DNA of 64,000 bases from NCBI RefSeq assembly GCF_003402535.2, contig NZ_AP025172.1, positions 1 to 64,000 of the forward strand. Direction: 5' to 3'. A program made the translations under genes and the position numbers. Shown here in pieces: positions 1-64,000 of the stretch. The notes beneath the pieces are model-generated. The model saw only the letters and a program-made list of their open reading frames with translations. It was not told where the DNA came from and made no database searches. Numbering within the stretch: position 1 is the stretch's first letter; every line of letters begins with the position of its first letter. This DNA is from Cupriavidus sp. P-10. Its GTDB lineage: Bacteria; Pseudomonadota; Gammaproteobacteria; Burkholderiales; Burkholderiaceae.

Positions 1-1398
1 ATGGCGACGGACAATCCGGTGGAAGTCAGAGCGAGGTCCACACCTCGCCAAATGGCGCTGGCATTGTTCGAGGACATGTTCGACCTCGGCTTGCCTATCA
101 ATGAGGCGAACCGCGAAATCGGCTACCAGAGAAACAATTTCTTCACGGAAATTGTCAACATGGGGCTGGCGGCGCGACGGTTCCTGGATGCCGCGTATTT
201 CATCGTCGCCCAAGAGTCGGAAACTCCGGACCAGTACGACGTCGAACTCAACTACTTCAAGTGGTTGATGCGCTATGACAGCCGTAACCTGAAGCATCTG
301 CGAACCATCGCGGACGAAGCGCAGAATGCCAAGATCCGGGTGACAAATACACCGTCAGACCGTGAGCCCGACGAGAACGATATCTGGATCCAGGTCCAGC
401 TGATCGGCATGGTGGCGATGCACCGCGGCCGGATTCGCTTCGATGTGCACCACAGCCTGATTCCCCATATTCGAGACCCTCGCAAGTCTCACTGGCTCAG
501 CCTTCGCATCTCAACCGCTTTTACGCGCAGTCTTGCACGCGCGATCTATGACAAGGTCCTGCCGAGCGTCCCCAATGGGCGTACGGACTGGATCAAACTC
601 GAGGAAATGCGAACCTGGCCGGGCAAGATGGGCGCGAATGCCACCATCTTCAAATACTTCAAGCGTGACTGGCTGGAGCCTGCGGTCCGTGAAATCAATG
701 AGATCTCGGATATCGAACTCACCTATGAGACCAAGACAGAGTCGACGTCCTCCAAGAAGGTCGACCGGATCCGGTTTCTGCTAAAGCGCAAGGACACAGC
801 GGACGCCGTCATGGCAAGCCTGTCCGATGCCAGCCAGATCTACAAGATCCTGAAGGACGAGTTCAACCTGTCGACCCGGCAGTTTGGCGAGATCTCGGAG
901 AACCGCGAGACATGGAACGATGATCGCATCCTGCAGGCGATCGAATACACGCGCTTCAAGCTCAATCGCGGCCAGGTAAAGAAGAGTCCCGCTGGCTATC
1001 TGATGAAGGCCTTGCGCGACAACTGGCGGATGTCAGAGGCGGAACGGACAATGGTCCAGGTCCAGACCAAGCTGGTTGTCGAGGAAGAACAGAAGGAAAT
1101 CGCGAAGATCGCGGCCAAGACAAGTGTGGAGCGCAGTGTCGCATCGCGTGAAGATGAGACACGCGCTCGCATAAACGAAGAGTCGCGCCAAGGACGGGAG
1201 TACTTCGGGGCAGCGGACAGTAAAGCGCGACAGGATTTTGTCCGGGCATGGCTGGCCTCCCGCGAGGGCAAGCTTGTATTGAAGCGGATGAGGCTGGAAG
1301 CATCGTCCGTATCCGAAGACATCATCCTGGCGAACTCAGAGCTGGCATGGTATCTCGGACAATTCGTCTTCGGGCGTTTGGCTTCTTCGCGCACCTGA
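1..1398 (+). CDS. Replication initiator protein, Rep_3/RepB type
   Basis: This is a replication initiator of the winged-helix Rep_3/RepB superfamily, which binds origin repeats and starts replication of plasmids and secondary chromosomes. The assignment rests on overall resemblance to initiators of Cupriavidus and Ralstonia second chromosomes, recalled rather than searched. At 465 residues it is longer than ordinary plasmid Rep_3 proteins of about 300. The middle (about residues 130-270) has the alternating helix/strand character of winged helices, and residues 345-400 are highly charged and probably helical. The ATG is the first base of the window, so the record was probably linearised here and any origin or ribosome site upstream is out of view. 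A strong terminator follows 36 bases after the stop. Confidence 0.85.
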   Translation: MATDNPVEVRARSTPRQMALALFEDMFDLGLPINEANREIGYQRNNFFTEIVNMGLAARRFLDAAYFIVAQESETPDQYDVELNYFKWLMRYDSRNLKHLRTIADEAQNAKIRVTNTPSDREPDENDIWIQVQLIGMVAMHRGRIRFDVHHSLIPHIRDPRKSHWLSLRISTAFTRSLARAIYDKVLPSVPNGRTDWIKLEEMRTWPGKMGANATIFKYFKRDWLEPAVREINEISDIELTYETKTESTSSKKVDRIRFLLKRKDTADAVMASLSDASQIYKILKDEFNLSTRQFGEISENRETWNDDRILQAIEYTRFKLNRGQVKKSPAGYLMKALRDNWRMSEAERTMVQVQTKLVVEEEQKEIAKIAAKTSVERSVASREDETRARINEESRQGREYFGAADSKARQDFVRAWLASREGKLVLKRMRLEASSVSEDIILANSELAWYLGQFVFGRLASSRT

Positions 1399-1434
1399 AG
1401 GCCGCGGGACGAGAGAAATCTCATGTCACCGAGC

Positions 1435-1463
1435 AAAGCCTGGAGCGCTCCTCCAGGCTTTTT
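1435..1463 (+). terminator. Rho-independent terminator after the replication initiator gene
   Basis: A perfect 11-bp stem (AAAGCCTGGAG at 1435-1445 pairing with 1451-1461) closes a 5-base loop and ends in a short T run. It lies 36 bases after the initiator stop codon. Confidence 0.9.
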
Positions 1464-1760
1464 CGTTTCGGGCTGAATCTACGAGGGTTTTGCATAGGCG
1501 AGAAAGCACGGCTGGAGAAACTCGGGGCGGTGAAGCGTGTCGCCGAGAAAAGCCCCGCCGCGGAGCCGCAGGCGCGGCGGGACAAGCGCGGCGAGCCTGG
1601 GGCAACCCACCACGTCTAACCAGCGTAGAGTGCGTATCGCCAATGCAATATGGGTTGCCAAACAGAAAGGAGCGTCAGCGGTGAAACCTCACGCGCGGAA
1701 TCGCAAGGCGCCGTCAACGCTGGACCACAGAATGGTGACCTGCCGGCGTCACGCCGGACC
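1464..1760. other. Intergenic region with a 9-bp inverted repeat; no convincing gene
   Basis: No reading frame here looks coding. The one regular element is an inverted repeat, GGCAACCCA at 1601-1609 and TGGGTTGCC at 1651-1659, separated by 41 bases. There are no tandem iterons and no clear DnaA boxes, so I do not call an origin. Confidence 0.4.
1743..1757 (-). terminator. Short GC hairpin after the first IclR gene
   Basis: CCGGCG/CGCCGG arms around a 3-base loop lie 3 bases past the stop codon of the minus-strand IclR gene. There is no T run after it, so it may only pause or protect the transcript. Confidence 0.25.
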
Positions 1761-2630
1761 TTACCTGTCGGCGGTCAGCAGCGCGGTCTTCGCCTTCTCG
1801 CAAAGCGCGAGCAGCGGCCCGCTCAGTTGCTTCTCCACCGCCGAGATGTCGGCCGTGGTCGTGACGCTGACGTTCAGCACGTAGATGGGTCGCCCCGGCA
1901 GGACGAGCGGCGCGGCAAGAGCGACGACTTCCGGCTGCCACGTGGCAGCACAGTAGCCCTTCGCATCCACGCTGAGCTTGGCGGCGTCTATCTCTTCGCG
2001 CAGCCGGTGCCAGTCGGCGGAGCGCCGCTGCCGAAACTGCGCGAGCAGCGCGCGCCTCTGCGCGCCATCCACCACCGCGAGGTAGGCCCTGCCAAGCGAG
2101 GTCAGTTCCATCGGCACACGCTGCCCGGCAACTACATTGCGCAGCGCCACCTTGCGGTTGTAGCGAACCGATTCCAGATAGACCATCTCGTCGCGGTCCG
2201 CGGTTGCCAGCCCCACGTTGATGCGCATCGTCTCGGCCAAAGCCCGCATTAACGGGGCGACCACGCCGAGCACGGGTGACCCCGCGCGCATCGCATGCGC
2301 GAGGCTCAGCACCGGTGCGGCCAACCGGTAGGTACGGCGGTCTCGATCATGCTCCAACAGCCCGCTTTCAACCAGCGTCTTGGTCAGGCGACTGACAGTG
2401 GCGCGCGAAAGCTGGGTGCGTTCCGCGATCTCCCCGTTGCCAAGCTGATCCGCACCCGGACGGAACGCGCGAAGGATCTCCACGCCACGTACCAGCGAAC
2501 GGTTCAGTACGGGGTCTTCGTGGTGCTGTCGGCGTGGTTTTTCGAGCGGGGTGGAGGACATGGCGCAATCTAGCACACTTTCCACCTGATGGAATTTTGC
2601 GGGTGCTATCAATGCGGCCTGCAAATCCAT
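1761..2630 (-). CDS. IclR-family transcriptional regulator
   Basis: This is an IclR-type DNA-binding regulator, usually controlling a neighbouring catabolic operon in response to a small acid. An N-terminal winged helix-turn-helix spans about residues 43-95 (SLVRGVEILRAF, then TQLSRATVSRLTKTL), followed by the ligand-binding domain (GLATADRDEMVYLESV; RVPMELTSLGRAYLA). The start at 2630 has a good GGGAGGA ribosome site 8-10 bases upstream; an internal ATG at 2561 would give a 266-residue protein closer to family length. The exported beta-propeller gene lies divergently, 283 bases away, and is the nearest possible target. No metabolic operon adjoins it, so its effector cannot be guessed. Confidence 0.9.
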   Translation of the reverse strand: MDLQAALIAPAKFHQVESVLDCAMSSTPLEKPRRQHHEDPVLNRSLVRGVEILRAFRPGADQLGNGEIAERTQLSRATVSRLTKTLVESGLLEHDRDRRTYRLAAPVLSLAHAMRAGSPVLGVVAPLMRALAETMRINVGLATADRDEMVYLESVRYNRKVALRNVVAGQRVPMELTSLGRAYLAVVDGAQRRALLAQFRQRRSADWHRLREEIDAAKLSVDAKGYCAATWQPEVVALAAPLVLPGRPIYVLNVSVTTTADISAVEKQLSGPLLALCEKAKTALLTADR

Positions 2631-2913
2631 TCGCCATTCCTCCCGAACCTTGGCGCGTCCCGGTCAGCGCAGCAATGAAACGGTGTGCAGGGCCTCGCGC
2701 CGATTTTGTCGATCAGGACTGGCCTTGCCGCTCCGATGGCAGTCCCTGCGCAAGCGTGATCGGCGGTCATTCCCCCGGGCATAAGGAAGTCTTATTGAAG
2801 TCATCACGAGTGGGTTGTTCTTGCCAGACGGAGTCACGCATACCATCTCTGTTTTGGCTCCCATCATGTTGAGGGTGGGAGTGCCGTGGAAATTGGGTGA
2901 AGGCGGGCTGATA

Positions 2914-3960
2914 GTGAAATGTAGATCTTTTGCGAAACGCTGGCTGTTCGCAGTTGGCGCGACGGTCGTCGCCGGTGGGGCACCATTGCCAGCGACTGCC
3001 GGCGTGCCCGACAACGCGTTATTGATCATTTCCAAGACGGACCACGTCGTTGAGGTCAGGGACGTTGATTCGCTAGCATTGGTCGGGCGCATTCCTGTCG
3101 GCCCGGATCCTCACGAGATCGAGGTGGCGGCGGACGGCAGCACGGCATACATCTCGAATCCGGGCTATGGCGCCTATCATGAGATCGACGTGATCGATCT
3201 CTCCACGGGAACGGCGCGTGCACCGATCGATACCTTGCCGCTGCTCGGCCCCCACGGGCTCGCTCTGGTGGGCAATCGGATCTGGTTCACCGCGCAAGGC
3301 TCGAAGGCGGTCGCGCGCCTGAACCCGGAGGCCGGAAAGATCGAATGGATCATGGGTACCGGCCAGGATACGACCCACATGATCCACGTCAGCACCGATG
3401 GCAAGCACGTGTACGCCACCAATGTGGGATCGGGTACTGTCAGTATCCTCGACAACCAGATGGTCCCGCCCGCCATGCCACCCACGGGGGTAATGCCAGC
3501 CGGCGCCCAGCCACGCATGGACTGGGTCCAGACGCTGGTGCCGGTGGGGCAGGGGGCTGAAGGGTTTGATGTGTCGCCGGACGGCCGTGAGCTCTGGACG
3601 GTGACGCCTGCCGGCACGATTTCGATTGTCGACACCACGGCGCGCACCGTCTCCGCCAGGATCCAGAGTGGCGTCGATGGCGCGCACCGCATCAAGTTCA
3701 CGCCCGATGGCCGGCGCGTCATGCTGGTCAGCGTAAAGACCGGCGCGCTGGCCGTTTATGACGCAGCGACCCGCACGTTAATCAAGCTCATGAAGACCGG
3801 TCGGGGAGCCGGCATCTACATGGACGCGGATGCAGACCGTGCGCTGGTGTCCTGCACGCCTGACAATTTCGTTGCCGTCATCGACCTGAAGACGCTCGAG
3901 GAGGTCGCGCGCATCCCCGTTGGCCGGCCCGATGGCATCGCCATCGCAAAACGCCGGTGA
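2914..3960 (+). CDS. Exported YVTN-type beta-propeller protein
   Basis: This is a predicted periplasmic beta-propeller of the YVTN/cytochrome-d1-like repeat family. I chose the GTG at 2914 because it places a signal peptide (basic start, hydrophobic core, Ala-rich cleavage region near residue 30) at the N-terminus, giving 348 residues; an upstream ATG-like start at 2815 would bury it. Repeats such as VGRIPVGPDPHEIEVAADG near the start and ARIPVGRPDGIAIA at the end mark successive blades, apparently about seven. There is no heme CxxCH motif, so it is not a cytochrome. Such proteins often act as binding scaffolds or lactonase-like enzymes, but nothing in the sequence fixes a function. It is a single gene, convergent with the next IclR gene. 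Confidence 0.8.
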   Translation: MKCRSFAKRWLFAVGATVVAGGAPLPATAGVPDNALLIISKTDHVVEVRDVDSLALVGRIPVGPDPHEIEVAADGSTAYISNPGYGAYHEIDVIDLSTGTARAPIDTLPLLGPHGLALVGNRIWFTAQGSKAVARLNPEAGKIEWIMGTGQDTTHMIHVSTDGKHVYATNVGSGTVSILDNQMVPPAMPPTGVMPAGAQPRMDWVQTLVPVGQGAEGFDVSPDGRELWTVTPAGTISIVDTTARTVSARIQSGVDGAHRIKFTPDGRRVMLVSVKTGALAVYDAATRTLIKLMKTGRGAGIYMDADADRALVSCTPDNFVAVIDLKTLEEVARIPVGRPDGIAIAKRR

Positions 3961-3972
3961 CGGCCGCCTTGG

Positions 3973-4824
3973 CTACAGCAGCTCGCCCGGCACCGGGCCG
4001 ATCGCCGCGCTGACTGCCTGGCACGCCTCGCGCAGCGGCTTCACATAGGACTCCAGTGGCGAGTCGCTGCGGCGGAACAGCGGGATGCTGACCGAGATCG
4101 CTGCCACCGGCGTGCCGTCCGGACCGAGGATGGGCGCGCCGTAGCAAAAGATTTGCGGCTCATTTTCCTCGCGATCCTCGGCATAGCCGCGTACGGCGGT
4201 TTCCACCAGTTCCTGGCGCAGCTCGTTGCGGTCGGTGACGGTGTTGGGCGTGAAGCGCTCCATCTTTACCTTTGCCAGCAACGCTTCGCGCTGCGCTTCG
4301 GGCAGTGCCGACAGGTAGGCCTTGCCGACCGAGCTGGAGTACAGCGTCACGCGGGTGCCGATGCGCGATGCCATGCGCACTGCCTGCGGGCTTTCCAGTT
4401 TCTCGATATAGACCATGCCAAGCTCGCTGGGCACGGCCAGGTGCACGGTTTCGCGGGTCGTATCGCGCAGGGTCTTGAGGGCGTCTGCGGCCGCGACGCG
4501 CAGGTCGGAACGCCCCCAGCTGCGGCTGGCGAGGCTGATCAGCCGCGGGCCAAGCGTCAGGGTTCCCGTGCGCGGATTTTCGACGACCAGGCCTTCGGCA
4601 AGCAGCGCGCCGACGATGCGATAGACGGTCGGGCGGGGATAGCCGCTGGCGCGGCTCAGTTGCCCGACCGTCTGCGGCTCGGCGGCGTCGGCCACCAGCT
4701 GCAGCACCGCCATGAACTTGGAAAACGCGGCGGTTCCGGTGGCCTTGGCGGCGTCGGAAACGCCGCTGGGCTCGTCCGGAGCGTTGGCGGCAGGTGCGCG
4801 TTTCGGTGAGACAGGCTTGGGCAT
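3973..4824 (-). CDS. IclR-family regulator, probable controller of the sugar-acid cluster
   Basis: This IclR regulator lies at the downstream end of the minus-strand sugar-acid cluster (4.9-12 kb) and is its likely controller. The winged helix covers about residues 35-88 (FMAVLQLVADAA, then GYPRPTVYRIVGALL) and the effector domain the remainder, with ETVHLAVPSELGMVYIEKLES and VTLYSSSVGKAYLSALPEA. The ATG at 4824 gives 283 residues; a TTG two codons upstream is also open. A 21-bp palindrome lies 28 bases upstream of the start. The 29-bp direct-repeat elements at 8.4 and 12.2 kb are candidate binding sites, which is inference. Confidence 0.92.
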   Translation of the reverse strand: MPKPVSPKRAPAANAPDEPSGVSDAAKATGTAAFSKFMAVLQLVADAAEPQTVGQLSRASGYPRPTVYRIVGALLAEGLVVENPRTGTLTLGPRLISLASRSWGRSDLRVAAADALKTLRDTTRETVHLAVPSELGMVYIEKLESPQAVRMASRIGTRVTLYSSSVGKAYLSALPEAQREALLAKVKMERFTPNTVTDRNELRQELVETAVRGYAEDREENEPQIFCYGAPILGPDGTPVAAISVSIPLFRRSDSPLESYVKPLREACQAVSAAIGPVPGELL

Positions 4825-4851
4825 GAGCAAGAAGAAAAGGGCGCGAAACTA

Positions 4852-4872
4852 CCTCGGCGATTATAGCCGAGG
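4852..4872. repeat. Perfect 7-bp inverted repeat upstream of IclR gene
   Basis: CCTCGGC at 4852-4858 and GCCGAGG at 4866-4872 flank an A/T-rich 7-base centre, between the stop of the upstream dehydrogenase gene and the IclR start. It could be an autoregulatory operator or a weak hairpin terminator; there is no T run. Confidence 0.4.
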
Positions 4873-4921
4873 GGCTGCGCACCTCTTTTGCCGCAGGAGA
4901 GCCCGCGGCATACCCGGTAAC

Positions 4922-5647
4922 TCAGGCCGTCAGGTATCCGCCGTCCACCGGCACGACCGCGCCGGTCATGAATGCCGCTGCCGGCGTGGCAAGGAACACC
5001 GCGACGTCGGCGACTTCCGCCGGCGTGCCCCAGCGCTTGAGCGGGGTGCGCTCCAGGATCGCGGCCGTGCGGCCGTCGTCATCCTGCAGTGCCTGCGTCA
5101 GCGGCGTGGCGATCCATCCGGGGGCGATCGCATTGACGCGGATGCCGTCGGCCGCATACGCGATGGCGAGCGACTTGGTCAGCTGCGCGACGCCGCCCTT
5201 GCTGGCGCTGTAGCCGGGCACCAGCCCACCGCCGAAGAAGCTGAGCATCGATGCGGTATTGATGATGCAGCCTTGCGTGGCGCTCAGGCGTTCGCGCGCG
5301 GCCGCGCACACGCGCATGGTGCCGATCAGGTTGATATCGATCACCTGGGCAAACACTTCCGGGTCGAGCTCAGCCTGGCGGCGGATCACGCCTGCGCAAT
5401 TGACCACGATGTCCAGGCGCTCGAACGATCCGACCACGGCCTTCACGCTCTCGTCGCTGCTGACGTCCAGGTTCACCGTGCGCACGCCGGCGGGCGGCTC
5501 GGGCGTGCCGGCCGGCGCAGGCAGGCCGGCGGCGGTGACGGTGGCGCCAAGCGAGGCCAGGCGCGCGGCGATGGCCGCGCCGATGCCGGTCGTGCCGCCG
5601 GTCACCAGTGCGGTCTTGTGTTGCAGCAGGTTGGATTGATAAGTCAT
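4922..5647 (-). CDS. Short-chain dehydrogenase/reductase (KduD-like)
   Basis: This is a classical NAD(P)-dependent SDR of 241 residues, expected to oxidise or reduce a sugar or sugar acid. The cofactor motif TGGTTGIGAA sits at residues 16-25, the structural NCAG motif near 84, and the catalytic Ser (NTASMLS) and YSASK near 130-150. The C-terminal IAPGWIATPL and MTGAVVPVDGGY are typical of the family. The preceding transporter gene ends only 2 bases upstream, so the two are co-transcribed. Together with dgoA and dgoK in the same cluster, a role in converting an aldose or uronate derivative is plausible, but the exact substrate cannot be read from the sequence. Confidence 0.9.
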   Translation of the reverse strand: MTYQSNLLQHKTALVTGGTTGIGAAIAARLASLGATVTAAGLPAPAGTPEPPAGVRTVNLDVSSDESVKAVVGSFERLDIVVNCAGVIRRQAELDPEVFAQVIDINLIGTMRVCAAARERLSATQGCIINTASMLSFFGGGLVPGYSASKGGVAQLTKSLAIAYAADGIRVNAIAPGWIATPLTQALQDDDGRTAAILERTPLKRWGTPAEVADVAVFLATPAAAFMTGAVVPVDGGYLTA

Positions 5648-5649
5648 GT

Positions 5650-6984
5650 TCAGGCTCCGGAGGGCGAGGGCTGGCCGTTCGGCGCCGCTACATCGTGCTC
5701 GCCGATCGGCTCGCGCACGACCAGCAGGTAGATGAACGCGGCCACCACGGCCAGGGCGGCGCTGATCAGCAGCGCATTGACGAAGGAATGGGTCTGGTCA
5801 ACCACGATGCCAGTGACCAGCGGGGCGAACGAGCCGCCAAAGTAGCCGCCGAAGTTCTGCAGGCTCGACAGCGAGCCCACCATCCGGCGCGGTGCGGCGA
5901 CGCTGACCAGTGCCCAGCCACCGCCGCTGGCGAAGTTGACGAAGAACATGGCCAGCGAGATATAGGCCACCGCGAGCGTCGTGCTGGGGGTGTAGGCGGC
6001 CGGCACGGTGAAGGCCGCCGCACCCAGCAGGCCGACGCAGATCGGCCACTTGCGGCTGGTGACCGGTTTCACGCCGCGGCGCATCAACCAGTCGGCGAAG
6101 TAGCCTGCGCCCACCATGCCGAGCGTGCCGAAGACATACGGGATCGACACGATCCAGCCAGTCTTTGCAATCGACAGGTGCCGTTCATGCTCCAGGTACG
6201 CGGGCAACCAGGTCAGGTACAACCACACCATGTAGATCACGCCCATGTAGCCGAAGATCATGCCCCAGGTGGTCTTGTGCGCGAACAGGCCGCGCCATTC
6301 AGCCATGGTCATGCGGCGTTCCTGCCGGTCGTCGGCCTCGCCGCTGGACAGGTAGGACAGTTCGCCCTGGGTGAGGGCGATCTCGTTGCGATTGCGGTAG
6401 ACCAGGTACCAGCCAATCGAGACGGCAATGCCGAGCGCGCCCATGATGACAAACATCGTGCGCCAGCCGAAGGCCAGCATCAGCGTTGTCAGCAGCGGCG
6501 GCGCGATCATCGGCGCGATGGTCGAGGAGGCGACGAACAGGCCGGTCGGGCCACCCCGCTCATGCTTGGCGAACCACTCGCTGACCACCTTGGCGCCGGC
6601 GGGGAACTGGGGCGCCTCGCCGATGCCGAGGAACACGCGCGCCACGATGAACTGGTGCAGCGACGACACCAGCCCGCCGGTGAGCTGCGCCAGCGACCAC
6701 ATGAACATGCCGAGGCCCAGCATCAGCCGTGCGCCGAAGCGGTCAAGCATCACGCCGATCGGCAGCTGCGAGAAAGCGTACGCGAGCGAGAAGGCTGACA
6801 GCAGCAGCCCCATTTCGGAAGCGCTCAGGCCGAGTTCCTGCGACACCGAATGGTTGGCGATCGACAGCGTGCTGCGGTCCAGGTAATTGACCATGCCGGC
6901 TAGCGTCAGGAACAGCACGGCGATCCACTGCATCCGCTGGATGCGGCGGGTTTTCTGGTTGGAAGGGGTAGAGGGGGGCGTCAT
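5650..6984 (-). CDS. MFS transporter, sugar-acid (anion:cation symporter) type
   Basis: This is a major facilitator superfamily permease of 444 residues with about 12 hydrophobic segments. It resembles the anion:cation symporter group that takes up galactonate, glucarate or hexuronates: NYLDRSTLSIA in the first helix and the loop motif GVMLDRFGARLMLG between helices 2 and 3. I take the ATG at 6984 because the first membrane helix (IAVLFLTLAGMVNYLDR) follows some 20 residues later; upstream open frame to 7215 is Arg/Pro-rich and not coding-like. It lies between two SDR genes and is the probable importer for the dgoA/dgoK pathway substrate. Confidence 0.9.
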   Translation of the reverse strand: MTPPSTPSNQKTRRIQRMQWIAVLFLTLAGMVNYLDRSTLSIANHSVSQELGLSASEMGLLLSAFSLAYAFSQLPIGVMLDRFGARLMLGLGMFMWSLAQLTGGLVSSLHQFIVARVFLGIGEAPQFPAGAKVVSEWFAKHERGGPTGLFVASSTIAPMIAPPLLTTLMLAFGWRTMFVIMGALGIAVSIGWYLVYRNRNEIALTQGELSYLSSGEADDRQERRMTMAEWRGLFAHKTTWGMIFGYMGVIYMVWLYLTWLPAYLEHERHLSIAKTGWIVSIPYVFGTLGMVGAGYFADWLMRRGVKPVTSRKWPICVGLLGAAAFTVPAAYTPSTTLAVAYISLAMFFVNFASGGGWALVSVAAPRRMVGSLSSLQNFGGYFGGSFAPLVTGIVVDQTHSFVNALLISAALAVVAAFIYLLVVREPIGEHDVAAPNGQPSPSGA

Positions 6985-7117
6985 ACTTCGATGGACATGC
7001 CGAGGCGCGGGGGCGTGGCATGCCTTGTCTCCTGCTATTGCTGATCTGCTTGAATGCGCCGGCCGTGCGCGCGACGCGCGGCCGGCGGGTTTGCTGCGCG
7101 TATTGCTTTGCGGGCTA

Positions 7118-7867
7118 TCAGTACGTGGCCCGGCCGCCGGACAAGTCGAAAACGGCACCGGTGCTGAACGTGCAGGCGCCGCTGCACAGCCACAGCGCCA
7201 GCGCGGCCACTTCATCCACGGTGCCCAGGCGTGCCATCGGACTCTTGTCGATCATGGTCTGCACATGCGCGGGCGACATCTGCGCCAGCAGCGGCGTCTC
7301 GATCGCGGCCGGGGCGATGGCGTTGACGCGGATCGCAGTCTTTGCCAGTTCCTTGCCCAGCGATTTGGTCAGCGCGATCACACCGGCCTTGGCGGCACTG
7401 TAGGCCGATGCATTGGGCGTGCCTTCCTTGCCCGCCAGCGACGCGATACTGACGATGCGCCCGTAGCCAGCGGCGGTCATGCGCGGCACGACATGCCGGC
7501 AGACGCGGTACACGCCGGTCAGGTTCACGTCGATGACGCGCTGCCAGACCTGGGGATCGAACTCGGCCAGTGGCATGGTTGGCCCGGCAAAGCCGGCGTT
7601 GTTGACCAGCACGTCGATGCGGCCGAAGCGCTGGTGCGTGGCGTCCGCAACGGCCGCGACGGCGGCGTCATCGGTCACGTCGACGCGCATGCCGGCGATG
7701 CCGTCGGCATCGGGCGCGGCCTGCAGGTCCCAGTTGACGACCTGGGCGCCGGCCCGTGCCAGTTCGCGCGCCACCGCCAGCCCGATGCCGCCGGTGGCGC
7801 CCGTGACCACGGCCACCGAGCCGGCAAAGTCGTAGCGGGCAGCGCCGCCTTGCATGCTGGCTGCCAT
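7118..7867 (-). CDS. Short-chain dehydrogenase/reductase
   Basis: This second SDR of the sugar-acid cluster has 249 residues. The nucleotide-binding motif is TGATGGIGLA (about residues 19-28), followed by NNAG near 92, catalytic Ser in IVSIASLAG and YSAAK near 155-160; the C-terminus FSTGAVFDLSGG is usual. Its upstream neighbour, the cupin gene, ends 2 bases before it, so they share a transcript. It is only distantly similar to the other SDR here, so the pair probably act at different steps. Alternatives are a generic 3-oxoacyl reductase; the genomic context favours a sugar alcohol or aldonate substrate. Confidence 0.9.
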   Translation of the reverse strand: MAASMQGGAARYDFAGSVAVVTGATGGIGLAVARELARAGAQVVNWDLQAAPDADGIAGMRVDVTDDAAVAAVADATHQRFGRIDVLVNNAGFAGPTMPLAEFDPQVWQRVIDVNLTGVYRVCRHVVPRMTAAGYGRIVSIASLAGKEGTPNASAYSAAKAGVIALTKSLGKELAKTAIRVNAIAPAAIETPLLAQMSPAHVQTMIDKSPMARLGTVDEVAALALWLCSGACTFSTGAVFDLSGGRATY

Positions 7868-7869
7868 GC

Positions 7870-8412
7870 TTACCTCACGAACTGGTCGACATAGCCGGCG
7901 CCCAGGCCGACAGCCTCATAGTGCTTGCGGCACATGTCGAGCTTGGTGAAGACATCTTCGTAGCCCATCGGCTTGCCCCACGGGTCGACGTAGTACATCA
8001 CGCCGTTGACCTGGAACATCGTGATCATTTCTTCGACATCCTCGGGCACGTAGAGCGTATGGGTCTCGCCCGGCGGCTCGAACACATAGCTGCCTTCGGT
8101 GGCGATCCAGTCGTGCTCGAGGTAGCGCCACCTTCCTTTCAGCACCATGCCATGGACCGCCTGAGGATGGCGATGGCGGGACAGCACGCCGGACTTGCGC
8201 ACGCGCAGCAGGTTCATCCAGTACCCCTGCGACACATTCAGGCACAGCGGCCGGAACCAGACGTTCTCGGCCTGCGGCACCCAGACGCGCTCGTCTTCGG
8301 GAATCGCGTTGGGCACGACGATTTCCTTCAGTGCTTCGGCAGGGTTGGGGTATTGGTAGGGCATCAGGGCCGGGTTGCCGCTGGCGTCCAGGCGCGCTTC
8401 ATTGGATTGCAT
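7870..8412 (-). CDS. Cupin protein, 2,4'-dihydroxyacetophenone dioxygenase-like
   Basis: This is a single-domain cupin of 180 residues resembling the 2,4'-dihydroxyacetophenone dioxygenase family of Fe(II) enzymes. The first cupin motif appears as SRHRHPQAVHGMVLKG with several His ligands, and the second as EPPGETHTLYVPED. The ATG at 8412 has an AGGAGA ribosome site 6-7 bases upstream; the open frame to 8460 runs back through the operator-like element. It is the first gene of the cupin-SDR-MFS-SDR-IclR transcript. In a sugar-acid cluster it may be an isomerase or epimerase-like cupin rather than a ring-cleaving enzyme, which is inference. Confidence 0.8.
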   Translation of the reverse strand: MQSNEARLDASGNPALMPYQYPNPAEALKEIVVPNAIPEDERVWVPQAENVWFRPLCLNVSQGYWMNLLRVRKSGVLSRHRHPQAVHGMVLKGRWRYLEHDWIATEGSYVFEPPGETHTLYVPEDVEEMITMFQVNGVMYYVDPWGKPMGYEDVFTKLDMCRKHYEAVGLGAGYVDQFVR

Positions 8413-8428
8413 GGGGTTCTCCTGTCTA

Positions 8429-8457
8429 TAATGTGGACATTTAGTCCTCAATATGGA
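8429..8457 (-). promoter_or_regulatory. 29-bp direct-repeat operator, cupin promoter
   Basis: Read on the minus strand the element is TCCATATTG, 11 bases, TCCACATTA. The same arrangement with the same spacing recurs at 12191-12219 before the Bug gene. The repeats are 20 bp apart, two helical turns, as expected for two dimers on one face of the DNA. It ends 17 bases before the cupin ATG, so it may overlap the -10 region. Confidence 0.6.
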
Positions 8458-8515
8458 CAAATTGTGGAAGTAATCGTGGGGCCTGTCAAGGTTTGTTGGA
8501 GCGGTTTGAAGCGGT

Positions 8516-8544
8516 AAAAATCACGCGGCCCGGCTTCGCCGGGC
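8516..8544 (-). terminator. Probable terminator after dgoA
   Basis: GCCCGGC (8528-8534) and GCCGGGC (8538-8544) form a perfect 7-bp stem with a 3-base loop. On the minus strand a run of five T residues follows 7 bases later (8516-8520). It lies 71 bases after the dgoA stop and separates the two transcripts of the cluster. Confidence 0.5.
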
Positions 8545-8614
8545 ATCGCGGAACGCGGACCAGGACTGGGGTGCAGGAAACAATCGCCAGGGATATGGAT
8601 AAAGGCCGCGCAGG

Positions 8615-9253
8615 CTACGGTTCGGCCACGGCGGGCGGTGCGATCCGACGCCATGCCCCAACGAACGCAGCCGCGTTTGCACCGACGGCATCGGCGTCCA
8701 GGCCCGGCTTGTACAGTGCCGAACCCAGTCCAAAGCCTGCGGCACCGGCACGCAGATAGGGCGCCAGCGCTTCCGGCGTGATACCCCCGACCGGCAGCAT
8801 GCGCGTGCCATGAGGCAGCACGCTGGCCCACGCCTTCAGTACCGCCGGAGGCAGCGACTCGGCCGGAAACAGCTTGAGTGCATCGGCGCCGTTCTGCAGT
8901 GCCGCGAATGCCTCGGTGGGCGTTGCCACGCCGGGTGCGCAAAGCATGCCGGCCGCCTTGGCGGCGCGCACCACTGCGGGATCTCCGTGCGGCATCACCA
9001 CCAGGCGTCCACCGGCCTGGCGAATGCCATCGACCTGCCCGGGCTGCGTCACGGTGCCGGCCCCGACGAGGACTTCAGGGCCAAGGGCTTCGGCCAGGCG
9101 CCGGATGCTTTCGAGCGGCTGGGGCGAATTCAATGGCACTTCGATGATGGCGAAGCCGCTCGCGACCAGCGCGCGGCCGATCGGTACGACTTCATCGGGC
9201 GTGACGCCGCGCAGGATAGCGACGAGCGGTAAGCGGGAGAAAAAGTCTTGCAT
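8615..9253 (-). CDS. dgoA: 2-dehydro-3-deoxy-6-phosphogalactonate aldolase
   Basis: This class I aldolase cleaves 2-keto-3-deoxy-6-phosphogalactonate to pyruvate and glyceraldehyde 3-phosphate. The 212-residue protein carries the KDPG/KDPGal aldolase landmarks: the general base Glu at 38 (FAIIEVPLNSP), the VGAGTV loop at 63-68, and the Schiff-base Lys at 127 (ALKLFPAE), with the phosphate-binding GGITPE loop beyond. LNSP after the Glu is typical of the galactonate branch. I take the ATG at 9253; a TTG two codons upstream is possible and neither has a strong ribosome site. It follows dgoK by 35 bases. Confidence 0.95.
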   Translation of the reverse strand: MQDFFSRLPLVAILRGVTPDEVVPIGRALVASGFAIIEVPLNSPQPLESIRRLAEALGPEVLVGAGTVTQPGQVDGIRQAGGRLVVMPHGDPAVVRAAKAAGMLCAPGVATPTEAFAALQNGADALKLFPAESLPPAVLKAWASVLPHGTRMLPVGGITPEALAPYLRAGAAGFGLGSALYKPGLDADAVGANAAAFVGAWRRIAPPAVAEP

Positions 9254-9288
9254 CGTCAAAATTGGTTGAACTGGAGAGGCGAGCGGTG

Positions 9289-10218
9289 TCAGCCGACAAG
9301 GCCTGCCTGCCTGGCGATGTACCAGAGCCCGGCCTCCGCCGCACCGGCGATGGCGGGGACATCGTCGATGCCGAAGCTGACGAACGCCCGGCGATAGCGG
9401 GCTACCAGGCTCGGCTCGCCAATCAGCACGACACGCGGTGCCGCTCGGTCCAGCATGCAGCGCAGCTCGTCGCCGATCAGCAGGCCCGACAGGTAGTCGA
9501 GGCTGGCGGATGCAGGCATTGCGCCGAGCAGCACGCGCGCACGCGCGGAGAACAGCAGGGGAGCGATACCACCTGCGTTTTCCTTTGCTGCCGAAACTCC
9601 CGCATCGAAAGCCGCGTCATCCGGCCCGGTCGTGGCAGCGCCTTGCTGCGCAAAGCGGCCGAGAATCGAGTGCTGTTGCAGGACCGCGAACAACTCGCCG
9701 GTCATGAAGGTCTGGCACGCAGTCAAGCGTGCTTCGGACACGTCGACCCACTTGCTGTGGGTGCCGGGCAAGACCACCCTGGCGCCATCGCACAGCGCCG
9801 GCTGCAACGCCATGGCGCCGATGACCTGCGTCTCTTCGCCGCGCATGACCTCCGGCCGTGGCCGGTCGAAGGACAGCCCGGGAACGATGTGCAGGATGCC
9901 GCCATCGCCGGACGGCACCCGCTGCAATGCGTTTGCGATTTCAGCCAGTCCGGCATTGCGGCAGTACGGCGCCTCCTGCCACCCCTGGGCGCTCCCGACC
10001 ATCCCGGAGGCGATCGCCGGCAACTCCGGCCTGGCGTGGCGCCAGTCGCCGACGACCTGCGCGAAGGTCTGCGCAAAGCCGCCGGGCGGCACGCGCATGA
10101 TGCCCATCGGCACCGTGCGCTGCGCGAGTACCGCGCCGGTGTCGCCAAGCAACAGCGCTCGTAGCGACGAGGTGCCCCAGTCCAGCGCAATGAGCCTGGC
10201 GGCCTCGATAGTGCTCAT
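9289..10218 (-). CDS. dgoK: 2-dehydro-3-deoxygalactonokinase
   Basis: This cytosolic kinase phosphorylates 2-keto-3-deoxygalactonate with ATP, making the substrate of the adjacent aldolase. The ASKHA-type phosphate loop LIALDWGTSSLRALL lies near residues 8-22, and PGTHSKWVDV, characteristic of DgoK, near 145. The ATG at 10218 is preceded by GGAGG 7 bases upstream and gives 309 residues; the longer frame to 10302 has no such signal. Order on the transcript is Bug receptor, RraA-like, dgoK, dgoA. No galactonate dehydratase gene accompanies them in the window. Confidence 0.94.
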   Translation of the reverse strand: MSTIEAARLIALDWGTSSLRALLLGDTGAVLAQRTVPMGIMRVPPGGFAQTFAQVVGDWRHARPELPAIASGMVGSAQGWQEAPYCRNAGLAEIANALQRVPSGDGGILHIVPGLSFDRPRPEVMRGEETQVIGAMALQPALCDGARVVLPGTHSKWVDVSEARLTACQTFMTGELFAVLQQHSILGRFAQQGAATTGPDDAAFDAGVSAAKENAGGIAPLLFSARARVLLGAMPASASLDYLSGLLIGDELRCMLDRAAPRVVLIGEPSLVARYRRAFVSFGIDDVPAIAGAAEAGLWYIARQAGLVG

Positions 10219-10288
10219 TGCCGGGCCTCCGGCCTTCGGCGCATGGCCGGGCGTTGCGCCTGCGCAGGCATGCAGCATGGCCTCATGC

Positions 10289-10966
10289 TCAGATCCGGCC
10301 AAACGTGGCTAGCAGGTCCTGGAACGTCTTTCCTTCCAGGATCAGCGCTCGCATGGCTTCTTCATTGCGCGCTATTGTCGTGGCGCGCTCGTAGACCTCG
10401 GCCAGGTTGGCCTGCGGCACGACCACGACGCCGATCTCGTCCGCAATCACAAGATCGCCCGGATTGACGATGACGCCGCCGCACGAGATTGGCACGTTGA
10501 TGGCCAGCGGCTCACGGCGCCCGCTCAGTGCGGTGTGGGCCTGACGCGGGCCGGACGCCTTGGCAGAGATCGGAAAGCCCAGGAACCTGGCTTCGTCGGT
10601 ATCGCGGCAGCTGCCGTCGATCACGGCGCCGACCACGCCGGCGTTTCGCGCCAGCCCGGTCATCAGGCCGCCCCAGATCGAGGTCTCGGTTTCGCCGAAG
10701 GCATCGATCACGATCACATCGCCTGGTCGGGCGAGGTCGAACACGTCCAGGCAATCGACAATGTCACCCGCACGCAGTTGTACGGTCAGCGCGGTGCCGA
10801 TGATCTTCTTGTCCGCGGCCTTGGGCTTGATATCGTGCCGCATGGTGCCAGCGCGCTCGAACGCATCGGAGACGACGCATGACAGCGACATGACCTCGGC
10901 CATGGACACAAACTTGGCGACCAGCGCCTGATCTACTGGCGGACTTGGGTTGACGACGATGCCCAT
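10289..10966 (-). CDS. RraA-like / HMG aldolase-family protein
   Basis: This 225-residue protein belongs to the RraA / 4-hydroxy-4-methyl-2-oxoglutarate aldolase fold. The hallmarks are visible: GAVIDGSCRDTDEARFLGFP carries the substrate-binding Arg-Asp, and NPGDLVIADEIGVVVVP is the metal-site region. Members are either divalent-metal aldolases/oxaloacetate decarboxylases or non-enzymatic RNase E inhibitors. Placement between a Bug receptor and dgoK favours an enzyme handling a 2-keto acid. It could substitute for a missing step of the sugar-acid route, but that is speculation. The start at 10966 has an AAGAGA site upstream. Confidence 0.85.
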   Translation of the reverse strand: MGIVVNPSPPVDQALVAKFVSMAEVMSLSCVVSDAFERAGTMRHDIKPKAADKKIIGTALTVQLRAGDIVDCLDVFDLARPGDVIVIDAFGETETSIWGGLMTGLARNAGVVGAVIDGSCRDTDEARFLGFPISAKASGPRQAHTALSGRREPLAINVPISCGGVIVNPGDLVIADEIGVVVVPQANLAEVYERATTIARNEEAMRALILEGKTFQDLLATFGRI

Positions 10967-11036
10967 CGATATTCTCTTTTGAAGTTGCTGGAAGCCGAAC
11001 AGACCCCAGGCGCGCTGCGCCTGGGCCAATGCGGTA

Positions 11037-12020
11037 CTACTTGTTGTTCAGGCCGACGCGCTCGATCAGCGACTTGAAGTAGGCGTTGTCCTTCGCCACC
11101 GCGGCTTTGAACTCGTCCTGGTCTGCATAAGCCAGTCCGAGGTTCTGCTTGTCCATCATTTCCTTGAGCGCTGGCTCGCGCGCCGTCTTGGCAATCGCCG
11201 CGCGCAGCACGCTGACCACTTCCGGCGGCGTATTCAGGGGCACGGCAATGCCGCGCCAGGTGCCGATCGACAGATCCACCTTGCTTTCCTTCAGGGTCGG
11301 CACGTTCTCGAAGCCCTTGACGCGCTTGTCCGACATGACGGCCAGCGTCTTCAGCTTGCCTGCGGCGACGTAGGGGTAGACCTCGGCCGGGCTCACCGTT
11401 ACCGCGTCGATATGGCCGCCAAGCAAAGCGAGCACCGCGGGGTTTCCGCCCTGGAATGGAATGTGGTTGAACTTCGTGCCGGTCTTGTCTTCCAGCGCGG
11501 CGGCGGCAAGGTGCCAGATGGAACCGTTGCCCGCATTTCCGATGCGGATCGTATTCGGGGCCTTCCTGGCCGCATCGAGAAAAGCTTCAACGGTCTTGTA
11601 GGGCGAGTCGGCGCGCACGGTGATCGCCGAAGGGTCGGCATTCAGTCGCGCGACCGGCATCAGGCTTTCGTATGTCAGCTTGGTCAGGCCAAGGTGCGGC
11701 ACGATAGCGATGTCGGCGGTCAGCAGCGAGAGCTTGTAGCCATCGGGCCTGGCGTTGGCCACCTCGGCCCAGCCAATCGCGCCGCTTGCGCCCGGCTTAT
11801 TGATCACGATGACGTTCTGGGGCAGGTGCTTGCGCGCCGATTCGGCAAAGGCCCGTGCCAGGGCGTCGGTGCCGCCGCCCGCCTGGAATGGCACGACCAG
11901 TTCGATGTTGTGGGTGGGATAGCTGGCGCTACCTTGCGCATAGCTGCCTGTGCTGGCGCTTGCCAGCAGAGCCATGCCGACGTGGATGGCACAGAAAAAG
12001 CGGGAGCCGAGGCGTTTCAT
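11037..12020 (-). CDS. Bug-family periplasmic binding protein (TctC-like), 1
   Basis: This is a tripartite-tricarboxylate-transporter receptor of the Bug family, 327 residues, exported to the periplasm by a signal peptide ending near residue 29 (SYAQG). Family marks are IELVVPFQAGGGTDALAR, VINKPGASGAIG, the DGYKLSLL segment and NHIPFQGGNPAVLALLGGHID. Bug proteins bind carboxylates or amides and either feed a TctAB permease or act in signalling. No TctA/TctB gene is nearby; the MFS permease of the same cluster may carry the substrate instead. GGAGA lies 7 bases before the ATG. It is the first gene of the RraA-dgoK-dgoA transcript, downstream of the direct-repeat element. Confidence 0.93.
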   Translation of the reverse strand: MKRLGSRFFCAIHVGMALLASASTGSYAQGSASYPTHNIELVVPFQAGGGTDALARAFAESARKHLPQNVIVINKPGASGAIGWAEVANARPDGYKLSLLTADIAIVPHLGLTKLTYESLMPVARLNADPSAITVRADSPYKTVEAFLDAARKAPNTIRIGNAGNGSIWHLAAAALEDKTGTKFNHIPFQGGNPAVLALLGGHIDAVTVSPAEVYPYVAAGKLKTLAVMSDKRVKGFENVPTLKESKVDLSIGTWRGIAVPLNTPPEVVSVLRAAIAKTAREPALKEMMDKQNLGLAYADQDEFKAAVAKDNAYFKSLIERVGLNNK

Positions 12021-12070
12021 GAAATGTCTCCGTTTCCTTATGAGTGGATCTGTATGTCAATAGGGGTGCG

Positions 12071-12089
12071 CTGCCGCAGGGCGCGGCAG
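12071..12089. repeat. Hairpin in the leader of the first Bug gene
   Basis: CTGCCGC and GCGGCAG, perfect 7-bp arms around AGGGC, lie between the upstream operator element and the Bug start codon. No T run follows on the minus strand, so it is not an obvious attenuator. Confidence 0.3.
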
Positions 12090-12190
12090 GGTGTTGTGCA
12101 AGGTGGATTGCCGGCCAGCGTGGCCCGGCAAGTGGCTTTTACTGAGCGTGCTTCAGTAATTCTGGAAGGGGTGGCATAATGTTTCGTCCA

Positions 12191-12219
12191 TAATATGGAC
12201 TATATGACTACAATATGGA
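12191..12219 (-). promoter_or_regulatory. 29-bp direct-repeat operator, Bug promoter
   Basis: On the minus strand this reads TCCATATTG, 11 bases, TCCATATTA. Both half-sites match those at 8429-8457 apart from one base. Part of it also forms a 15-bp palindrome, GTCCATA-A-TATGGAC at 12186-12200. It lies 170 bases before the Bug start codon, which leaves room for a promoter and leader. Confidence 0.6.
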
Positions 12220-12508
12220 TAGAGTCTAGACGAGCCCACACTGCAGCGAAAAGCAGGGTTTTCCCTTTGACGCAGGTATCGGGTAAGAAGGGTGGGGGAG
12301 GACGGGCGAGGAATGTTTTGCCCGTGCCAGGCATAGCGCTAAAGCTTTGTGCTAACTGCTTTGCGGTGGCGCAGCCAGCAGGGCAATGAGTTCGTCGCGC
12401 CTTCCTTGCCGGATCCGGAGGAAGGTGGCAAGCGACCGCACCAATCCCCGGGGTCGCCGTGAGTGCGGAAGCCCCGTAAATTTGTCGCGCGGAAGCGCGC
12501 TTGCATTG
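12220..12508. other. Non-coding stretch between Bug operator and LysR gene
   Basis: Short open frames here have no ribosome sites or recognisable products. I see no terminator with a T run and no further copy of the direct-repeat element. Confidence 0.4.
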
Positions 12509-13417
12509 CTATCGCATTGTCTCCAGCAGCGCGACCCTCAAAAACTCCCGCAACGCATCCGTTTGTGCGTCCGGCCCGGTGTCCGCTTTCCAGATCAGTC
12601 CGACATCCATGGACGGCAGCCGGTCTGAAAGGTTGCGGCGCAGGATGCGTTGCCCCTCCAATGACCAGGGGCGGTACACCAGATCCGACAGGATAGACAC
12701 GCCGCGCCCTGACGCCACCAGGCTGCGCACGGCTTCGATCGAGCAGCTTTGCAGGCGCACGCTTGGCGAGAGCCCGTACTGCCCCCAGTACTTGAGCACA
12801 GTGGAAATATGCTCGTCCATGTCGAGCAGGATGTAATCGTGCCGCGCCACGTCGGACAGGCTGATTTCCTCTTGCTGCATCAGTGGATGGTCAGGATGGC
12901 CCCATAGCTGCCGCGCCGACCGTAGCAGCGTTTCGCAGCCGACCTGATGCATCTCGGGCAAGTTCGAAACCAGCAGCAAGGCCAGGTCGAGTCGGCCCGC
13001 CCGGATCTCCGCTTCGATATCGCCACGCGGCTTCTCCAGGATCTCGAGTTCAAGCCGTGGAAACTTCTGCTCCAGAGCGGGCAACAGCTTGGGCAGGACA
13101 TAGGCCGTGATGGTCTCGGTGACGCCAAGGCGGATCGAGCCGGACATCGTGGTGGGCGTCACCGCGGCGGCGCTGACCGCATCGCGCACCGCATTGTCGA
13201 TTTGCTGGGCATGCCGCAGGAAGCGGATGCCGGCGGCGGTCAGCTTCACGCCGGCGGCGTGCCGGGAAAAGAGCGGGGCGCCCACGGCTTCCTCCAGCGC
13301 CTTGAGCGATGCGGTCATCGAAGACTGGGAGACGTGGCAGCGTTGCGCCGCTCGCGACACCTGTCCGGTCTCCGCGATGGCCACAAAGTGCTGTATCTGC
13401 TTCAGTGTCGGAAGCAT
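12509..13417 (-). CDS. LysR-family regulator, divergent from the molybdoenzyme gene
   Basis: This LysR-type regulator of 302 residues has an N-terminal helix-turn-helix (residues 5-60: FVAIAETGQVSRAAQRCHVS, then SMTASLKALEEAVGAPLF) and a two-lobed effector domain (SGSIRLGVTETITAYVLPKL). It is divergently arranged to the molybdopterin-reductase fusion with 97 bases between the start codons, the classic layout for a LysR activator of its neighbour. The intergenic DNA is A/T-rich with a CTATGAATTAGCTAT stretch that may be its site. It probably controls the fusion, imine-reductase and transporter genes. The inducer is unknown. Confidence 0.92.
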   Translation of the reverse strand: MLPTLKQIQHFVAIAETGQVSRAAQRCHVSQSSMTASLKALEEAVGAPLFSRHAAGVKLTAAGIRFLRHAQQIDNAVRDAVSAAAVTPTTMSGSIRLGVTETITAYVLPKLLPALEQKFPRLELEILEKPRGDIEAEIRAGRLDLALLLVSNLPEMHQVGCETLLRSARQLWGHPDHPLMQQEEISLSDVARHDYILLDMDEHISTVLKYWGQYGLSPSVRLQSCSIEAVRSLVASGRGVSILSDLVYRPWSLEGQRILRRNLSDRLPSMDVGLIWKADTGPDAQTDALREFLRVALLETMR

Positions 13418-13514
13418 CGATTTTTCCGATATTGCAATGTCAAAACTATGAATTAGCTATATCGCCCCATGCTAGCTAGCATCCAGCACGAATACAAGGT
13501 GTGGGAACGTGGCG

Positions 13515-16500
13515 ATGAGCGAAGTGGAAAAGAAGGGGTATTGCACGTTGTGCCGTTCTCGCTGCGGCACCGTCAACGTTGTCGAGGGCGAGACACTCGT
13601 TGCGGTCCGCCCCGACAGCGCACACCCCACCGGCAAGGCGATGTGCCTGAAGGGCAAGGCCGCGCCCGAACTGGTGCACAGCGCGGAGCGCATCCTGTAC
13701 CCCATGCGCAGGACCAGCCCCAAGGACGCCGCCGATCCGGGATGGGTGCGCATCTCGTGGGAAGAGGCCCTCGATGAAATTGCCGGGCGCCTGGTGCAGG
13801 CGCGCGCCACGCTCGGGGCCGAGTCGGTTGCCTTCGCGGTGACGACACCCAGCGGCACGCCGTTGTCGGACAGCATCGACTGGATCGAACGCCTGGTCCG
13901 CCTCTATGGCAGCCCCAACACCTGCTACGCCACCGAGATCTGCAACTGGCACAAGGACTTTGCGCACGCCTTCACCTTTGGCTGCGGCATGCCGACGGCG
14001 GACTACCGCAATGCCGGGCTGATCCTCCTCTGGGGACACAACCCCACCAACACGTGGCTGTCGCAGGCGGAGGCCATCGGCGCGGGGCGGGCAGCCGGCG
14101 CCCGGCTCATCGTGGTGGACCCGCGCCAGACCAGCCTGGCTGCAGATGCCGACCAGTGGCTGCGTGTCAAGCCTGGCAGCGATACCGCGCTGGCCATGGC
14201 GCTGGCCAACCTGATGATCGAGGCCAATGCCTTCGATATCGATTTCGTCCGGCAATGGACCAACGGGCCGATGCTGGTGCGCAAGGACAACGGCGCCTTC
14301 CTGCGCGGGCACGACATCGGCCTGGACGATGCGGAAAGCCTGGTGGCGTGGGACGCACGCGGGCAGCGGGCGGTTGCGGCGGGCCAGATGCGCGATGAGC
14401 CGGAGCGCTTCGCGTTGCGCGGGACGTTTGCCGTGGCGCTGGCCGGTACCCTGGAAGGGGAAACCGTGCTGTGCCAGCCGGCGTTCGATCTCTATGCGGC
14501 AGAGTGCGCGTGCTATCCGGCCGACCGCGCGGCCGCGCTGACGTGGATTGCGGAAGGCGACATCCGCCACGCGGCAAGCATGATCGGCGCGGCACGTAGC
14601 GTTGCGTATCACGCCTGGTCAGGCGTGGGGCAGCATGAGAACGCGACCCAGACGGATCGCGCCATTGCCTGCCTCTATGCCCTGACCGGCAGCTTCGACC
14701 GCCGCGGCGGCAACCGCATCTATCGCAAGCCGCCATTTAGCGCCGTCAGCCGCTTCGACCTGTTGCACCCCGACCAGGCCCGCAAGGCGCTGGGACTGGA
14801 CGAGCGGCCGCTGGGCCCGCCGGCGCAGGGCTGGGTGACCGCGCGCGACCTGTATCGCGCGATCACGGACAAGCAGCCGTATGCGGTGACGTCGCTGGTC
14901 GCGTTCGGGACCAATCTGCTGCTCTCGCAACCGGATGTCGCCATGGGCGAGCAGGCGCTGCGCGAGCTGGCGTTCTATGTGCATTGCGACCTGTTCGAGA
15001 ACCCGAGCGCGAAGTACGCGGACATCCTGCTGCCGGTGAATACGCCCTGGGAGCGCGAAGGCCTGCGCATCGGCTTTGAAGTGTCGGCCGAGGCCGAGCA
15101 ACTGGTGCAGTTGCGCCAGCGCATGGTTGCGCCGCGTGGCGAGGCCCGCTCGGACAATGACATTGTGTTTGACCTGGCCACCCGAATCGGGCTGGGCGAA
15201 GCATTCTTCGGCGGCAGCCTGGAAGCCGGCTGGGACTACATGCTGGCGCCGATGGGGTTGACCGTGGCGGCGCTGCGCCGATCCCCGGAAGGCGTACGTG
15301 TTCCGGTCGAAGACGTCGAGATGAAATATCGCGTCGACAACTCCGGCCGGCCCTTCAACACACCGACAGGCCTGGTCGAACTGTACTCCGAACGCCTGCT
15401 CAGGCATGGCTACCCGCCCTTGCCAGGGCTGCCCGCATCGGCGTGTGACGACGGGAAGGGTGATTGGGGGCCGTTCCCCTACCTGATGACGTCGGCGAAA
15501 AATGGCTACTACTGCCACAGCCAGCAGCGGGGGGTGGCGTCCTTGCGCCGCAAGGCGATGCTGCCCCAGCTCGATATCTCCGCGGAAATCGCCGCGGCCC
15601 GCGCGATTCGCAGTGGGGACCCCGTCAGGGTGACGACGCCATCCGGCAGTGCCGTGTTCACGGCACGCGTCCATGCCGGCCTCCACCCCGCCGTGGTTGT
15701 CGGCGAGTACGGCTGGTGGCAGCGCTGCGATGCCATGGGGCAGGACCCGATCGCCGTGCGTGGCGCGGGTAGCGCGAACTTCAACGGGCTGATTGATGCC
15801 CGCCGCCAGGACCCGATCAGTGGTTCGTCGCCGCTGCGGTCCTACCGCTGCCGCGTGGAGCGCGAGACTGGTTTCGATATCCGGCGCAGGCGCTGGGAGG
15901 GCTTCCGCCCGTTCCGCGTGGTCGCACTGCACAAGGAAGCGGCCGATGTCACGACCGTGCGGATGGCGCCGGTCGACGGCTGCGGGCTCCCGGACTTCCT
16001 GCCGGGCCAGCACGCGACCGTCAAGCTCTTCGTCGGTGCCGAGCGGCAGGAGGTCATCCGCTCATACTCGATGACTGGGCCCTCGGCCGTGCCGCGCCGC
16101 AGGGACTACTCGATTTCGGTGCGGCACGCGAAAGCACGGCTGGCCAGCGGCGAAGAAGTGTCTGGCTTCGCCTCATCGTTTATCAACACGCGTCTGGCGG
16201 TGGGCGACATCGTCGAGTTGCGCGCGCCAGGAGGCAGCTTCGTCATGCCGACCCGCACGGCAAGGCCACTGGTCCTGGTCGCCGGAGGCATTGGCATGAC
16301 GCCGTTCATCAACCTGCTCGAATCGCTGGTTGGCCGGCAGGAGCCGCCCACGATCCTGCTGCTGTATGCGAACCAGAACGGCAGCATGCACGCCTTCAGG
16401 CACCGGATCCGTGAACTGGAAGCGTTGACTCCCACGCTGAAGGTGGTCAATTTTTATGACGCACCGGTCGATAGCGACGTGCCCGGAAAAGACTTCCAGG

Positions 16501-16943
16501 TGCATGGGCGCGTATCTGCCGATGCGGTCCCGGACTCGCTCCTTGCCCTGCGTCCGCTGATTTACATGTGCGGCCCGCCGGCAATGATGACGGCGTTTGC
16601 CGAGGGCATGACGGCCCGGGGCATTCCGCGTTTCGATATCCATCGGGAAATCTTCCGCTCGCCGGCGCTGCCGCGGGTCGAACCAGGACAGGCGTTCCTG
16701 GTCCGCTTCCGCAAGTCAAACGTCTCGCACGCGTGGCGCTCCGAACTTGGCCCGTTGCTCGGTTTCGCCGAGGCGCGCGGCATCTGCCTGCCCAGTGGTT
16801 GCCGGGTCGGGCAGTGCGAGAGCTGCGCGGTCAGGATCGTTTCCGGATCGGTACACCACTTGCATGGCGAGGCCCCCGACGACGCGGGGGTTTGCCTGGC
16901 GTGTCAGGCCGTGCCGGCAAGCGACCTGGTCCTGGATGCATGA
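13515..16943 (+). CDS. Molybdopterin oxidoreductase fused to FAD/NAD reductase and 2Fe-2S ferredoxin domain
   Basis: This 1142-residue protein joins three modules. Residues 1-770 are a DMSO-reductase-superfamily molybdopterin oxidoreductase with an N-terminal 4Fe-4S motif (Cys 10, 13, 17, 44); Cys 143 in ATEICNWH is the likely Mo ligand, and GHNPTNT and the VVDPRQT segment are cofactor-binding. Residues about 790-1030 are a ferredoxin-NADP-reductase-type domain with flavin motif RSYSMTGP, VAGGIGMTPF for nucleotide and YMCGPPAMM. The C-terminus (about 1060-1142) is a plant-type 2Fe-2S domain, CLPSGCRVGQCESC with the last Cys in CLACQ. It has no signal peptide, so it is probably cytosolic and can take electrons from NAD(P)H to the Mo site, or the reverse. 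The ATG at 13515 has GGGA 8 bases upstream. The substrate is unknown; I saw no gap or frameshift. Confidence 0.93.
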   Translation: MSEVEKKGYCTLCRSRCGTVNVVEGETLVAVRPDSAHPTGKAMCLKGKAAPELVHSAERILYPMRRTSPKDAADPGWVRISWEEALDEIAGRLVQARATLGAESVAFAVTTPSGTPLSDSIDWIERLVRLYGSPNTCYATEICNWHKDFAHAFTFGCGMPTADYRNAGLILLWGHNPTNTWLSQAEAIGAGRAAGARLIVVDPRQTSLAADADQWLRVKPGSDTALAMALANLMIEANAFDIDFVRQWTNGPMLVRKDNGAFLRGHDIGLDDAESLVAWDARGQRAVAAGQMRDEPERFALRGTFAVALAGTLEGETVLCQPAFDLYAAECACYPADRAAALTWIAEGDIRHAASMIGAARSVAYHAWSGVGQHENATQTDRAIACLYALTGSFDRRGGNRIYRKPPFSAVSRFDLLHPDQARKALGLDERPLGPPAQGWVTARDLYRAITDKQPYAVTSLVAFGTNLLLSQPDVAMGEQALRELAFYVHCDLFENPSAKYADILLPVNTPWEREGLRIGFEVSAEAEQLVQLRQRMVAPRGEARSDNDIVFDLATRIGLGEAFFGGSLEAGWDYMLAPMGLTVAALRRSPEGVRVPVEDVEMKYRVDNSGRPFNTPTGLVELYSERLLRHGYPPLPGLPASACDDGKGDWGPFPYLMTSAKNGYYCHSQQRGVASLRRKAMLPQLDISAEIAAARAIRSGDPVRVTTPSGSAVFTARVHAGLHPAVVVGEYGWWQRCDAMGQDPIAVRGAGSANFNGLIDARRQDPISGSSPLRSYRCRVERETGFDIRRRRWEGFRPFRVVALHKEAADVTTVRMAPVDGCGLPDFLPGQHATVKLFVGAERQEVIRSYSMTGPSAVPRRRDYSISVRHAKARLASGEEVSGFASSFINTRLAVGDIVELRAPGGSFVMPTRTARPLVLVAGGIGMTPFINLLESLVGRQEPPTILLLYANQNGSMHAFRHRIRELEALTPTLKVVNFYDAPVDSDVPGKDFQVHGRVSADAVPDSLLALRPLIYMCGPPAMMTAFAEGMTARGIPRFDIHREIFRSPALPRVEPGQAFLVRFRKSNVSHAWRSELGPLLGFAEARGICLPSGCRVGQCESCAVRIVSGSVHHLHGEAPDDAGVCLACQAVPASDLVLDA

Positions 16944-16977
16944 AATGTCGTTCCACTCACCCCTGCGAAGTATCGCC

Positions 16978-17931
16978 ATGCTGAACATCGATGCGCCCAC
17001 CACCCAGGCGTCGCTGCCATTCGACCGCCTGATCCCCGCACTGAACGATGCGTTTGCGTCCGGATGCGAGGTGCCGCTCAGGCACAACCACACGGTCGCC
17101 GCCAAGCCCGGCACGCCCGGCGATTGCGGCACGCTGCTGCTGATGCCCGCCTGGAGCGTCTCCAGTGGTTATATGGGCGTCAAGACGGTCTGCGTCTACC
17201 CCGGCAACAACCGGCGCAAGCTGCCCGGGCTGTATTCGACCTACATCCTCTACAGCGTCGAAACCGGCAGGCCGCTGGCCCTGATTGACGGCAATGAAAT
17301 TACCTCCAGGCGCACGGCCGCCGCGTCGGCGCTTGGCGCCTCCTTCCTGAGCCGCAAGGACGCCCGCTCGATGCTGGTGCTTGGCGCAGGGCGGGTCGCC
17401 AGCCTGCTGCCTTATGCCTATCGGAGCGTGCGCGAGATCGAGCGGGTGGGCGTATGGGACATCAACGTGGACCAGGCGCATCGGCTGGCTGACCGCCTTC
17501 GTGCCGACGGATTCGATGCCCATGTCGTCAGCCGCCTGGACGCGAAGACCTGTGCGGTCGATGTCATCAGCGCGGCAACGCTGTCCACCGAGCCGCTGAT
17601 CCGCCGCGAGCACCTCAGCCCCGGCACCCACGTCGACCTGATCGGCGGGTTTACGCCGGCAATGCGCGAAGCCGACGACGCGTGCTTTGACGGCACCGCG
17701 GTATTTGTCGATACCGAAGAGGCGGCAAGCAAGGCCGGCGACCTGCTCTCGCCCATTGCCCGGGGCGTGCTGGCGCGGACGGATATCAGGAGCGATCTTG
17801 CCGGGCTCTGCCGCGCCGAGCACGTGGGCAGGCGCTCAGCGCAGGAGATCACGGTGTTCAAGGCGGTCGGGACCGCGCTGGAAGACCTGGCTGCGGCGGC
17901 CATGTGCTTCGAAGCCGTAGCGAACCATTAG
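16978..17931 (+). CDS. Ornithine cyclodeaminase/mu-crystallin-family imine reductase
   Basis: This is an NAD(P)-binding protein of the ornithine cyclodeaminase/mu-crystallin family, closest by eye to delta1-pyrroline-2-carboxylate reductases. The N-terminal region VPLRHNHTV and TLLLMPAW, then GVKTVCVYPGN and ALIDGNEITSRRTAAASALG form the substrate side; VLGAGRVAS near residue 127 is the dinucleotide fold. The C-terminal ITVFKAVGTALEDLAAA is conserved in the family. I prefer the ATG at 16978 (317 residues); ATGs at 16936 and 16945 overlap the end of the preceding gene, so translation may be coupled. Lying directly after the molybdoenzyme, it may reduce or deaminate a cyclic imino acid. Confidence 0.85.
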   Translation: MLNIDAPTTQASLPFDRLIPALNDAFASGCEVPLRHNHTVAAKPGTPGDCGTLLLMPAWSVSSGYMGVKTVCVYPGNNRRKLPGLYSTYILYSVETGRPLALIDGNEITSRRTAAASALGASFLSRKDARSMLVLGAGRVASLLPYAYRSVREIERVGVWDINVDQAHRLADRLRADGFDAHVVSRLDAKTCAVDVISAATLSTEPLIRREHLSPGTHVDLIGGFTPAMREADDACFDGTAVFVDTEEAASKAGDLLSPIARGVLARTDIRSDLAGLCRAEHVGRRSAQEITVFKAVGTALEDLAAAAMCFEAVANH

Positions 17932-17962
17932 AACGATCAAGGAAACTGCCAAGGAGTTCAGC

Positions 17963-19411
17963 ATGAAAGAGACAACAGGGATGGCAATTGCGGATGCCGG
18001 GAAGCCGCAGCAGGGCGGGTTGGAAGGCCTGGCGATACGCGTGACCGACTGGTCGGAACGGTGGTTTCCCGACTCTTATATCTTCGCGGCCATTGCCGTG
18101 GTGGTGGTCGCGGCGGGCGCCATGCTGGCGGGCGCACCGGCGCCGGCCGTGGCGAAAGCCTTCGGCGACGGCTTCTGGAGCCTGATTCCATTCACGATGC
18201 AGATGGCCGTGGTCGCGATCGCCGGCTACGTTGTGGCCGTCTCGCCCCCCGCATCGATGCTGATCGCCCGGCTGGCCTCGCTGCCGCGCACGGCGCGCGG
18301 CGCTGTAGCCTTCGTGGCCCTTGTCAGCCTGCTGACTTCGCTGCTCAACTGGGCGATCAGCCTGATATTCAGTGGCTTGCTGGTGCGTGCCATTGCCAGG
18401 CGCCGCGGCTTCCGGGTGGATTACCGCGCGGCCAGTGCCTCTGCCTATCTCGGCATGGGCGCGACGTGGGCGCTGGGGCTGAGTTCCTCGGCCGCACAAT
18501 TGCAGGCCAATCCTGCCAGCCTGCCCAAGTCGCTGTTGGATATCACCGGGGTGATCCCGTTCTCGGACACAATTTTCCTGTGGCAATCGATGGCGATGAC
18601 TGCGGTGCTGATCGTCGCATCATTGCTGATCGCATACTTCTCGGCGCCGACCGAGGACCGCGCGCGCACGGCGGCCGACATGGGCGTCGATCTGAATGAT
18701 GCGGACGAAGGCCTTTCGCGGCCGTCACGGCCAGGCGAGTGGCTGGAGTACAGCCCCATCCTGACACTGCTGCTGGTCGCCATGGGGGCAAGCTGGCTCT
18801 ACCAGGAGTTCTCCGCCAAGGATCCAATTCTTGCCATCTCTAACCTGAATACCTACAACTTCCTGTTCCTGCTGCTGGGCATGCTGCTGAACTGGCGGCC
18901 AAAGCGGTTCTTGCGCGCCGTTGCGAGGTCGGTGCCATCAACGTCCGGCGTCCTGATCCAGTTCCCGTTGTATGGCGGCATCGCCTTTATCCTGACCAAG
19001 GCGACCGGCGTCGATGGCGCCACTCTTTCCCACCATCTGGCGTCTGCCTTTGTCTCGATGGCGACCACGGAGTCGTTTTCCGCCGTGATGGGGATCTACT
19101 CCGCCGTGCTGGGGTTCTTTGTCCCTTCCGGCGGTGGCAAGTGGATCATCGAGGCGCCCTACGTCATGCAGGCCGCCAACGAACTGAAGGTGCACCTGGG
19201 ATGGGCAGTGCAGGTCTATAACGCTGCCGAAGCGCTACCGAACCTGATCAATCCGTTCTGGATGCTGCCATTGCTGGGTGTGCTCGGTATCCGGGCCAAA
19301 GATGTGGTTGGCTTTACGTTCACCCAGTTGCTTGTTCACACGCCGCTGGTGCTGCTTATGCTTTGGGCGTTCGCGAGGACGCTTCCTTATCATGCCCCAG
19401 TGATGCCTTGA
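17963..19411 (+). CDS. atoE: Short-chain fatty acid transporter, AtoE family
   Basis: This integral membrane protein of 482 residues belongs to the AtoE short-chain fatty acid transporter family. It has about 12 hydrophobic segments; AtoE-like stretches include ERWFPDSYIFA near the start, LLTSLLNWAISLIFSGLL and FFVPSGGGKWIIEAPYVM. The ATG has an AAGGAG ribosome site 7 bases upstream and lies 31 bases after the imine-reductase stop, so the three genes probably form an operon. It likely imports the carboxylate substrate of the pathway or exports an acid product. AtoE proteins normally carry acetoacetate or butyrate, which fits no other gene here, so the real substrate may differ. Confidence 0.9.
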   Translation: MKETTGMAIADAGKPQQGGLEGLAIRVTDWSERWFPDSYIFAAIAVVVVAAGAMLAGAPAPAVAKAFGDGFWSLIPFTMQMAVVAIAGYVVAVSPPASMLIARLASLPRTARGAVAFVALVSLLTSLLNWAISLIFSGLLVRAIARRRGFRVDYRAASASAYLGMGATWALGLSSSAAQLQANPASLPKSLLDITGVIPFSDTIFLWQSMAMTAVLIVASLLIAYFSAPTEDRARTAADMGVDLNDADEGLSRPSRPGEWLEYSPILTLLLVAMGASWLYQEFSAKDPILAISNLNTYNFLFLLLGMLLNWRPKRFLRAVARSVPSTSGVLIQFPLYGGIAFILTKATGVDGATLSHHLASAFVSMATTESFSAVMGIYSAVLGFFVPSGGGKWIIEAPYVMQAANELKVHLGWAVQVYNAAEALPNLINPFWMLPLLGVLGIRAKDVVGFTFTQLLVHTPLVLLMLWAFARTLPYHAPVMP

Positions 19412-19512
19412 GGGCTGGCGGACGGACGCTGGCCACGTTCCACGTCTTACTTGCGGTCCGTCAGCATGGCAAGATTCACACTCTTGCTATGTTGCACGCC
19501 AGGAGCGTTGTA

Positions 19513-20967
19513 GTGATCACCGTCCAGGAGCTGCTCGACACGGATTCGTTGGGCTTGAAAGGGATTGCCGGCCTTGCCGGCACGCACCGGTTAATCAACT
19601 GGGCGCACGCAGTCGACCTTCCGGACCCATGGCGCTGGGTGAGTGCCGGCAACCTGGTGATGACGACTGGCACTGGCATTCCCAGGTCGCCAAAAGAGCA
19701 GGTGCACTGGCTTGAGCTGCTTGCTCAGACCAATTGCAGCGCTTTGGTGGTCGCGCCTCAAGCCGGTGCGCCAAAATTGTCGAAACAGATGCTCGAGACC
19801 GCCGAGCGCCTGATGTTCCCTGTCCTTGGCGCCAGCTTCGAGCTTGAATTCGTGAAGCTGGCGCACCACGTCATTGAAAGCGTCCTGCAGGCGCAGCGCG
19901 AGAGTCTCAAAGCCAGCCAACGCCTCTTCCAAACCTATGCAGAGGCCATGCGTGACCACGCGGATTTCTCGGGCCGGCTTTCCGTCCTGGCAGGAAATCT
20001 AGGAATAAGCCTGAGCATCGAGGATGCCGCCTCCGGCGTGACGCTATTTGCCTCCGACAGTTCACCGCACCGGAAGCCGGAGCAATCCGCCACTGCCGAG
20101 AGCGTCGCCATCGGCGGGCGCACAAGAGCAAACTTGGTCATACGCCGCAAAAAGCAGAAGGCTCCTGAGGACCCTGTGGTTGTCCGCTCCCTTGTCGGTC
20201 TGCTAGCGGTGGAGCTTGAACGACTGATGATTCATCGCGACGACCAGCGTGAAGAGGGGGCGGACCTGCTTCGAAGCTTGTTGAAAGACGATACGGATTT
20301 CGCTTTTGTTCGGCCAATGCTGGAGCGACGCGGCCTGACGGGTACTCTGGTCTGTCTGGCCATCCAGCCAGCCAAGGCAGGCCCATGGTCACCTGCCGAA
20401 ATACACCAGGCGCCAGGGCTTCAAAACAGAACGCCGCTGCTCTTTCAGGATGATGTGCTTCTGGCGCTCTCCATGGATGAGCAGGAGGCGCTGGATGCCA
20501 TTTTGCGCAGCCTTGGCGACGGGACCACGATTGGAATAAGCGGCCCCATTTCTGTGGCGACAGGCTTCCGGGAGAGCGTTCGTCAGGCGCGGCTTGCCCT
20601 TGTCCAGGCCATCGAACGGGAGACCACCGCCCTCCGGTACGGCGAGGCTGAGACCGGGCTCATTATGGCGCCAAAATCACTTGCCGAGGCCCGAGCCTTG
20701 GTGGGGCGGTATCTCGGGCCACTGATTGAACATGATCGGGTCCATGAGACCTGTCTATTGACGACCCTGATGCGGTTCCTGACAAACGATGGGAATTGGA
20801 AGGCGACGGCATTCGATCTGGGTATCCATCGCCAGACCCTGGTGTACCGCCTCAAGTTGGTCGAGCAACTGACCGGCCTCAAGCCCACCAGCACAGACGG
20901 AACGGCGCGTTTCTGGATCGCGTTGACCGCGGGCAGGAATGCCAGGCTGCTCCCCGAGCAAGCCTGA
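19513..20967 (+). CDS. PucR/CdaR-family transcriptional regulator
   Basis: This is a PucR-type regulator: an N-terminal PucR domain (TVQELLDTDSLGLKGIAGLAG through LVVAPQAGAPKLSKQM), a central sensor-like region around 160-380 and a C-terminal helix-turn-helix (NWKATAFDLGIHRQTLVYRLKLVEQLTG). Such proteins control purine, amine or amino-acid catabolism. I chose the GTG at 19513, which has AGGAG exactly 7 bases upstream and starts at the domain boundary (484 residues). It lies between the AtoE gene and the permease-oxidase-cupin genes and probably controls the latter. Confidence 0.9.
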   Translation: MITVQELLDTDSLGLKGIAGLAGTHRLINWAHAVDLPDPWRWVSAGNLVMTTGTGIPRSPKEQVHWLELLAQTNCSALVVAPQAGAPKLSKQMLETAERLMFPVLGASFELEFVKLAHHVIESVLQAQRESLKASQRLFQTYAEAMRDHADFSGRLSVLAGNLGISLSIEDAASGVTLFASDSSPHRKPEQSATAESVAIGGRTRANLVIRRKKQKAPEDPVVVRSLVGLLAVELERLMIHRDDQREEGADLLRSLLKDDTDFAFVRPMLERRGLTGTLVCLAIQPAKAGPWSPAEIHQAPGLQNRTPLLFQDDVLLALSMDEQEALDAILRSLGDGTTIGISGPISVATGFRESVRQARLALVQAIERETTALRYGEAETGLIMAPKSLAEARALVGRYLGPLIEHDRVHETCLLTTLMRFLTNDGNWKATAFDLGIHRQTLVYRLKLVEQLTGLKPTSTDGTARFWIALTAGRNARLLPEQA

Positions 20968-21015
20968 TACTCCGGAAGGTGCGGACAGTAAAGGGGGCTT
21001 CCAACCTTTCATACA

Positions 21016-21025
21016 TTTGTACAAA
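21016..21025. promoter_or_regulatory. TTTGTACAAA palindrome before the permease gene
   Basis: A 10-bp perfect palindrome lies 105 bases upstream of the permease ATG in the 162-base gap after the PucR gene. It could be an operator; a match this short is weak on its own. Confidence 0.25.
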
Positions 21026-21129
21026 GGCGACCCGCGACATCATCTTTTTTCGCATAGGCAGTGGTTCGTTGCCTGCTTAGTATTCCTTCGCATAACAGTC
21101 ACAACGACTGATGACGAAGGAGACAAGCA

Positions 21130-22545
21130 ATGCCTATCCAATCAGAGCATGACCCCCGCCTCAAGCGGGTGCTCAAAACTCGCCACATCAGCATGCTGGC
21201 GCTCGGCGGCGTCATTGGCGCCGGCCTGTTCGTCGGTTCCAGTTCAGTGATTGCCACGACTGGACCGGCCGCCTTCATTACCTACGCCATTACCGGGGTA
21301 ATTGTCGGTCTCATCATGCGCATGCTCGGCGAAATGGCTGCTGCGCGACCATCAAAGGGATCGTTCGTGGACTATTCCCGCATGGCATTCGGCGACATCG
21401 CCGGGTTCTCCACGGGCTGGCTCTACTGGTACTTCTGGGTGATCGTCGTCGGGTTCGAAGCAGTAGTCGGGGGTCAGATCATTAACGGCTGGTTACCGCA
21501 CATCCCGGTCTGGATGATAGCTCTGGGCCTCATGGTCCTGATGACCTTGCTTAACCTGCTGTCGGTCGATTCCTTCGGGGAAGCCGAATACTGGTTCGCA
21601 GGTGTCAAGGTGGCCGCCATCGTCGTGTTCCTGGTAATCGCCGGCGCTTATGTGTTCAAGCTGTGGCCCGGCTCCACGGCGGATTTCGGCAATCTCACGC
21701 AGCATGGCGGACTTCTCCCTCACGGTACGTTGGCCTTGTTCTCCGGCGTCGTATCGGTAATCTTCTCGATGACCGGGGTGGAGGTGGCAACCATCGCTGC
21801 CGCTGAGTCTGACAATCCCTCCCAAAACATTCGCCGTGCCGTCAATACCGTGATGGCGCGCATCCTCGTCTTCTTCGTTCTCTCAACACTCTTCATCGTT
21901 GTCGCGCAACCTTGGACTGAAATCGTCCCAGGCAAGTCGCCTTTCGTTACAACGCTGCAGAAGGTCGGCATCCCGGGCGCGGCCGATTTGCTGACCGCGG
22001 TCATCCTGGTTGCTGTGCTGTCTGTGCTTAACGCCGGTCTCTACACGTCCTCGCGTCTGTTGCACGTCCTTAGCTCCAACCACGAGGCCCCCGCCTGCTT
22101 GGCCAGGAAGAGCCGTCGCGGCGTGCCAGTCTGGGGGGTTGCCACCTCAACCCTGGTGGGATACGGGTGCGTGGTGATTGCAGCCTTGTGGCCGGATACG
22201 GTGTTCCAGTTCCTGCTCGATTCGTCTGGCGCGGTCTTCCTCTTCGTCTACCTGATGATCTGCCTCTCTCAACTGAAGCTGCGCAAGCAGTGGGAACGCG
22301 AGGGCACGCTGAAATTCAAGATGTGGCTTCACCCCTGGCTGCCCCTTCTCGTCACTGCGGCCATCATTGCGGTGCTGGTCAGCATGGGCATCAACCCTGC
22401 CACCCGCCTAAGCCTGGGCCAGTGCTTGATCGCAATCGTCACCATCGTCCTTGCATATGGCGTGATGAAGCTGGTGCGATCGGACAAGCCTCAAGCCCTT
22501 AATCATGTCGAGCCCGCTCGCCAGGCCAGCAGCCTTGGCAAGTAA
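21130..22545 (+). CDS. Amino-acid permease, APC superfamily (GABA/proline type)
   Basis: This is an APC-superfamily permease of 471 residues with about 12 membrane helices. The N-terminal LKTRHISMLALGGVIGAGLFVGSS is the signature of the AAT group (GabP, AnsP, ProY), and GVEVATIAAAESDNP in helix 6 is part of the transport core. The ATG at 21130 has AAGGAG upstream. An FAD oxidase and a cupin follow at 30 and 13 bases, so the product is likely an importer of the amine or amino acid that the oxidase attacks. Substrate choice among GABA, asparagine, proline or an omega-amino acid cannot be made by eye. Confidence 0.92.
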   Translation: MPIQSEHDPRLKRVLKTRHISMLALGGVIGAGLFVGSSSVIATTGPAAFITYAITGVIVGLIMRMLGEMAAARPSKGSFVDYSRMAFGDIAGFSTGWLYWYFWVIVVGFEAVVGGQIINGWLPHIPVWMIALGLMVLMTLLNLLSVDSFGEAEYWFAGVKVAAIVVFLVIAGAYVFKLWPGSTADFGNLTQHGGLLPHGTLALFSGVVSVIFSMTGVEVATIAAAESDNPSQNIRRAVNTVMARILVFFVLSTLFIVVAQPWTEIVPGKSPFVTTLQKVGIPGAADLLTAVILVAVLSVLNAGLYTSSRLLHVLSSNHEAPACLARKSRRGVPVWGVATSTLVGYGCVVIAALWPDTVFQFLLDSSGAVFLFVYLMICLSQLKLRKQWEREGTLKFKMWLHPWLPLLVTAAIIAVLVSMGINPATRLSLGQCLIAIVTIVLAYGVMKLVRSDKPQALNHVEPARQASSLGK

Positions 22546-22575
22546 GCCTTACCTCCGTCGAAGTGAGATTCTCAA

Positions 22576-23958
22576 ATGCGCCCGGAAACTGAATTGTTGA
22601 AGCTGCCCCTGCGCCCACTGTGGCATCAGTTGGGTCGAGAACGAGCCAAGCTCACCGAAGAGGTCGAGGCCGATGTGGCGATTGTGGGGGCTGGGTACAC
22701 CGGATTATGGACGGCGTACTACCTGCTGAAGGCACAACCTTCGTTGCGCGTTGTGCTGGTTGAACGGGAAATCGTCGGCTTCGGTGCGTCCGGGCGCAAC
22801 GGTGGATGGGCGTCAGCGATCTTTCCGATTTCTCTCTCCAGGGTCGCTCAGATGTACTCGCACGCTGGCGCAATGCACCTTCAGCGCGCCATGAACGAGA
22901 CAGTCGATGAGGTGGGGCGCACGCTGGCGCTGGAGGGAGTTGACGCCGACTTCAAGAAGGAAGGCTTTATTTCGCTGGCGCGTAGTCACGCGCAGCTTAC
23001 AAGAGTGAAGGCGGCGGTAGAGGCATCGACACGTTTCGGTCTTCCGGATCAGTGGCACGCGCTGGATGGGGACCAGGCGTGGCAGAAGGTGAAGGCGACC
23101 GGCGTCGTCGGAGCGCTGTACACCGAGCACTGCGCCCTCATTCACCCCGGAAAACTGGTGCATGGACTGGCTTCGCTGGTTGAAGCCATGGGGGCCCGTA
23201 TCTATGAGAACTCCGAGGCGACTAGCATCTTGCCCGGGAGCATTACTACTCCGGAAGGGAAAGTCCGGGCCGATACCGTTGTGCGCGCCACGGAAGCATT
23301 TTCATGCCAGCAGGCCGAACATCGTCGCTCGGTCATCCCGCTCTACTCGCTGGTACTGGCTACCGAGCCGCTGCCTCAGTCGCTTAGACATCGGCTGCGT
23401 TTGGATCACCGGATGGCTTTCAATGACATGCGGCACCTGCGTGTCTATGGACAGGTTACCGCTGAAGGTCGCCTGGTATTTGGCGGTCGTGGCGCGCCCT
23501 ACCAATGGGGCTCGAAGATGTCGGACGGCGTCGACCAGATGGGTGAGGCACACGCCAGGATTCATGCGTCGATGGTGGACTTCTTCCCGGAACTGGCTGA
23601 TGCAACGATCACGCACCGTTGGGGCGGAGCGCTGGGTGTGTCGCGCGATTGGTGCCCGACCGTGAGCATGGACCCATCCACGCGAATTGCCTGGGCCGGC
23701 AACTACGTAGGCGACGGCGTGGCAACCAGCAACCTGGCCGGTCGCATTCTGCGAAACATGATCCTTGGCATCGACGAGGAGATTAACAGGCTACCTTTCG
23801 TGAACCACAACTCGCCGGCATGGGAGCCTGAGCCCTTGCGGTGGCTGGGCGTCAACAGTGGTCTGTTCGCAGCAGGCCTGAGCGACTATGAAGAGAAGCT
23901 AACCAACCAACCTTCGCGCACCGCCATGCTGCTGGAAAAGCTGACGGGCGCTCACTAA
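22576..23958 (+). CDS. FAD-dependent amine/amino-acid oxidoreductase (DAO family)
   Basis: This is a DAO-family flavoprotein of 460 residues resembling gamma-glutamylputrescine oxidase and related deaminating enzymes. The FAD-binding motif VAIVGAGYTGLWTAYYLL lies at about residues 34-51 with the acidic partner VLVERE, and GFGASGRNGGWAS follows. The C-terminal AWAGNYVGDGVATSNLAGRIL contacts FAD in the family. There is no signal peptide, so it acts in the cytosol. It is paired with the permease upstream and a DUF861-type cupin downstream, as in many amine-degradation units. The product would be an aldehyde or keto acid; mmsA, 1.2 kb away on the other strand, could handle a semialdehyde. Confidence 0.9.
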   Translation: MRPETELLKLPLRPLWHQLGRERAKLTEEVEADVAIVGAGYTGLWTAYYLLKAQPSLRVVLVEREIVGFGASGRNGGWASAIFPISLSRVAQMYSHAGAMHLQRAMNETVDEVGRTLALEGVDADFKKEGFISLARSHAQLTRVKAAVEASTRFGLPDQWHALDGDQAWQKVKATGVVGALYTEHCALIHPGKLVHGLASLVEAMGARIYENSEATSILPGSITTPEGKVRADTVVRATEAFSCQQAEHRRSVIPLYSLVLATEPLPQSLRHRLRLDHRMAFNDMRHLRVYGQVTAEGRLVFGGRGAPYQWGSKMSDGVDQMGEAHARIHASMVDFFPELADATITHRWGGALGVSRDWCPTVSMDPSTRIAWAGNYVGDGVATSNLAGRILRNMILGIDEEINRLPFVNHNSPAWEPEPLRWLGVNSGLFAAGLSDYEEKLTNQPSRTAMLLEKLTGAH

Positions 23959-23971
23959 GCAGAGGCATTGA

Positions 23972-24322
23972 ATGAAGAAATTCACCATCGTGAAAGCGCG
24001 CGATATTGCAGCAGCGGGACTCACCCCAGCCGGACAACGAACTGGTGCCGATAGCGGAGACCCGCAAATCGCCACCCAGCGCCTTGCCCCCGATGCCGTG
24101 GGCAACTTGGGCATCTGGGAGTGCCTGCCAGGCGGCTGGCCGGTCGTTGACCGTCCGGACACGGAGTTCACCTACATCATTTCCGGCCGAGCAATCCTTA
24201 CCGACGATTCGAGTGGCGAAGCTATCGAGATCTGCGGCGGCGATCTGGTCATTCTGCCGCCTGGCTGGACTGGTCGCTGGGACATCATCGAGCCGGTCCG
24301 CAAGGTTTACGCGATCTATTGA
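23972..24322 (+). CDS. Small cupin protein (DUF861 / ureidoglycine-aminohydrolase type)
   Basis: This 116-residue single-domain cupin resembles the DUF861 (cupin_3) group. WECLPGGWPVVDRPDTEFTYIISG is the first motif with the Glu seen in this group, and GGDLVILPPGWTGRWD the second, followed by KVYAIY. It starts 13 bases after the oxidase gene and ends the permease-oxidase-cupin operon. Such cupins accompany amine oxidases, but no reaction is known for this branch that I can name. Confidence 0.85.
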   Translation: MKKFTIVKARDIAAAGLTPAGQRTGADSGDPQIATQRLAPDAVGNLGIWECLPGGWPVVDRPDTEFTYIISGRAILTDDSSGEAIEICGGDLVILPPGWTGRWDIIEPVRKVYAIY

Positions 24323-24466
24323 TTGAACTGCCGAGCAGCAATTGCCGGTACGTGCTCACGAGCTTGTCCTGGGTGGCGGCTCCACACAGCTGGAAGAAAC
24401 CCGGGGCAAGCCGACCAGCCCTGCGACCTGGTCCCGCAGCAGTTCGAGCTCGAGTTCGCGTTCCAT

Positions 24467-24676
24467 TTACCGGAGCTTTGCGCTGCCCGCGAACTTTGCG
24501 AATACCCGAGCCTGGACTGCGCTCATCATTGCCAGGAAATCGTCACTGACGGGCGCGCTGATCGTCACGCCGGTGGCGTCCTTCGGCTTCGCGCCAGGCG
24601 GGTCGAAGATGAAGCGCGCATCAGACTTGCCGGCGGCCTTTTTCTTCAGGATTAGTGCGACTGGCCCGCGTTCGGC
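24467..24676 (-). pseudogene. Open frame without start, continuing from the 24652-24981 gene
   Basis: A 69-codon open frame runs from just after a TGA at 24677-24679 to a TAA at 24467. Its composition looks protein-like: a basic LILKKKAAGKSDARF stretch, then FDPPGAKPKDATG and a helical tail. It has no ATG, GTG or TTG start and overlaps the end of the next gene upstream in another frame. It could be a frameshifted tail of that gene or chance. Confidence 0.3.
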
Positions 24677-24981
24677 TCACCGCCGGCGAAGGGGATTTCA
24701 TGCTCCCGCAGCTTCTGCAGCGATTTGGTCAGCCTGGTGCCGTGCTTGCGATCCGCGGCCAGCAACAGGGCTTCTATGCGCTCTTCGAGCCCCGCAAGCT
24801 CGCGGTCGCCGGGTAGCCTGGCTGCCTTCATTTCCTGGAACTCATTGGCAATACGCTTCACCAGCTTGCGCACGAACTCCGGGTCAAGGGTGCCCTGCGC
24901 CGCAGCAACTCCGATATGCTCGATCAAGCTCTTCAGGCCTTCAGGGGTCGTTTCGGTCGCAGACGGCATGTCATATGTCAT
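24652..24981 (-). CDS. Small hypothetical protein
   Basis: This 109-residue frame has a GGAG ribosome site 5 bases before the ATG. It encodes a mostly helical, charged protein (GLKSLIEHIGVAAAQGTLDPEFVRK in two parts, then ELAGLEERIEALLLAADRKHG), with no cysteines, signal peptide or membrane segment. I do not recognise the family. It stands alone between convergent units. Confidence 0.45.
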   Translation of the reverse strand: MTYDMPSATETTPEGLKSLIEHIGVAAAQGTLDPEFVRKLVKRIANEFQEMKAARLPGDRELAGLEERIEALLLAADRKHGTRLTKSLQKLREHEIPFAGGEPNAGQSH

Positions 24982-25198
24982 GGCAACTCCATTCGGCAGG
25001 TCGGCTCATTTCAGGCCGCGGTCGCTCGCACCTTACGCATTTCGCAGGCGCATGGCAATGGAATTCCCCGCCATATGCGCGATACGCCAGCCAGAATCTT
25101 GAGGGAGCCGTTGCAACCACTTCATGAAAGCCACCATAGCGCCGACGGGCGCCTCCCGACGCCAGGCTTGTTCGCCCGGCGTCGACCCCTTCACGCTA

Positions 25199-26719
25199 TC
25201 ACTTAGCAGTGGGCATCGCGAACTCGGCTCCACGAGCCGTATCGTTGGGCCAGCGTTGCATGATGCTCTTCTGGCGCGTGTAGAAGCGCACGCCTTCCTC
25301 ACCATAGGCATGCATATCGCCAAACAGCGAGCGCTTCCAGCCACCAAAGCCATGCCATGCCATCGGCACCGGGATCGGCACGTTAATGCCGACCATACCG
25401 ACTTCGATGTGGCGGGCGAATTCGCGGGCAGTTTGCCCGTCGCGGGTGTAGCAGGCCACGCCATTGCCGAATTCGTGCGCGTTGACCAGCTTCACGGCTT
25501 GCGCGAAGTCATCCACGCGCACGCATGAGAGCACCGGGCCAAAGATCTCCTCCTTATAGATCCGCATGTCCGGGGTCACGTTGTCAAACAGCGTCCCGCC
25601 GGTAAAAAATCCTTGCTCGTGACCAGGCACCTTGTAGTTGCGGCCGTCGACCAAAAGCCTGGCGCCTTCTTCCACACCGAGCGCGATGTAGTTTTCGATG
25701 CGTTCGAGCGCCTGGCCTGTCACGACGGGGCCCATCTCGGCGTCAGCCTCCATGCCGTTCTTGATGACCAGTTCGCGCGCGCGCGCTTCCAGCTTCGGCA
25801 TGATCTTGTCTGCCACATCGCCGACGAGCACTGCCACGGAGATGGCCATGCAACGCTCGCCGGCCGAGCCGTACGCTGCGCCGATGAGTCCATCCACGGC
25901 CTGGTCGATGTCTGCATCGGGCATCACAACCATGTGGTTCTTTGCCCCGCCCAGCGCCTGGACCCGCTTGCCAAGCCTGGCGCCTGTCTCGTAGATGTAG
26001 TTCGCAATCGGGGTGGACCCGACGAAGCTCACGGCCTTGACGTCGTTGTGATGGAGCAGGGCGTCCACGACGGTCTTGTCACCCTGGACGACATTGAAAA
26101 CGCCATCGGGAAGCCCCGCATCCTTGAGCAGGCGTGCCATGAAGAGCGAGGCCGAAGGATCGCGCTCACTGGGCTTCAGGATGAAGCAGTTGCCTGCCGC
26201 GATGGCGACGGGGAACATCCAGCACGGCACCATGCACGGGAAGTTGAACGGCGTGATGCCAGCCACCACGCCCAGCGGCTGGCGCAGGGTCCAGTTGTCC
26301 ATGCCGGTCGAGACCTGGTCCGTGAAGTCGCCCTTGAGCAGTTGAGGGATGCCGCAGGCGAACTCGATGATGTCGATGCCGCGGCTGACTTCCCCGGCCG
26401 CATCGCTTAGCACCTTGCCGTGCTCTGCCGTAATGATCGCGGCCAGTTCGTCCTTGTGCCGGTTCATCAGTTCCAGGAACTTGAGCATCACGCGGGCCCG
26501 GCGAATTGGCGGGGTGTCGGCCCACTTCGGGAACGCGCCCAGCGCGGAAGCCACGGCGGCATTCACGTCCTCGCCCGTGCCCAGGCGAACTTGGCGCGCT
26601 ACCGCTCCGGTGGCGGGATTGAACACCGCCTGCGATCGCTTGCCGTTGCCTTCGTACGGCTTGCCGGCAACGAAATGAATGACATCTGCGGGGTTGGTAT
26701 AGGGCGTAGTCACGGGCAT
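25199..26719 (-). CDS. mmsA: CoA-acylating methylmalonate-semialdehyde dehydrogenase
   Basis: This NAD- and CoA-dependent aldehyde dehydrogenase oxidises methylmalonate semialdehyde to propionyl-CoA, and malonate semialdehyde to acetyl-CoA, in valine, beta-alanine and inositol breakdown. The 506-residue length and the active-site segment [18 protein letters not shown] (catalytic Cys after Arg) are diagnostic for MmsA rather than ordinary aldehyde dehydrogenases; [21 protein letters not shown] and [13 protein letters not shown] are NAD-domain segments. AGGAG abuts the ATG directly; a GTG 6 bases further on is better spaced and may be the real start (504 residues). It is divergent from a LysR gene 181 bases away. 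The usual partner mmsB is absent here. Confidence 0.95.
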
Positions 26720-26900
26720 CTCCTGTCAGTACTGGGCGGGATCTGGCATGCCCGCCGCGGTTTCGATTTCTGGAGTGTATGGGGGGGGCCTGCCAACGGC
26801 TAGTCATCGAACGCCGAACTGACTGTTCAGGAATTTTAGCTACTAGCATGTTATAGATATGAAATACCCCTATCGGAATGTGTCGATCTAGGAGCATTGC

Positions 26901-27866
26901 ATGCGCAAGGACAACGTCGAGGACCTCTGGGAGCACCTGCACTGGCTTGTGGTGCTGCATCAGCAGGGCAGCTTCAGCAAGGCGGCGGCGCGCCTCGGCG
27001 TCAGCAAGGCGTCCATGAGCCAGCACATCACGGATCTCGAGAAGGCGGCGGGGATTACGCTGGTCCAGCGGACCACTCGCAGTGCAACCCTGACCGATGC
27101 CGGACGGCAACTGGTGGATGCCATGCGCGGCGCGTTCGAGCAGATCGCCACAGGTTATGCCAATGTCCGAGACCTGGCCGGGGCGCCAAGAGGGTTCCTG
27201 CGCGTCACGGCGCCGGTGGCGTTTTCCAGGCAGCAGTTGGTACCACGCCTGCCTGATTTCCTGCGCCGGTATCCGCAGATCCAGCTCGAACTCGACATGT
27301 CGGATCGGTTGCGGCCCCTGGCCCAGGAGGGCTTCGACATTGCGGTCAGGCATACCTCGACGCCGCCAGAAACCCACGTGGCGTGGACCCTTGCGTCAAC
27401 ACGCACGGTCCTTGTTGCAAGCCGCGCTTACCTGCGCGCCAGCGGGACTCCCGGGACGCCGCAAGCCCTGACAGAGCACGCATGCCTGCACTATCCCCGG
27501 CTGCAGGGAACGCCAACCTGGACATTTGTCCCTGCGGTGGCGGAGGCCAATGCCAGGCATGCTGATCCGGTGACAGTGCCAGTCACAGGTCCCCTGACCG
27601 TCAACAACAGCGAAGCCTTGCGCGATGCCGCGATCGAAGGCCTGGGTATCGCGCTGCTGCCGGACTTCAGTGCGCAGTCCGCTCTGGAAACAGGTCGACT
27701 CGTCGAGGTTCTGCCACAGTGGCGCTCCACCGGCGCATTCGGAGACTGGCTCTACGCCATTCGACCCTATTCGGCCCACGCCTCGCGGGTCTCGCAGGTC
27801 TTTGTGGACTACTTGCGGGAGACCTTTTCGCAAGGCTTCTCGTCGACGCCTCCCAACCTTATCTGA
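26901..27866 (+). CDS. LysR-family regulator, divergent from mmsA
   Basis: This is a LysR-type regulator of 321 residues from the large group with a weakly acidic N-terminus (LHWLVVLHQQGSFSKAAARLGVS, recognition helix in SKASMSQHITDLEKAAG). The effector domain starts near GFLRVTAPVAFSRQQLVPRL and ends near VDYLRE. The ATG has AGGAG 6 bases upstream. Its divergent position to mmsA suggests it regulates that gene; the intergenic DNA is A/T-rich around 26840-26880. Confidence 0.9.
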   Translation: MRKDNVEDLWEHLHWLVVLHQQGSFSKAAARLGVSKASMSQHITDLEKAAGITLVQRTTRSATLTDAGRQLVDAMRGAFEQIATGYANVRDLAGAPRGFLRVTAPVAFSRQQLVPRLPDFLRRYPQIQLELDMSDRLRPLAQEGFDIAVRHTSTPPETHVAWTLASTRTVLVASRAYLRASGTPGTPQALTEHACLHYPRLQGTPTWTFVPAVAEANARHADPVTVPVTGPLTVNNSEALRDAAIEGLGIALLPDFSAQSALETGRLVEVLPQWRSTGAFGDWLYAIRPYSAHASRVSQVFVDYLRETFSQGFSSTPPNLI

Positions 27867-28085
27867 CAACCCGCACAACGAGTGGCCCAGGCGCCATTTT
27901 TCGCCATTAAATTCAAAAAATATCAAGTTATATATTATTGATTCAGAAAAATAGATTACTTAAACTTGTTTCAACTCAACTGCGGAAGGCCACGGAACGC
28001 ACATCAGTTGGAAGGTCATCCTGCGCCGGTCTTCGCGCGCAAACAGGTTGGCGCGACAGCGCATTGAATGAGACAGGAGAGAGTG

Positions 28086-28820
28086 ATGGAGGCGACAAAG
28101 GCCGCGCAACGCACGCTTGCGGTACGCATTGCCAGGGGCACCGGGGAAGGGGATTTCAAAACCTATGAAGTACCGTGGCGCGAGAACCAGACCGTTCTGG
28201 ACGTGGTGACCGAAGTGCAGCGCCACATCGATCCGACTTTGTCATACCGCTTCGCATGCCGGGTGGGCGTCTGCGGGTCCTGCGCGATGACCGTGAACGG
28301 CAAGCCACGCTGGACCTGCCGCACGCACGTCAGCCGCGTGGAAGAGGATGGCGTGATCGTCATCGAGCCGTTGCGCAACATGCCCCGCATCAAGGACCTG
28401 GTGGTCGACATGTCGGAGTTCTTCGACAAATGGAAGAAGGCCGGCAATACCTTCGTCGGCACGGCGACGCGCCACGATCCGCCGGCAGCGGTGTCCCCGG
28501 CAAGCAAGAAGCGCAAGATGGCCGACGCCGCCATCGAATGCATCAACTGCGGCGTTTGCTATGCCTCGTGCGACGTCGTGTCATGGGACAAGGAGTATCT
28601 CGGACCCGCCGCGCTGAACCGCGCGTGGACCCTGTTCAACGACGAACGCCACGCCGATCCGAAGGACGTGCTGAAGAAGGCGACGTCGGGTAGCGGCTGC
28701 AATTCCTGCCACACGCAGGGCAATTGCATGACGCACTGCCCTGTGAGCCTGAGCCCGACGGGCAGCATTGCGGGGCTCAAGAAAAATGCGCTGTTGCAAT
28801 TCCTGAAGGGAGGCGACTGA
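28086..28820 (+). CDS. Succinate dehydrogenase/fumarate reductase-like iron-sulfur subunit
   Basis: This is the iron-sulfur subunit of a second SDH/FRD-like complex, 244 residues. The plant-type 2Fe-2S site is CRVGVCGSC with a later Cys (about residues 58-79), the 4Fe-4S site CINCGVCYASC lacks the usual final Pro, and the 3Fe-4S site is CHTQGNCMTHCP. It carries electrons from the flavoprotein to membrane quinone. The ATG at 28086 has AGGAGAG upstream. It is the first gene of a B-C-D-A operon running into a fumarase-like pair. The unusual wording around the clusters suggests a complex distinct from housekeeping SDH. Confidence 0.92.
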   Translation: MEATKAAQRTLAVRIARGTGEGDFKTYEVPWRENQTVLDVVTEVQRHIDPTLSYRFACRVGVCGSCAMTVNGKPRWTCRTHVSRVEEDGVIVIEPLRNMPRIKDLVVDMSEFFDKWKKAGNTFVGTATRHDPPAAVSPASKKRKMADAAIECINCGVCYASCDVVSWDKEYLGPAALNRAWTLFNDERHADPKDVLKKATSGSGCNSCHTQGNCMTHCPVSLSPTGSIAGLKKNALLQFLKGGD

Positions 28821-28822
28821 TC

Positions 28823-29158
28823 ATGGAGCAGCGTCTGTTCGCACTCCAGCGTCTCAGCGCAATGGTCATGGCGCCATTCGTGCTCGTGCATCTGGGCGTG
28901 ATTCTCTACGCAGTCCGTGGCGGCTTGACTGCTGCCGAGATCCTTTCGCGCACGCAGGGCAGCCTGCTCTGGATTCCGTTCTACTCGCTGTTCGTGATCA
29001 GCGTGGCGGTCCATGTGCCAATCGGGCTGCGCAACATCCTGATCGAATGGGCCCGGCTGAGCCGTGGCGCGGCGTCCGTGTCCTGTTTGCTGTTCGGACT
29101 GTTGCTGCTGTCGATGGGCTTGCGTGCCGTGGCGGCTGTGGGAGGTCTGCTGTCATGA
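28823..29158 (+). CDS. SDH-like membrane anchor, cytochrome b subunit (C-type)
   Basis: This 111-residue membrane protein has three hydrophobic helices and His residues in FVLVHLGVIL and VAVHVPIGLRNILIEW that fit heme or quinone binding. It starts 2 bases after the iron-sulfur gene and its last bases overlap the next gene in an ATGA. It anchors the complex in the inner membrane and passes electrons to quinone. The family is called from context and the SdhC-like pattern rather than strong sequence marks. Confidence 0.8.
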   Translation: MEQRLFALQRLSAMVMAPFVLVHLGVILYAVRGGLTAAEILSRTQGSLLWIPFYSLFVISVAVHVPIGLRNILIEWARLSRGAASVSCLLFGLLLLSMGLRAVAAVGGLLS

Positions 29159-29502
29159 AGTCGCCACGAAACCACCGCGCCTATTGGGCCTTTCTCGGGC
29201 ACCGTCTGTCCGGCATGGCACTGGGCATCTTCCTGCCAGCGCACTTCTATGTCCTGGGGCTCGCACTGGACGAGCATGCGCGCATGGACGCGTTCCTGAA
29301 ATTTGCCGACATGGGTGCGGTGAAGTTCGGCGAATGGGGCCTGGTGTTGCTGTTGTCCATTCACATGTGCTTCGGGCTGCGACTGCTGGCGCTGGAATTG
29401 CTGCCATGGAGTTCCACCCGAGACGCACGCCTGTCATGGATCAGTTGGGGTGGTGCGCTGTCGCTGTTTGTCGGCGTGATCTTTGCCCTGGGGGTAATCT
29501 GA
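29155..29502 (+). CDS. SDH-like membrane anchor, second subunit (D-type)
   Basis: This second small membrane subunit has 115 residues and three predicted helices, with RNHRAYWAFLGHRLSGMALGIFLPAHFYVLG holding Arg and His typical of the quinone/heme site, and LSIHMCFGLRLL another His. Its ATG shares bases with the stop of the preceding gene (ATGA), indicating translational coupling. The flavoprotein gene starts 1 base after its stop. Confidence 0.8.
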   Translation: MKSPRNHRAYWAFLGHRLSGMALGIFLPAHFYVLGLALDEHARMDAFLKFADMGAVKFGEWGLVLLLSIHMCFGLRLLALELLPWSSTRDARLSWISWGGALSLFVGVIFALGVI

Positions 29503-29503
29503 A

Positions 29504-31252
29504 ATGCAAATCGAGAACCACAAGACAGACATCCTGATCCTCGGTACGGGCGGGGCAGGGCTATTCGCGGCGTTGCACGCCAAGAAGGCAAATCCCGCGC
29601 TCAAGGTATCCGTGGCGGTCAAGGGCCTGCTTGGAAAATGCGGCTGCACGCGCATGGTCCAGGGCGGCTACAACGTGGCGCTGTCGGTCGGCGACTCGGT
29701 CGAGCGCCATTTCATGGACACGATCGAAGGTGGCAAGTGGCTGCCACGCCAGGACCTCGCTTGGAGGTTGGTCGAGGGCGCGGTCGAACGTGTCCGCGAA
29801 CTGGAAAACGAGATCGGCTGCTTCTTTGACCGCAATCCCGACGGCACGCTGCACCAGAAGGCCTTTGCCGGCCAGAGCTTCGACCGCACGGTCCACAAGG
29901 CTGACCTGACCGGAATCGAGATCATCAACCGGCTGATGGAGCAGGTGCGGGCACTCGATGTGGAGGAAATGGAGGAGCACCGGGCCATCGAGCTGATTCC
30001 GGCAGCCGATGGATCGGGTATCGCTGGCGTGTTGTTCATCGACATGCGTCGCGGCACCTATCGCTTCGTACAGGCGAAGGCCGTGCTGATGGCCACGGGC
30101 GCAGGCCCGACCATGTACCGCTACCACACGCCCTCTGGTGACAAAACCTGCGACGGCCTGGCGATGGCCATGCGCTATGGCCTGAGCCTGCGGGACATGG
30201 AGATGGTCCAGTTCCATCCGACGGGGCTGCTCGGCGGCCCGGACACCCGCATGACCGGCACGGTGCTGGAAGAAGGTCTGCGAGGTGCGGGCGGCTGGCT
30301 GATCAATGGCAACGGCGACCGCTTCATGACCAACTACGATTCGCGCGGCGAGCGTGCGACGCGGGACGTGGTCAGCCGCGGCATCTATTCCGAAATGCGC
30401 GCCGGCCGGACCGGCCCAATGGGTGGCATCTATATCCAGATGAGTCACCTCGGGCCCGACAAGGTGGCAAAGACGTTCCCGGGGATGGTCAATCGCTGCA
30501 AGGATTGTGGCTTCGACCTGGCCGGCGGTCGTGTGGAAGTGGTTCCCACCGCCCACTATCTGATGGGCGGCGTGGAATTCAATGTCGATTGCAGCACCGC
30601 TTCGCCCGGCCTGTTTGCGGCCGGCGAGGATTGCGGTGGCGTGCATGGGGCCAATCGCCTGGGCGGCAACGGCGTGGCGAACTCGACGGTGTTCGGCGGC
30701 ATCGCTGGCGATTCGATGGCCGCGTATGTGGCTGGGGTGCAGCACTGGAAGGAACCGGACCGGCGCGTCATCCTGAGCGGCATCGAGCGCGCCGAGTATC
30801 CATTCTCGAAAACTCCCGGCGCCATTCACGAATTGCGCGATGCCCTCGCGCAGACGATGTGGGACGACGTTGGCGTGCTGCGCAACGAACAGGCGATGCG
30901 CAGGGGCCTGGATTCCGTCGCCGCGCATCGCGACGCGCTTTTGGCCATGGGCGTACCCGATGGCGAGCGCCGCTACAACGTGACCTGGCACGACTGGCTC
31001 AACCTGCAGAGCCTGGTCGACATCTCGCGCGTGATTACCGTCTCCGCGCTGGCACGCGAGAACAGCCGAGGCGCCCATTTCCGCGAAGACTTTCCGGAGC
31101 CCGGTGACCTGCACGGCAGCCGCTACACCCGCGTGACCGCGGATGGCGACGATATTCGCCTGGAAATGGTTCCGGTGAAGTTCGACATCGTCAAGCCGGG
31201 CACGTCACTGATTACCGGTGAGGCCGGTCAACCCCCGAAAGTTGCAGCATAG
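29504..31252 (+). CDS. SDH/FRD-like flavoprotein without covalent-FAD histidine
   Basis: This is the catalytic flavoprotein of the SDH-like complex, 582 residues. FAD binding starts with ILILGTGGAGLFAALHA. Substrate residues of the succinate/fumarate family are kept: QFHPTG, an Arg in ERATRDVVSRG, the HYLMGG His and HGANRLGGNG. The segment where housekeeping SdhA has the FAD-linking His (SHTxxAQGG) reads CGCTRMVQGG here, so FAD is probably non-covalent, as in aspartate oxidase or soluble fumarate reductases. It likely oxidises a succinate-like acid, or reduces a fumarate-like one. The fumarase-like genes follow 12 bases later, which points to a paired oxidation and hydration. Confidence 0.92.
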   Translation: MQIENHKTDILILGTGGAGLFAALHAKKANPALKVSVAVKGLLGKCGCTRMVQGGYNVALSVGDSVERHFMDTIEGGKWLPRQDLAWRLVEGAVERVRELENEIGCFFDRNPDGTLHQKAFAGQSFDRTVHKADLTGIEIINRLMEQVRALDVEEMEEHRAIELIPAADGSGIAGVLFIDMRRGTYRFVQAKAVLMATGAGPTMYRYHTPSGDKTCDGLAMAMRYGLSLRDMEMVQFHPTGLLGGPDTRMTGTVLEEGLRGAGGWLINGNGDRFMTNYDSRGERATRDVVSRGIYSEMRAGRTGPMGGIYIQMSHLGPDKVAKTFPGMVNRCKDCGFDLAGGRVEVVPTAHYLMGGVEFNVDCSTASPGLFAAGEDCGGVHGANRLGGNGVANSTVFGGIAGDSMAAYVAGVQHWKEPDRRVILSGIERAEYPFSKTPGAIHELRDALAQTMWDDVGVLRNEQAMRRGLDSVAAHRDALLAMGVPDGERRYNVTWHDWLNLQSLVDISRVITVSALARENSRGAHFREDFPEPGDLHGSRYTRVTADGDDIRLEMVPVKFDIVKPGTSLITGEAGQPPKVAA

Positions 31253-31264
31253 AGGACCGTTACG

Positions 31265-32200
31265 ATGACCATCGCTATCGATCGGGTCGAGGAAGCCGCG
31301 TTCGAGATCATGAAGCGCGCCGCGATCGAGATCCCCACAGACTACAAGCAAGGCATCCAGGCGTTGCAGAAGACCGAGACCGGAAAGCTGCCGCGCTTCG
31401 TCATCCACGCCATGCAGGACAACTGGGAAGCCGCTGACCAGGACCGCCGGCCCATGTGTGCCGACACCGGACTGCCGCGCTACTACGTCAAGGTCGGCAA
31501 CAACGCTTCCGTGCAGCGCGGCTTCGTCGCAGTCGAACGCGCGCTGCGCAAAGCCACCGCCGACGCCACGCTGGCCGTTCCGCTACGTCCAAACCGCGTG
31601 CACCCGCTCTGGCGCACCGATAACAACAACAACGTCGGCATCAATGCGCCCGAGATCGAATGGTCGTTCGAGCCGGACACCGACTGGGTCGACATCACGA
31701 CCGTGCACAAGGGCGGGCTGTTCGGCACCGACTACCGGATGCTGTTCCCGGGCGACGGGATCGATGGGATCAAGCGGTTCGTGCTTGACACGCTGATCGC
31801 CTTTGGCAAGCGCGGCCTGGCATGCCAGCCGGCCATTGTCGGGATCGGCCTGGGCGGGTCGAAGGACACCTGCATGCAGCTCGGCAAGCAGGCGGCATGT
31901 CTGCGCGTGGTGGGGGATCGCAACCCCGATCCGAAGATCGCCGAACTCGAGCTTGAGCTGAAGAAGCTGGGTAACTCGATCGGCATGGGCGCCATGGGCT
32001 TCGTGGGCTCGTCGATGGTCGTGGATTGCCATATCGAGGTGGGGCATACGCATACGGGCGGCATGCCGATCAGCCTTCACACGTTCTGCCTGTCTTCGCG
32101 ACGCGCCACGGCGCGGATTCACGCAGACGGCAGCATCGAATATCGCACGGACCCCCAGTGGTTCACCCCTTACCTGCGCAGGGAGACGGTCGAATGGTAA
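31265..32200 (+). CDS. Class I fumarase/tartrate dehydratase alpha subunit
   Basis: This is the alpha (N-terminal) half of an iron-sulfur hydro-lyase of the class I fumarase/L-tartrate dehydratase family, 311 residues. Candidate 4Fe-4S ligands are Cys 65 (MCADTGLP), Cys 203 (GSKDTC) and Cys 275 (HTFCLSS). NNNVGINAPE is also family-typical. It hydrates a double bond of a fumarate-like acid. The beta-subunit gene overlaps its last bases, and GAGGA precedes the ATG. Two-subunit forms include TtdAB and mesaconase-type fumarases; substrate choice cannot be made by eye. Confidence 0.93.
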   Translation: MTIAIDRVEEAAFEIMKRAAIEIPTDYKQGIQALQKTETGKLPRFVIHAMQDNWEAADQDRRPMCADTGLPRYYVKVGNNASVQRGFVAVERALRKATADATLAVPLRPNRVHPLWRTDNNNNVGINAPEIEWSFEPDTDWVDITTVHKGGLFGTDYRMLFPGDGIDGIKRFVLDTLIAFGKRGLACQPAIVGIGLGGSKDTCMQLGKQAACLRVVGDRNPDPKIAELELELKKLGNSIGMGAMGFVGSSMVVDCHIEVGHTHTGGMPISLHTFCLSSRRATARIHADGSIEYRTDPQWFTPYLRRETVEW

Positions 32201-32877
32201 ATCCGCAAGACGATGAACTGAAGGTCTTCCACATCAACCTGCCCGCGACCACGGAAGACATCGCAAGGCTTGAGCTGGGATCGGCCGTGTACCTGACGGG
32301 CGTGATCTACACAGCGCGGGAAGGCATCTACAAGAAGGTGCTCGATGAAGGCCTGGAGCCGCCGGTAGAGCTGCGTGGGCTCAGCAACGTCAACTTCCAC
32401 TGCTCACCGGCGGCGGCACCCGATGAAGACGGTGGCTACAACGTCGGCGCGGTGACTGCGACGGCAAGCTTCCGGTTCTCCAAGTGGATTCCGAAGTGGA
32501 TGGAGAAGACGGAATGCCGGATCTTCATCGGCAAGGGCGGCATGCCTGCCGATGACTACAAGCGCGTGCTGGCGCCCGGCGGCGCCATCTATCTCACGAC
32601 CGTAGGCTATGGCACGGGGGCGCTGCTCGGCCGAGGGATCAAGCGGGTGCGGGACGTGTTCTGGCTCGACGAACTAGGCATTGCGCAGGCGATGTGGATG
32701 TTCGAGGTCGAAAACTTCGGGCCATTCATCGTCGAGAGCGATCTAAAAGGCAATTCGCTGTTTGCACAGCATGCAGAAGTGATTAACGCCGGAATCGAGA
32801 AGCTGTACGCCGGTCTCAAGCCGCCGGCGCTGCACCGGTACGGCGAGACGGATGACCGCAAGAACGAGGTGATGTAA
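32194..32877 (+). CDS. Class I fumarase/tartrate dehydratase beta subunit
   Basis: This is the beta (C-terminal) subunit, 227 residues, of the two-part hydro-lyase. Typical segments are INLPATTEDIARLELGSAVYLTG, a flexible-loop region GLSNVNFHCSP and IGKGGMPADDYKRV. Its ATG lies inside the end of the alpha gene (ATGGTAA), so subunits are made in step. Confidence 0.93.
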   Translation: MVNPQDDELKVFHINLPATTEDIARLELGSAVYLTGVIYTAREGIYKKVLDEGLEPPVELRGLSNVNFHCSPAAAPDEDGGYNVGAVTATASFRFSKWIPKWMEKTECRIFIGKGGMPADDYKRVLAPGGAIYLTTVGYGTGALLGRGIKRVRDVFWLDELGIAQAMWMFEVENFGPFIVESDLKGNSLFAQHAEVINAGIEKLYAGLKPPALHRYGETDDRKNEVM

Positions 32878-32912
32878 GCCCATTCCCTTAGCAGACCAGC
32901 CAGGAACAAGAC

Positions 32913-33746
32913 ATGATCGTTGATTTCAGACTCCGACCGCCGCTCGGTGGCTTTCTCGATACGCTGATGTACTCAGCTGGCGAGCGCCGCGACGGCTTCA
33001 CAAGGACGGTGGGCTTTGAACCGTCGCCTGCCGCGCAACAGCAATCGATGGAGCTGTTGCTCGAGGAAATGGATGAAGCCGGCGTCGACAAGGGTGTCGT
33101 GGTGGGGCGCCTCGCCGGAACGCTGGGAAGCGTGTCCAACGGGGACGTGGCGCGGATCGTGCGTGATTACCCGGGACGCTTTATTGGTGCGGCATCGATC
33201 GATCCGACCAACCGCGTGGCTGCGTGCAAGACCATCTCGGAAGCGGTCGCCAGCGGCTTCAAAGCGATCAACGTCGAACCGGGCTCCTATCCGATTCCCA
33301 TGTACGCGGACGATCGTCGCCTGTATCCAATCTACGCACACTGCGAAGACCTGAACGTGCCCGTGATCATGATGGTGGGTGGCACGGCCGGGCCGGACCT
33401 GAGCTACTCCGATCCGGTTCGAACCGATCGGGTCCTGGCCGACTTTCCGAAGCTCAACGTCGTCGTCGTTCACGGTGGCTGGCCCTGGGTGACGGAGATC
33501 CTGCACATCGCGTTCCGACGCCCGAATATGTACCTTTCGCCCGATATGTACTTCTCGCGGATGCCCGGTTGGGAGGAATACGTGAAGGCCGCAGATTCAT
33601 TCCTGGCTGACCGGATGCTGTATGCAAGCTCATTTCCGTTCTGCCCTGTGCGGGACTACAAGCGATGGTTCGAGACGTTGCCGATCCGTCCCGAGAACAT
33701 GGAAAAGGTGATGGGCGGCAACGCTCGCCGCCTGCTGGGGATTTAG
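32913..33746 (+). CDS. Amidohydrolase-fold protein lacking metal-binding residues
   Basis: This 277-residue protein has the amidohydrolase_2 TIM-barrel pattern but not its metal ligands. The N-terminal HxH is FRLR (VDFRLRPP), and the late Asp of GSDxP is Ser (YASSFPF); the His of VVVHGGWPW remains. Homologues starting DFRVRPP are, from memory, common beside aromatic and dicarboxylate clusters. It probably does not use the usual binuclear or mononuclear metal chemistry. AGGAACAAGAC precedes the ATG. It follows the fumarase-like pair by 35 bases and likely shares the transcript. Confidence 0.85.
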   Translation: MIVDFRLRPPLGGFLDTLMYSAGERRDGFTRTVGFEPSPAAQQQSMELLLEEMDEAGVDKGVVVGRLAGTLGSVSNGDVARIVRDYPGRFIGAASIDPTNRVAACKTISEAVASGFKAINVEPGSYPIPMYADDRRLYPIYAHCEDLNVPVIMMVGGTAGPDLSYSDPVRTDRVLADFPKLNVVVVHGGWPWVTEILHIAFRRPNMYLSPDMYFSRMPGWEEYVKAADSFLADRMLYASSFPFCPVRDYKRWFETLPIRPENMEKVMGGNARRLLGI

Positions 33747-33824
33747 GCGGCGATGCGCACAGCCATACGGCAAAATGGCGGCGCGGCAAGCTAGCGACCT
33801 GAACCACACACCAATTTGTCAGCC

Positions 33825-34739
33825 ATGGACGTCAAGACACTCTACACACTGGTAGCCATTGCGGACCGAGGCAGTTTTGCCGAGGCGGGCAATGCCATCG
33901 GGCTTTCCCTCTCGGCGGTGAGCATGCAGATGCGTTCCCTGGAAGAGGAACTCGGCATGACGATCTTCGATCGGAGCCGCCGGCCGCCCGTGTTGACGGA
34001 CGCAGGCCTCGCGTTCACGAACCGTGCGCGCGACCTGCTGACACATTGGGAGAGCATGTCCGCCGCGCTCAAGCGTGAAGCCGCCGGAGGGGTGCTCAAG
34101 CTCGGCTCTGTCCATACCTGCGTATCGGGAGTGTTGCCGCTGGCATTGAAGCGGCTCCACCAGCAGGGACACCGCATCGACATTCACTTGACCACCGGGC
34201 TTACCCACGATCTGGAAAGGGCGGTGTACCGGCGGCAGCTCGATGTTGCGGTCGTCACGGAGCCGGAGGTGCCACGCCTGGACCTGCAATTCATGCCGTT
34301 CTTCAACGAAGAGTTCGTGGTGATCACGCATGTCACGACGCGGGGAGATTCGGACAAGGGGGTGCTGGAAACCACTCCTTACGTGCGATTTAACCGCACG
34401 GCTCGGGTCGGACTGCTTGTGCAGGAGGAGATGGTGCGGCGACAGATTGCCGTCCGTTCCACGATGGAAATCGACACGCTCGAGGGTGTTATCGCGATGG
34501 TGGCCAATGGCCTCGGATCATCGGTGGTACCAGCCCGCGGCGTCGAGAACGAGTTCCCGGCGACGATCCGTACGATTCCGTTCGGTTCGCCGCCGCTGAT
34601 GCGTCGCCTCGGCATCCTGGTTCCGCGTGACAATCCGCGCGCGCACCTGTCGAAGCTGCTGCTGGACGCGCTGACGGATGTCACGACACCGGCAAGCACG
34701 CCCGACGACGGTCGTCCAAGGCTGGTGCAGAAAGGCTGA
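33825..34739 (+). CDS. LysR-family regulator of the succinate-like module
   Basis: This is a LysR-type regulator of 304 residues; helix-turn-helix at about residues 4-55 (LVAIADRGSFAEAGNAIGLS, then AVSMQMRSLEEELGM), effector domain from GGVLKLGSVHTCVSG onward. I use the ATG at 33825, two residues shorter than an upstream TTG. It is on the same strand as the SDH-fumarase genes and 78 bases after the last of them, and ahead of the Bug/TauE pair. It could control either. Confidence 0.9.
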   Translation: MDVKTLYTLVAIADRGSFAEAGNAIGLSLSAVSMQMRSLEEELGMTIFDRSRRPPVLTDAGLAFTNRARDLLTHWESMSAALKREAAGGVLKLGSVHTCVSGVLPLALKRLHQQGHRIDIHLTTGLTHDLERAVYRRQLDVAVVTEPEVPRLDLQFMPFFNEEFVVITHVTTRGDSDKGVLETTPYVRFNRTARVGLLVQEEMVRRQIAVRSTMEIDTLEGVIAMVANGLGSSVVPARGVENEFPATIRTIPFGSPPLMRRLGILVPRDNPRAHLSKLLLDALTDVTTPASTPDDGRPRLVQKG

Positions 34740-34920
34740 CCATGGCGGCAGTACGATTCTGGCTCCGGCAGCTGGAACTGTTCTCGACGGTAGCGAGGAC
34801 AGGGTCTACAGCTGCTGCCGGAGAAGAGGCGGCGCTGTCGCAGTCGGCCGGTCTCGATGTCGGAATTCCTGAATCCATATCGAAACGGATAGTCATTCCA
34901 TAAGTTCCTGAGTTGCTCAT
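34681..34920 (-). CDS. Small uncertain ORF with a perfect ribosome site
   Basis: A 79-codon minus-strand frame starts ATG at 34920 with GAGGAGAATA just upstream, an excellent ribosome site. The first 18 residues (MSNSGTYGMTIRFDMDSG) look protein-like, but the rest runs antisense into the end of the LysR gene and is low-complexity. It may be the retained 5' end of a lost gene, a real small peptide, or chance. Confidence 0.3.
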   Translation of the reverse strand: MSNSGTYGMTIRFDMDSGIPTSRPADCDSAASSPAAAVDPVLATVENSSSCRSQNRTAAMVSLSAPALDDRRRACLPVS

Positions 34921-35104
34921 TATTCTCCTCTTTGAATAAGGGGTGGGCGTATTTTTTTATAAAAAAAATTAAAACAAATTTGACTGGACAATATAAATTA
35001 AATATTCGAGTTTTTGCGAGGTGGAGTTTTTAATCAGGATCGATAAAGGAAGCGCGACACATTACGCGATAGTCGCAAATTAATGCGACGCCACAAAGGA
35101 GACA
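34921..35104. other. A/T-rich intergenic segment before the second Bug gene
   Basis: This 180-base stretch is far more A/T-rich than anything else in the window, with runs of T then A around 34950-34980. It probably holds divergent promoters for the Bug gene and the small upstream ORF. No clear inverted repeat was seen. Confidence 0.5.
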
Positions 35105-36202
35105 ATGATGAACTCAATAAGCACGAGCAAAGCCGTCAGGTCTTGGCTTGGACGAGGGCGACAGTGGTTGTGCCGCATGCGTCTACATCCCGTTGTGAAG
35201 GGGCTGTGCCGGGATGTCGATGCGCCTCGCTGCCGCACGTCCACGGCCTTGGCCATGTTTGCGTTCGCGATTGCGCCACTCTATATGGTGCCTGCGCATG
35301 CCGAAGAGTGGCCGAGCAAGCCGATCCGCCTGGTCGTCCCCTTTGCCTCGGGCGGGGCAACCGATCTGCTGGCACGCGCGGTGGCCCTTGAACTCACCAG
35401 GCAATGGAAGCAGCCGGTTGTGGTGGATAACCGGCCTGGCGCTGGCGGTGCCGTGGGCGCCGAAGTCGTTGCCAAGTCGGCTCCGGATGGCTATACGCTG
35501 TTGCTGGCCTCCGGCAGCATGTTCACCGTCAATCCTTTTATCTATCAGAAGCTTCCGTACTCGGCCGAGAGCTTCGAGATGGTTAGCAAGATCGCTAGCG
35601 GCCCGATGGTGGTGACGATTAGCTCGAAGGTTCCCGCCAGGACGATGGCGGAGCTCATCAGTTACGCCAAGGCCAATCCCGGAAAGTTGACCTTTGCGTC
35701 GGCGGGTAACGGCAGCCAGGTGCATATCGCCGGTGAAGCGTTCGCCGAAGCTGCGGGTATCGATGTCGTACACGTGCCGTACAAGGGAGAAGGACCGGCA
35801 TATTCGGACCTGATGGCAGGTACGGTCGACATGACCGTGGGCAACATCAATGCCATTTCCCCGCTACTTAAAGGCGGCCGCCTGCGCGCGCTGGCGGTGA
35901 CGGGCAAGGACCGGTCGACCCTGCTTCCGGACGTTCCCACTGTCGCGGAGGCGGGCCTGCAAGGCTTTTCGTTCTATGGCTGGTTTGCGCTCATGGCACC
36001 GGCCGGCACGCCGAAAGGACTGACAGCGAAGATGTATGCCGACCTCGAAAAGGCAGCAGCGGAGCCCGGCATGCAACGCTATCTGGCCACGCAGGGCATG
36101 ACCAAGACCCTGACGCCAAAGGGCCGGCTCGCCGAAGAAATTGCCCAGGAATCTGGACGCTGGAAGACCCTTGTGTCGAAGCGGAAGATCTCCGCCAACT
36201 AG
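35105..36202 (+). CDS. Bug-family periplasmic binding protein, 2, with extended N-terminus
   Basis: This Bug receptor has 365 residues, longer than the usual 320-330. GGAGACA before the ATG at 35105 makes that start good, yet the hydrophobic signal core (TSTALAMFAFAIAPLYMVPAHA) begins only near residue 46, giving an unusually long basic leader. Family motifs are IRLVVPFASGGATDLLAR, VVDNRPGAGGAVG and HVPYKGEGPAYSDLMAGTVD. A TauE-type permease follows 89 bases later. The pair may serve uptake for the succinate-like module. Translation from an internal ATG (Met 25 or 51) would give a normal signal peptide. Confidence 0.9.
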   Translation: MMNSISTSKAVRSWLGRGRQWLCRMRLHPVVKGLCRDVDAPRCRTSTALAMFAFAIAPLYMVPAHAEEWPSKPIRLVVPFASGGATDLLARAVALELTRQWKQPVVVDNRPGAGGAVGAEVVAKSAPDGYTLLLASGSMFTVNPFIYQKLPYSAESFEMVSKIASGPMVVTISSKVPARTMAELISYAKANPGKLTFASAGNGSQVHIAGEAFAEAAGIDVVHVPYKGEGPAYSDLMAGTVDMTVGNINAISPLLKGGRLRALAVTGKDRSTLLPDVPTVAEAGLQGFSFYGWFALMAPAGTPKGLTAKMYADLEKAAAEPGMQRYLATQGMTKTLTPKGRLAEEIAQESGRWKTLVSKRKISAN

Positions 36203-36291
36203 TCGACGTCAAAGGCACCCGTCCGTATATGCACTGAGGGCAACTTTGAAAGTCGCAGGAAAATTCAGGCATCGTGAGGCATTAGGCGCAG

Positions 36292-37035
36292 ATGGGAATG
36301 GAACATTACGCAATACTCGGGGCAACCGTTGCGGGAGCCTACACGGTATTCGGACTCACAGGGTTCGGTGCGGCGATGGTGGCCGTGCCGATCCTGGTGC
36401 AGTTCATCCCACTGCAGTTTGTGGTGCCGATGCTGCTGTTGCTCGATCTCGTGACGACCACGATGGTAGGTCTGCGCAACTGGAGCTCGATATCCCGCCC
36501 CGAATTGTTGCGCCTGATACCGTTCATGATGCTAGGCGTGGCGTTGGGCACCACCGTACTGGCCAGGGTCGATTCGCGTTGGCTGCTCGTCAGTCTTGGG
36601 CTGTTCGTACTCCTCATGACCGGGCGCACGCTTATCGCCTCCACCGCCCGGGCGGAGGAAACTGCGAAGGCTTGGTCAGTGCCGGCCGGCGTTGTCGGCG
36701 GCGTATTCAGTGCGCTGTTCGGAACAGGAGGGCCAATCTACACGATGTACCTGTCACGACGGTTGCCGCAGATCGACACGTTCCGCTCCACCATCGCGGC
36801 TGTCATCCTTGTCAGTGCGTTGGCGCGTCTGGCCGCGTTTGCAGGCAGCGGGCTCTTGCAACAAGGAGACCTGTTGCGTAGCGCGGCGTTTGCGATGCCA
36901 TTCAGCCTTCTCGGCCTTGCGATCGGATCGCGCCTGCGAAAAAGGATTTCCGCCGATCGGGTGCGTCGCGTGCTGCTGATCTTTCTCTGCGCCAGCGGCG
37001 TTTCGGTACTCTGTCGTGGCTTGCTGATGCACTAA
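36292..37035 (+). CDS. TauE/SafE-family membrane permease
   Basis: This is a 247-residue TauE/SafE (DUF81) membrane protein with about eight hydrophobic segments; GLTGFGAAMVAVPIL and VVGGVFSALFGTGGPIYTMYL are the two repeated half-motifs of the family. Members export or import small anions such as sulfite, sulfoacetate or other carboxylates. It follows a Bug receptor on the same strand, and both follow the SDH-fumarase operon. There is no strong ribosome site; an ATG two codons on is an alternative start. Confidence 0.9.
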   Translation: MGMEHYAILGATVAGAYTVFGLTGFGAAMVAVPILVQFIPLQFVVPMLLLLDLVTTTMVGLRNWSSISRPELLRLIPFMMLGVALGTTVLARVDSRWLLVSLGLFVLLMTGRTLIASTARAEETAKAWSVPAGVVGGVFSALFGTGGPIYTMYLSRRLPQIDTFRSTIAAVILVSALARLAAFAGSGLLQQGDLLRSAAFAMPFSLLGLAIGSRLRKRISADRVRRVLLIFLCASGVSVLCRGLLMH

Positions 37036-37068
37036 GCCATTACTGTGGAGGCAGGCTTCATCCTAGGG

Positions 37069-37155
37069 TACGTGAAGAGTGCGGCCGCGCAGCCCGGCCG
37101 CGAAGTGAAGACCTGGTCGGAGATCGTGACGAAGCTCGGGATCACGCCTGACTAA
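37069..37155 (+). pseudogene. Remnant of a Bug-family gene (C-terminal end only)
   Basis: Twenty-eight codons ending at TAA 37155 read YVKSAAAQPG, REVKTWSEIV, TKLGITPD, the ending typical of Bug receptors (a helix with EVxxWxxIV followed by GI and an acidic tail). There is no matching N-terminal part upstream, so this is a deletion remnant. It marks a former Bug gene next to TauE and shows rearrangement here. Confidence 0.55.
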
Positions 37156-37198
37156 AGCTAGCCTGTTTAAGCCGGCTGAAAGGCTGGCCGTGTTCCAC

Positions 37199-37235
37199 GC
37201 CAGCCCTATAACTGTCAGTCAGATTCCATATTGGA
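37199..37235 (+). promoter_or_regulatory. Shared 37-bp operator-like module, copy 1
   Basis: GCCAGCCCTATAACT at 37199-37213 is followed after exactly 15 bases by TATTGGA at 37229-37235. The same arrangement recurs at 39187-39223. CCTATA and TATTGG are near-inverted repeats. An overlapping perfect palindrome ATTCCA-TAT-TGGAAT lies at 37223-37237. It ends 83 bases before the alpha/beta hydrolase start. Confidence 0.6.
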
Positions 37236-37317
37236 ATTTGCATGGTGGCCTCGGTACAGTGGGCCGGACAAGGTGCAGGACGCCGTTGTCCTGACCGTAC
37301 ACTGAGGAGACCAGGCC

Positions 37318-38202
37318 ATGCCAGGCAACACGGAGCAGCAAGCGCAGGCAACATCGCGCGCCGGCGACAAGCAAAGCGCAGTCCGGCGCTACGAAGTACC
37401 GCGCTCGGCGGCGATCTCCATCGAGGTCTACGAGCTGGGTGCCGGCCCGGCCATCGTCTTGCTGCCGTCGCTCGGCCGTGGCGCAACCGACATGCTGGAA
37501 CTGGCCGAGCCGCTTGCGGGCTCCGGCTATCGCGTGCTCTGCCCGGAGCCGCGCGGCAACGGCCGCAGCGTCGGCCCCCTTGCCGACAAGACGTTGCACG
37601 ACTGGGCAGGCGATATCGCGGCTGTGATCGAGCATGCCGGCCAGGCGCCAGTCGTTATCGTCGGGCATGCCCATGGCAACTGGATCGCCCGCACCGTGGC
37701 CAGCGACCGGCCTGACCTGGTGCGCTCGCTGATCCTGCTGGCCGGCTCGGCGGGCAAGGTGCCGAAGGACGTCGATGCCGTGCCGATTCCGCCGGAGGTA
37801 CGCGCCCAGATCGAGCGTTGCGGCGATACCAGCCTCCCGGACGCGGTGCGCCTGGAAAGCCTGCGCGCCGTATTCTTCGCGCCGTGCAATGATCCTGCAT
37901 CGTGGCTGCAAGGCTGGAACACGGAGCTGATGACGATGCAGACGCTGGCACAGAAGCGCACACCGGTTGATGACTTCTTCGCCGGCGGCAACGTGCCGAT
38001 CCTGAATGTGCAGGCTGAGTACGATGTGATTGCACCGCAGCGCTATGCCAACGTACTGCGTGACTATCTCGGCGAGCGCGTGACCAACCTCACCATCCGC
38101 GATGCTGCGCATGCGTTGCTGCCGGAGCGGCTGGAGGACATTGTGGCCGCGATCATCGACTATGTGGCTGCGCTGACTCCGGCGCAAAACGCGGGGGCTT
38201 GA
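37318..38202 (+). CDS. Alpha/beta-hydrolase-fold protein lacking the nucleophile serine
   Basis: This 294-residue protein has a complete alpha/beta-hydrolase pattern (VLLPSLGRGATDMLELAEPL, LCPEPRGNGRS), yet its nucleophile elbow reads GHAHG at residues 116-120 instead of GxSxG, so Ala stands where Ser, Cys or Asp should be. The acid (AEYDVIAP) and the base His (RDAAHALLPE) are kept. Simple ester hydrolysis is therefore unlikely; it might bind a ligand or use a different chemistry. GAGGAG precedes the ATG. It follows operator module copy 1 and converges with a LysR gene. Confidence 0.88.
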   Translation: MPGNTEQQAQATSRAGDKQSAVRRYEVPRSAAISIEVYELGAGPAIVLLPSLGRGATDMLELAEPLAGSGYRVLCPEPRGNGRSVGPLADKTLHDWAGDIAAVIEHAGQAPVVIVGHAHGNWIARTVASDRPDLVRSLILLAGSAGKVPKDVDAVPIPPEVRAQIERCGDTSLPDAVRLESLRAVFFAPCNDPASWLQGWNTELMTMQTLAQKRTPVDDFFAGGNVPILNVQAEYDVIAPQRYANVLRDYLGERVTNLTIRDAAHALLPERLEDIVAAIIDYVAALTPAQNAGA

Positions 38203-38223
38203 CAGACGGTCGCGGGAGGCGTC

Positions 38224-39111
38224 TTAGTCCCCGATCGGTTCGCTCATCACTTCGCCTACGACCCGCATGACCAGATCGCTGGGCGCCTGCTCACGCCAGA
38301 TTGCATAGAGCTGGATGCTGCCAGCGGTCTGGCCGATCTCGCGGAACACCACGCCTGGCATCCCGGCGCGGGCGTAGGAACGCGGCACCAGCGCCACGCC
38401 CAGGCCGAGCTTGACCATCTGGAAGGTGGTCAGTGGATTGCGCGCCGTATGCGCAATGACGGGACTGAAGCCGGCATGCAGGCATGAGGCGATCATGCCG
38501 TCGAACAGCGCCGGCGCATGCTCCCGCGAGAATGCCACCAGCGGCACGCCCTCCAGGTCGCGGAGCGCCAGCGCAGGCCTGGCGGCGAGTTCGTGGCCCT
38601 CGGGCACGACGATAGTGAAATACTCGGTGAAGACCGGCGCCTTGCCGAGGCCGCTGCGCGTCGGAATCGAATGCACGATGCCGATATCGAGCTTGCCCTG
38701 CATCACGGCATGTGCCTGGTCGGCCGAGCCCATGTCGGTCACGGCGATATGCAGCCCGGGGAAACGTTCTGTCATGCGCGTCAGGATGGTGGGCAACACA
38801 TGGAAGATGCCTGACGTCACCATGCCGATCTGCAGCGTGCCGATGTCGCCGGCCGCCGTGCGCCGCGCGGTAGTCACGGCCACGCGCACCTGTTCGAGCA
38901 CGGCGCGGCAGTCTGCGCGGAAGGCACGGCCCGCGTCGGTCAGGCGGACTTCCCGGCGATTGCGCACCAACAGTTCCACGCCCATCTCGTCTTCAAGTGC
39001 CTTGATTTGCTGGGAGAGCGGTGGCTGCGACATGTGCAGCCGCACTGCGGCCTTGCTGAAGTTCAGCTCATCCGCGACGGTCACGAAATAGAGCAGTTGC
39101 CGGAGTTCCAT
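38224..39111 (-). CDS. LysR-family regulator (BenM/CatM-like)
   Basis: This LysR regulator has 295 residues and the CatM/BenM-like N-terminus MELRQLLYFVTVADELNFSKAA with recognition helix QPPLSQQIKALEDEMGVELL. The effector domain starts near DIGTLQIGMV. It is divergent from the third Bug gene, with operator module copy 2 in the gap, and is the best candidate to bind both copies. It converges with the alpha/beta hydrolase gene, 21 bases apart. Confidence 0.92.
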   Translation of the reverse strand: MELRQLLYFVTVADELNFSKAAVRLHMSQPPLSQQIKALEDEMGVELLVRNRREVRLTDAGRAFRADCRAVLEQVRVAVTTARRTAAGDIGTLQIGMVTSGIFHVLPTILTRMTERFPGLHIAVTDMGSADQAHAVMQGKLDIGIVHSIPTRSGLGKAPVFTEYFTIVVPEGHELAARPALALRDLEGVPLVAFSREHAPALFDGMIASCLHAGFSPVIAHTARNPLTTFQMVKLGLGVALVPRSYARAGMPGVVFREIGQTAGSIQLYAIWREQAPSDLVMRVVGEVMSEPIGD

Positions 39112-39186
39112 GATGCTGATTTCCTTGCGGGACAGGGCACTAGGATAGCCGCAACCAAGGCAAGGCAGCGCGGTGCCGCGTCATAT

Positions 39187-39223
39187 GCCAGCCCTATAAC
39201 TCATGGAGCGAAACAGTATTGGA
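39187..39223 (+). promoter_or_regulatory. Shared 37-bp operator-like module, copy 2
   Basis: GCCAGCCCTATAACT (39187-39201), 15 bases, TATTGGA (39217-39223), identical in both constant parts to copy 1 while the 15-base spacer differs. It lies between the divergent LysR and Bug genes, 103 bases before the Bug start. The spacer end and right arm AAACAGTATTGGACG also match 14 of 15 bases at 42705-42719. Confidence 0.65.
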
Positions 39224-39325
39224 CGGTCTGCCGGCCCGTCCCTACAGTGGCCTGCATAGCGCGGCACCATGCGGACAGAAGGGTCCGGAAGCCTTGGAAA
39301 CCGCGCAAAAACCAAGGAGACATCC

Positions 39326-40330
39326 ATGAACAGGACAGGCAGAACAGGGCGGCGTGCGGCGCTGGGTGTGATCGGCGCGATGGCGATGATGTCCATGATG
39401 GTCGGATCGCAGCCGGTGGCGTTCGCGAGTGAGGCGTATCCCAATCGCCCGATCAAGATGATCATCCCTTACACGCCGGGCGGCTCGATCGATACAGTCG
39501 GGCGCCTGGTGGCTGCACAGCTGCAGCGTCAGCTTGGGCAAGCAATCGTCATCGAGAACCGACCGGGCGCGTCGGGCATGATCGGGTCCGAAGCAGTGGC
39601 GAAGGCATCGGCTGACGGCTATACGCTGCTCTTCAATGCCTCCAGCCAGGTCTACCTGCCGCTGGTCGCGAAGAACGCCCCTTACGACGCCATCAGGGAT
39701 TTCACCCCGATTGCACAGGTGGGGCACGTGCCGCTGATCGTCGTCGCCAACACCAGCCTCCCCACCAGCTCGCTGCGCGACCTGGTCAAGCTGGCGAAAG
39801 CCAAGCCGCGGACCTACACCTGGGCCACCTCCGGGTTAGGCACCACCAGCCACCTGGCCGAGGAGATGATCCGCCACGCGTTCAAGCTGGAGATGGATAT
39901 CGTGTCCTACAAGGGCGCCGTGCCGCAGTTGAACGACGTGATGGGCGGGCACGTGTCGGCGGCGGTGTCGCCGATGCCAGGCGCGTATCCGTTCGTCAAG
40001 GCGGGGCGGCTGAAGGTGCTGGCGGTCACCAGCAGCAAGCGTATCCCTCAGCTTCCCGGCGTGCCGACCGTTGCCGAGAGCGGCCTGCCGGGGTTTGAGC
40101 TGTTGTCGTGGTATGGGCTCTGGGGTCCAGCCAACCTGCCTGCGGACATCACCCGCAAGCTGTCGCAGGAGGTCAACAAGGCCGTGCGAGAAGCCAGCCT
40201 GAAGACGCGCTTCGAGGAGCTGGCCTTTGAAACCGTGCAGTCCACGCCTGAGCAGTTCAAGGTGGTGATCAAGGATGAGATCGACAAGGTCGCGGGCATC
40301 GTCAAGGCAGCCAGCATCCGTATCGATTGA
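39326..40330 (+). CDS. Bug-family periplasmic binding protein, 3
   Basis: This Bug receptor has 334 residues; AAGGAGACATCC precedes the ATG. A basic start with GRRAALG and a hydrophobic core ends at a cleavage region near residue 36 (VAFAS). Core motifs are IKMIIPYTPGGSIDTVGR, VIENRPGASGMIG and DIVSYKGAVPQLNDVMGGH. An MmgE/PrpD gene follows 29 bases later, so the two likely form an operon under the divergent LysR regulator. The ligand is presumably the polycarboxylate handled by that protein. Confidence 0.93.
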   Translation: MNRTGRTGRRAALGVIGAMAMMSMMVGSQPVAFASEAYPNRPIKMIIPYTPGGSIDTVGRLVAAQLQRQLGQAIVIENRPGASGMIGSEAVAKASADGYTLLFNASSQVYLPLVAKNAPYDAIRDFTPIAQVGHVPLIVVANTSLPTSSLRDLVKLAKAKPRTYTWATSGLGTTSHLAEEMIRHAFKLEMDIVSYKGAVPQLNDVMGGHVSAAVSPMPGAYPFVKAGRLKVLAVTSSKRIPQLPGVPTVAESGLPGFELLSWYGLWGPANLPADITRKLSQEVNKAVREASLKTRFEELAFETVQSTPEQFKVVIKDEIDKVAGIVKAASIRID

Positions 40331-40359
40331 GCGAAGGACAGGGAAGGGGACAAGCAAGC

Positions 40360-41745
40360 ATGCATCAGCAAACGCAATCGATCGCCATCACCCGGGAGCT
40401 CGCCGGATGGATCGCCGGCATCCGCAATGCCGACCTGCCGGACGGTGTGCGGCAGGCGGTCGGCGGACTCTCCCTGGATACCTTCGGCGCCGGCCTGACC
40501 GGGCATGACGAGCCCTGGTCGCACGCCATCCGTGGCTGGGCGGAAGATGGCTACCTCGCTCCTCGCGGTGGCGGCGCACGCGCATGGGGCCGGTCGGGCC
40601 GGTCGTACCGGGCCGCCGATGCCGCGCTGGTCAATGGCGCCGCTGCACACGCCTACGAGCTGGACGACTTCCACAATGCAAAGGTCCACTTGGGCGCGGT
40701 CGTATTGCCGGCGGTCTTCGCGTTGGCGGAGACGCTAGAGGTGCCGCCCGAGCGGGTCGAGACCGCTATTGCCGTCGGCTACGAAACCATGATCCGCTGC
40801 TCGCTGGCGTTGCAACCGGCGCTGGCCAGGATGAAGGGATGGCATATGACCGCCGTGTGCGCGCCGCTGGGCGCTGCAGCGGCATCGGCGGTGATGCTGG
40901 GGCTCGACGCCGGGCGCACCGCATGGGCGCTGGGCCTTGCCGGCACCCAGTCAGGCGGGCTGTTTGCATTCGCTTGCGACGGCACGGATTCCAAGCGCTT
41001 CCATCCGGGGCGCGGCGCGCAGGCCGGCGTGATGGCTGCCGAACTGGCGGCGCGTGGCCTGAGCGGCCCGATGCAGTTGTTCGAGACCGGCGACGGCGGC
41101 TGGCTCAAGGCGTTCTCGGAGTCGCCCAAACCGGAAAGGCTGCTGGAAGGGCTGGGCAGCGACTGGCACATGCCCCGGACCAACTTCAAGCCCTATGCTT
41201 GCTGCGGCAGTGCCCATGCGCATGTCGATTGTGCGCTGCGGCTGCGTGCCAACTGGGCGGGGCAGGGACCGATTCGCGTCGGCATGCCGACTGTTGTCGA
41301 TGTGCAATGCGGTTACCGCTACGCGCCGGGCAGTGTGCTGAACGCGCAGATGAGCGCCCGCTACGCGCTGGCGGTTGCGCTGCTGGATGGCGAGGTACTG
41401 CCGGCGCAGTTCGGGCAGGCCCGCTTGGCGGACCCGCAGATCGTCGCGCTGGCCAACGCGATCGAGATCGTACGCGACAGCGAACTCGACACGCTATATC
41501 CGGCCAGCTTCTGTGGCTGGGTGGAACTGATGTCAAAGAACGGCGAGCCGCTGCGTGCGTACCAGGCCAACCCGTCGGGCTCCGCGGAGAATCCGGCGCG
41601 CATGGCAGCCATCCGGGACAAGTTCCGCGCCTTGACGGCGGACGTCCTTGCGCCCGCGCAGGCGGAAATGCTGATCGACGCATTTGGCAAGCTGGCGACG
41701 ACGCCGGTGCGGCACATCCTGGCCGCCGCCGAATCCGTCGCCTGA
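40360..41745 (+). CDS. MmgE/PrpD-family protein, 1
   Basis: This is an MmgE/PrpD-family protein of 461 residues, the family of 2-methylcitrate dehydratase, cis-aconitate decarboxylase and several uncharacterised catabolic lyases. ALVNGAAAHAYELDDFHNAKVHLG is the signature segment; LGLAGTQSGGLFAFACDGTDSKRFHPGRGAQAG and FKPYACCGSAHAHVDCAL are also family-typical. I use the ATG at 40360, with an AAGGGGA site about 10 bases upstream. It has no methylcitrate synthase partner here, so it acts on another tricarboxylate-like substrate. It converges with a LysR gene 7 bases away. Confidence 0.9.
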   Translation: MHQQTQSIAITRELAGWIAGIRNADLPDGVRQAVGGLSLDTFGAGLTGHDEPWSHAIRGWAEDGYLAPRGGGARAWGRSGRSYRAADAALVNGAAAHAYELDDFHNAKVHLGAVVLPAVFALAETLEVPPERVETAIAVGYETMIRCSLALQPALARMKGWHMTAVCAPLGAAAASAVMLGLDAGRTAWALGLAGTQSGGLFAFACDGTDSKRFHPGRGAQAGVMAAELAARGLSGPMQLFETGDGGWLKAFSESPKPERLLEGLGSDWHMPRTNFKPYACCGSAHAHVDCALRLRANWAGQGPIRVGMPTVVDVQCGYRYAPGSVLNAQMSARYALAVALLDGEVLPAQFGQARLADPQIVALANAIEIVRDSELDTLYPASFCGWVELMSKNGEPLRAYQANPSGSAENPARMAAIRDKFRALTADVLAPAQAEMLIDAFGKLATTPVRHILAAAESVA

Positions 41746-41752
41746 AGCCGGG

Positions 41753-42637
41753 CTACGCCTGCGGCACGCCGAGGGAACGCAGCGCGCGCTGCAGCACCGG
41801 CGAGCTGTTGTCGGGATTCCATATCGCGGAGTATTCGGCGATGGCGGGCTCGCCGGTAAGGTCGAGCAAGGCCACGCCGGGCAGCGAAGCCTTGGCGAGC
41901 GTGGCCGGTACCAGCGCGATGCCGCGGCCCAACCCCACCAGGCTGACCACTGACAGCAGGTGCTTGGCGTAATGCCGGATATGCGGGCTGAAGCCGGCCT
42001 GAACGCAGGTGGAGGTCACCAGGTCGAAGTACGCCGGCGCGCTGTCGCGCGGGATCGTGACAAAGGGCATCTCGGCCAGCCGCACCAGGTCGATGCGCTT
42101 GCGTTTGGCGAACGGGTGCGATGCCGGCAAAGCCACCACCAGCCGCTCCTTGTGGATGACATGGGCGCGAAGCTCGCCCGGGGGCGTGCCGATCTGCGCG
42201 AACCCCAGGTCGATGCGGTCGCGCTGCAGCGCATCGACCTGCTCGGCGGTGCTGGTCTCCTCCCAGGTGATATCGATCTCGCCGATGTCGTGCTCGAACT
42301 TTTGCACGATGCGCTCGATGTTCATGTACAGCACTGCCGCGACAAAGCCGATCCGCAGATGGCCGGTCTCGCCGTGCTCGGCCTTGCGCACCGCCTCCAC
42401 GGTGGCGTCGAGCTGGTTGAGCATGCGGCGCGCTTCGCGCACCAGCGCCGAGCCGGCAGGCGTCAGCCGCACCGTGCGGCGGTTGCGATCGAAGAGCAGC
42501 ACGCCGAGGTCTTCTTCGAGCTGCTGGATGTGCTTGGTCAGCGGCGGCTGCGAGATCAGCAGGCGCTGGGCGGCGCGGCCGAAGTGAAGCTCCTCGGCGA
42601 GCACGAGGAAGAGGCGGAGGGTACGGAGTTCGAGCAT
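41753..42637 (-). CDS. LysR-family regulator (BenM/CatM-like), second
   Basis: This LysR regulator has 294 residues and resembles the one at 38.2 kb: LRTLRLFLVLAEELHFGRAAQRL, then QPPLTKHIQQLEEDLGVLLFDR. The effector domain begins near GHLRIGFVAAVLYM. It is divergent from the carboxymuconolactone-decarboxylase-like gene and probably controls it and the genes behind. The two similar LysR proteins and their related promoter sequences suggest duplication. Confidence 0.92.
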   Translation of the reverse strand: MLELRTLRLFLVLAEELHFGRAAQRLLISQPPLTKHIQQLEEDLGVLLFDRNRRTVRLTPAGSALVREARRMLNQLDATVEAVRKAEHGETGHLRIGFVAAVLYMNIERIVQKFEHDIGEIDITWEETSTAEQVDALQRDRIDLGFAQIGTPPGELRAHVIHKERLVVALPASHPFAKRKRIDLVRLAEMPFVTIPRDSAPAYFDLVTSTCVQAGFSPHIRHYAKHLLSVVSLVGLGRGIALVPATLAKASLPGVALLDLTGEPAIAEYSAIWNPDNSSPVLQRALRSLGVPQA

Positions 42638-42704
42638 GGCGCGTGGACTGCGGAAGGCTGAGGACGAAGTCGACTTATTCTAGAACGGAATTAGTCTCTT
42701 CCTA

Positions 42705-42719
42705 AAACTGTATTGGACG
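42705..42719 (+). promoter_or_regulatory. Partial copy of the operator module
   Basis: AAACTGTATTGGACG matches AAACAGTATTGGACG at 39211-39225 in 14 of 15 bases. The left arm at the proper distance (42690-42695, ATTAGT) only partly resembles ATAACT. It lies in the gap between the divergent LysR and CMD-family genes. Confidence 0.45.
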
Positions 42720-42859
42720 CTATCGTCGTCGGCGACCAGAATAGCTTCCATCAAACCAACAACGAAGCGGAGACAGCCAGGCCGATCCTGTGCGGCCGGC
42801 GCCCCATCAGCGCCCCGGCCTGCGTTCCGTTTCCAACCGTCGACACGGAGCGCAAGCGA

Positions 42860-43414
42860 ATGGAACGCCTCAAGCCACTGAAACCCGAAGAACTGACGCC
42901 CGAGCAGATGGAAGTTTACGCAGCGATTGCCGCCGGGCCGCGCGGGCAGGTTCGCGGGCCGCTTGCGATGTGGCTGCACCGCCCAGGCCTGGCCAACCGT
43001 GCGCAGGCGCTGGGCCAGTACTGCCGCTATGACTCATCGCTGTCGCCGCGGCTGTCGGAGCTGGCCATCCTGCTGATGGCCCGCACCTGGATGTCGGAAT
43101 TCGAATGGTGGGCCCACAAGCCCATTGCGCTGAAGGCAGGTGTGGCCGAAGACGTGGTCGAGGCGATCCGCACCGGGCGTAAGCCGGCCTTCGTCAAGGA
43201 GGATGAGCGCGTGATCCATGAGTTCCTGACCGAGCTGCATGCCACGCGCAATGTGTCGGACGAACTGTACCAGCGCGCGATGGCGGTGCTGGGCAAGGAC
43301 CAGGTGGTGGACCTGGTTGGCCTGGCGGGCTACTACACGCTGATCTCGATGACCATCAACGTCTTTGGTGTCGTGCCCCCGGAAGGAAGCGCGCCGGAGC
43401 TGGTGCGCGCCTGA
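42860..43414 (+). CDS. Carboxymuconolactone decarboxylase-family protein
   Basis: This 184-residue protein belongs to the carboxymuconolactone decarboxylase/AhpD family. LAILLMARTWMSEFEWWAHKPIALKAGVAEDVVEAI is the family helix pair; it has Glu and His (EFEWWAH) where AhpD has CxxC, so it is not a thiol peroxidase. The ATG at 42860 follows GGAG by 9 bases; longer frames upstream overlap the operator. With the SDR and lactonase genes behind it, it could act on a lactone or beta-keto acid of ring cleavage. That substrate is inference. Confidence 0.88.
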   Translation: MERLKPLKPEELTPEQMEVYAAIAAGPRGQVRGPLAMWLHRPGLANRAQALGQYCRYDSSLSPRLSELAILLMARTWMSEFEWWAHKPIALKAGVAEDVVEAIRTGRKPAFVKEDERVIHEFLTELHATRNVSDELYQRAMAVLGKDQVVDLVGLAGYYTLISMTINVFGVVPPEGSAPELVRA

Positions 43415-43456
43415 TTTCCGTTCAAACCGTTACCCCGAAACACAAAAGGATTCCGT

Positions 43457-44257
43457 ATGTCTGGCCGTCTCGAAGGAAAGGTTGTCATCGTTACCGGCGC
43501 GGGTTGCGTCGGCCCCGGTTGGGGCAATGGCCGCGCCGTTGCGGTGCGCTTCGCACAGGAGGGCGCCAAGATTTTTGCCGTCGACAAAAGTGCTGATGCG
43601 ATGCGTGAAACGCTGGAGCGGCTGGACGCCGCGGGCGCAGAGTTTGACTCGCATCTGTGCGACGTGACCGACACCGCGGCGGTCAAGGCCATGGTCGATG
43701 CCTGCGTGGCGCGCTTCGGGCGCGTGGATGTGCTGGTCAACAACGTCGGCGGCTCGGCCAAGGGTGGCCCGGTGCAGCTTAGCGAAGAAGACTGGGACCG
43801 CCAGCTCAACTTCAATCTGAAGAGTGTCTTCCTGACCTGCAAGCACGTGCTGCCGCACATGGAGCAACAGGGCGGTGGCGCCATCGTCAATACCGCGTCG
43901 ACCTCAGGCATCCGCTGGACCGGTTCGGCCCAGGTCGGCTACGCCTCGGCCAAGGCGGCGATCATCCAGCTCTCGCGCGTCGTCGCGGTCGAGTACGCCA
44001 GGAAGAACATTCGCGTCAACACGGTGATCCCCGGCCAGATGCATACGCCGATGGTGGAGGCGCGCCTTGCCGGGCAACGCGCGGGCGGTGATGTCGACGC
44101 ACTGCTGGCCCAGCGCCAGGCACGTATTCCGCTCGGGTTCATGGGAGATGGCCGCGATACCGCCAATGCGGCGCTGTTCCTGGCATCCGACGAAGCGCGC
44201 TTCGTCACCGGCACGGAGATCGTGGTCGACGGTGGCATGAGCGTACGCTGCGACTGA
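43457..44257 (+). CDS. Short-chain dehydrogenase/reductase
   Basis: This SDR has 266 residues. The cofactor loop is extended, VTGAGCVGPGWGNGRA, with an insertion after TGAG compared with the usual TGxxxGIG. NNVGG replaces the usual NNAG, and the catalytic Ser/Tyr/Lys appear in NTASTSG and YASAKAA. The C-terminus FVTGTEIVVDGG is normal. It is followed 45 bases on by a Bug gene. The odd nucleotide loop is shared, from memory, with some catabolic SDRs of Burkholderiales. The substrate is unknown. Confidence 0.88.
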   Translation: MSGRLEGKVVIVTGAGCVGPGWGNGRAVAVRFAQEGAKIFAVDKSADAMRETLERLDAAGAEFDSHLCDVTDTAAVKAMVDACVARFGRVDVLVNNVGGSAKGGPVQLSEEDWDRQLNFNLKSVFLTCKHVLPHMEQQGGGAIVNTASTSGIRWTGSAQVGYASAKAAIIQLSRVVAVEYARKNIRVNTVIPGQMHTPMVEARLAGQRAGGDVDALLAQRQARIPLGFMGDGRDTANAALFLASDEARFVTGTEIVVDGGMSVRCD

Positions 44258-44302
44258 GCAGCATCAAGCGCGGAATTAGCAGGCAGAGCTTTGGAGTTGC
44301 AA

Positions 44303-45295
44303 ATGAAATCTTCCCTTGGCATCGGGCGCCGCCAGGCGTTGGGCCTTATCGCCGGCGTCATGCTCGGCACGCTGGCATCCGGCGCGCACGCCGCGACGTT
44401 CCCGGACAAGCCGATTCGCCTGGTGGTGGCGTTCTCGGCGGGCGGACCGACCGACATCCTCGCCCGTGTGATCGCACGCGATATGAGCACGCGGCTGGGC
44501 CAGCAGATCATCGTCGACAACCGTCCCGGTGCCGGCGGCAATATTGCCGCGGAGTTTGTGGCGAAATCGCCGGCGGATGGCTACACCCTTCTGTACAACA
44601 GCTCGTCGATTGCGATTTCGCCGGCGCTCTTCAACAACACCAAACTCAATCCGGACCAGATCTTCGCGCCCGTCGGCTACGCTGCTACCGTGCCGCTGGT
44701 GCTGATCGTCAACGCCGACTCGCCGGTGAAGGCACCGGCCGACTTCATCAAGCTGCTGAAGGCCAAACCGGGGCAGCTCAACTTCGGCTCGTCCGGCAAC
44801 GGCACCATCGATCACTTGACCAGCGTGGTGTTTGCCGACAAGACCAAGACCAGGTTCAACCACGTCCCCTACAAAGGCAATGCAGCGGCACTGCCGGACC
44901 TGCTCGCCGGACGCATCGACTTCATGATGTCGGGGAGCCTGAACGCGGTGCTGCCGTTTATCAAGGAAGGCAAGCTGCGCGCGGTTGCGGCCACTACTGT
45001 CAAGCGGGTTTCGGTGCTGCCGGACGTGCCGACGCTGGCTGAGTCTGTGCTGCCGGGGTTTGATTCCGGCACCTGGCAAGGCATTGTGGCGCCAAAGGGC
45101 ACGCCCACGCCGGTGGTCGAACGGCTCAACCGCGAGTTGAACGCCACGCTCAAGGCGCCTGAGGTGATCAAGGCGCTGCATGCGCAAGGCGCGGAGCCTA
45201 CCGGCGGCACACCTGCCCAGTACCGTGACCTGATCCACGGCGAGTACGCCCGCTGGACCAAGGTGGTGAAAGACACCGGCGCGACGGCGAACTGA
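44303..45295 (+). CDS. Bug-family periplasmic binding protein, 4
   Basis: This Bug receptor has 330 residues. The N-terminus has paired arginines ahead of the hydrophobic core (GIGRRQALGLIAGVMLG), which may direct it to the Tat system; cleavage is probably near AHAA at residue 30. Motifs are IRLVVAFSAGGPTDILAR, VDNRPGAGGNIAAEFVAKSPADGYTLL and HVPYKGNAAALPDLLAGRID. GGAG lies 6 bases before the ATG. Its stop overlaps the start of the amidohydrolase gene (TGATG), so the two are translated together. Confidence 0.93.
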   Translation: MKSSLGIGRRQALGLIAGVMLGTLASGAHAATFPDKPIRLVVAFSAGGPTDILARVIARDMSTRLGQQIIVDNRPGAGGNIAAEFVAKSPADGYTLLYNSSSIAISPALFNNTKLNPDQIFAPVGYAATVPLVLIVNADSPVKAPADFIKLLKAKPGQLNFGSSGNGTIDHLTSVVFADKTKTRFNHVPYKGNAAALPDLLAGRIDFMMSGSLNAVLPFIKEGKLRAVAATTVKRVSVLPDVPTLAESVLPGFDSGTWQGIVAPKGTPTPVVERLNRELNATLKAPEVIKALHAQGAEPTGGTPAQYRDLIHGEYARWTKVVKDTGATAN

Positions 45296-46134
45296 TGGCA
45301 GCCAGCGACGAAGCCAATATGCCCGCCTCGGCAGCAGTGTGGGACTGCCACACGCATATCTACGGACCCTATGACCGGCACCCGCTGCCCGACGGTGCAG
45401 TGTATGCGCCGCAGGCGGCACCGTTCGATGTCCTGCGCGCAATGCACCGGTCGCTTGGCATTGCGCACGGCGTGATCGTGCAGGCGGCCTGCTATGGCAG
45501 TGACCATGGCGCGCTGCTGGCTGCGCTCGATGCGGGCGATGGCGCGTATCGCGGCATCGCCGTGATTGCGCCGGACATGGACGAGACGCTGTTGGCGCAG
45601 ATGGCGGAACGGGGCGTCAAGGGCGTACGCATCGGCCTGATGAGTCATCTCGGCAATGCCTTCGATTCGGGTCGCGTGCGCGCGACGGTCGAGCGCATCC
45701 GCCCGTATGGCTGGCATGCCCTGGTCCATGGCACGCCGGGGGATGTGGTCCGGGCGGTCGAAGCCGTGGGCCATCTCGGCACCCAGCTCGTCATCGACCA
45801 TATGGCGCGCGTTGCGGTCTCCGAGGCCGCGCTGGCGCGCCAGCTCGACAACGTCTGTGCGTTGCTGCGCAATGAATCGGTGTGGATCAAGGTCTCAGGC
45901 GTCGACCGCATCACCGCGGGTGACCTCGACGCACCGCAGGCACGCATCGTACTGGAGCACCTGTTGGCGGTGGCGCCCACCCGTGCGATCTGGGGCACAG
46001 ACTGGCCGCATCCAAACCTGTCCTATCCCGTGCCGGACGACCGTGCGTTGCTGGGGTGGCTGCAAGCTGCGGCCGGCAATGACTCACTGCTGCGCGCCGT
46101 GTTGTCGGAGAACCCGTCCCGTCTCTACGGATAA
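45295..46134 (+). CDS. Amidohydrolase_2-family hydrolase (lactonase-like)
   Basis: This is a 279-residue metal-dependent hydrolase of the amidohydrolase_2 family, similar in pattern to 2-pyrone-4,6-dicarboxylate or sulfomuconolactone hydrolases. Metal or active-site residues are in place: DCHTHIYGP near residue 17, VIDHMAR, and WGTDWPHPN late in the protein. It is coupled to the Bug gene by an overlapping TGATG. With the SMP-30 lactonase after it, opening of a lactone in a ring-cleavage or sugar-lactone route is the best guess. Confidence 0.9.
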   Translation: MAASDEANMPASAAVWDCHTHIYGPYDRHPLPDGAVYAPQAAPFDVLRAMHRSLGIAHGVIVQAACYGSDHGALLAALDAGDGAYRGIAVIAPDMDETLLAQMAERGVKGVRIGLMSHLGNAFDSGRVRATVERIRPYGWHALVHGTPGDVVRAVEAVGHLGTQLVIDHMARVAVSEAALARQLDNVCALLRNESVWIKVSGVDRITAGDLDAPQARIVLEHLLAVAPTRAIWGTDWPHPNLSYPVPDDRALLGWLQAAAGNDSLLRAVLSENPSRLYG

Positions 46135-46163
46135 CCCTCTTTCCGGAGCCTCCAGGCTCAACG

Positions 46164-47123
46164 ATGACCATGCACTCTCTTCTTGCACCGGCCGAGCCGG
46201 TGCGCTACCCGGATGCGCGCGTCCAGGCACTGAGCCCGCGCTTCGAGAAGTACCACCTGCCCCTTGCCGCGATCGACCGCATTGCCGTCGGCTGCCGCTG
46301 GAGCGAAGGCCCGGTCTGGTTCGGTGATGGCCGCTACCTGCTGTGGAGCGATGTCCCGAACGACCGGATCCTGCGCTGGGATGAGGAGACCGGCAACACC
46401 AGCGTGTTCCGTAGCCCGTCAAACCATGCCAACGGCAACACCCGCGACCGGCAGGGGCGGCTGGTGACCTGCGAACATGTCGGCCGGCGCGTCACGCGCA
46501 CCGAGTATGACGGCAGCATCACCGTGCTCGCGGACCGTTATGACGGCAAGCCGCTGAATTCCCCCAATGACGTGGTGGTGAAGTCGGACGGCTCGATCTG
46601 GTTCACCGATCCGCCGTTCGGTATCGCCGGCTACTACCAGGGCGAGAAGGCGACTTCGGAACTGCCGGAGCGCATTTACCGCATCGATCCGGTCAGCGGC
46701 CGCCTTGACATCGTCGCCGATGATGTCAGCGGGCCCAATGGCCTGGCATTCTCGCCTGACGAGGAAGTGCTGTATGTGATCGAGTCGCGCACCCGGCCGC
46801 GCCGCATCCGCGCTTTCCAGGTCAGCGAAGGCGGCCAGGCGCTGGGCGACAGCCGGGTACTGATTGACGCCGGGCCCGGCACCCCTGATGGCTTTCGCGT
46901 CGATATTGACGGAAACCTGTGGTGCGGCTGGGGCATGGGCACGCCCGAACTCGACGGCGTGCGCATCTTTGCCCCGGATGGCGAACCTATCGGGCATATC
47001 AGCCTGCCAGAGCGCTGCGCCAACCTGTGCTTCGGCGGACGCCATCGCAACCGGCTGTTCATGGCGTCCTGTACGTCGATCTATACGCTTTATGTCAATA
47101 CGCAAGGCGCGGCCGGCGGCTGA
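46164..47123 (+). CDS. SMP-30/gluconolactonase-family lactonase
   Basis: This 319-residue protein belongs to the SMP-30/gluconolactonase/LRE beta-propeller family. The metal ligands of the family are visible: Glu in WSEGPVWFGDGRYL, Asn in LNSPNDVVV and GPNGLAFSPDEE, and Asp in TPDGFRVDIDGNLW. Without a signal peptide it acts in the cytosol, opening a lactone. It stands in the Bug4-amidohydrolase-lactonase-Bug5 operon with 29-33 bases between genes. Whether the lactone is sugar-derived or muconolactone-like is not decided by the sequence. Confidence 0.92.
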   Translation: MTMHSLLAPAEPVRYPDARVQALSPRFEKYHLPLAAIDRIAVGCRWSEGPVWFGDGRYLLWSDVPNDRILRWDEETGNTSVFRSPSNHANGNTRDRQGRLVTCEHVGRRVTRTEYDGSITVLADRYDGKPLNSPNDVVVKSDGSIWFTDPPFGIAGYYQGEKATSELPERIYRIDPVSGRLDIVADDVSGPNGLAFSPDEEVLYVIESRTRPRRIRAFQVSEGGQALGDSRVLIDAGPGTPDGFRVDIDGNLWCGWGMGTPELDGVRIFAPDGEPIGHISLPERCANLCFGGRHRNRLFMASCTSIYTLYVNTQGAAGG

Positions 47124-47156
47124 CCGCAAGCACCCACAGAAGCGAGGCATTGCAAC

Positions 47157-48116
47157 ATGAGAAGGACTTTCCTGAAGGGTTCGCTGGCCGCGGTGCTGGC
47201 GATGTCATTGGGCCAGGCGGCCATGGCCGGCGACGTGGTGCGGATGGTGGTGGCATTCCCCGCGGGCGGGCCGGCGGACGCGCTGGCGCGCGCGATTTCC
47301 AGGCAACTGGAGACGGAACTCAAGCGCACGGTCATCATCGACAACCGGCCCGGGGCCAACGGCGCCATCGCCGTCAGCGCGGTCACCAAGGGACCGGCGG
47401 ATGGCTCGGTGTTCTTCCTGAGCAGTGCCGGGGCCATTGTCATCAACCCGTCCTTGTACAAGAACCTGTCGTACCACCCGAAGCGAGACCTGATGCCGGT
47501 TTCGCTGGTGGTCACCACGCCGCAGGTTCTTGTGGTGCCGCTGCAGTCGAAGATCGGCTCGGCGAAGGACCTGGTGGCGCAGAGCCGGGCAGGCCGCCCG
47601 GTTTCGCTGGCGTCATCCGGCATCGGCAGCATGCCGCACATGGCGATCGAGTTGTTCAAGGCCTCGACCTCGGCGGAGTTTCTCCATGTGGCGTACAAGG
47701 GCGCGGCGCCAGCCATCACCGATACGATCGGCGGGCAGGTGGATGCGTTCTTCGGCGATGCCTCCGGCCTGGTGCCCTTCATCGAGGGCAAGAAACTGAA
47801 GCCTGTCGCCGTGACCACGGCCAAACGCCTGCCATACCTGCCGGACGTGCCGACGCTGGATGAAAGCGGCATCAAGGGCGTCCATGCGGAGAACTGGTAC
47901 GGCATGATGGTGCCCGCCGGCACGCCGCAAAAGGTTGTGCAGACGTTGAATGAGGCCATCCGCAAGACGTTGGAGAGCAAGGACGTCAAGGCCAGTCTGG
48001 CAAAGATGGGCCTGACGCCGGCACCGTCGACTGCTGCGGAATTTGCCGGTCGGATTCGTGCGGACGGGGCCAAGTGGTCCAAGTTGATTGCGGAGCGGAA
48101 CGTCAAGCCTGAGTAA
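47157..48116 (+). CDS. Bug-family periplasmic binding protein, 5, with Tat signal
   Basis: This Bug receptor has 319 residues and begins MRRTFLKGSLAAVLAMSL, a textbook twin-arginine motif (RRxFLK), with cleavage after AMAG near residue 25. Tat export implies it folds in the cytosol. Motifs are VRMVVAFPAGGPADALAR, IIDNRPGANGAIA and HVAYKGAAPAITDTIGGQVD. It closes the Bug4-amidohydrolase-lactonase operon and is followed by a strong terminator. Confidence 0.93.
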   Translation: MRRTFLKGSLAAVLAMSLGQAAMAGDVVRMVVAFPAGGPADALARAISRQLETELKRTVIIDNRPGANGAIAVSAVTKGPADGSVFFLSSAGAIVINPSLYKNLSYHPKRDLMPVSLVVTTPQVLVVPLQSKIGSAKDLVAQSRAGRPVSLASSGIGSMPHMAIELFKASTSAEFLHVAYKGAAPAITDTIGGQVDAFFGDASGLVPFIEGKKLKPVAVTTAKRLPYLPDVPTLDESGIKGVHAENWYGMMVPAGTPQKVVQTLNEAIRKTLESKDVKASLAKMGLTPAPSTAAEFAGRIRADGAKWSKLIAERNVKPE

Positions 48117-48222
48117 TGTTGTTGCCGGATCCCGGTCCGGTTCGGGGGGCGGGTGCGACGTCGGTTTGCAGTCCCGAATTCCCCGGGCTGGCGATCTGGG
48201 ACTGGTTGGGGGAATAGGGTTG

Positions 48223-48261
48223 GCCCTGCAGGGTTTGTGCGCTCTGCAGGGCTTTTTTTTT
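48223..48261 (+). terminator. Rho-independent terminator after the fifth Bug gene
   Basis: GCCCTGCAG (48223-48231) pairs with CTGCAGGGC (48244-48252), followed by nine T residues. It ends the operon about 107 bases after the Bug stop and separates two neighbouring Bug genes. Confidence 0.92.
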
Positions 48262-48282
48262 GCTGACGGTGTGCCGGCACTA

Positions 48283-48301
48283 AATTCCACGCAGTGGAAT
48301 T
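48283..48301. promoter_or_regulatory. Perfect 19-bp palindromic operator candidate
   Basis: AATTCCAC-GCA-GTGGAATT has perfect 8-bp arms. A further GTGGAAT half-site lies at 48310-48316. It sits between the terminator and the next Bug start (48413), so it probably controls the Bug6-hydratase-ligase-MmgE operon. The regulator that binds is not adjacent. Confidence 0.6.
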
Positions 48302-48412
48302 GGGAGGATGTGGAATCGCCCGCCTGGACTTAAGCTGTTTCTAACAAAGAAACGCGCCCGGTGCATGCAGTCTGATGATCGCGGCGTTCCGACTTATTCC
48401 AGGAGACAAAGC

Positions 48413-49408
48413 ATGCGTCCGTTCTGTACCGGCTTCTTCCGCCGGCTTGCCAAGGCAGCCATCCCGTTCCTCATGGCCGCGGCAGCGCCTTTGCCCGCGT
48501 TCGCGGCCTTCCCAGACAAGCCGATCCGCATGGTGGTGCCGTTCGCCCCCGGCGGCGGCACTGACCTGGTCGCACGTGCGATGGGCATCACCATGGGCGC
48601 GGACCTGGGCCAGCCCGTCATCGTCGACAACAAGCCGGGTGGCAGCACCATCATCGGCACCGATGCGGTGGCCAAGAGCGCGCCCGACGGCTACACGCTG
48701 GTGATGGCCACGATGGCCCACGCGGTCAACCCGAGCCTGCACAAGAAGCTGCCGTTCGATACGGAGAAGGCGTTCGCGCCGGTCATGCTGGTGGGCCGCT
48801 CCCCCAACGTGCTGGTGGTGAAGCCGGACAGCCCCATCAAGACCGTGCAGGACCTGATCGCGGCCGCCAAGGCCAAGCCAGGCAAGCTCAACTACGCCTC
48901 GCAAGGCGCAGGCACTTCGGCACACCTGGCCGGCGAGCTGTTCAAGAGTATGGCCAGGGTCGACATGAACCACGTTCCTTATCGCGGTGCCGGGCCGGCG
49001 ATCACGGACCTGCTCGGCGGGCAGGTCGATGTGATGTTCGCCACCGCAGCCGCAGTCGCACCGCACCTGGAGAGCGGCAAGCTTCGGGCGGTGGCGGTCA
49101 CGACCGCGCAGCGCTCGCAGGCGCCCGCGTTGAGCAAGGTGCCGACGATCGCGGAAAGCGGTGTGCCCAATTACGTGGCGGATAGCTGGTATGGCCTGTT
49201 CGTGCCGGCCGGCACGCCATCGGCGGTGATCACGCGGCTGAACGCCGCGGCGAAGAAGGCCGTGCACACCGACGCGTTCCGCAAGCGCGCCGAGCAGGAA
49301 GGGCTTGCCATCAGTGGCGGCACGCCAGACGAGTTTGGCCGCTACGTCAAGGCCGAGAGCGAACGCTGGAGCAAGGTCATCAAGGACGCCAACATCACGG
49401 CCGACTGA
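48413..49408 (+). CDS. Bug-family periplasmic binding protein, 6
   Basis: This Bug receptor has 331 residues; AGGAGACAAAGC precedes the ATG. A basic N-terminus (FFRRLAKAA) and hydrophobic core end at AFAA near residue 32. Motifs are IRMVVPFAPGGGTDLVAR, VIVDNKPGGSTIIG and NHVPYRGAGPAITDLLGGQVD. It leads an operon with an enoyl-CoA hydratase-like gene, an acyl-CoA ligase and an MmgE/PrpD gene. The ligand is likely the acid that the ligase activates. Confidence 0.93.
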   Translation: MRPFCTGFFRRLAKAAIPFLMAAAAPLPAFAAFPDKPIRMVVPFAPGGGTDLVARAMGITMGADLGQPVIVDNKPGGSTIIGTDAVAKSAPDGYTLVMATMAHAVNPSLHKKLPFDTEKAFAPVMLVGRSPNVLVVKPDSPIKTVQDLIAAAKAKPGKLNYASQGAGTSAHLAGELFKSMARVDMNHVPYRGAGPAITDLLGGQVDVMFATAAAVAPHLESGKLRAVAVTTAQRSQAPALSKVPTIAESGVPNYVADSWYGLFVPAGTPSAVITRLNAAAKKAVHTDAFRKRAEQEGLAISGGTPDEFGRYVKAESERWSKVIKDANITAD

Positions 49409-49466
49409 GCGCGGCACTCGTGGAGAACCGCTCGCACTGATCGCAAACAAGGAACCGGACAGGACC

Positions 49467-50261
49467 ATGGACAACTATTCCCTGATTGAACTGAAGATTG
49501 AAACTGGCATCGCGCTGCTCGCCTTTAACCGCCCCGACAAGCGCAATGCCATGAGCGACGACATGCGCTCGGAATTCATCGACGCGCTGGAGCGTGTGGC
49601 GGCGGACAAGGCGATCCGCGCTCTGGTGCTCACCGGCAACGGCAAGGGCTTCTGCGCCGGCGGCGACGTGGCCGGCATGCAGCGCCGCATGGAAGCGCCG
49701 CAGGGTGAGGTGGGGTTCAACGGCTGGAGCCGTCAGCAGCGGGTCCATCACACCGTCAAGCTGCTCCACACCATGCCCAAGCCCACCATCGCCGCGGTCA
49801 ACGGTGCCGCAGCCGGGCTGGGTGCCGATACCGCGCTGTGCTGCGATTTCGTGCTGGCCTCCGAATCGGCGTCGTTTTCGTGGTCCTATATCAACCGGGG
49901 CCTGATCCCGGACGGTGGCGGCATGTATTTCCTGCCGCGCCGCGTGGGGCTGTCGGCGGCAAAGGAACTGGTCTTCACGGGCCGCAAGGTCGGGGCACAG
50001 GAGGCCAAGGCCCTCGGAATCGCCGACCGTCTGAGCAAGCCCGAAGCGCTGATCGCCGATGCGCTGACCTGGGCGTCGGAACTGAGCCAGGGCTCGGCCA
50101 CCGCGATCGCGCTGGGCAAGAGCATCATGAACCAGTCCTTCGAACTGCCCGCCGACCAGGTCTTTGCCCAGGGCAGCCAGGCGCAGGGCATCTGCTACAC
50201 CAGCACCGAGCATCGCGAGTCCGTGCTGGCTTTTCTGAACAAGACCGCAGCCAAGGCCTGA
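49467..50261 (+). CDS. Enoyl-CoA hydratase/isomerase-family protein
   Basis: This is a crotonase-superfamily protein of 264 residues. The oxyanion-hole segments are GKGFCAGGDVAGM and NGAAAGLGADTALCCDF. Of the two catalytic Glu of true hydratases, the first position has no Glu and the second is Asp (LIPDGGGMYFLPR), as in PaaG-like isomerases. It therefore more likely isomerises, or cleaves, an acyl-CoA than hydrates it. It lies 58 bases after the Bug gene and 4 bases before the ligase. Confidence 0.9.
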   Translation: MDNYSLIELKIETGIALLAFNRPDKRNAMSDDMRSEFIDALERVAADKAIRALVLTGNGKGFCAGGDVAGMQRRMEAPQGEVGFNGWSRQQRVHHTVKLLHTMPKPTIAAVNGAAAGLGADTALCCDFVLASESASFSWSYINRGLIPDGGGMYFLPRRVGLSAAKELVFTGRKVGAQEAKALGIADRLSKPEALIADALTWASELSQGSATAIALGKSIMNQSFELPADQVFAQGSQAQGICYTSTEHRESVLAFLNKTAAKA

Positions 50262-50265
50262 CACC

Positions 50266-52368
50266 ATGAATGCTATCCAACGACTCGTCTCGCCGCGCAG
50301 CGTTGCCGTGATCGGCGCTTCCGCTGATCCCTCCAAGACCGCCGGCCGTCCGGTTTCCTACCTGCGCAAGCATGGATTCAGCGGGGCGATCTATCCGGTC
50401 AATCCCAAGGTCGAGTCGATCGACGGGCTGCGTTGCTATCCTGACATTGCCTCGCTGCCCGAAGTGCCGGATGTCGGCATCGTGCTCCTGGGCGCCGAGC
50501 GTGCGCACCTGGCGGTGCGCGACCTGGCGGCGCGCGGCGCGGGAGCGGCAATCGTGCTGGCAAGCGGCTATACGGAGACCGGCGCCGAGGGCGCGCGGCG
50601 TCAGGCCGAACTGATCGAGGCCGCCGGCAGCATGCGCCTGCTGGGGCCCAATACCATCGGCCTGGTCAACCTGACTGACAACATACCGCTGTCGGCGAGC
50701 GGCGCGCTGGAAATGGACCAGTTCCCGGCCGGCAGCATCGGCGTGGTGTCGCAAAGCGGCGGCATCCTCGGCGCCTTGCTGTCGCGCGCCGCGGCGCGCG
50801 GCATCGGCCTGTCCAAGCTGGTTTCTACCAGCAATGAAGTCGACCTGGACCTGGCCGACTTTATCGATTACCTGGCCGATGACGAGGCCACTCGCGTGAT
50901 CGCGCTGTATGTCGAGAGCGTGCGCAACCCGGAAACGTTCCGCCGTGCGGCGCTGAAGGCGGCGCGCGCTGGCAAGCCGGTGGTGGCGTTCAAGATCGGG
51001 CGCTCCGAGAGCGGCGCGCGCGCCGCGGTGTCGCACACGGGTGCGCTGGCCGGTGCGGATCGCATGTATGACGCGCTGTTCGAACAGGTCGGCGTGATTC
51101 GCGCGCAGACGTTCTCGGACCTGCTCGACATGCCCGCCGCCCTGGCTACCGGGCGCAAACTGACCGGCAATCGCGTGGCGATCCTGACCTCGACCGGCGG
51201 CGCAGGCACGCTGGTCTCGGACAGCCTGGGCGTGGCCGGCTTCGAGACGCCGGCGCCGGACGAGGCGACCGCGGCGAAACTGCGCGCGCTGCAGAAGGGC
51301 GACCACGCGGCGCTCGACCGCAATCCGATCGACGTGACACTGGCCGGGCTGCAGCCTGACCTGCTCCGCGCCGCGATCCGCATCCTGCTCGAAAGCCCGA
51401 GCTATGACGCGGTCGCAGTGATCGTGGGCTCGTCCAGCCTGGCTATGCCGGACCTGATGGCCAATGCCATTCGCGACTGCCTCCCCGACAGCGACAAGCC
51501 GGTGATTGCGTATGTAAGCCCGCATGCGCTGGAAGTCGCATCGCTGCTCAATCGTCGGGGCGTGCCGGCGTTTTCCGCGCCGGAGGCATGCACGGTGGCG
51601 ATCGACGCGATGCTGCGTGCGGGCAATCTCAGCGCGGTCGACGAAACGGGCACCCCCACGCTGCCGTTGCCGGATCTCGCCGCCTATGGCACCGGCTCGA
51701 TCGACGAAGCCGCGGCCAAGACCCTGTTCGCCGGTTTCGGCATACCGGTTGCCAAGGAGGCTGTGGTTGCAGATGGCGACGAGGCGGTGGCGGCCGCGCA
51801 GGCCTTCAGTGGCAATGTCGTGCTGAAGATCCTGTCGGCCGAGATCACCCACAAGAGCGATGTCGGTGGCGTGGCAGTCAATGTCCCGCCTGCGGAGGTG
51901 GCAAGCCGGCTGGCAAGAATGGCAAGCGACGTGCAGTCGGCCACGGGTATCGCGCCACAACGCTTCCTGGTGCAGGAAATGGTCAAGGGGGGCGTCGAAG
52001 TGATCCTCGGCATGCACCGCGACGCGCTCGGCACCGGGATCCTGCTCGGCATGGGCGGCGTGACCGCGGAACTGTTCGGCGATACCACGCTGCGGCTGCT
52101 GCCTGGCGAGTGCGGATTGACCCGGGAGGCTGCGCTGGAAATGATCGGGCGCCTGAAAACGGCCCCGCTGCTGCAGGGCTACCGGGGCCGGCCGAAGGCG
52201 GATGTTGAGGCGCTGGCCGAAGCGATCGTCGCCTTCTCGCGCATGGTTGCCACGCTTGGAGAGCGGCTGGTCGAGGCGGAGATGAATCCCGTGTTCGTCC
52301 TGCCCGAAGGGCAGGGCGTGGTGGCCGCCGATGGCGTGGCGGTGCTGGCCGGCAACGACAGGCTCTGA
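50266..52368 (+). CDS. ADP-forming acyl-CoA synthetase (acetate-CoA ligase family)
   Basis: This 700-residue protein activates a carboxylic acid to its CoA thioester with ATP, giving ADP. It has the fused domain order of this family: CoA-binding (about 1-130, SPRSVAVIGASADPSKTAGRPV), ligase-CoA domains (about 145-450, VVSQSGGILGALLSRAAARG and the phospho-His segment SHTGALAGADR), and a C-terminal ATP-grasp domain (about 480-695, FLVQEMVKGGVEVILGMHRD). It begins 4 bases after the hydratase-like gene. It feeds the CoA-linked branch of this region. Confidence 0.93.
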   Translation: MNAIQRLVSPRSVAVIGASADPSKTAGRPVSYLRKHGFSGAIYPVNPKVESIDGLRCYPDIASLPEVPDVGIVLLGAERAHLAVRDLAARGAGAAIVLASGYTETGAEGARRQAELIEAAGSMRLLGPNTIGLVNLTDNIPLSASGALEMDQFPAGSIGVVSQSGGILGALLSRAAARGIGLSKLVSTSNEVDLDLADFIDYLADDEATRVIALYVESVRNPETFRRAALKAARAGKPVVAFKIGRSESGARAAVSHTGALAGADRMYDALFEQVGVIRAQTFSDLLDMPAALATGRKLTGNRVAILTSTGGAGTLVSDSLGVAGFETPAPDEATAAKLRALQKGDHAALDRNPIDVTLAGLQPDLLRAAIRILLESPSYDAVAVIVGSSSLAMPDLMANAIRDCLPDSDKPVIAYVSPHALEVASLLNRRGVPAFSAPEACTVAIDAMLRAGNLSAVDETGTPTLPLPDLAAYGTGSIDEAAAKTLFAGFGIPVAKEAVVADGDEAVAAAQAFSGNVVLKILSAEITHKSDVGGVAVNVPPAEVASRLARMASDVQSATGIAPQRFLVQEMVKGGVEVILGMHRDALGTGILLGMGGVTAELFGDTTLRLLPGECGLTREAALEMIGRLKTAPLLQGYRGRPKADVEALAEAIVAFSRMVATLGERLVEAEMNPVFVLPEGQGVVAADGVAVLAGNDRL

Positions 52369-52496
52369 CGAGACCCTGGCATGTGCAACGAACGCGACGG
52401 TTCGTTGATGACTTCGGTCGATGGGTGCGAGGTCATCTGGCGAACCTGCAGCACTCCCCCCGACACGCCGGCGCAGGCCGGCTGAGGAGACCTATC

Positions 52497-53834
52497 TTGA
52501 ACGCAACCGAGGCCTTTGGGCCGTTCTTCAGCACCATCAAGGCAGGGCCGCTGCCCGCCGAGGTGCTGCATCATGCGAAGCGCGCGTTGGTCGACTGGCA
52601 TGCGGCGCTGTTCCCGGGCATCGGCACCGATGCGGTCCGGCGCCTGCAGGGCGTGCTGGAAGAAGAGCTTGGGCGCGGCAACGCCACGCTGCCAATGGGG
52701 CAGCGGGCCACGGCGCGCACGGCGGCGCTGCTCAATGGCGCTGCCGCCCACGCTGCCGAGATCGACGACAGCTTCCGTGATGCAATGTACCACCCCGGTG
52801 CCGCCACCATCGCCGCCGCCATCGCTGCCGCACAGGACGTGGGCGCCAGCGGCGAGACGCTGCTCAAGGGCATCGTCGTCGGCTATGAGGTGTCGACGCG
52901 CATCGGCGTCGTGCTGGGCCGGGCCCACTATCGCTTCTGGCACAGCACCGCCACCGTCGGCACCTTTGGAGCGGCGGCCGCCGCGGCGTTCATCTATGGC
53001 GCGAACGAGGATCACCTTGCCCACGCGCTGGCGACCGCGGCGACTTTCGCCGCCGGACTGCAGCAGGCGTTCCGCATGGACTCGATGTCCAAGCCGCTGC
53101 ACGCGGGCCGCGCTGCGGAGGGCGGATTGCTCGCCGCCCGCGCTGCTATCGCCGGCATCACCGGCTCGCTCGATGTGCTCGACGGTGAGACCGGCATGGG
53201 CCGCGCGATGTCGGACGGCCCTGACTGGAACGGGCTGGCATTGACGCTTGGGAAAGACTTCCATATTTGCCGGCTGACCTACAAGAACCACATTGGCTGC
53301 GGCCATACCTTTGCGGCAATCGACGGCGCGCTGGCGCTGAAAGCGAAGCTGGGCATCGAAGCCGCCCAAATCCGTCGCATCCGCGTCGCCACTTATCGTC
53401 CGGCGCTGGATATCGCCTGCTATCTCGATCCCAGGAGCGAGAACGAAGCCAAGTTCAGCCTCAAGTTCATCGTGGCCGCCGCCCTGGTGCACGGCAGCGT
53501 ACGCTTGTCAGCCTACGCGCCGGAACGGCTGTGGGATAGCGAGACACGCCGGCTGATGGCCTGCATGACTGTCGAGGTCGACCCCGAAATCGATGGCTGG
53601 TTTCCTGGCAAGCGCGCGGCAAGGGTTGAGATCGAAACCCTGGACGGTGCCACGGCAGACTACCTGCAGCCGAATCGCAAGGGCGATCCGGAGGACCCGC
53701 TGTCCGACGCCGACCTAGACGGCAAGCTGACCGAACTGGCATCGCCGGTGTTAGGCGCCGATGGTGCCCGCCGGCTGGCGCAGAAGATCTGGCACGTCGA
53801 GACGGAGCCGGTGGTCAGCCTGTTTGCTGAGTAA
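52497..53834 (+). CDS. MmgE/PrpD-family protein, 2
   Basis: This second MmgE/PrpD protein has 445 residues. LLNGAAAHAAEIDDSFRDAMYHPGA carries the signature, with TYKNHIGCGHTFAAIDGAL later. I assign a TTG start at 52497 because GAGGAG lies 7 bases upstream; the frame continues upstream to 52383 without a ribosome site. It ends the Bug6-hydratase-ligase operon and is followed by a small terminator-like hairpin. It is only distantly similar to the first MmgE/PrpD protein at 40.4 kb, so it probably has a different substrate. Confidence 0.88.
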   Translation: MNATEAFGPFFSTIKAGPLPAEVLHHAKRALVDWHAALFPGIGTDAVRRLQGVLEEELGRGNATLPMGQRATARTAALLNGAAAHAAEIDDSFRDAMYHPGAATIAAAIAAAQDVGASGETLLKGIVVGYEVSTRIGVVLGRAHYRFWHSTATVGTFGAAAAAAFIYGANEDHLAHALATAATFAAGLQQAFRMDSMSKPLHAGRAAEGGLLAARAAIAGITGSLDVLDGETGMGRAMSDGPDWNGLALTLGKDFHICRLTYKNHIGCGHTFAAIDGALALKAKLGIEAAQIRRIRVATYRPALDIACYLDPRSENEAKFSLKFIVAAALVHGSVRLSAYAPERLWDSETRRLMACMTVEVDPEIDGWFPGKRAARVEIETLDGATADYLQPNRKGDPEDPLSDADLDGKLTELASPVLGADGARRLAQKIWHVETEPVVSLFAE

Positions 53835-53856
53835 CGGCGCCCCGGCACCGGGGAGA

Positions 53857-53879
53857 CCAAGATCATGCTTGGCATTTTT
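53857..53879 (+). terminator. Probable terminator after the second MmgE/PrpD gene
   Basis: CCAAG (53857-53861) and CTTGG (53868-53872) form a short stem with a 6-base loop, followed by CATTTTT. A GC-rich CCCCGG/CCGGGG repeat at 53840-53853 lies just before. Confidence 0.5.
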
Positions 53880-54014
53880 GCCACAGGCTGACTTCCCGCA
53901 TCCTGGTCCCTGGGTTGCCGCGCCGCAGCCCATCGCACGCAGCTGTGCCGGTGTCGCCAGCTTCCCGGGCAGCCCACGCCGGGTGCTGGCCGGCCTTGCA
54001 TCTTCGCGCGACGA

Positions 54015-55181
54015 TCAGAAGACATGGCGAATCCCCACCACGGCGCCGAACATCGAGTCCTTACCATTGCCCAGCACCAGGCTGTTGCCCAGCGCGAGCG
54101 TGTTGGCGTAGGTCGTCAGGCCAGAGTCCATCATCAGCCCGGCGTTCTTCGAGTAGGCGGTCGACAGGTAGAGTTCGGTCCGCTTCGAAAGCGTGTAGCT
54201 GGCCAGCAGCGTCAGCTGCCACGGGTTTGGCAGGTTGGTGTTGGCAAAGACGCTGCGAAGGTTGTCATACGTGTATTCGAGCGTGACCGAGAACGCGGGC
54301 CGGAACTGATAGATCACGCCGATCCAGTAGTAGTCGTCGCGCTGGATGTCGCCGCCCGCCGGCCCCTTGCTCTGTCCCCAGCGGTAGCCGCCCATCACGC
54401 TGACGGAGTCCGTCGAGAAACTGCCTCCCACCGCGGCTTTCCTGAACGTGCCGCTGCTCGTGCCGATGGTGGGATTCACCTGGTCATACGCCGCCACGAG
54501 ACCCAGCGCGCCGCCGTTGTAGGCGACGGCCGCACCGTATGCGCTGTCGCGTCGCGCACTGCCCGGCACCTCGCCATTGCCACCTACCGCGAAGCCGGTG
54601 CCGACAACCTGCGGCAACGCCATGCCGGTGCCGAACGAGTAGTGGGCGAGTGTGGTGACGGCGCCGAAGTGCCCCGTGTACTTGACCATGTTGTCTTCGC
54701 GAAATGCCGCACCGGACTGCAGCGCGGCCGGTTCGTAGCCACCGTAGCGGGTGGGCGAAAAATTCGCCAGCGCTTCGAACATCGACGTGTACTGCCGGCC
54801 AAACGAAAACTGCCCGACGCTGGCGCTGGTCAGGCCGACGAACGCCTGCCGGCCGAACAGGCGTCCCTGCTGCGTCGTGCCGGTGTCCAGGTTGAAGCCG
54901 TTCTCCAGCACGAACACGGAACTCCATCCTCCGCCGAGATCCTCCTTGCCGCGCAGCCCCCAGCGGGAACCGGCACGATGCCCTGATGTCACGCGCACGA
55001 CGTCATGCGCGGGACCGGGGTTGAAGCCGTTGGCCGGAGTCGGGACATTGCCAAGGTGGTTCACATACTCGATGCCCATGTCGGCAACGCCGTAGAGCGT
55101 GACGCTGGATTGTGCGAAGGCGTTGCCGGCACAGGCCAGCGACAGGGTGGCCAGCACTGTGGTCGCGGTAGTCGTTCTCAT
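54015..55181 (-). CDS. Outer-membrane porin, general bacterial type
   Basis: This is a trimeric porin of the Burkholderiales gram-negative porin family, 388 residues. A signal peptide (MRTTTATTVLATLSLACAG, cleavage at AFA-QSS) is followed by QSSVTLYGVADMGIEYV, the usual first strand, and the protein ends in Phe (VVGIRHVF) as outer-membrane barrels do. GRQAFVGLTS and FSFGRQYTSMF are typical of the family. GAGGAGACAAC precedes the ATG at 55181. It is single and lies between two clusters, on the minus strand, so it may serve either as an entry route for aromatic acids. Confidence 0.93.
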   Translation of the reverse strand: MRTTTATTVLATLSLACAGNAFAQSSVTLYGVADMGIEYVNHLGNVPTPANGFNPGPAHDVVRVTSGHRAGSRWGLRGKEDLGGGWSSVFVLENGFNLDTGTTQQGRLFGRQAFVGLTSASVGQFSFGRQYTSMFEALANFSPTRYGGYEPAALQSGAAFREDNMVKYTGHFGAVTTLAHYSFGTGMALPQVVGTGFAVGGNGEVPGSARRDSAYGAAVAYNGGALGLVAAYDQVNPTIGTSSGTFRKAAVGGSFSTDSVSVMGGYRWGQSKGPAGGDIQRDDYYWIGVIYQFRPAFSVTLEYTYDNLRSVFANTNLPNPWQLTLLASYTLSKRTELYLSTAYSKNAGLMMDSGLTTYANTLALGNSLVLGNGKDSMFGAVVGIRHVF

Positions 55182-55609
55182 GTTGTCTCCTCGTTTCTGG
55201 TTGTCTGCCTGCTTGATGCCCGCCACGCGCGGACGGAGCGCGGCAAGAGTCAACGGTGTGTGCATTCTTATGAGGCGGGAGACGGGGAACAAGCTAGGGA
55301 ATGCGCAGCGTTGAGCGTGCACACTCGTCACCGTGACGATCCGTCATCGGTTTCGGCGCAGGGGTGCGAAGGGCCTGGCGCACCATCGCGCGGGCCCTGG
55401 GGGGCGGCTGGCGGTGTCACCGCGGCGCCGATGCGCCGCGTCGACGAAACGTCACGATGACACCTGTGCACGCCGAGCCGGGGACATTCCCTGACTGGCT
55501 CGCGCGTAGCGGGCTTCTGTCATGCGCAACCGGGCTTGCGCAGCCGAAGCCCAGGCCGGGCAATTGCGATATGGACGAATATCGCCGCGCGCGATAGAGA
55601 GGGCCGGCT
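55182..55609. other. Non-coding region between porin and TetR genes, with a strong hairpin
   Basis: About 430 bases without a supported gene. CGCGGCGC (55421-55428) and GCGCCGCG (55433-55440) form a perfect 8-bp hairpin with a 4-base loop and no T run; it could end the TetR transcript. The porin promoter must lie in the part nearest 55182. Confidence 0.5.
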
Positions 55610-56344
55610 TCAGGAACCGGCGCGCCAGGTCTGGCGCACGCTCTGCGGCAGCGCGGCCACGAGTTCGCGCGAGGTTTCGGTGGCCTTCAGCGCGCGGCGC
55701 TTCTCTACCGCGAGGCCGCGCAGTGTGATGCGGATCGCACTGTCGATGTACTGCCCGGGGTCCTTGGTCCGCCTGAGGAGGATCGTGCGGATGCCTTCGA
55801 CCGTCGCGCCCATCACGGAATCAACGGCGGCCTGGAGGTTGTCGAATTCCATCACGCCGTCGAGCGCGCCGTCCCGCAGGTCTTTCATGAGGTACGTCAG
55901 CATGTCGGACTCCTGCGCCACCAGTTCTGCACGCAGCACGAAGGCTGCCCAGCGGTGGTCGGTCAGCGCGCGCGTGAGGAACAGGCGCAAGCCGGTGCTG
56001 ACGCGGTTCACAGGGTCCGTCACGGCGTCGTAGATCGGCAGCATGTCCTGCGTCATCTGGTCGGTCACTTCACGGCCCACCGCGATCAGTGCCTCGTCGA
56101 GCGACGCGAAATGCTTGTAGAAGGTGCCGCGGGAGATCTCGGCTGCCTTGGCCACGTCTTCGATTGACGTGGAAATCTTCGACCGGTCCGAGTACAGATC
56201 CATGATCGCGCGCAGGATGCGGGCGCGCATGACCTCGCGCTTCTTGCGGGCGGTGACGGTGCGATGGTCTTCGCGTTCGGTCGGGACGAAGGTGAGTGGG
56301 GGCACGTTGACTGTCCTCGGATCGTTGCAGTGACGAATGTTCAT
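55610..56344 (-). CDS. TetR-family repressor of the aromatic cluster
   Basis: This TetR-family regulator has 244 residues from the ATG at 56344. The helix-turn-helix spans about residues 42-90 (ILRAIMDLYSDR, then SIEDVAKAAEISRGTFYKHFASLDEAL); the rest is the ligand-binding helical domain. The first 30 residues are polar and may not be translated, since the ribosome site is weak; a GTG near 56305 is another start. It is divergent from the flavin monooxygenase gene, with an 18-bp near-palindrome between them, so it likely represses the degradation operon until its substrate is present. Confidence 0.9.
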   Translation of the reverse strand: MNIRHCNDPRTVNVPPLTFVPTEREDHRTVTARKKREVMRARILRAIMDLYSDRSKISTSIEDVAKAAEISRGTFYKHFASLDEALIAVGREVTDQMTQDMLPIYDAVTDPVNRVSTGLRLFLTRALTDHRWAAFVLRAELVAQESDMLTYLMKDLRDGALDGVMEFDNLQAAVDSVMGATVEGIRTILLRRTKDPGQYIDSAIRITLRGLAVEKRRALKATETSRELVAALPQSVRQTWRAGS

Positions 56345-56393
56345 GCCGAAGCGGCCGAAAACCCTATCTTGCCTGATCTGGTGCCGTTTCTAC

Positions 56394-56411
56394 AATAACG
56401 AAAACGTCATT
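56394..56411. promoter_or_regulatory. Candidate TetR operator
   Basis: AATAACG-AAAA-CGTCATT is an 18-bp inverted repeat with one mismatched position (half-site AATRACG). It lies between the divergent TetR and monooxygenase genes, 31 bases before the monooxygenase ATG, where a repressor would block transcription. Confidence 0.6.
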
Positions 56412-56441
56412 CTTATCACCAACCAGACCAAGGAGACCCTG

Positions 56442-57674
56442 ATGACGCTGGCTGCCGTAACCGATATCCGATCCACCAACGCCTCCGCTGACGCATCGAT
56501 CCGCGCCGACCTGCTGCGCCGTGCCGCGGCCATGGTGCCCGCGCTGCGCGCCCGCGCCGGCGAAGTTGACGCGATCGCCCGCCTGCCAGAATCGACCGTC
56601 GCCGAGCTCGACGACGCCGGCATCCTCGACATGATGGTGCCGAAAGCCGCCGGCGGGCTGCAGGCATCGCTGCGCACCTACATGGAAGTGGTCAGCGAGA
56701 TTGGCCGCGGCGATGGCTCGGCCGCATGGGCATGCGCGCTGATCAACGTCTGCAACTGGATGGCTGCCGCCTGCCTGTCGAAGCCGGCGCGCGACGAGGT
56801 CTTCGCCTCGGGCGGCAAGGTGCGCACCGCCGGCGTGCTGTCGCCGCGCAAGGCCGTGGTGAAGCGGGTGCCAGGCGGCTACTTCGTCGAAGAGGGGATG
56901 TGGGGCTTCAACAGTGGTGTCTACCATGCGCAATGGGACCTGCTCGGCATTCCGCTCGTGGACGAAGGCGGCAACGTGGTGGACCAGGGCATGGCACTGA
57001 TCCCCACCGCCGACATCGAGTTCCTCAACGACTGGGACACCATCGCGTTGCGCGGCAGCGGCAGCACCTCCGTCGCGGTGAAGAACCTGTTCGTGCCCGA
57101 CGCGCGCGTCACGCCGCTGTCGTCGATTCTCGCGGGCGAGTACATCTCGCACTTCGGCGACGAGGATGCGCTGTACCGCATGGCCTTCATGCCGGTGGCC
57201 GCCATCATCCTCACCTTCCCGGCGCTCGGCATCGCCCGTGCGGCGCAGGAGATGTTCCTGGAGAAGTTGCCGGGCCGAGGCATCCAGTACACGTGGTACG
57301 CGAAGCAGTCGGAAGCCGCCGTCACGCACCTGCAGGCTGGCGAAGCGTCGGCGATGGTCGACGCGGCCCGCCTGATGGTGGAGCGCTGCGTCGACGAGAT
57401 CGAGGCCGCCGCCGCCGCGGGCCAGATGCCGGACGCCATGACCCGTGCGCGCATCCGCCGCGACACGGGCTATGCCAGCAAGATGATGTGGGACGCCGTG
57501 GACCTGCTCGCCAGCGCTTCGGGCGGCTCGCTGGCCGGCGCCCGCAATCCGTTCAACCGTGTGTGGCGTGACGCCCGCGTGGCCAACCTGCACGGCATCG
57601 TCTGCACGGCCACCAACCTCGAACTGTACGGCCGCATGCTGTGCGGCCAGGCGCCGAACACACCGCTGGTCTGA
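56442..57674 (+). CDS. Flavin-dependent monooxygenase, oxygenase component (acyl-CoA dehydrogenase fold)
   Basis: This 410-residue protein has the acyl-CoA-dehydrogenase fold of two-component aromatic hydroxylases such as HsaA and C2-type p-hydroxyphenylacetate hydroxylase. It uses reduced flavin from a separate reductase to add oxygen to an aromatic ring. Segments seen include ILDMMVPKAAGGLQASLRTYMEVVSEIGRGDGSAAWA in the N-terminal helices, GSGSTSVAVKNLFVPDARV in the middle and a helical C-terminus ending LVCTATN-like. AGGAG lies 6 bases before the ATG. The reductase gene follows at 18 bases, which supports the two-component reading. Confidence 0.9.
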   Translation: MTLAAVTDIRSTNASADASIRADLLRRAAAMVPALRARAGEVDAIARLPESTVAELDDAGILDMMVPKAAGGLQASLRTYMEVVSEIGRGDGSAAWACALINVCNWMAAACLSKPARDEVFASGGKVRTAGVLSPRKAVVKRVPGGYFVEEGMWGFNSGVYHAQWDLLGIPLVDEGGNVVDQGMALIPTADIEFLNDWDTIALRGSGSTSVAVKNLFVPDARVTPLSSILAGEYISHFGDEDALYRMAFMPVAAIILTFPALGIARAAQEMFLEKLPGRGIQYTWYAKQSEAAVTHLQAGEASAMVDAARLMVERCVDEIEAAAAAGQMPDAMTRARIRRDTGYASKMMWDAVDLLASASGGSLAGARNPFNRVWRDARVANLHGIVCTATNLELYGRMLCGQAPNTPLV

Positions 57675-57692
57675 GGCCGGGAAGGACAGATC

Positions 57693-58217
57693 ATGACAAC
57701 AAGACAAGTCGCGAATGACGCGGCGCGCTTCCGGCGCGTGATGGGCAGGTTCGCCACGGGCGTGACCGTGGTGACGTGGCTGCGTGACGGCGCCCCCGCC
57801 GGCATGACCGCGAACGCCTTCATGTCCGTCTCGCTGGAGCCGCAGCTTGTGCTGGTATCGGCGCGCAACGCCTCGCGCTTCTGTGCGTCGGTCCGCGCCG
57901 GCGACACTTTCGGCATCAACTTCCTGGGCGAGCACCAGGAGAACGTGAGCGCGCATTTCGGCGGCAAGGCGACAGAAGGACTCGGCGCAATGGCGACGCA
58001 CGCTTCCGGTACGCCGTACCTGCCGGAGAGCCTGGCCCACCTGATCGTCCGCGTGGTCGATATCCATCCGGCCGGCGACCACAGGCTGTACGTGGCCGAG
58101 GTGGTGGCGCTGGAGGAGAGCGTGGCGGGCGACGACGTCAATCCGCTGCTGTTCTACAGCGGCCGGTACGGACGGCTCGCCGGCCGCCATGCGGACAACC
58201 CGGCCTGCCGCGCCTGA
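57693..58217 (+). CDS. Flavin reductase component of the monooxygenase
   Basis: This is an HpaC/HsaB-type flavin reductase of 174 residues that supplies reduced FMN or FAD to the oxygenase before it. FRRVMGRFATGVTVVTWL and GMTANAFMSVSLEPQLVLVSARNAS are the flavin-binding pattern, FGINFLGEHQENVSAHFGGKATEG follows. It starts 18 bases after the oxygenase gene. No second domain is present. Confidence 0.92.
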   Translation: MTTRQVANDAARFRRVMGRFATGVTVVTWLRDGAPAGMTANAFMSVSLEPQLVLVSARNASRFCASVRAGDTFGINFLGEHQENVSAHFGGKATEGLGAMATHASGTPYLPESLAHLIVRVVDIHPAGDHRLYVAEVVALEESVAGDDVNPLLFYSGRYGRLAGRHADNPACRA

Positions 58218-58302
58218 GCCAATGCCCGGCGCCCCCGCCGGGTGCATCCGGCAGCCACCGCAGCCACCGCAAACGAGCGGTGGCGGAAACTAGGAGACAC
58301 CC

Positions 58303-59625
58303 ATGCTTAACCGCAAGGAAGCACGCACGCTCGGCCTGGCCGCGCTCGGTGCGATGCTCGAATACTATGACTTCGTGATTTTCCTGTTCGTCGCCGCGGC
58401 GATCAGCGAGGCGTTCTTTCCGCCCGGCGTGTCGCCGTGGGTCAGCCAGATGCAGACGCTCGGCATCTTCGCCATCGGCTACCTCGTGCGGCCCATTGCC
58501 GGCATCGTGCTGGCGCACTTCGCCGACATGCTGGGCCGCAAGCGGATGTTCATCTTCCTGATGGTACTGATGGCGGTGCCGACATTCCTGATCGGCGTAC
58601 TGCCAACCTACGAACAGGCGGGCATCCTTGCACCCCTGGCCCTGCTGGTGTTGCGCGCCTTGCAGGGCTGCGCGGTGGGTGGCGAGTTTCCGGGCGCGGC
58701 GGTGTTCGTGTCGGAGCACGCATCGCCGTCGCGTCTCGGTACGGCGAGCGGAACCATGCATGGCATCGTGCTGGCGGGCCTGCTGCTGGGGACCGGCGCG
58801 GCGGCGCTGTCGGCGTATATCGCCAGCGCCACCGGCATGCCGTCCCTCGCCTGGCGCTTGCCCTTCATTGTCGGCGGCCTGTTCGGGCTGACGGCTTCCT
58901 ACCTGCGCCGGCAACTGGAAGAGTCACCGTTGTACGCGGGCATCCAGCAATCGCGCCAACTCGCCGAGGCCACGCCGATCCGGATCGTGCTGACGCAGCA
59001 CGCCGACGCCTGCCTGTTCGGCCTCGGCCTGGGCTTCACCATGGCCATCGGCACGGTGGTCTTCTTCCAGTACATGCCGACGCTGCTCGCCACGCAGTAC
59101 GGCGTGCCGCGGCAGGCGGCGCTGCAGGCGAACATGTGGGGCTCGTTTGCGCTGTGCCTGTCGATGCCGCTTTGGGGCCGCCTCAGCGACGCGCTCGGCT
59201 GGGCCCGCTCGCTCGCCATCGGGGCGGTCGCAATGCTGGTCGCGTCTGTCGGCTTCTTCCAGTGGCTGCCCGCCGTGCTGGCCGGGCAGGGCTCGCTGCC
59301 GCTGCTGTTCGCGCTGCCCGGCGTGGCGCTCGGATCGGTGGTCGCCCTAGTGCCCGGGCTGGTGTCGGCGCTGTTCCCGACCAACGTGCGGCAAAGCGGC
59401 TATGCCGTGCCCTACAACATCGGCGCCGCGCTGTTCGGCGGGCTGGCACCGCTGGCGCTGGCCTGGATGGTGCGTGCGTTCGGGCCGGAGGCGGCCATGT
59501 ATCCGGTCATCGCGACAGGGCTCGTCACCGCCTGGCTCGCATTCAGGGTGCGCGACATGCGCTTCTATCTCGGCGTGGCCGAACCGCGGGCCAAGGCCGT
59601 GGCGGCTCCGCGCGAGGCGGCTTGA
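58303..59625 (+). CDS. MFS transporter, metabolite:H+ symporter type
   Basis: This 440-residue permease has about 12 helices and the metabolite:H+ symporter pattern: LEYYDFVIFLFVAAAI at the first helix, VLAHFADMLGRKRMFIFLM after helix 2 and LVLRALQGCAVGGEFPGAAVFVSEHA. The group imports aromatic and small organic acids. A typical ribosome site (AGGAGACACC) precedes the ATG. It lies inside the degradation operon and is the likely importer of its substrate. Confidence 0.92.
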   Translation: MLNRKEARTLGLAALGAMLEYYDFVIFLFVAAAISEAFFPPGVSPWVSQMQTLGIFAIGYLVRPIAGIVLAHFADMLGRKRMFIFLMVLMAVPTFLIGVLPTYEQAGILAPLALLVLRALQGCAVGGEFPGAAVFVSEHASPSRLGTASGTMHGIVLAGLLLGTGAAALSAYIASATGMPSLAWRLPFIVGGLFGLTASYLRRQLEESPLYAGIQQSRQLAEATPIRIVLTQHADACLFGLGLGFTMAIGTVVFFQYMPTLLATQYGVPRQAALQANMWGSFALCLSMPLWGRLSDALGWARSLAIGAVAMLVASVGFFQWLPAVLAGQGSLPLLFALPGVALGSVVALVPGLVSALFPTNVRQSGYAVPYNIGAALFGGLAPLALAWMVRAFGPEAAMYPVIATGLVTAWLAFRVRDMRFYLGVAEPRAKAVAAPREAA

Positions 59626-59642
59626 GGGACAAGGAGCCCTCC

Positions 59643-60251
59643 ATGCAAGACAGACTGCAAGCCATGCTCGACAAGTGCGAGATTGCCGAGGTCGTGCAGA
59701 CCGAACGGGCCGCGCGCGACCAGGCGCAATGGACACGGATGCTCGACACATATCACCCGGATTCGGTGGTCGACCTGTCGTGGTTTTTTGGCAGCGGCCC
59801 GGAATTCGTGGCCGCGTCGCAACGGCTGTTCGAGGCGGGCCGCCACTCGGCGCACCAGATGGGGCCGACCCTGGTCACGCTGCGCGGCGACCGGGCGCTG
59901 GCGCATACGCCGTGCGCGGTGGCCGTGCGGACCCGGCTCGACGGCGTCGAGGTCGATGTCACCACGCATTCCCGGCTGCACGAGCGGATGGAGCGGCGCG
60001 ACGGTGCGTGGCGCATCGCCCGCATGGGCATTGTCTACCTGCGCGACGGGATGACGGTAGTGAACCCGTGCGAGCGCGTGGAGATCGATGCCGCGATGCT
60101 GGCCACCTACCGCCCGACGTACCGCTTCCTGTCCTACCTGCTGGCGCAAGCCGGCCAGCAACCCCGCCTTGATTTGCCCGGCATCGACCGCCCCGAAACG
60201 GTCAGGCCGCTGCTCGATCGCGACGAGGCTTGGCTCGCCGGTATTGGCTGA
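59643..60251 (+). CDS. SnoaL/NTF2-like protein
   Basis: This 202-residue protein has an NTF2/SnoaL-like cone domain (about residues 5-150: AEVVQTERAARDQAQWTRMLDTYHPDSVVDLSWF through RMERRDGAWRIARMGIVYLRD), the shape of scytalone dehydratase and ring-hydroxylating dioxygenase beta subunits. It starts 18 bases after the transporter. Such proteins often dehydrate, isomerise or cyclise a pathway intermediate. No known activity can be assigned. Confidence 0.8.
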   Translation: MQDRLQAMLDKCEIAEVVQTERAARDQAQWTRMLDTYHPDSVVDLSWFFGSGPEFVAASQRLFEAGRHSAHQMGPTLVTLRGDRALAHTPCAVAVRTRLDGVEVDVTTHSRLHERMERRDGAWRIARMGIVYLRDGMTVVNPCERVEIDAAMLATYRPTYRFLSYLLAQAGQQPRLDLPGIDRPETVRPLLDRDEAWLAGIG

Positions 60252-60293
60252 CGACATTCCACCCAACCCTTTCAGAAGAGAGACGAGAACCCC

Positions 60294-61133
60294 ATGAGAT
60301 ACCTTCGATTCCTCCTTGACGGCAAGAAGAAGACCGGCGTGCGCGAGGGCGGCATGATCCGCGTGCTCGGTGACGCCGCGCTCGAAACCCTGCTCGCCGA
60401 TGGCGTCGACCTCGAAGCCTATGCCGGTGGCGTGGCAGGCGGCACGCTTGTCACGGATGCCGACGTGACCTTCCTGCCCGTTCTGGAACATCCGCCCAAG
60501 CTGCTCTGCGTCGGCCTGAACTACGCCGACCACACCCGGGAAAGCAAGCTGGAACAGCCGAAATACCCCACCATGTTCCCGCGCTACGACACGAGCCTGA
60601 CTGGGCACGGCCAGCCGATCGTGCGGCCGCGCGTGTCGGACTCGCTCGACTTCGAGGGCGAGTTCGCCGTGATCCTGAAATCCGGAGGCCGCCATATCCG
60701 CAAGGAGGATGCACTGCGCCACGTGGCCGGCTACGCGCTGTTCAACGACGGCTCCGTGCGCGAATACCAGTTCCTCGCTCCGCAATGGACGATGGGCAAG
60801 AACTTCGACCGCACCGGTGCCTTCGGCCCGGAACTGGTGACCGCCAGCGAAGTACCGCCGGGCGCCAGGGGCCTGACGCTCGAAACGCGCCTGAACGGCG
60901 AGGTGGTGCAGTCGGCCAGTACCGACACGTTGATCTTCGACGTCGCCACGCTGATTTCCACCCTCAGCGAGGCACTTACGCTGGAAGCCGGCGACGTGAT
61001 CGTGACCGGCACGCCGAGTGGCGTGGGCTGGGCGCGCGATCCCAGGCTGGTCATGCGGGCCGGCGATGTGTGCGAGGTCAGCCTGACCGGCTTCGCCACC
61101 CTGCGCAACCCGATTGCCGACGAAGCCGCCTGA
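60294..61133 (+). CDS. Fumarylacetoacetate hydrolase-family enzyme
   Basis: This 279-residue protein is an FAH-superfamily hydrolase, decarboxylase or isomerase. The metal-binding acids appear in LDFEGEFAVIL and the later Asp in YALFNDGSVREYQ; GPELVTASEVP and VIVTGTPSGVGWARDP are further landmarks. In a cluster with an extradiol dioxygenase it probably hydrolyses the ring-cleavage product, taking the place of an alpha/beta-fold hydrolase. It lies 42 bases after the SnoaL-like gene. Confidence 0.92.
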   Translation: MRYLRFLLDGKKKTGVREGGMIRVLGDAALETLLADGVDLEAYAGGVAGGTLVTDADVTFLPVLEHPPKLLCVGLNYADHTRESKLEQPKYPTMFPRYDTSLTGHGQPIVRPRVSDSLDFEGEFAVILKSGGRHIRKEDALRHVAGYALFNDGSVREYQFLAPQWTMGKNFDRTGAFGPELVTASEVPPGARGLTLETRLNGEVVQSASTDTLIFDVATLISTLSEALTLEAGDVIVTGTPSGVGWARDPRLVMRAGDVCEVSLTGFATLRNPIADEAA

Positions 61134-61157
61134 CCTCCACTGAGCCCCGGAGCCATC

Positions 61158-62081
61158 ATGACTGAAACCACCAGACACGCCGCCATTCATTCCATCGGCC
61201 ACTATGCGCTGACCGTTCCAAACCTGGAGGACGCACGCCATTTCCACACTGCCTTCGGCCTGACCGTGGTCGATCACGGCGACCGGCTTGACGTGCTGAC
61301 CCCGGATGAACAGCTCTGGGCGCGCTTCTTCCCCGGCGAGCGCCGCCAGCTCGCCTACCTGAGCTTCCACTGCTACGAGGAGGACTACGAGACCATCCGC
61401 AGCCAGCTCGAAGCGGCGAAGGTCCGCTTCGCGGACAACGCTCCATACGCCTCAGGCCGTGGCATGTGGTTCCAGGACCCGGACGGCAATCTCGTCCAGG
61501 TCAAGGTGGGTCCCAAGACCAGTCCGTCGGAAAAGCCACCGGTAGACAGCGTCCATGTCGGCGCCGACGCACGCGGCGCGCTGTTCCGCAATGAAGTGGC
61601 GATCGTACGTCCGCGCCGGCTGTCGCATGTGGCGCTGTTCACGCCGGACGTGACGCGCGCGCTCGACTTCTACGCCAGCGCACTCGGCCTGCGGCTGTCC
61701 GACCGCTCGGGCGACATGGTCGCCTTCACTCACGCGCCGCACGGCAGCGACCATCATCTGGTGGCATTCGCCGCGAGCCCGGCCAGAGGCTGGCACCACG
61801 CGTCGTGGGACGTTGCGAGCATCGACCAGGTCGGGCAGGGCGCGGCACAGATGGCCGCCGCCGGCTATGCCGAAGGCTGGGGCACCGGCCGTCACGTGCT
61901 TGGCTCCAATTTTTTTCACTACGTGCGCGATCCCTGGGGCTCGTTTTGCGAGTATTCCGCCGACATGGACTACATCTCGGCCGGCGCGGCGTGGCCCGCC
62001 GGCGACCACCCACCGGAGAACTCCATGCACCAGTGGGGACCCGAGGTGCCGCCGTGGTTCGTCCAGAACACGGAGGCGTGA
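61158..62081 (+). CDS. Extradiol (type I) ring-cleavage dioxygenase
   Basis: This is a two-domain vicinal-oxygen-chelate extradiol dioxygenase of 307 residues, cleaving a catechol next to its hydroxyls. In the second domain the Fe(II) ligands are His 157 (RLSHVALFTPDV), His 214 (GWHHASWDV) and Glu 265 (GSFCEYSADM); His 200 and Tyr 255 fit the conserved acid-base and Tyr positions. It starts 24 bases after the FAH gene. Together with the flavin monooxygenase it forms the hydroxylate-then-cleave pair seen in HsaABC-like routes. Confidence 0.93.
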   Translation: MTETTRHAAIHSIGHYALTVPNLEDARHFHTAFGLTVVDHGDRLDVLTPDEQLWARFFPGERRQLAYLSFHCYEEDYETIRSQLEAAKVRFADNAPYASGRGMWFQDPDGNLVQVKVGPKTSPSEKPPVDSVHVGADARGALFRNEVAIVRPRRLSHVALFTPDVTRALDFYASALGLRLSDRSGDMVAFTHAPHGSDHHLVAFAASPARGWHHASWDVASIDQVGQGAAQMAAAGYAEGWGTGRHVLGSNFFHYVRDPWGSFCEYSADMDYISAGAAWPAGDHPPENSMHQWGPEVPPWFVQNTEA

Positions 62082-62262
62082 GCCATGCCAGGCGTGTGGC
62101 GCTATGAAAGCCGGCGCGCAGGCATCGTGTTCACTGCAAATCCGGCGCGCTGACGCCGCGCCAAACCGTTTTGTCCCCTGCAAGGACGGGGCGACGTCGT
62201 TGTTCGCTCCGGCCTCCCCGTCCTTTTCCTCTTCGATTCCCAGTATTCAACGGAACTGAACC

Positions 62263-63192
62263 ATGCCTTCCAACAAGGTCATCATCACCTGTGCCATTAC
62301 GGGTTCCATCCATACGCCGTCGATGTCGCCCTACCTGCCCGTTACGCCGGAGCAGATCGCCACCTCCGCCATCGAGGCAGGCAAGGCCGGCGCCGCCATT
62401 GTCCATCTGCACGCGCGTGACCCGAAGACGGGTATCCCAAGCCAGGACCCGGCGCTGTTCGGCGAGATCCTCGGCACCATCGGGCCGGCGTCTGACGTGA
62501 TCGTCAACCTGACAACGGGCGGCGCGCCCACCATGTCCATCGAAGAACGGCTGGCACCGGTGGCGCGCTTCCAGCCGGAGGTGGCGTCGCTGAACATGGG
62601 GTCGATGAACTTCGGGCTGTACGAGATGCTCGGGCGCTACAACGAGTTCCGCCACGACTGGGAGCGGCCGTATCTGGAGGCCAGCGAGGACCGCATCTTC
62701 CGCAATACCTTCCGCGACATCGCCCACATCCTTGAAGCCTGCAACGCCAACGAAACGCGCTTCGAGATCGAGTGCTACGACATCGGCCATCTCTACACTG
62801 CCGCGCACTTCCTCGACCGTGGGCTGCTGAAGGCGCCGCTGTTTATCCAGTCGGTGTTCGGCATCCGCGGTGGCATCGGGGCGCATCCGGAGGATGTCGT
62901 GCACATGAAGCGCACCGCCGACCGGCTGTTCGGCAAGGACTATGTGTGGTCGGTACTCGGCGCCGGGGCGCTGCAGCCGCGCATCGTCACACAGGGGTTG
63001 CTGATGGGTGGCAATGTGCGTGTGGGGCTGGAGGATAACCTGTGGCTGTCGAAGGGCAGGCTGGCGGCGAGCAACGCCGAGCAGGTGGCCAGCATCCGCA
63101 AGACGATCGAGCAGCTTGGCTACTCGGTGGCGACACCGGACGAGGCGCGGGCGATGCTGGGCCTGAAGGGGAAGGATAAGGTCGCCTTCTGA
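62263..63192 (+). CDS. Beta-keto-acid cleavage enzyme (BKACE, DUF849)
   Basis: This zinc-dependent enzyme of 309 residues condenses a beta-keto acid with acetyl-CoA to give acetoacetate and a CoA ester. VHLHARDPKTG near residue 47 holds two His ligands, SLNMGSMNFG and FEIECYDIGHL are family segments, and VRVGLEDNLW comes late. It lies 181 bases downstream of the dioxygenase and is probably the last step, feeding central metabolism. Substrate specificity depends on pocket residues that I cannot judge. Confidence 0.92.
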   Translation: MPSNKVIITCAITGSIHTPSMSPYLPVTPEQIATSAIEAGKAGAAIVHLHARDPKTGIPSQDPALFGEILGTIGPASDVIVNLTTGGAPTMSIEERLAPVARFQPEVASLNMGSMNFGLYEMLGRYNEFRHDWERPYLEASEDRIFRNTFRDIAHILEACNANETRFEIECYDIGHLYTAAHFLDRGLLKAPLFIQSVFGIRGGIGAHPEDVVHMKRTADRLFGKDYVWSVLGAGALQPRIVTQGLLMGGNVRVGLEDNLWLSKGRLAASNAEQVASIRKTIEQLGYSVATPDEARAMLGLKGKDKVAF

Positions 63193-63232
63193 TCCGGACG
63201 AGCGCACCGCTCCAACATGAAGCGGGTGCATT

Positions 63233-63257
63233 GGCGGACGTCCTGGTGGCGTCCGCC
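63233..63257. terminator. Bidirectional hairpin between convergent genes
   Basis: GGCGGACG (63233-63240) and CGTCCGCC (63250-63257) form a perfect 8-bp stem with a 9-base loop, midway between the BKACE stop and the stop of the convergent amidohydrolase. There is no long T run on either side. Confidence 0.5.
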
Positions 63258-63270
63258 TCTGCTTTGGCAG

Positions 63271-64000
63271 TCAGGATGTGGCGAGGCGGGGGAACAGCGG
63301 CAGTGCGTTATCGCGCATGAAGGCCTGGCGCATGGCCGGCGTGAGACGAGGCGAGCGGTCGAGGATGCCTGCGAGGTCGGCGGCAATGGGTGCCGGTGTG
63401 AAAGGATAGTCGCTGCCGTAGAGCACCCGCGCGGGATCGGCCACCTGCAGCAAGGCGCTCAACGCAACCGGCTCCGGCGCGCCGGCGAGGTCATAGTAGA
63501 GCTTGCGGATCGCGGCGTCGACGCTGGTCTTGTTCCGGCCAAGCTTCAGCAGGCCGTTGATGGCGCCCACGCGCGCGGCCAGCACTGGCACGGCGGCGCC
63601 GGCATGCGGCACGATGATGCGGATATCGGGGTACTTCTCCAGCGTGCCTGTCAGGATCAGGTTGAATACCGCTCGCGTGGTCTCGAAGATGAACTCGATC
63701 ATCGGGTAGGGATAGCCAAGCGGCGGGAGCGGGGGCTGGCCGGGTGTCTGAGCCTGCCCCTGGCAGCAGGGGCAGTACGGGTCGGTCGGATGGATGAACA
63801 CGGTGGCCTTGCGTCGGTTCAGCTCCGCGAAAATCGGGTCGAGCCGCGCATCGCCGAGATAGATGCTGTGATAGTTCGACTCCATCACCACGCCATCCGC
63901 GCGCAGTGTGTCGAAGGCGTACCGCAATTCGGCGAGTGAGCCATCGACGTCGGGTAGCGGTAGCGCGGCGAAGAGGCCGAAGCGGGCCGGATACGCCTGG
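63271..64000 (-). CDS. Amidohydrolase_2-family protein, N-terminal part outside window
   Basis: This ACMSD-like amidohydrolase runs off the right edge of the window: the frame is open to base 64000 (ARFGLFAALPLPDVDGSLAE, then LRYAFDTLRADGVVME), so its start and N-terminal metal motif are not seen. Visible parts include VFIHPTDPYCPCC, VPHAGAAVPVLAAR and LYGSDYPFTPAP, the usual His and Asp sites of the family. ACMSD-type enzymes decarboxylate ring-cleavage products, which fits the neighbouring extradiol pathway, but the strand is opposite to that operon. Confidence 0.9.
   Translation of the reverse strand, partial: QAYPARFGLFAALPLPDVDGSLAELRYAFDTLRADGVVMESNYHSIYLGDARLDPIFAELNRRKATVFIHPTDPYCPCCQGQAQTPGQPPLPPLGYPYPMIEFIFETTRAVFNLILTGTLEKYPDIRIIVPHAGAAVPVLAARVGAINGLLKLGRNKTSVDAAIRKLYYDLAGAPEPVALSALLQVADPARVLYGSDYPFTPAPIAADLAGILDRSPRLTPAMRQAFMRDNALPLFPRLATS

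Follow-up and report, generated by a model that had tools for sequence, protein, structure and literature searches.

The window analysed here, a 64,000-nucleotide stretch of the genome of Cupriavidus sp. P-10 (contig NZ_AP025172.1), carries a gene for a large fusion of a molybdopterin oxidoreductase with a reductase, followed directly in the operon by a gene for an imine reductase of the ornithine cyclodeaminase (OCD) family. The two are flanked by genes for an AtoE-type transporter and a divergent LysR-type regulator (Table 1), so that the arrangement noted in an earlier, sequence-only reading of this DNA holds in all its members.

Table 1. Features of the fusion locus in the window.
Feature	Position	Strand	Remarks
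Divergent LysR-type regulator, role inferred	12509..13417	-	Pfam HTH_1, LysR_substrate
Divergent promoter/operator region, 97 bp	13418..13514	.	Gap between LysR and fusion genes
Mo-bisPGD oxidoreductase/NAD(P)H reductase fusion, 1142 aa	13515..16943	+	Putative pyrrole-2-carboxylate reductase
4Fe-4S site, residues 10-44 (Cys10, Cys13, Cys17, Cys44)	13542..13646	+	Pfam Molybdop_Fe4S4; cysteines invariant in 59 sequences
Mo-bisPGD catalytic part, residues 59-774	13689..15836	+	Molybdopterin and Molydop_binding
Signature E-I-C143-N-W-H-K-D-x-A-H, residues 141-151	13935..13967	+	Likely Mo/W ligand Cys143
FAD/NAD(P) reductase part, residues 793-1048	15891..16658	+	R849-x-Y851-S852; G925-x-G927-x-T929-P930
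Plant-type 2Fe-2S domain, residues 1081-1134 (Cys1096, Cys1101, Cys1104, Cys1130)	16755..16916	+	Pfam Fer2
OCD-family imine reductase, 317 aa	16978..17931	+	Putative delta1-pyrroline-2-carboxylate to L-proline
AtoE/short-chain-fatty-acid-type transporter	17963..19411	+	Putative substrate uptake; PF02667, 294 bits (gathering 27)

The translated fusion frame contains no internal stops; a GTG at 13509, in frame with the gene, would add two residues. Scores above the Pfam gathering thresholds are obtained for Molybdop_Fe4S4 (residues 7-55), Molybdopterin (59-556), Molydop_binding (657-774), NAD_binding_1 (921-1028) and Fer2 (1081-1134; 39.4 bits against 21, with the pattern Cx4Cx2C...C). Among the domains expected from the sequence-only reading, only the FAD-binding one is not called by Pfam in the window's fusion; PF00970 matches appear in many of its close homologues, and a fold comparison places residues 795-1049 on an FAD/NAD domain of the flavohaemoglobin type. 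In an alignment of the query with a hand-picked 58 of the 80 loci described below, which was also used for the structural model, the invariant positions comprise the FAD and NAD motifs (RxYS and GxGxTP, which we take to be the FAD and nucleotide motifs, respectively), the four cysteines of each iron-sulfur site, and E141, C143-D148, A150 and H151 of the signature (59 of 59 sequences). The model confidence is low in the 2Fe-2S cluster loop (1096-1103). By its Molybdopterin, Molydop_binding and N-terminal 4Fe-4S domains, the protein belongs to the DMSO reductase (Mo-bisPGD) superfamily, with metal and cofactor predicted from the sequence, and by motifs and fold its reductase domain is of the flavohaemoglobin type (FNR superfamily). 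The proposal that a single frame combines a 4Fe-4S Mo-bisPGD enzyme, an FAD/NAD reductase and a plant-type 2Fe-2S domain is thus confirmed by Pfam, fold alignment and invariant motifs.

The fold nearest to the Mo part is that of acetylene hydratase from Pelobacter acetylenicus (2e7z). Cys143 aligns with one cysteine each of acetylene hydratase and of the polysulfide/thiosulfate reductase PsrA (2vpw), presumably the metal ligand in both enzymes. Acetylene hydratase proper was considered and rejected: Asp13, next to the second cluster cysteine, which we take to be its catalytic residue, is replaced by Arg14, at least 90% conserved in the 59 sequences. Acetylene hydratase has no fused reductase and is not known as a net redox enzyme, whereas the fusion has its own reductase and gene neighbours that point to an imine product. 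PsrA, unlike the fusion, is part of a quinol-linked complex of separate subunits and acts on a sulfur substrate. Catechol dehydroxylases (Dadh and its relatives in Eggerthella) are not known to draw their electrons from a fused FAD/NAD domain; they remove a hydroxyl and leave the ring aromatic, whereas the reaction proposed for the fusion reduces the ring. These Mo-dependent enzymes, reductive in their action on aromatic substrates, are linked to the fusion solely via acetylene hydratase, to which they are most closely related according to PMC7028382. Named members of the superfamily were all missed by a wide margin among the best 25 of the 46 matched NCBIfam models, and in databases the fusion family is named by its domains alone.

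In the GTDB genome collection, 80 loci were retained out of 298 relatives, and these 80 all match the fusion over almost its full length, with 47-82% identity in the best segment. A large protein set yielded 2528 homologues at E<=1e-3 among 7991 scored candidates; the best 120 of these (query included) all contain PF00384, PF01568, PF00175 and PF00111, and those beyond the best 120 may include unfused relatives. The nearest named homologue among the matches listed comes from C. yeoncheonensis (92%). Because this architecture is conserved across the 80 loci and the best 120 homologues, the suspicion that a sequencing error had joined two genes near residue 770 can be dismissed.

The neighbours of the fusion recur among its relatives: within 3 kb of the fusion, an OCD gene is found in 53 of the 80 loci, an AtoE-type gene in 58 and a LysR relative in 46. 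These counts come from tblastn, each locus contributing its best match with query coverage of 40% or more, because mechanical gene calling overlooked the OCD gene at several loci, the window included. They are lower bounds, since for 11 loci the flank on one side is shorter than 3 kb. The module with its OCD and AtoE partners occurs in Proteobacteria and Actinobacteria, with variable gene order. On a rapidly built tree that carries no bootstrap values and in which the terminal branches of L029, L072, L090, L100, L101 and L104 are flagged as long, OCD is present in both halves, and its presence changes at least 14 times on well-supported branches. When the neighbours from the 80 loci and the window were clustered, no cluster besides the four core ones and a regulator cluster (13 loci) occurred in more than seven loci, which suggests that general metabolism receives the product. 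Neither this clustering nor a Pfam search with 72 neighbouring proteins (65 out of 136 from OCD-less loci and seven picked by hand, six from L088-L090 and one from L069) found a third conserved operon enzyme; among the commonest 25 of the 99 families in that search, those found in more than one protein are ABC transporter, LysR, AraC-type, AAA, MFS, HlyD and TOBE. The window genes past AtoE (PucR, permease, FAD oxidoreductase, cupin) were rejected as parts of the module, the sole match to them in the 80 loci being a 25% identical FAD oxidoreductase in L051.

The window's transporter is, by its scores, a divergent AtoE relative (288.2 bits for TIGR00366, against a cut-off of 575.75). In several loci, AtoE is replaced by uptake-type ABC systems with substrate-binding proteins, of the branched-chain/urea or polyamine type. 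No sigma-70 promoter consensus was found in the 97 bp between the LysR and fusion genes.

The OCD gene is missing from the fetched stretch in 27 of the 80 loci, six of which are flanked on one side by less than 3 kb. Among the 23 genomes of such loci that were searched, seven encode a close OCD elsewhere (E<=1e-40), and a PF02423 member of any kind is present in 19 and missing in four. Seven enterobacterial and marine representatives (L045-L048, L097, L101, L102) form a clade with neither OCD nor AtoE; this clade is mobile, and of the three plasmid copies examined, two (L097, L102) have metal-resistance genes around them. The divergent second copies of Burkholderiaceae (L087-L090) are also without OCD. 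Nitronate monooxygenase and nitroreductase genes adjoin the fusion in L039 and L062, and genes of the racemase/hydroxyproline epimerase family occur in L039 and L010, in the latter along with aldehyde and D-amino acid dehydrogenase-like genes.

The window's OCD protein scores 423.7 bits, against a cut-off of 322, with NF004793, an NCBIfam equivalog named for delta1-pyrroline-2-/delta1-piperideine-2-carboxylate reductase, and its counterparts in L061, L067 and L069 also exceed the delta1-pyrroline-2-carboxylate reductase cut-off; the protein thus falls within this family by score, and the reaction is a prediction from that membership. In three Pseudomonas/Stutzerimonas loci (L016, L017, L071), the slot is held by an OCD just 30% identical to that of the window. 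The two of these that were scanned (L016 and L071) score 449.7 and 448.4 bits with NF045512 (cut-off 400), a family named for the same activities, piperideine-2-carboxylate included. That a very different OCD of the same named activity adjoins the same Mo enzyme points to the product of the latter. Reductases of the malate/lactate dehydrogenase type (PF02615) also act on pyrroline-2-carboxylate. Of the eight PF02615 proteins encoded in the window's own genome, six served as queries, and none of these matched the 80 loci, L087-L090, L097-L104 or the window at E<=1e-5. OCD-type delta1-pyrroline-2-carboxylate reductases are described in hydroxyproline pathways, with L-proline as the product (PMC4113996 and PMC5144071). 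There, the imine comes from 3-hydroxyproline dehydratases, whereas here it is proposed to come from the Mo enzyme.

Three lineages have genes for proline degradation no more than 7 kb from the module. In Zobellella (L029), PutA adjoins the module (1452 bits, cut-off 747), and in Xanthobacter (L055), it lies upstream on the same strand (1206 bits). The Rhodococcus locus (L061) has a gene of the proline dehydrogenase family, whose product stays below the NCBIfam cut-off (212 against 500), together with pruA, about 6.6-9.2 kb past the fusion and about 4 kb past AtoE; in a near copy of this locus, on the R. opacus plasmid pR1CP1, the proline genes are followed by those for a PucR regulator and an NAD-glutamate dehydrogenase. 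By chance, about 0.24-0.34 such loci are expected among the 80, so that P = 0.002-0.005 for three. As it was the Rhodococcus locus that gave rise to this search, a fairer value is the one that counts only L029 and L055 (P = 0.025-0.046). These Poisson estimates assume 1.2 copies per genome, genomes of 5-7 Mb and independent loci. No proline dehydrogenase gene was found near the module in the window or in 77 of the 80 loci; elsewhere in the analysis, that family was matched once in the window's genome.

Given the OCD family scores, the OCD replacement and the nearby proline-degrading genes, the fusion most likely yields pyrroline-2-carboxylate. The same evidence supports the earlier suggestion that the operon serves an N-containing or cyclic carboxylic acid. 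It would narrow the field to pyrrole-2-carboxylate as the best candidate, with general S- or N-oxides less likely; pyrrole-2-carboxylate is chosen because it is the simplest precursor two electrons away from pyrroline-2-carboxylate, and no gene names it. We consider it somewhat more probable than the contrary that the operon imports this compound and converts it to L-proline in two NAD(P)H-dependent steps. The AtoE-like transporter would take up pyrrole-2-carboxylate, and the LysR protein would likely sense the inducer. In the fusion, hydride would pass from NAD(P)H to FAD, and single electrons would then travel by way of the 2Fe-2S cluster and the 4Fe-4S cluster to a Mo- (or W-) bisPGD centre with a cysteine ligand, which would place two electrons and two protons onto the pyrrole ring to give delta2/delta1-pyrroline-2-carboxylate, with neither ATP nor a separate partner protein. 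The OCD reductase would convert delta1-pyrroline-2-carboxylate to L-proline, pulling the unfavourable ring reduction forward, and ordinary catabolism via proline dehydrogenase would take L-proline to glutamate. Rough thermochemistry favours the four-electron reduction of pyrrole to pyrrolidine by NADH as a whole but disfavours its first two-electron half; the linkage to an imine reductase would thereby be accounted for. The catechol dehydroxylases, through their kinship with acetylene hydratase, provide a precedent. Counting against this reading are the 27 loci without OCD, the partnerless mobile clade and the OCD-less second copies of Burkholderiaceae, the missing proline dehydrogenase gene near the module in the window and in 77 of the 80 loci, the low score of the Rhodococcus protein, the nitro-compound enzymes beside L039 and L062, and the naming of both OCD families for piperideine-2-carboxylate as well.

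Several other readings have to be weighed against this one. Since N-oxides are classic substrates in the DMSO reductase superfamily, the fusion might make pyrroline-2-carboxylate from an N-oxidised relative of proline (a cyclic nitrone, N-hydroxyproline or an oxime) rather than from the pyrrole ring. The product-side evidence, namely, the OCD scores and proline genes, would be the same, and the genes for nitro-compound enzymes in L039 and L062 fit such a substrate. However, known S/N-oxide reductases have a serine metal ligand, whereas the fusion has an invariant cysteine; the scores for this group (DMSOR/TorA/BisC) are low, with 123 bits for bisC_fam against a cut-off of 1018, and, in our opinion, N-oxidised proline relatives are likely rarer than pyrrole-2-carboxylate, so we consider this reading unlikely. 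Still broader, a general reductase acting on oxyanions, nitrate and S-oxides among them, and placed beside an amino-acid operon by chance would agree with the superfamily membership and with the mobile, partnerless enterobacterial copies, two of three among metal-resistance genes. Such an enzyme is improbable given the scores for the assimilatory nitrate reductase NasC (NF047855, 122.7 against 1100), TorA (68 against 1465) and selenate reductase YnfE (125 against 1675), and the recurrence of the OCD link across the whole tree.

Reductive dehydroxylation of hydroxypyrrole- or hydroxypyrroline-2-carboxylate, after the manner of the catechol dehydroxylases, has in its favour the reported kinship of the latter with acetylene hydratase (PMC7028382) and the epimerase-family genes of L010 and L039. 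We hold it to be quite unlikely because those genes occur in just two of the 80 loci, 6-9 kb away, with the L010 protein below the cut-off of every named function listed, and the hydroxyproline routes described in PMC4113996 require no such step. The bifunctional naming of both OCD families would equally suit a six-membered ring, with picolinate or dihydropicolinate converted via piperideine-2-carboxylate to pipecolate, a route to which we give as little credence as to the general reductase; picolinate requires four electrons ahead of the imine, and a search for proline-catabolic genes located these near the module in three lineages. Least probable, by a little, is the reverse direction, in which pyrroline-2-carboxylate is oxidised with NAD+ to pyrrole-2-carboxylate for export by the transporter. 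By a rough estimate, aromatisation by NAD+ is indeed the downhill direction of the first step, but the two steps summed run toward proline, uptake-type ABC systems take the place of AtoE in several loci, and the genes nearby are proline-degrading.

Reduction of pyrrole-2-carboxylate to L-proline thus remains the preferred reading. A two-component monooxygenase of Rhodococcus reportedly oxygenates the proposed substrate. It is also acted upon by the prFMN decarboxylase HudA/PA0254 (PMC7976604). Decarboxylation and oxygenation differ from the reduction proposed here, and the proteins are unrelated to the fusion. No description of the substrate of this fusion, or of such a pyrrole-to-proline route, was found in the open-access papers searched, and one elsewhere is possible; within the papers searched, the earlier suggestion of a possibly undescribed pathway stands. 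In the wider sense, we see the chances as evenly balanced that the family is a widespread, NAD(P)H-fed, ATP-independent, single-chain Mo-/W-bisPGD dearomatising reductase that, together with OCD, channels pyrrole-2-carboxylate via L-proline to glutamate in Proteobacteria and Actinobacteria.

We know of no ring reduction of this kind within the DMSO reductase superfamily. Reduction of aromatic rings usually requires ATP or very strong reductants, or else oxygen is used instead; if NADH alone drives ring reduction, with the imine reductase providing the pull, this would be a simple way round these requirements. A large enzyme family so far named by domains would obtain its first substrate, and the fusion offers a single-chain enzyme for studying Mo-bisPGD chemistry on heteroaromatics. 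Pyrrole-2-carboxylate is a product of hydroxyproline and sugar breakdown, and the proposed route, if true, would explain how soil bacteria recycle it with the nitrogen kept in an amino acid, and the mobile and divergent relatives would represent a reservoir of further ring reductases.

The 1142-amino-acid fusion protein is a member of the DMSO reductase superfamily with its own predicted NAD(P)H reductase, as the sequence-only reading had it: the same main domains are common to all of the best 120 of the 2528 matches among the 7991 proteins scored in the protein search. Relatives are encoded in 298 genome stretches of the GTDB set, 80 of which, from Burkholderiales, Pseudomonas, Rhizobiales, other Proteobacteria and Actinobacteria, were kept as loci (L numbers). 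By tblastn (at least 40% coverage, no more than 3 kb from the fusion gene), a gene of the ornithine cyclodeaminase (OCD) family is found in 53 of the 80 loci, an AtoE-type transporter gene in 58 and a LysR relative in 46, with at least 40% identity for 50 of the OCD and 53 of the AtoE genes; one or the other partner occurs in 66 loci and both, somewhere in the locus, in 45. The gene order is not fixed: Variovorax, Alcaligenes and Bordetella trematum have AtoE ahead of the fusion, Rhodoferax, Comamonas, Xanthobacter and Azorhizobium have OCD there, and in some Caballeronia and Pseudomonas the OCD gene follows AtoE. In loci without the usual AtoE, the fusion adjoins branched-chain/urea-type ABC genes (L031 and L039, scanned; L050, L055 and L069, by cluster membership), polyamine-type ABC genes (L067, scanned; L074, by cluster), an MFS gene (L062) or AtoE-type genes just 28–35% identical to that of the window (L029, L056, L065, L066 and L072).

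A tree was built of 93 fusion proteins, made up of those from the 80 loci and the window together with four second copies and eight plasmid copies. On it, the presence of an OCD gene within 3.5 kb (56 proteins) requires 15 changes, with 14 of them forced by supported branches; the mean for shuffled labels is 29, and none of 500 shuffles was as low. The label occurs in both halves of the tree and in all 14 members of the window's own clade.

Coordinates of features in the window and in the loci of relatives
Sequence	Position	Strand	Feature
Window	7870-12020	-	operon-like run: cupin, 2-keto-3-deoxygalactonokinase, RraA-like aldolase (scanned); KDPG-type aldolase, tripartite-tricarboxylate receptor (by eye)
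Window	13515-16943	+	fusion
Window	16978-17931	+	OCD
Window	17963-19411	+	AtoE
Window	19480-24322	+	after operon: PucR-type regulator (scanned); amino-acid permease, FAD-dependent oxidoreductase, cupin (by eye)
L029 (Zobellella)	4486-8103	-	PutA
L010	19706-23399	-	racemase/hydroxyproline-epimerase family, downstream of operon, with aldehyde and D-amino-acid dehydrogenase-like genes
L039	322-1320	-	racemase/hydroxyproline-epimerase family
L039	13465-14442		nitronate monooxygenase beside fusion
L062	6846-8941		MFS transporter and nitroreductase beside fusion

The window OCD scores 423.7 bits (cut-off 322) on NF004793, named bifunctional delta1-pyrroline-2-/delta1-piperideine-2-carboxylate reductase, and those of L061, L067 and L069 likewise exceed the cut-off. 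L016, L017 and L071 have a different OCD in its place, just 30% identical; the two scanned (L016 and L071) pass NF045512, a distinct family with the same named activity. That two so dissimilar proteins, both named for one activity, can take the same place speaks well for the view that the fusion makes the substrate which both families share. The pyrroline-2-carboxylate reductases of the OCD superfamily are described as splitting into several divergent groups and yielding L-proline (PMC4113996, PMC5144071). Another type of this reductase, the third known, is related to malate/lactate dehydrogenases; at E≤1e-5 it was not found beside the fusion in the 80 loci, the second copies (L087–L090), the plasmid copies (L097–L104) or the window.

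Proline had been proposed as the end product beforehand, and the case of Rhodococcus opacus plasmid pR1CP1, close to L061 and annotated with genes in the order GntR, fusion, OCD, TIGR00366, proline dehydrogenase, pruA, PucR and NAD-glutamate dehydrogenase, then prompted a search of the 80 loci. Proline dehydrogenase-type genes lie near the module in three: in Zobellella (L029), with an Lrp-type gene between PutA and the LysR gene; in Xanthobacter (L055), where PutA is followed on one strand by ABC-type genes and then by the OCD and fusion genes; and in Rhodococcus (L061), where the family member, below its NCBIfam cut-off, adjoins a delta1-pyrroline-5-carboxylate dehydrogenase above its own. 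About 0.24–0.34 such loci are expected by chance (P = 0.002–0.005 for three; P = 0.025–0.046 without the search-prompting Rhodococcus case). There is no proline dehydrogenase gene near the fusion within the window, and the single match to this family in the genome is on another contig. The PucR, permease, FAD oxidoreductase and cupin genes of the window have no link to the fusion among the relatives; a PucR-type gene adjoins the proline genes in pR1CP1 too. The run upstream on the opposite strand has the look of an operon for the breakdown of sugar acids, with no relation to the fusion.

The OCD families and the proline genes support and sharpen the earlier reading of an operon for an N-containing cyclic acid. 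Besides transporters and regulators, no further gene recurs in more than seven loci on neighbour clustering, so that the first step would seem to lead directly, with NAD(P)H, from an imported compound to pyrroline-2-carboxylate. Pyrrole-2-carboxylate, exactly two electrons more oxidised, is the substrate we infer, and AtoE-type carriers could take this small monocarboxylate. Gas-phase values give an estimate of a few tens of kJ/mol in favour of the four-electron reduction of pyrrole to pyrrolidine by NADH, with the amine protonated; for the first two-electron step alone the estimate is around zero or higher, and the neighbouring imine reductase would therefore pull ring reduction forward. Pyrrole-2-carboxylate is reportedly monooxygenated in Rhodococcus. 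Decarboxylation by HudA is another described bacterial fate (PMC7976604). Reductive chemistry on aromatic substrates is already described for the catechol dehydroxylases, whose nearest relative is reported to be acetylene hydratase (PMC7028382). No description of the proposed pathway was found in searches of a collection of open-access papers.

A six-ring version, with piperideine and picolinate instead of pyrroline and pyrrole, is a less probable alternative, as are N-oxidised prolines or hydroxypyrroles as substrates of the fusion. The substrate class is perhaps different in the L062 and L039 lineages, with their nitroreductase and nitronate monooxygenase genes. The products of the racemase/hydroxyproline-epimerase-family genes of L010 and L039 may supply pyrrole-2-carboxylate or related compounds.

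The OCD gene is absent from 27 of the 80 loci; among 23 searched genomes of such loci, 16 lack a close OCD (E≤1e-40) genome-wide and four lack any member of the OCD Pfam family. A mobile clade of seven (L045–L048, L097, L101, L102) lacks both OCD and AtoE; it occurs on plasmids of enterobacteria and in marine bacteria, and Leclercia, Klebsiella, Alteromonas and Thalassolituus have copies that are identical or nearly so. Two of the three plasmid stretches examined, L097 (Klebsiella plasmid NZ_CP043927.1) and L102, have metal-resistance genes nearby and the third, L101, transposition genes. The second copies, 43–47% identical, in four Burkholderiaceae genomes have other neighbours and no OCD, with an AtoE relative (55%) retained in L087; three of these genomes (G249, G062, G236) have a closer copy as well, and G295 has only this one. 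The partnerless clade and the second copies may have other specificities or be lone passengers. Relatives occur on 38 plasmid records (E≤1e-100), 24 of them covering at least 80% of the query. Of 299 genomes in the window's family, 38 (counting the one that holds the window) have the fusion at E≤1e-150, which is therefore an accessory trait.
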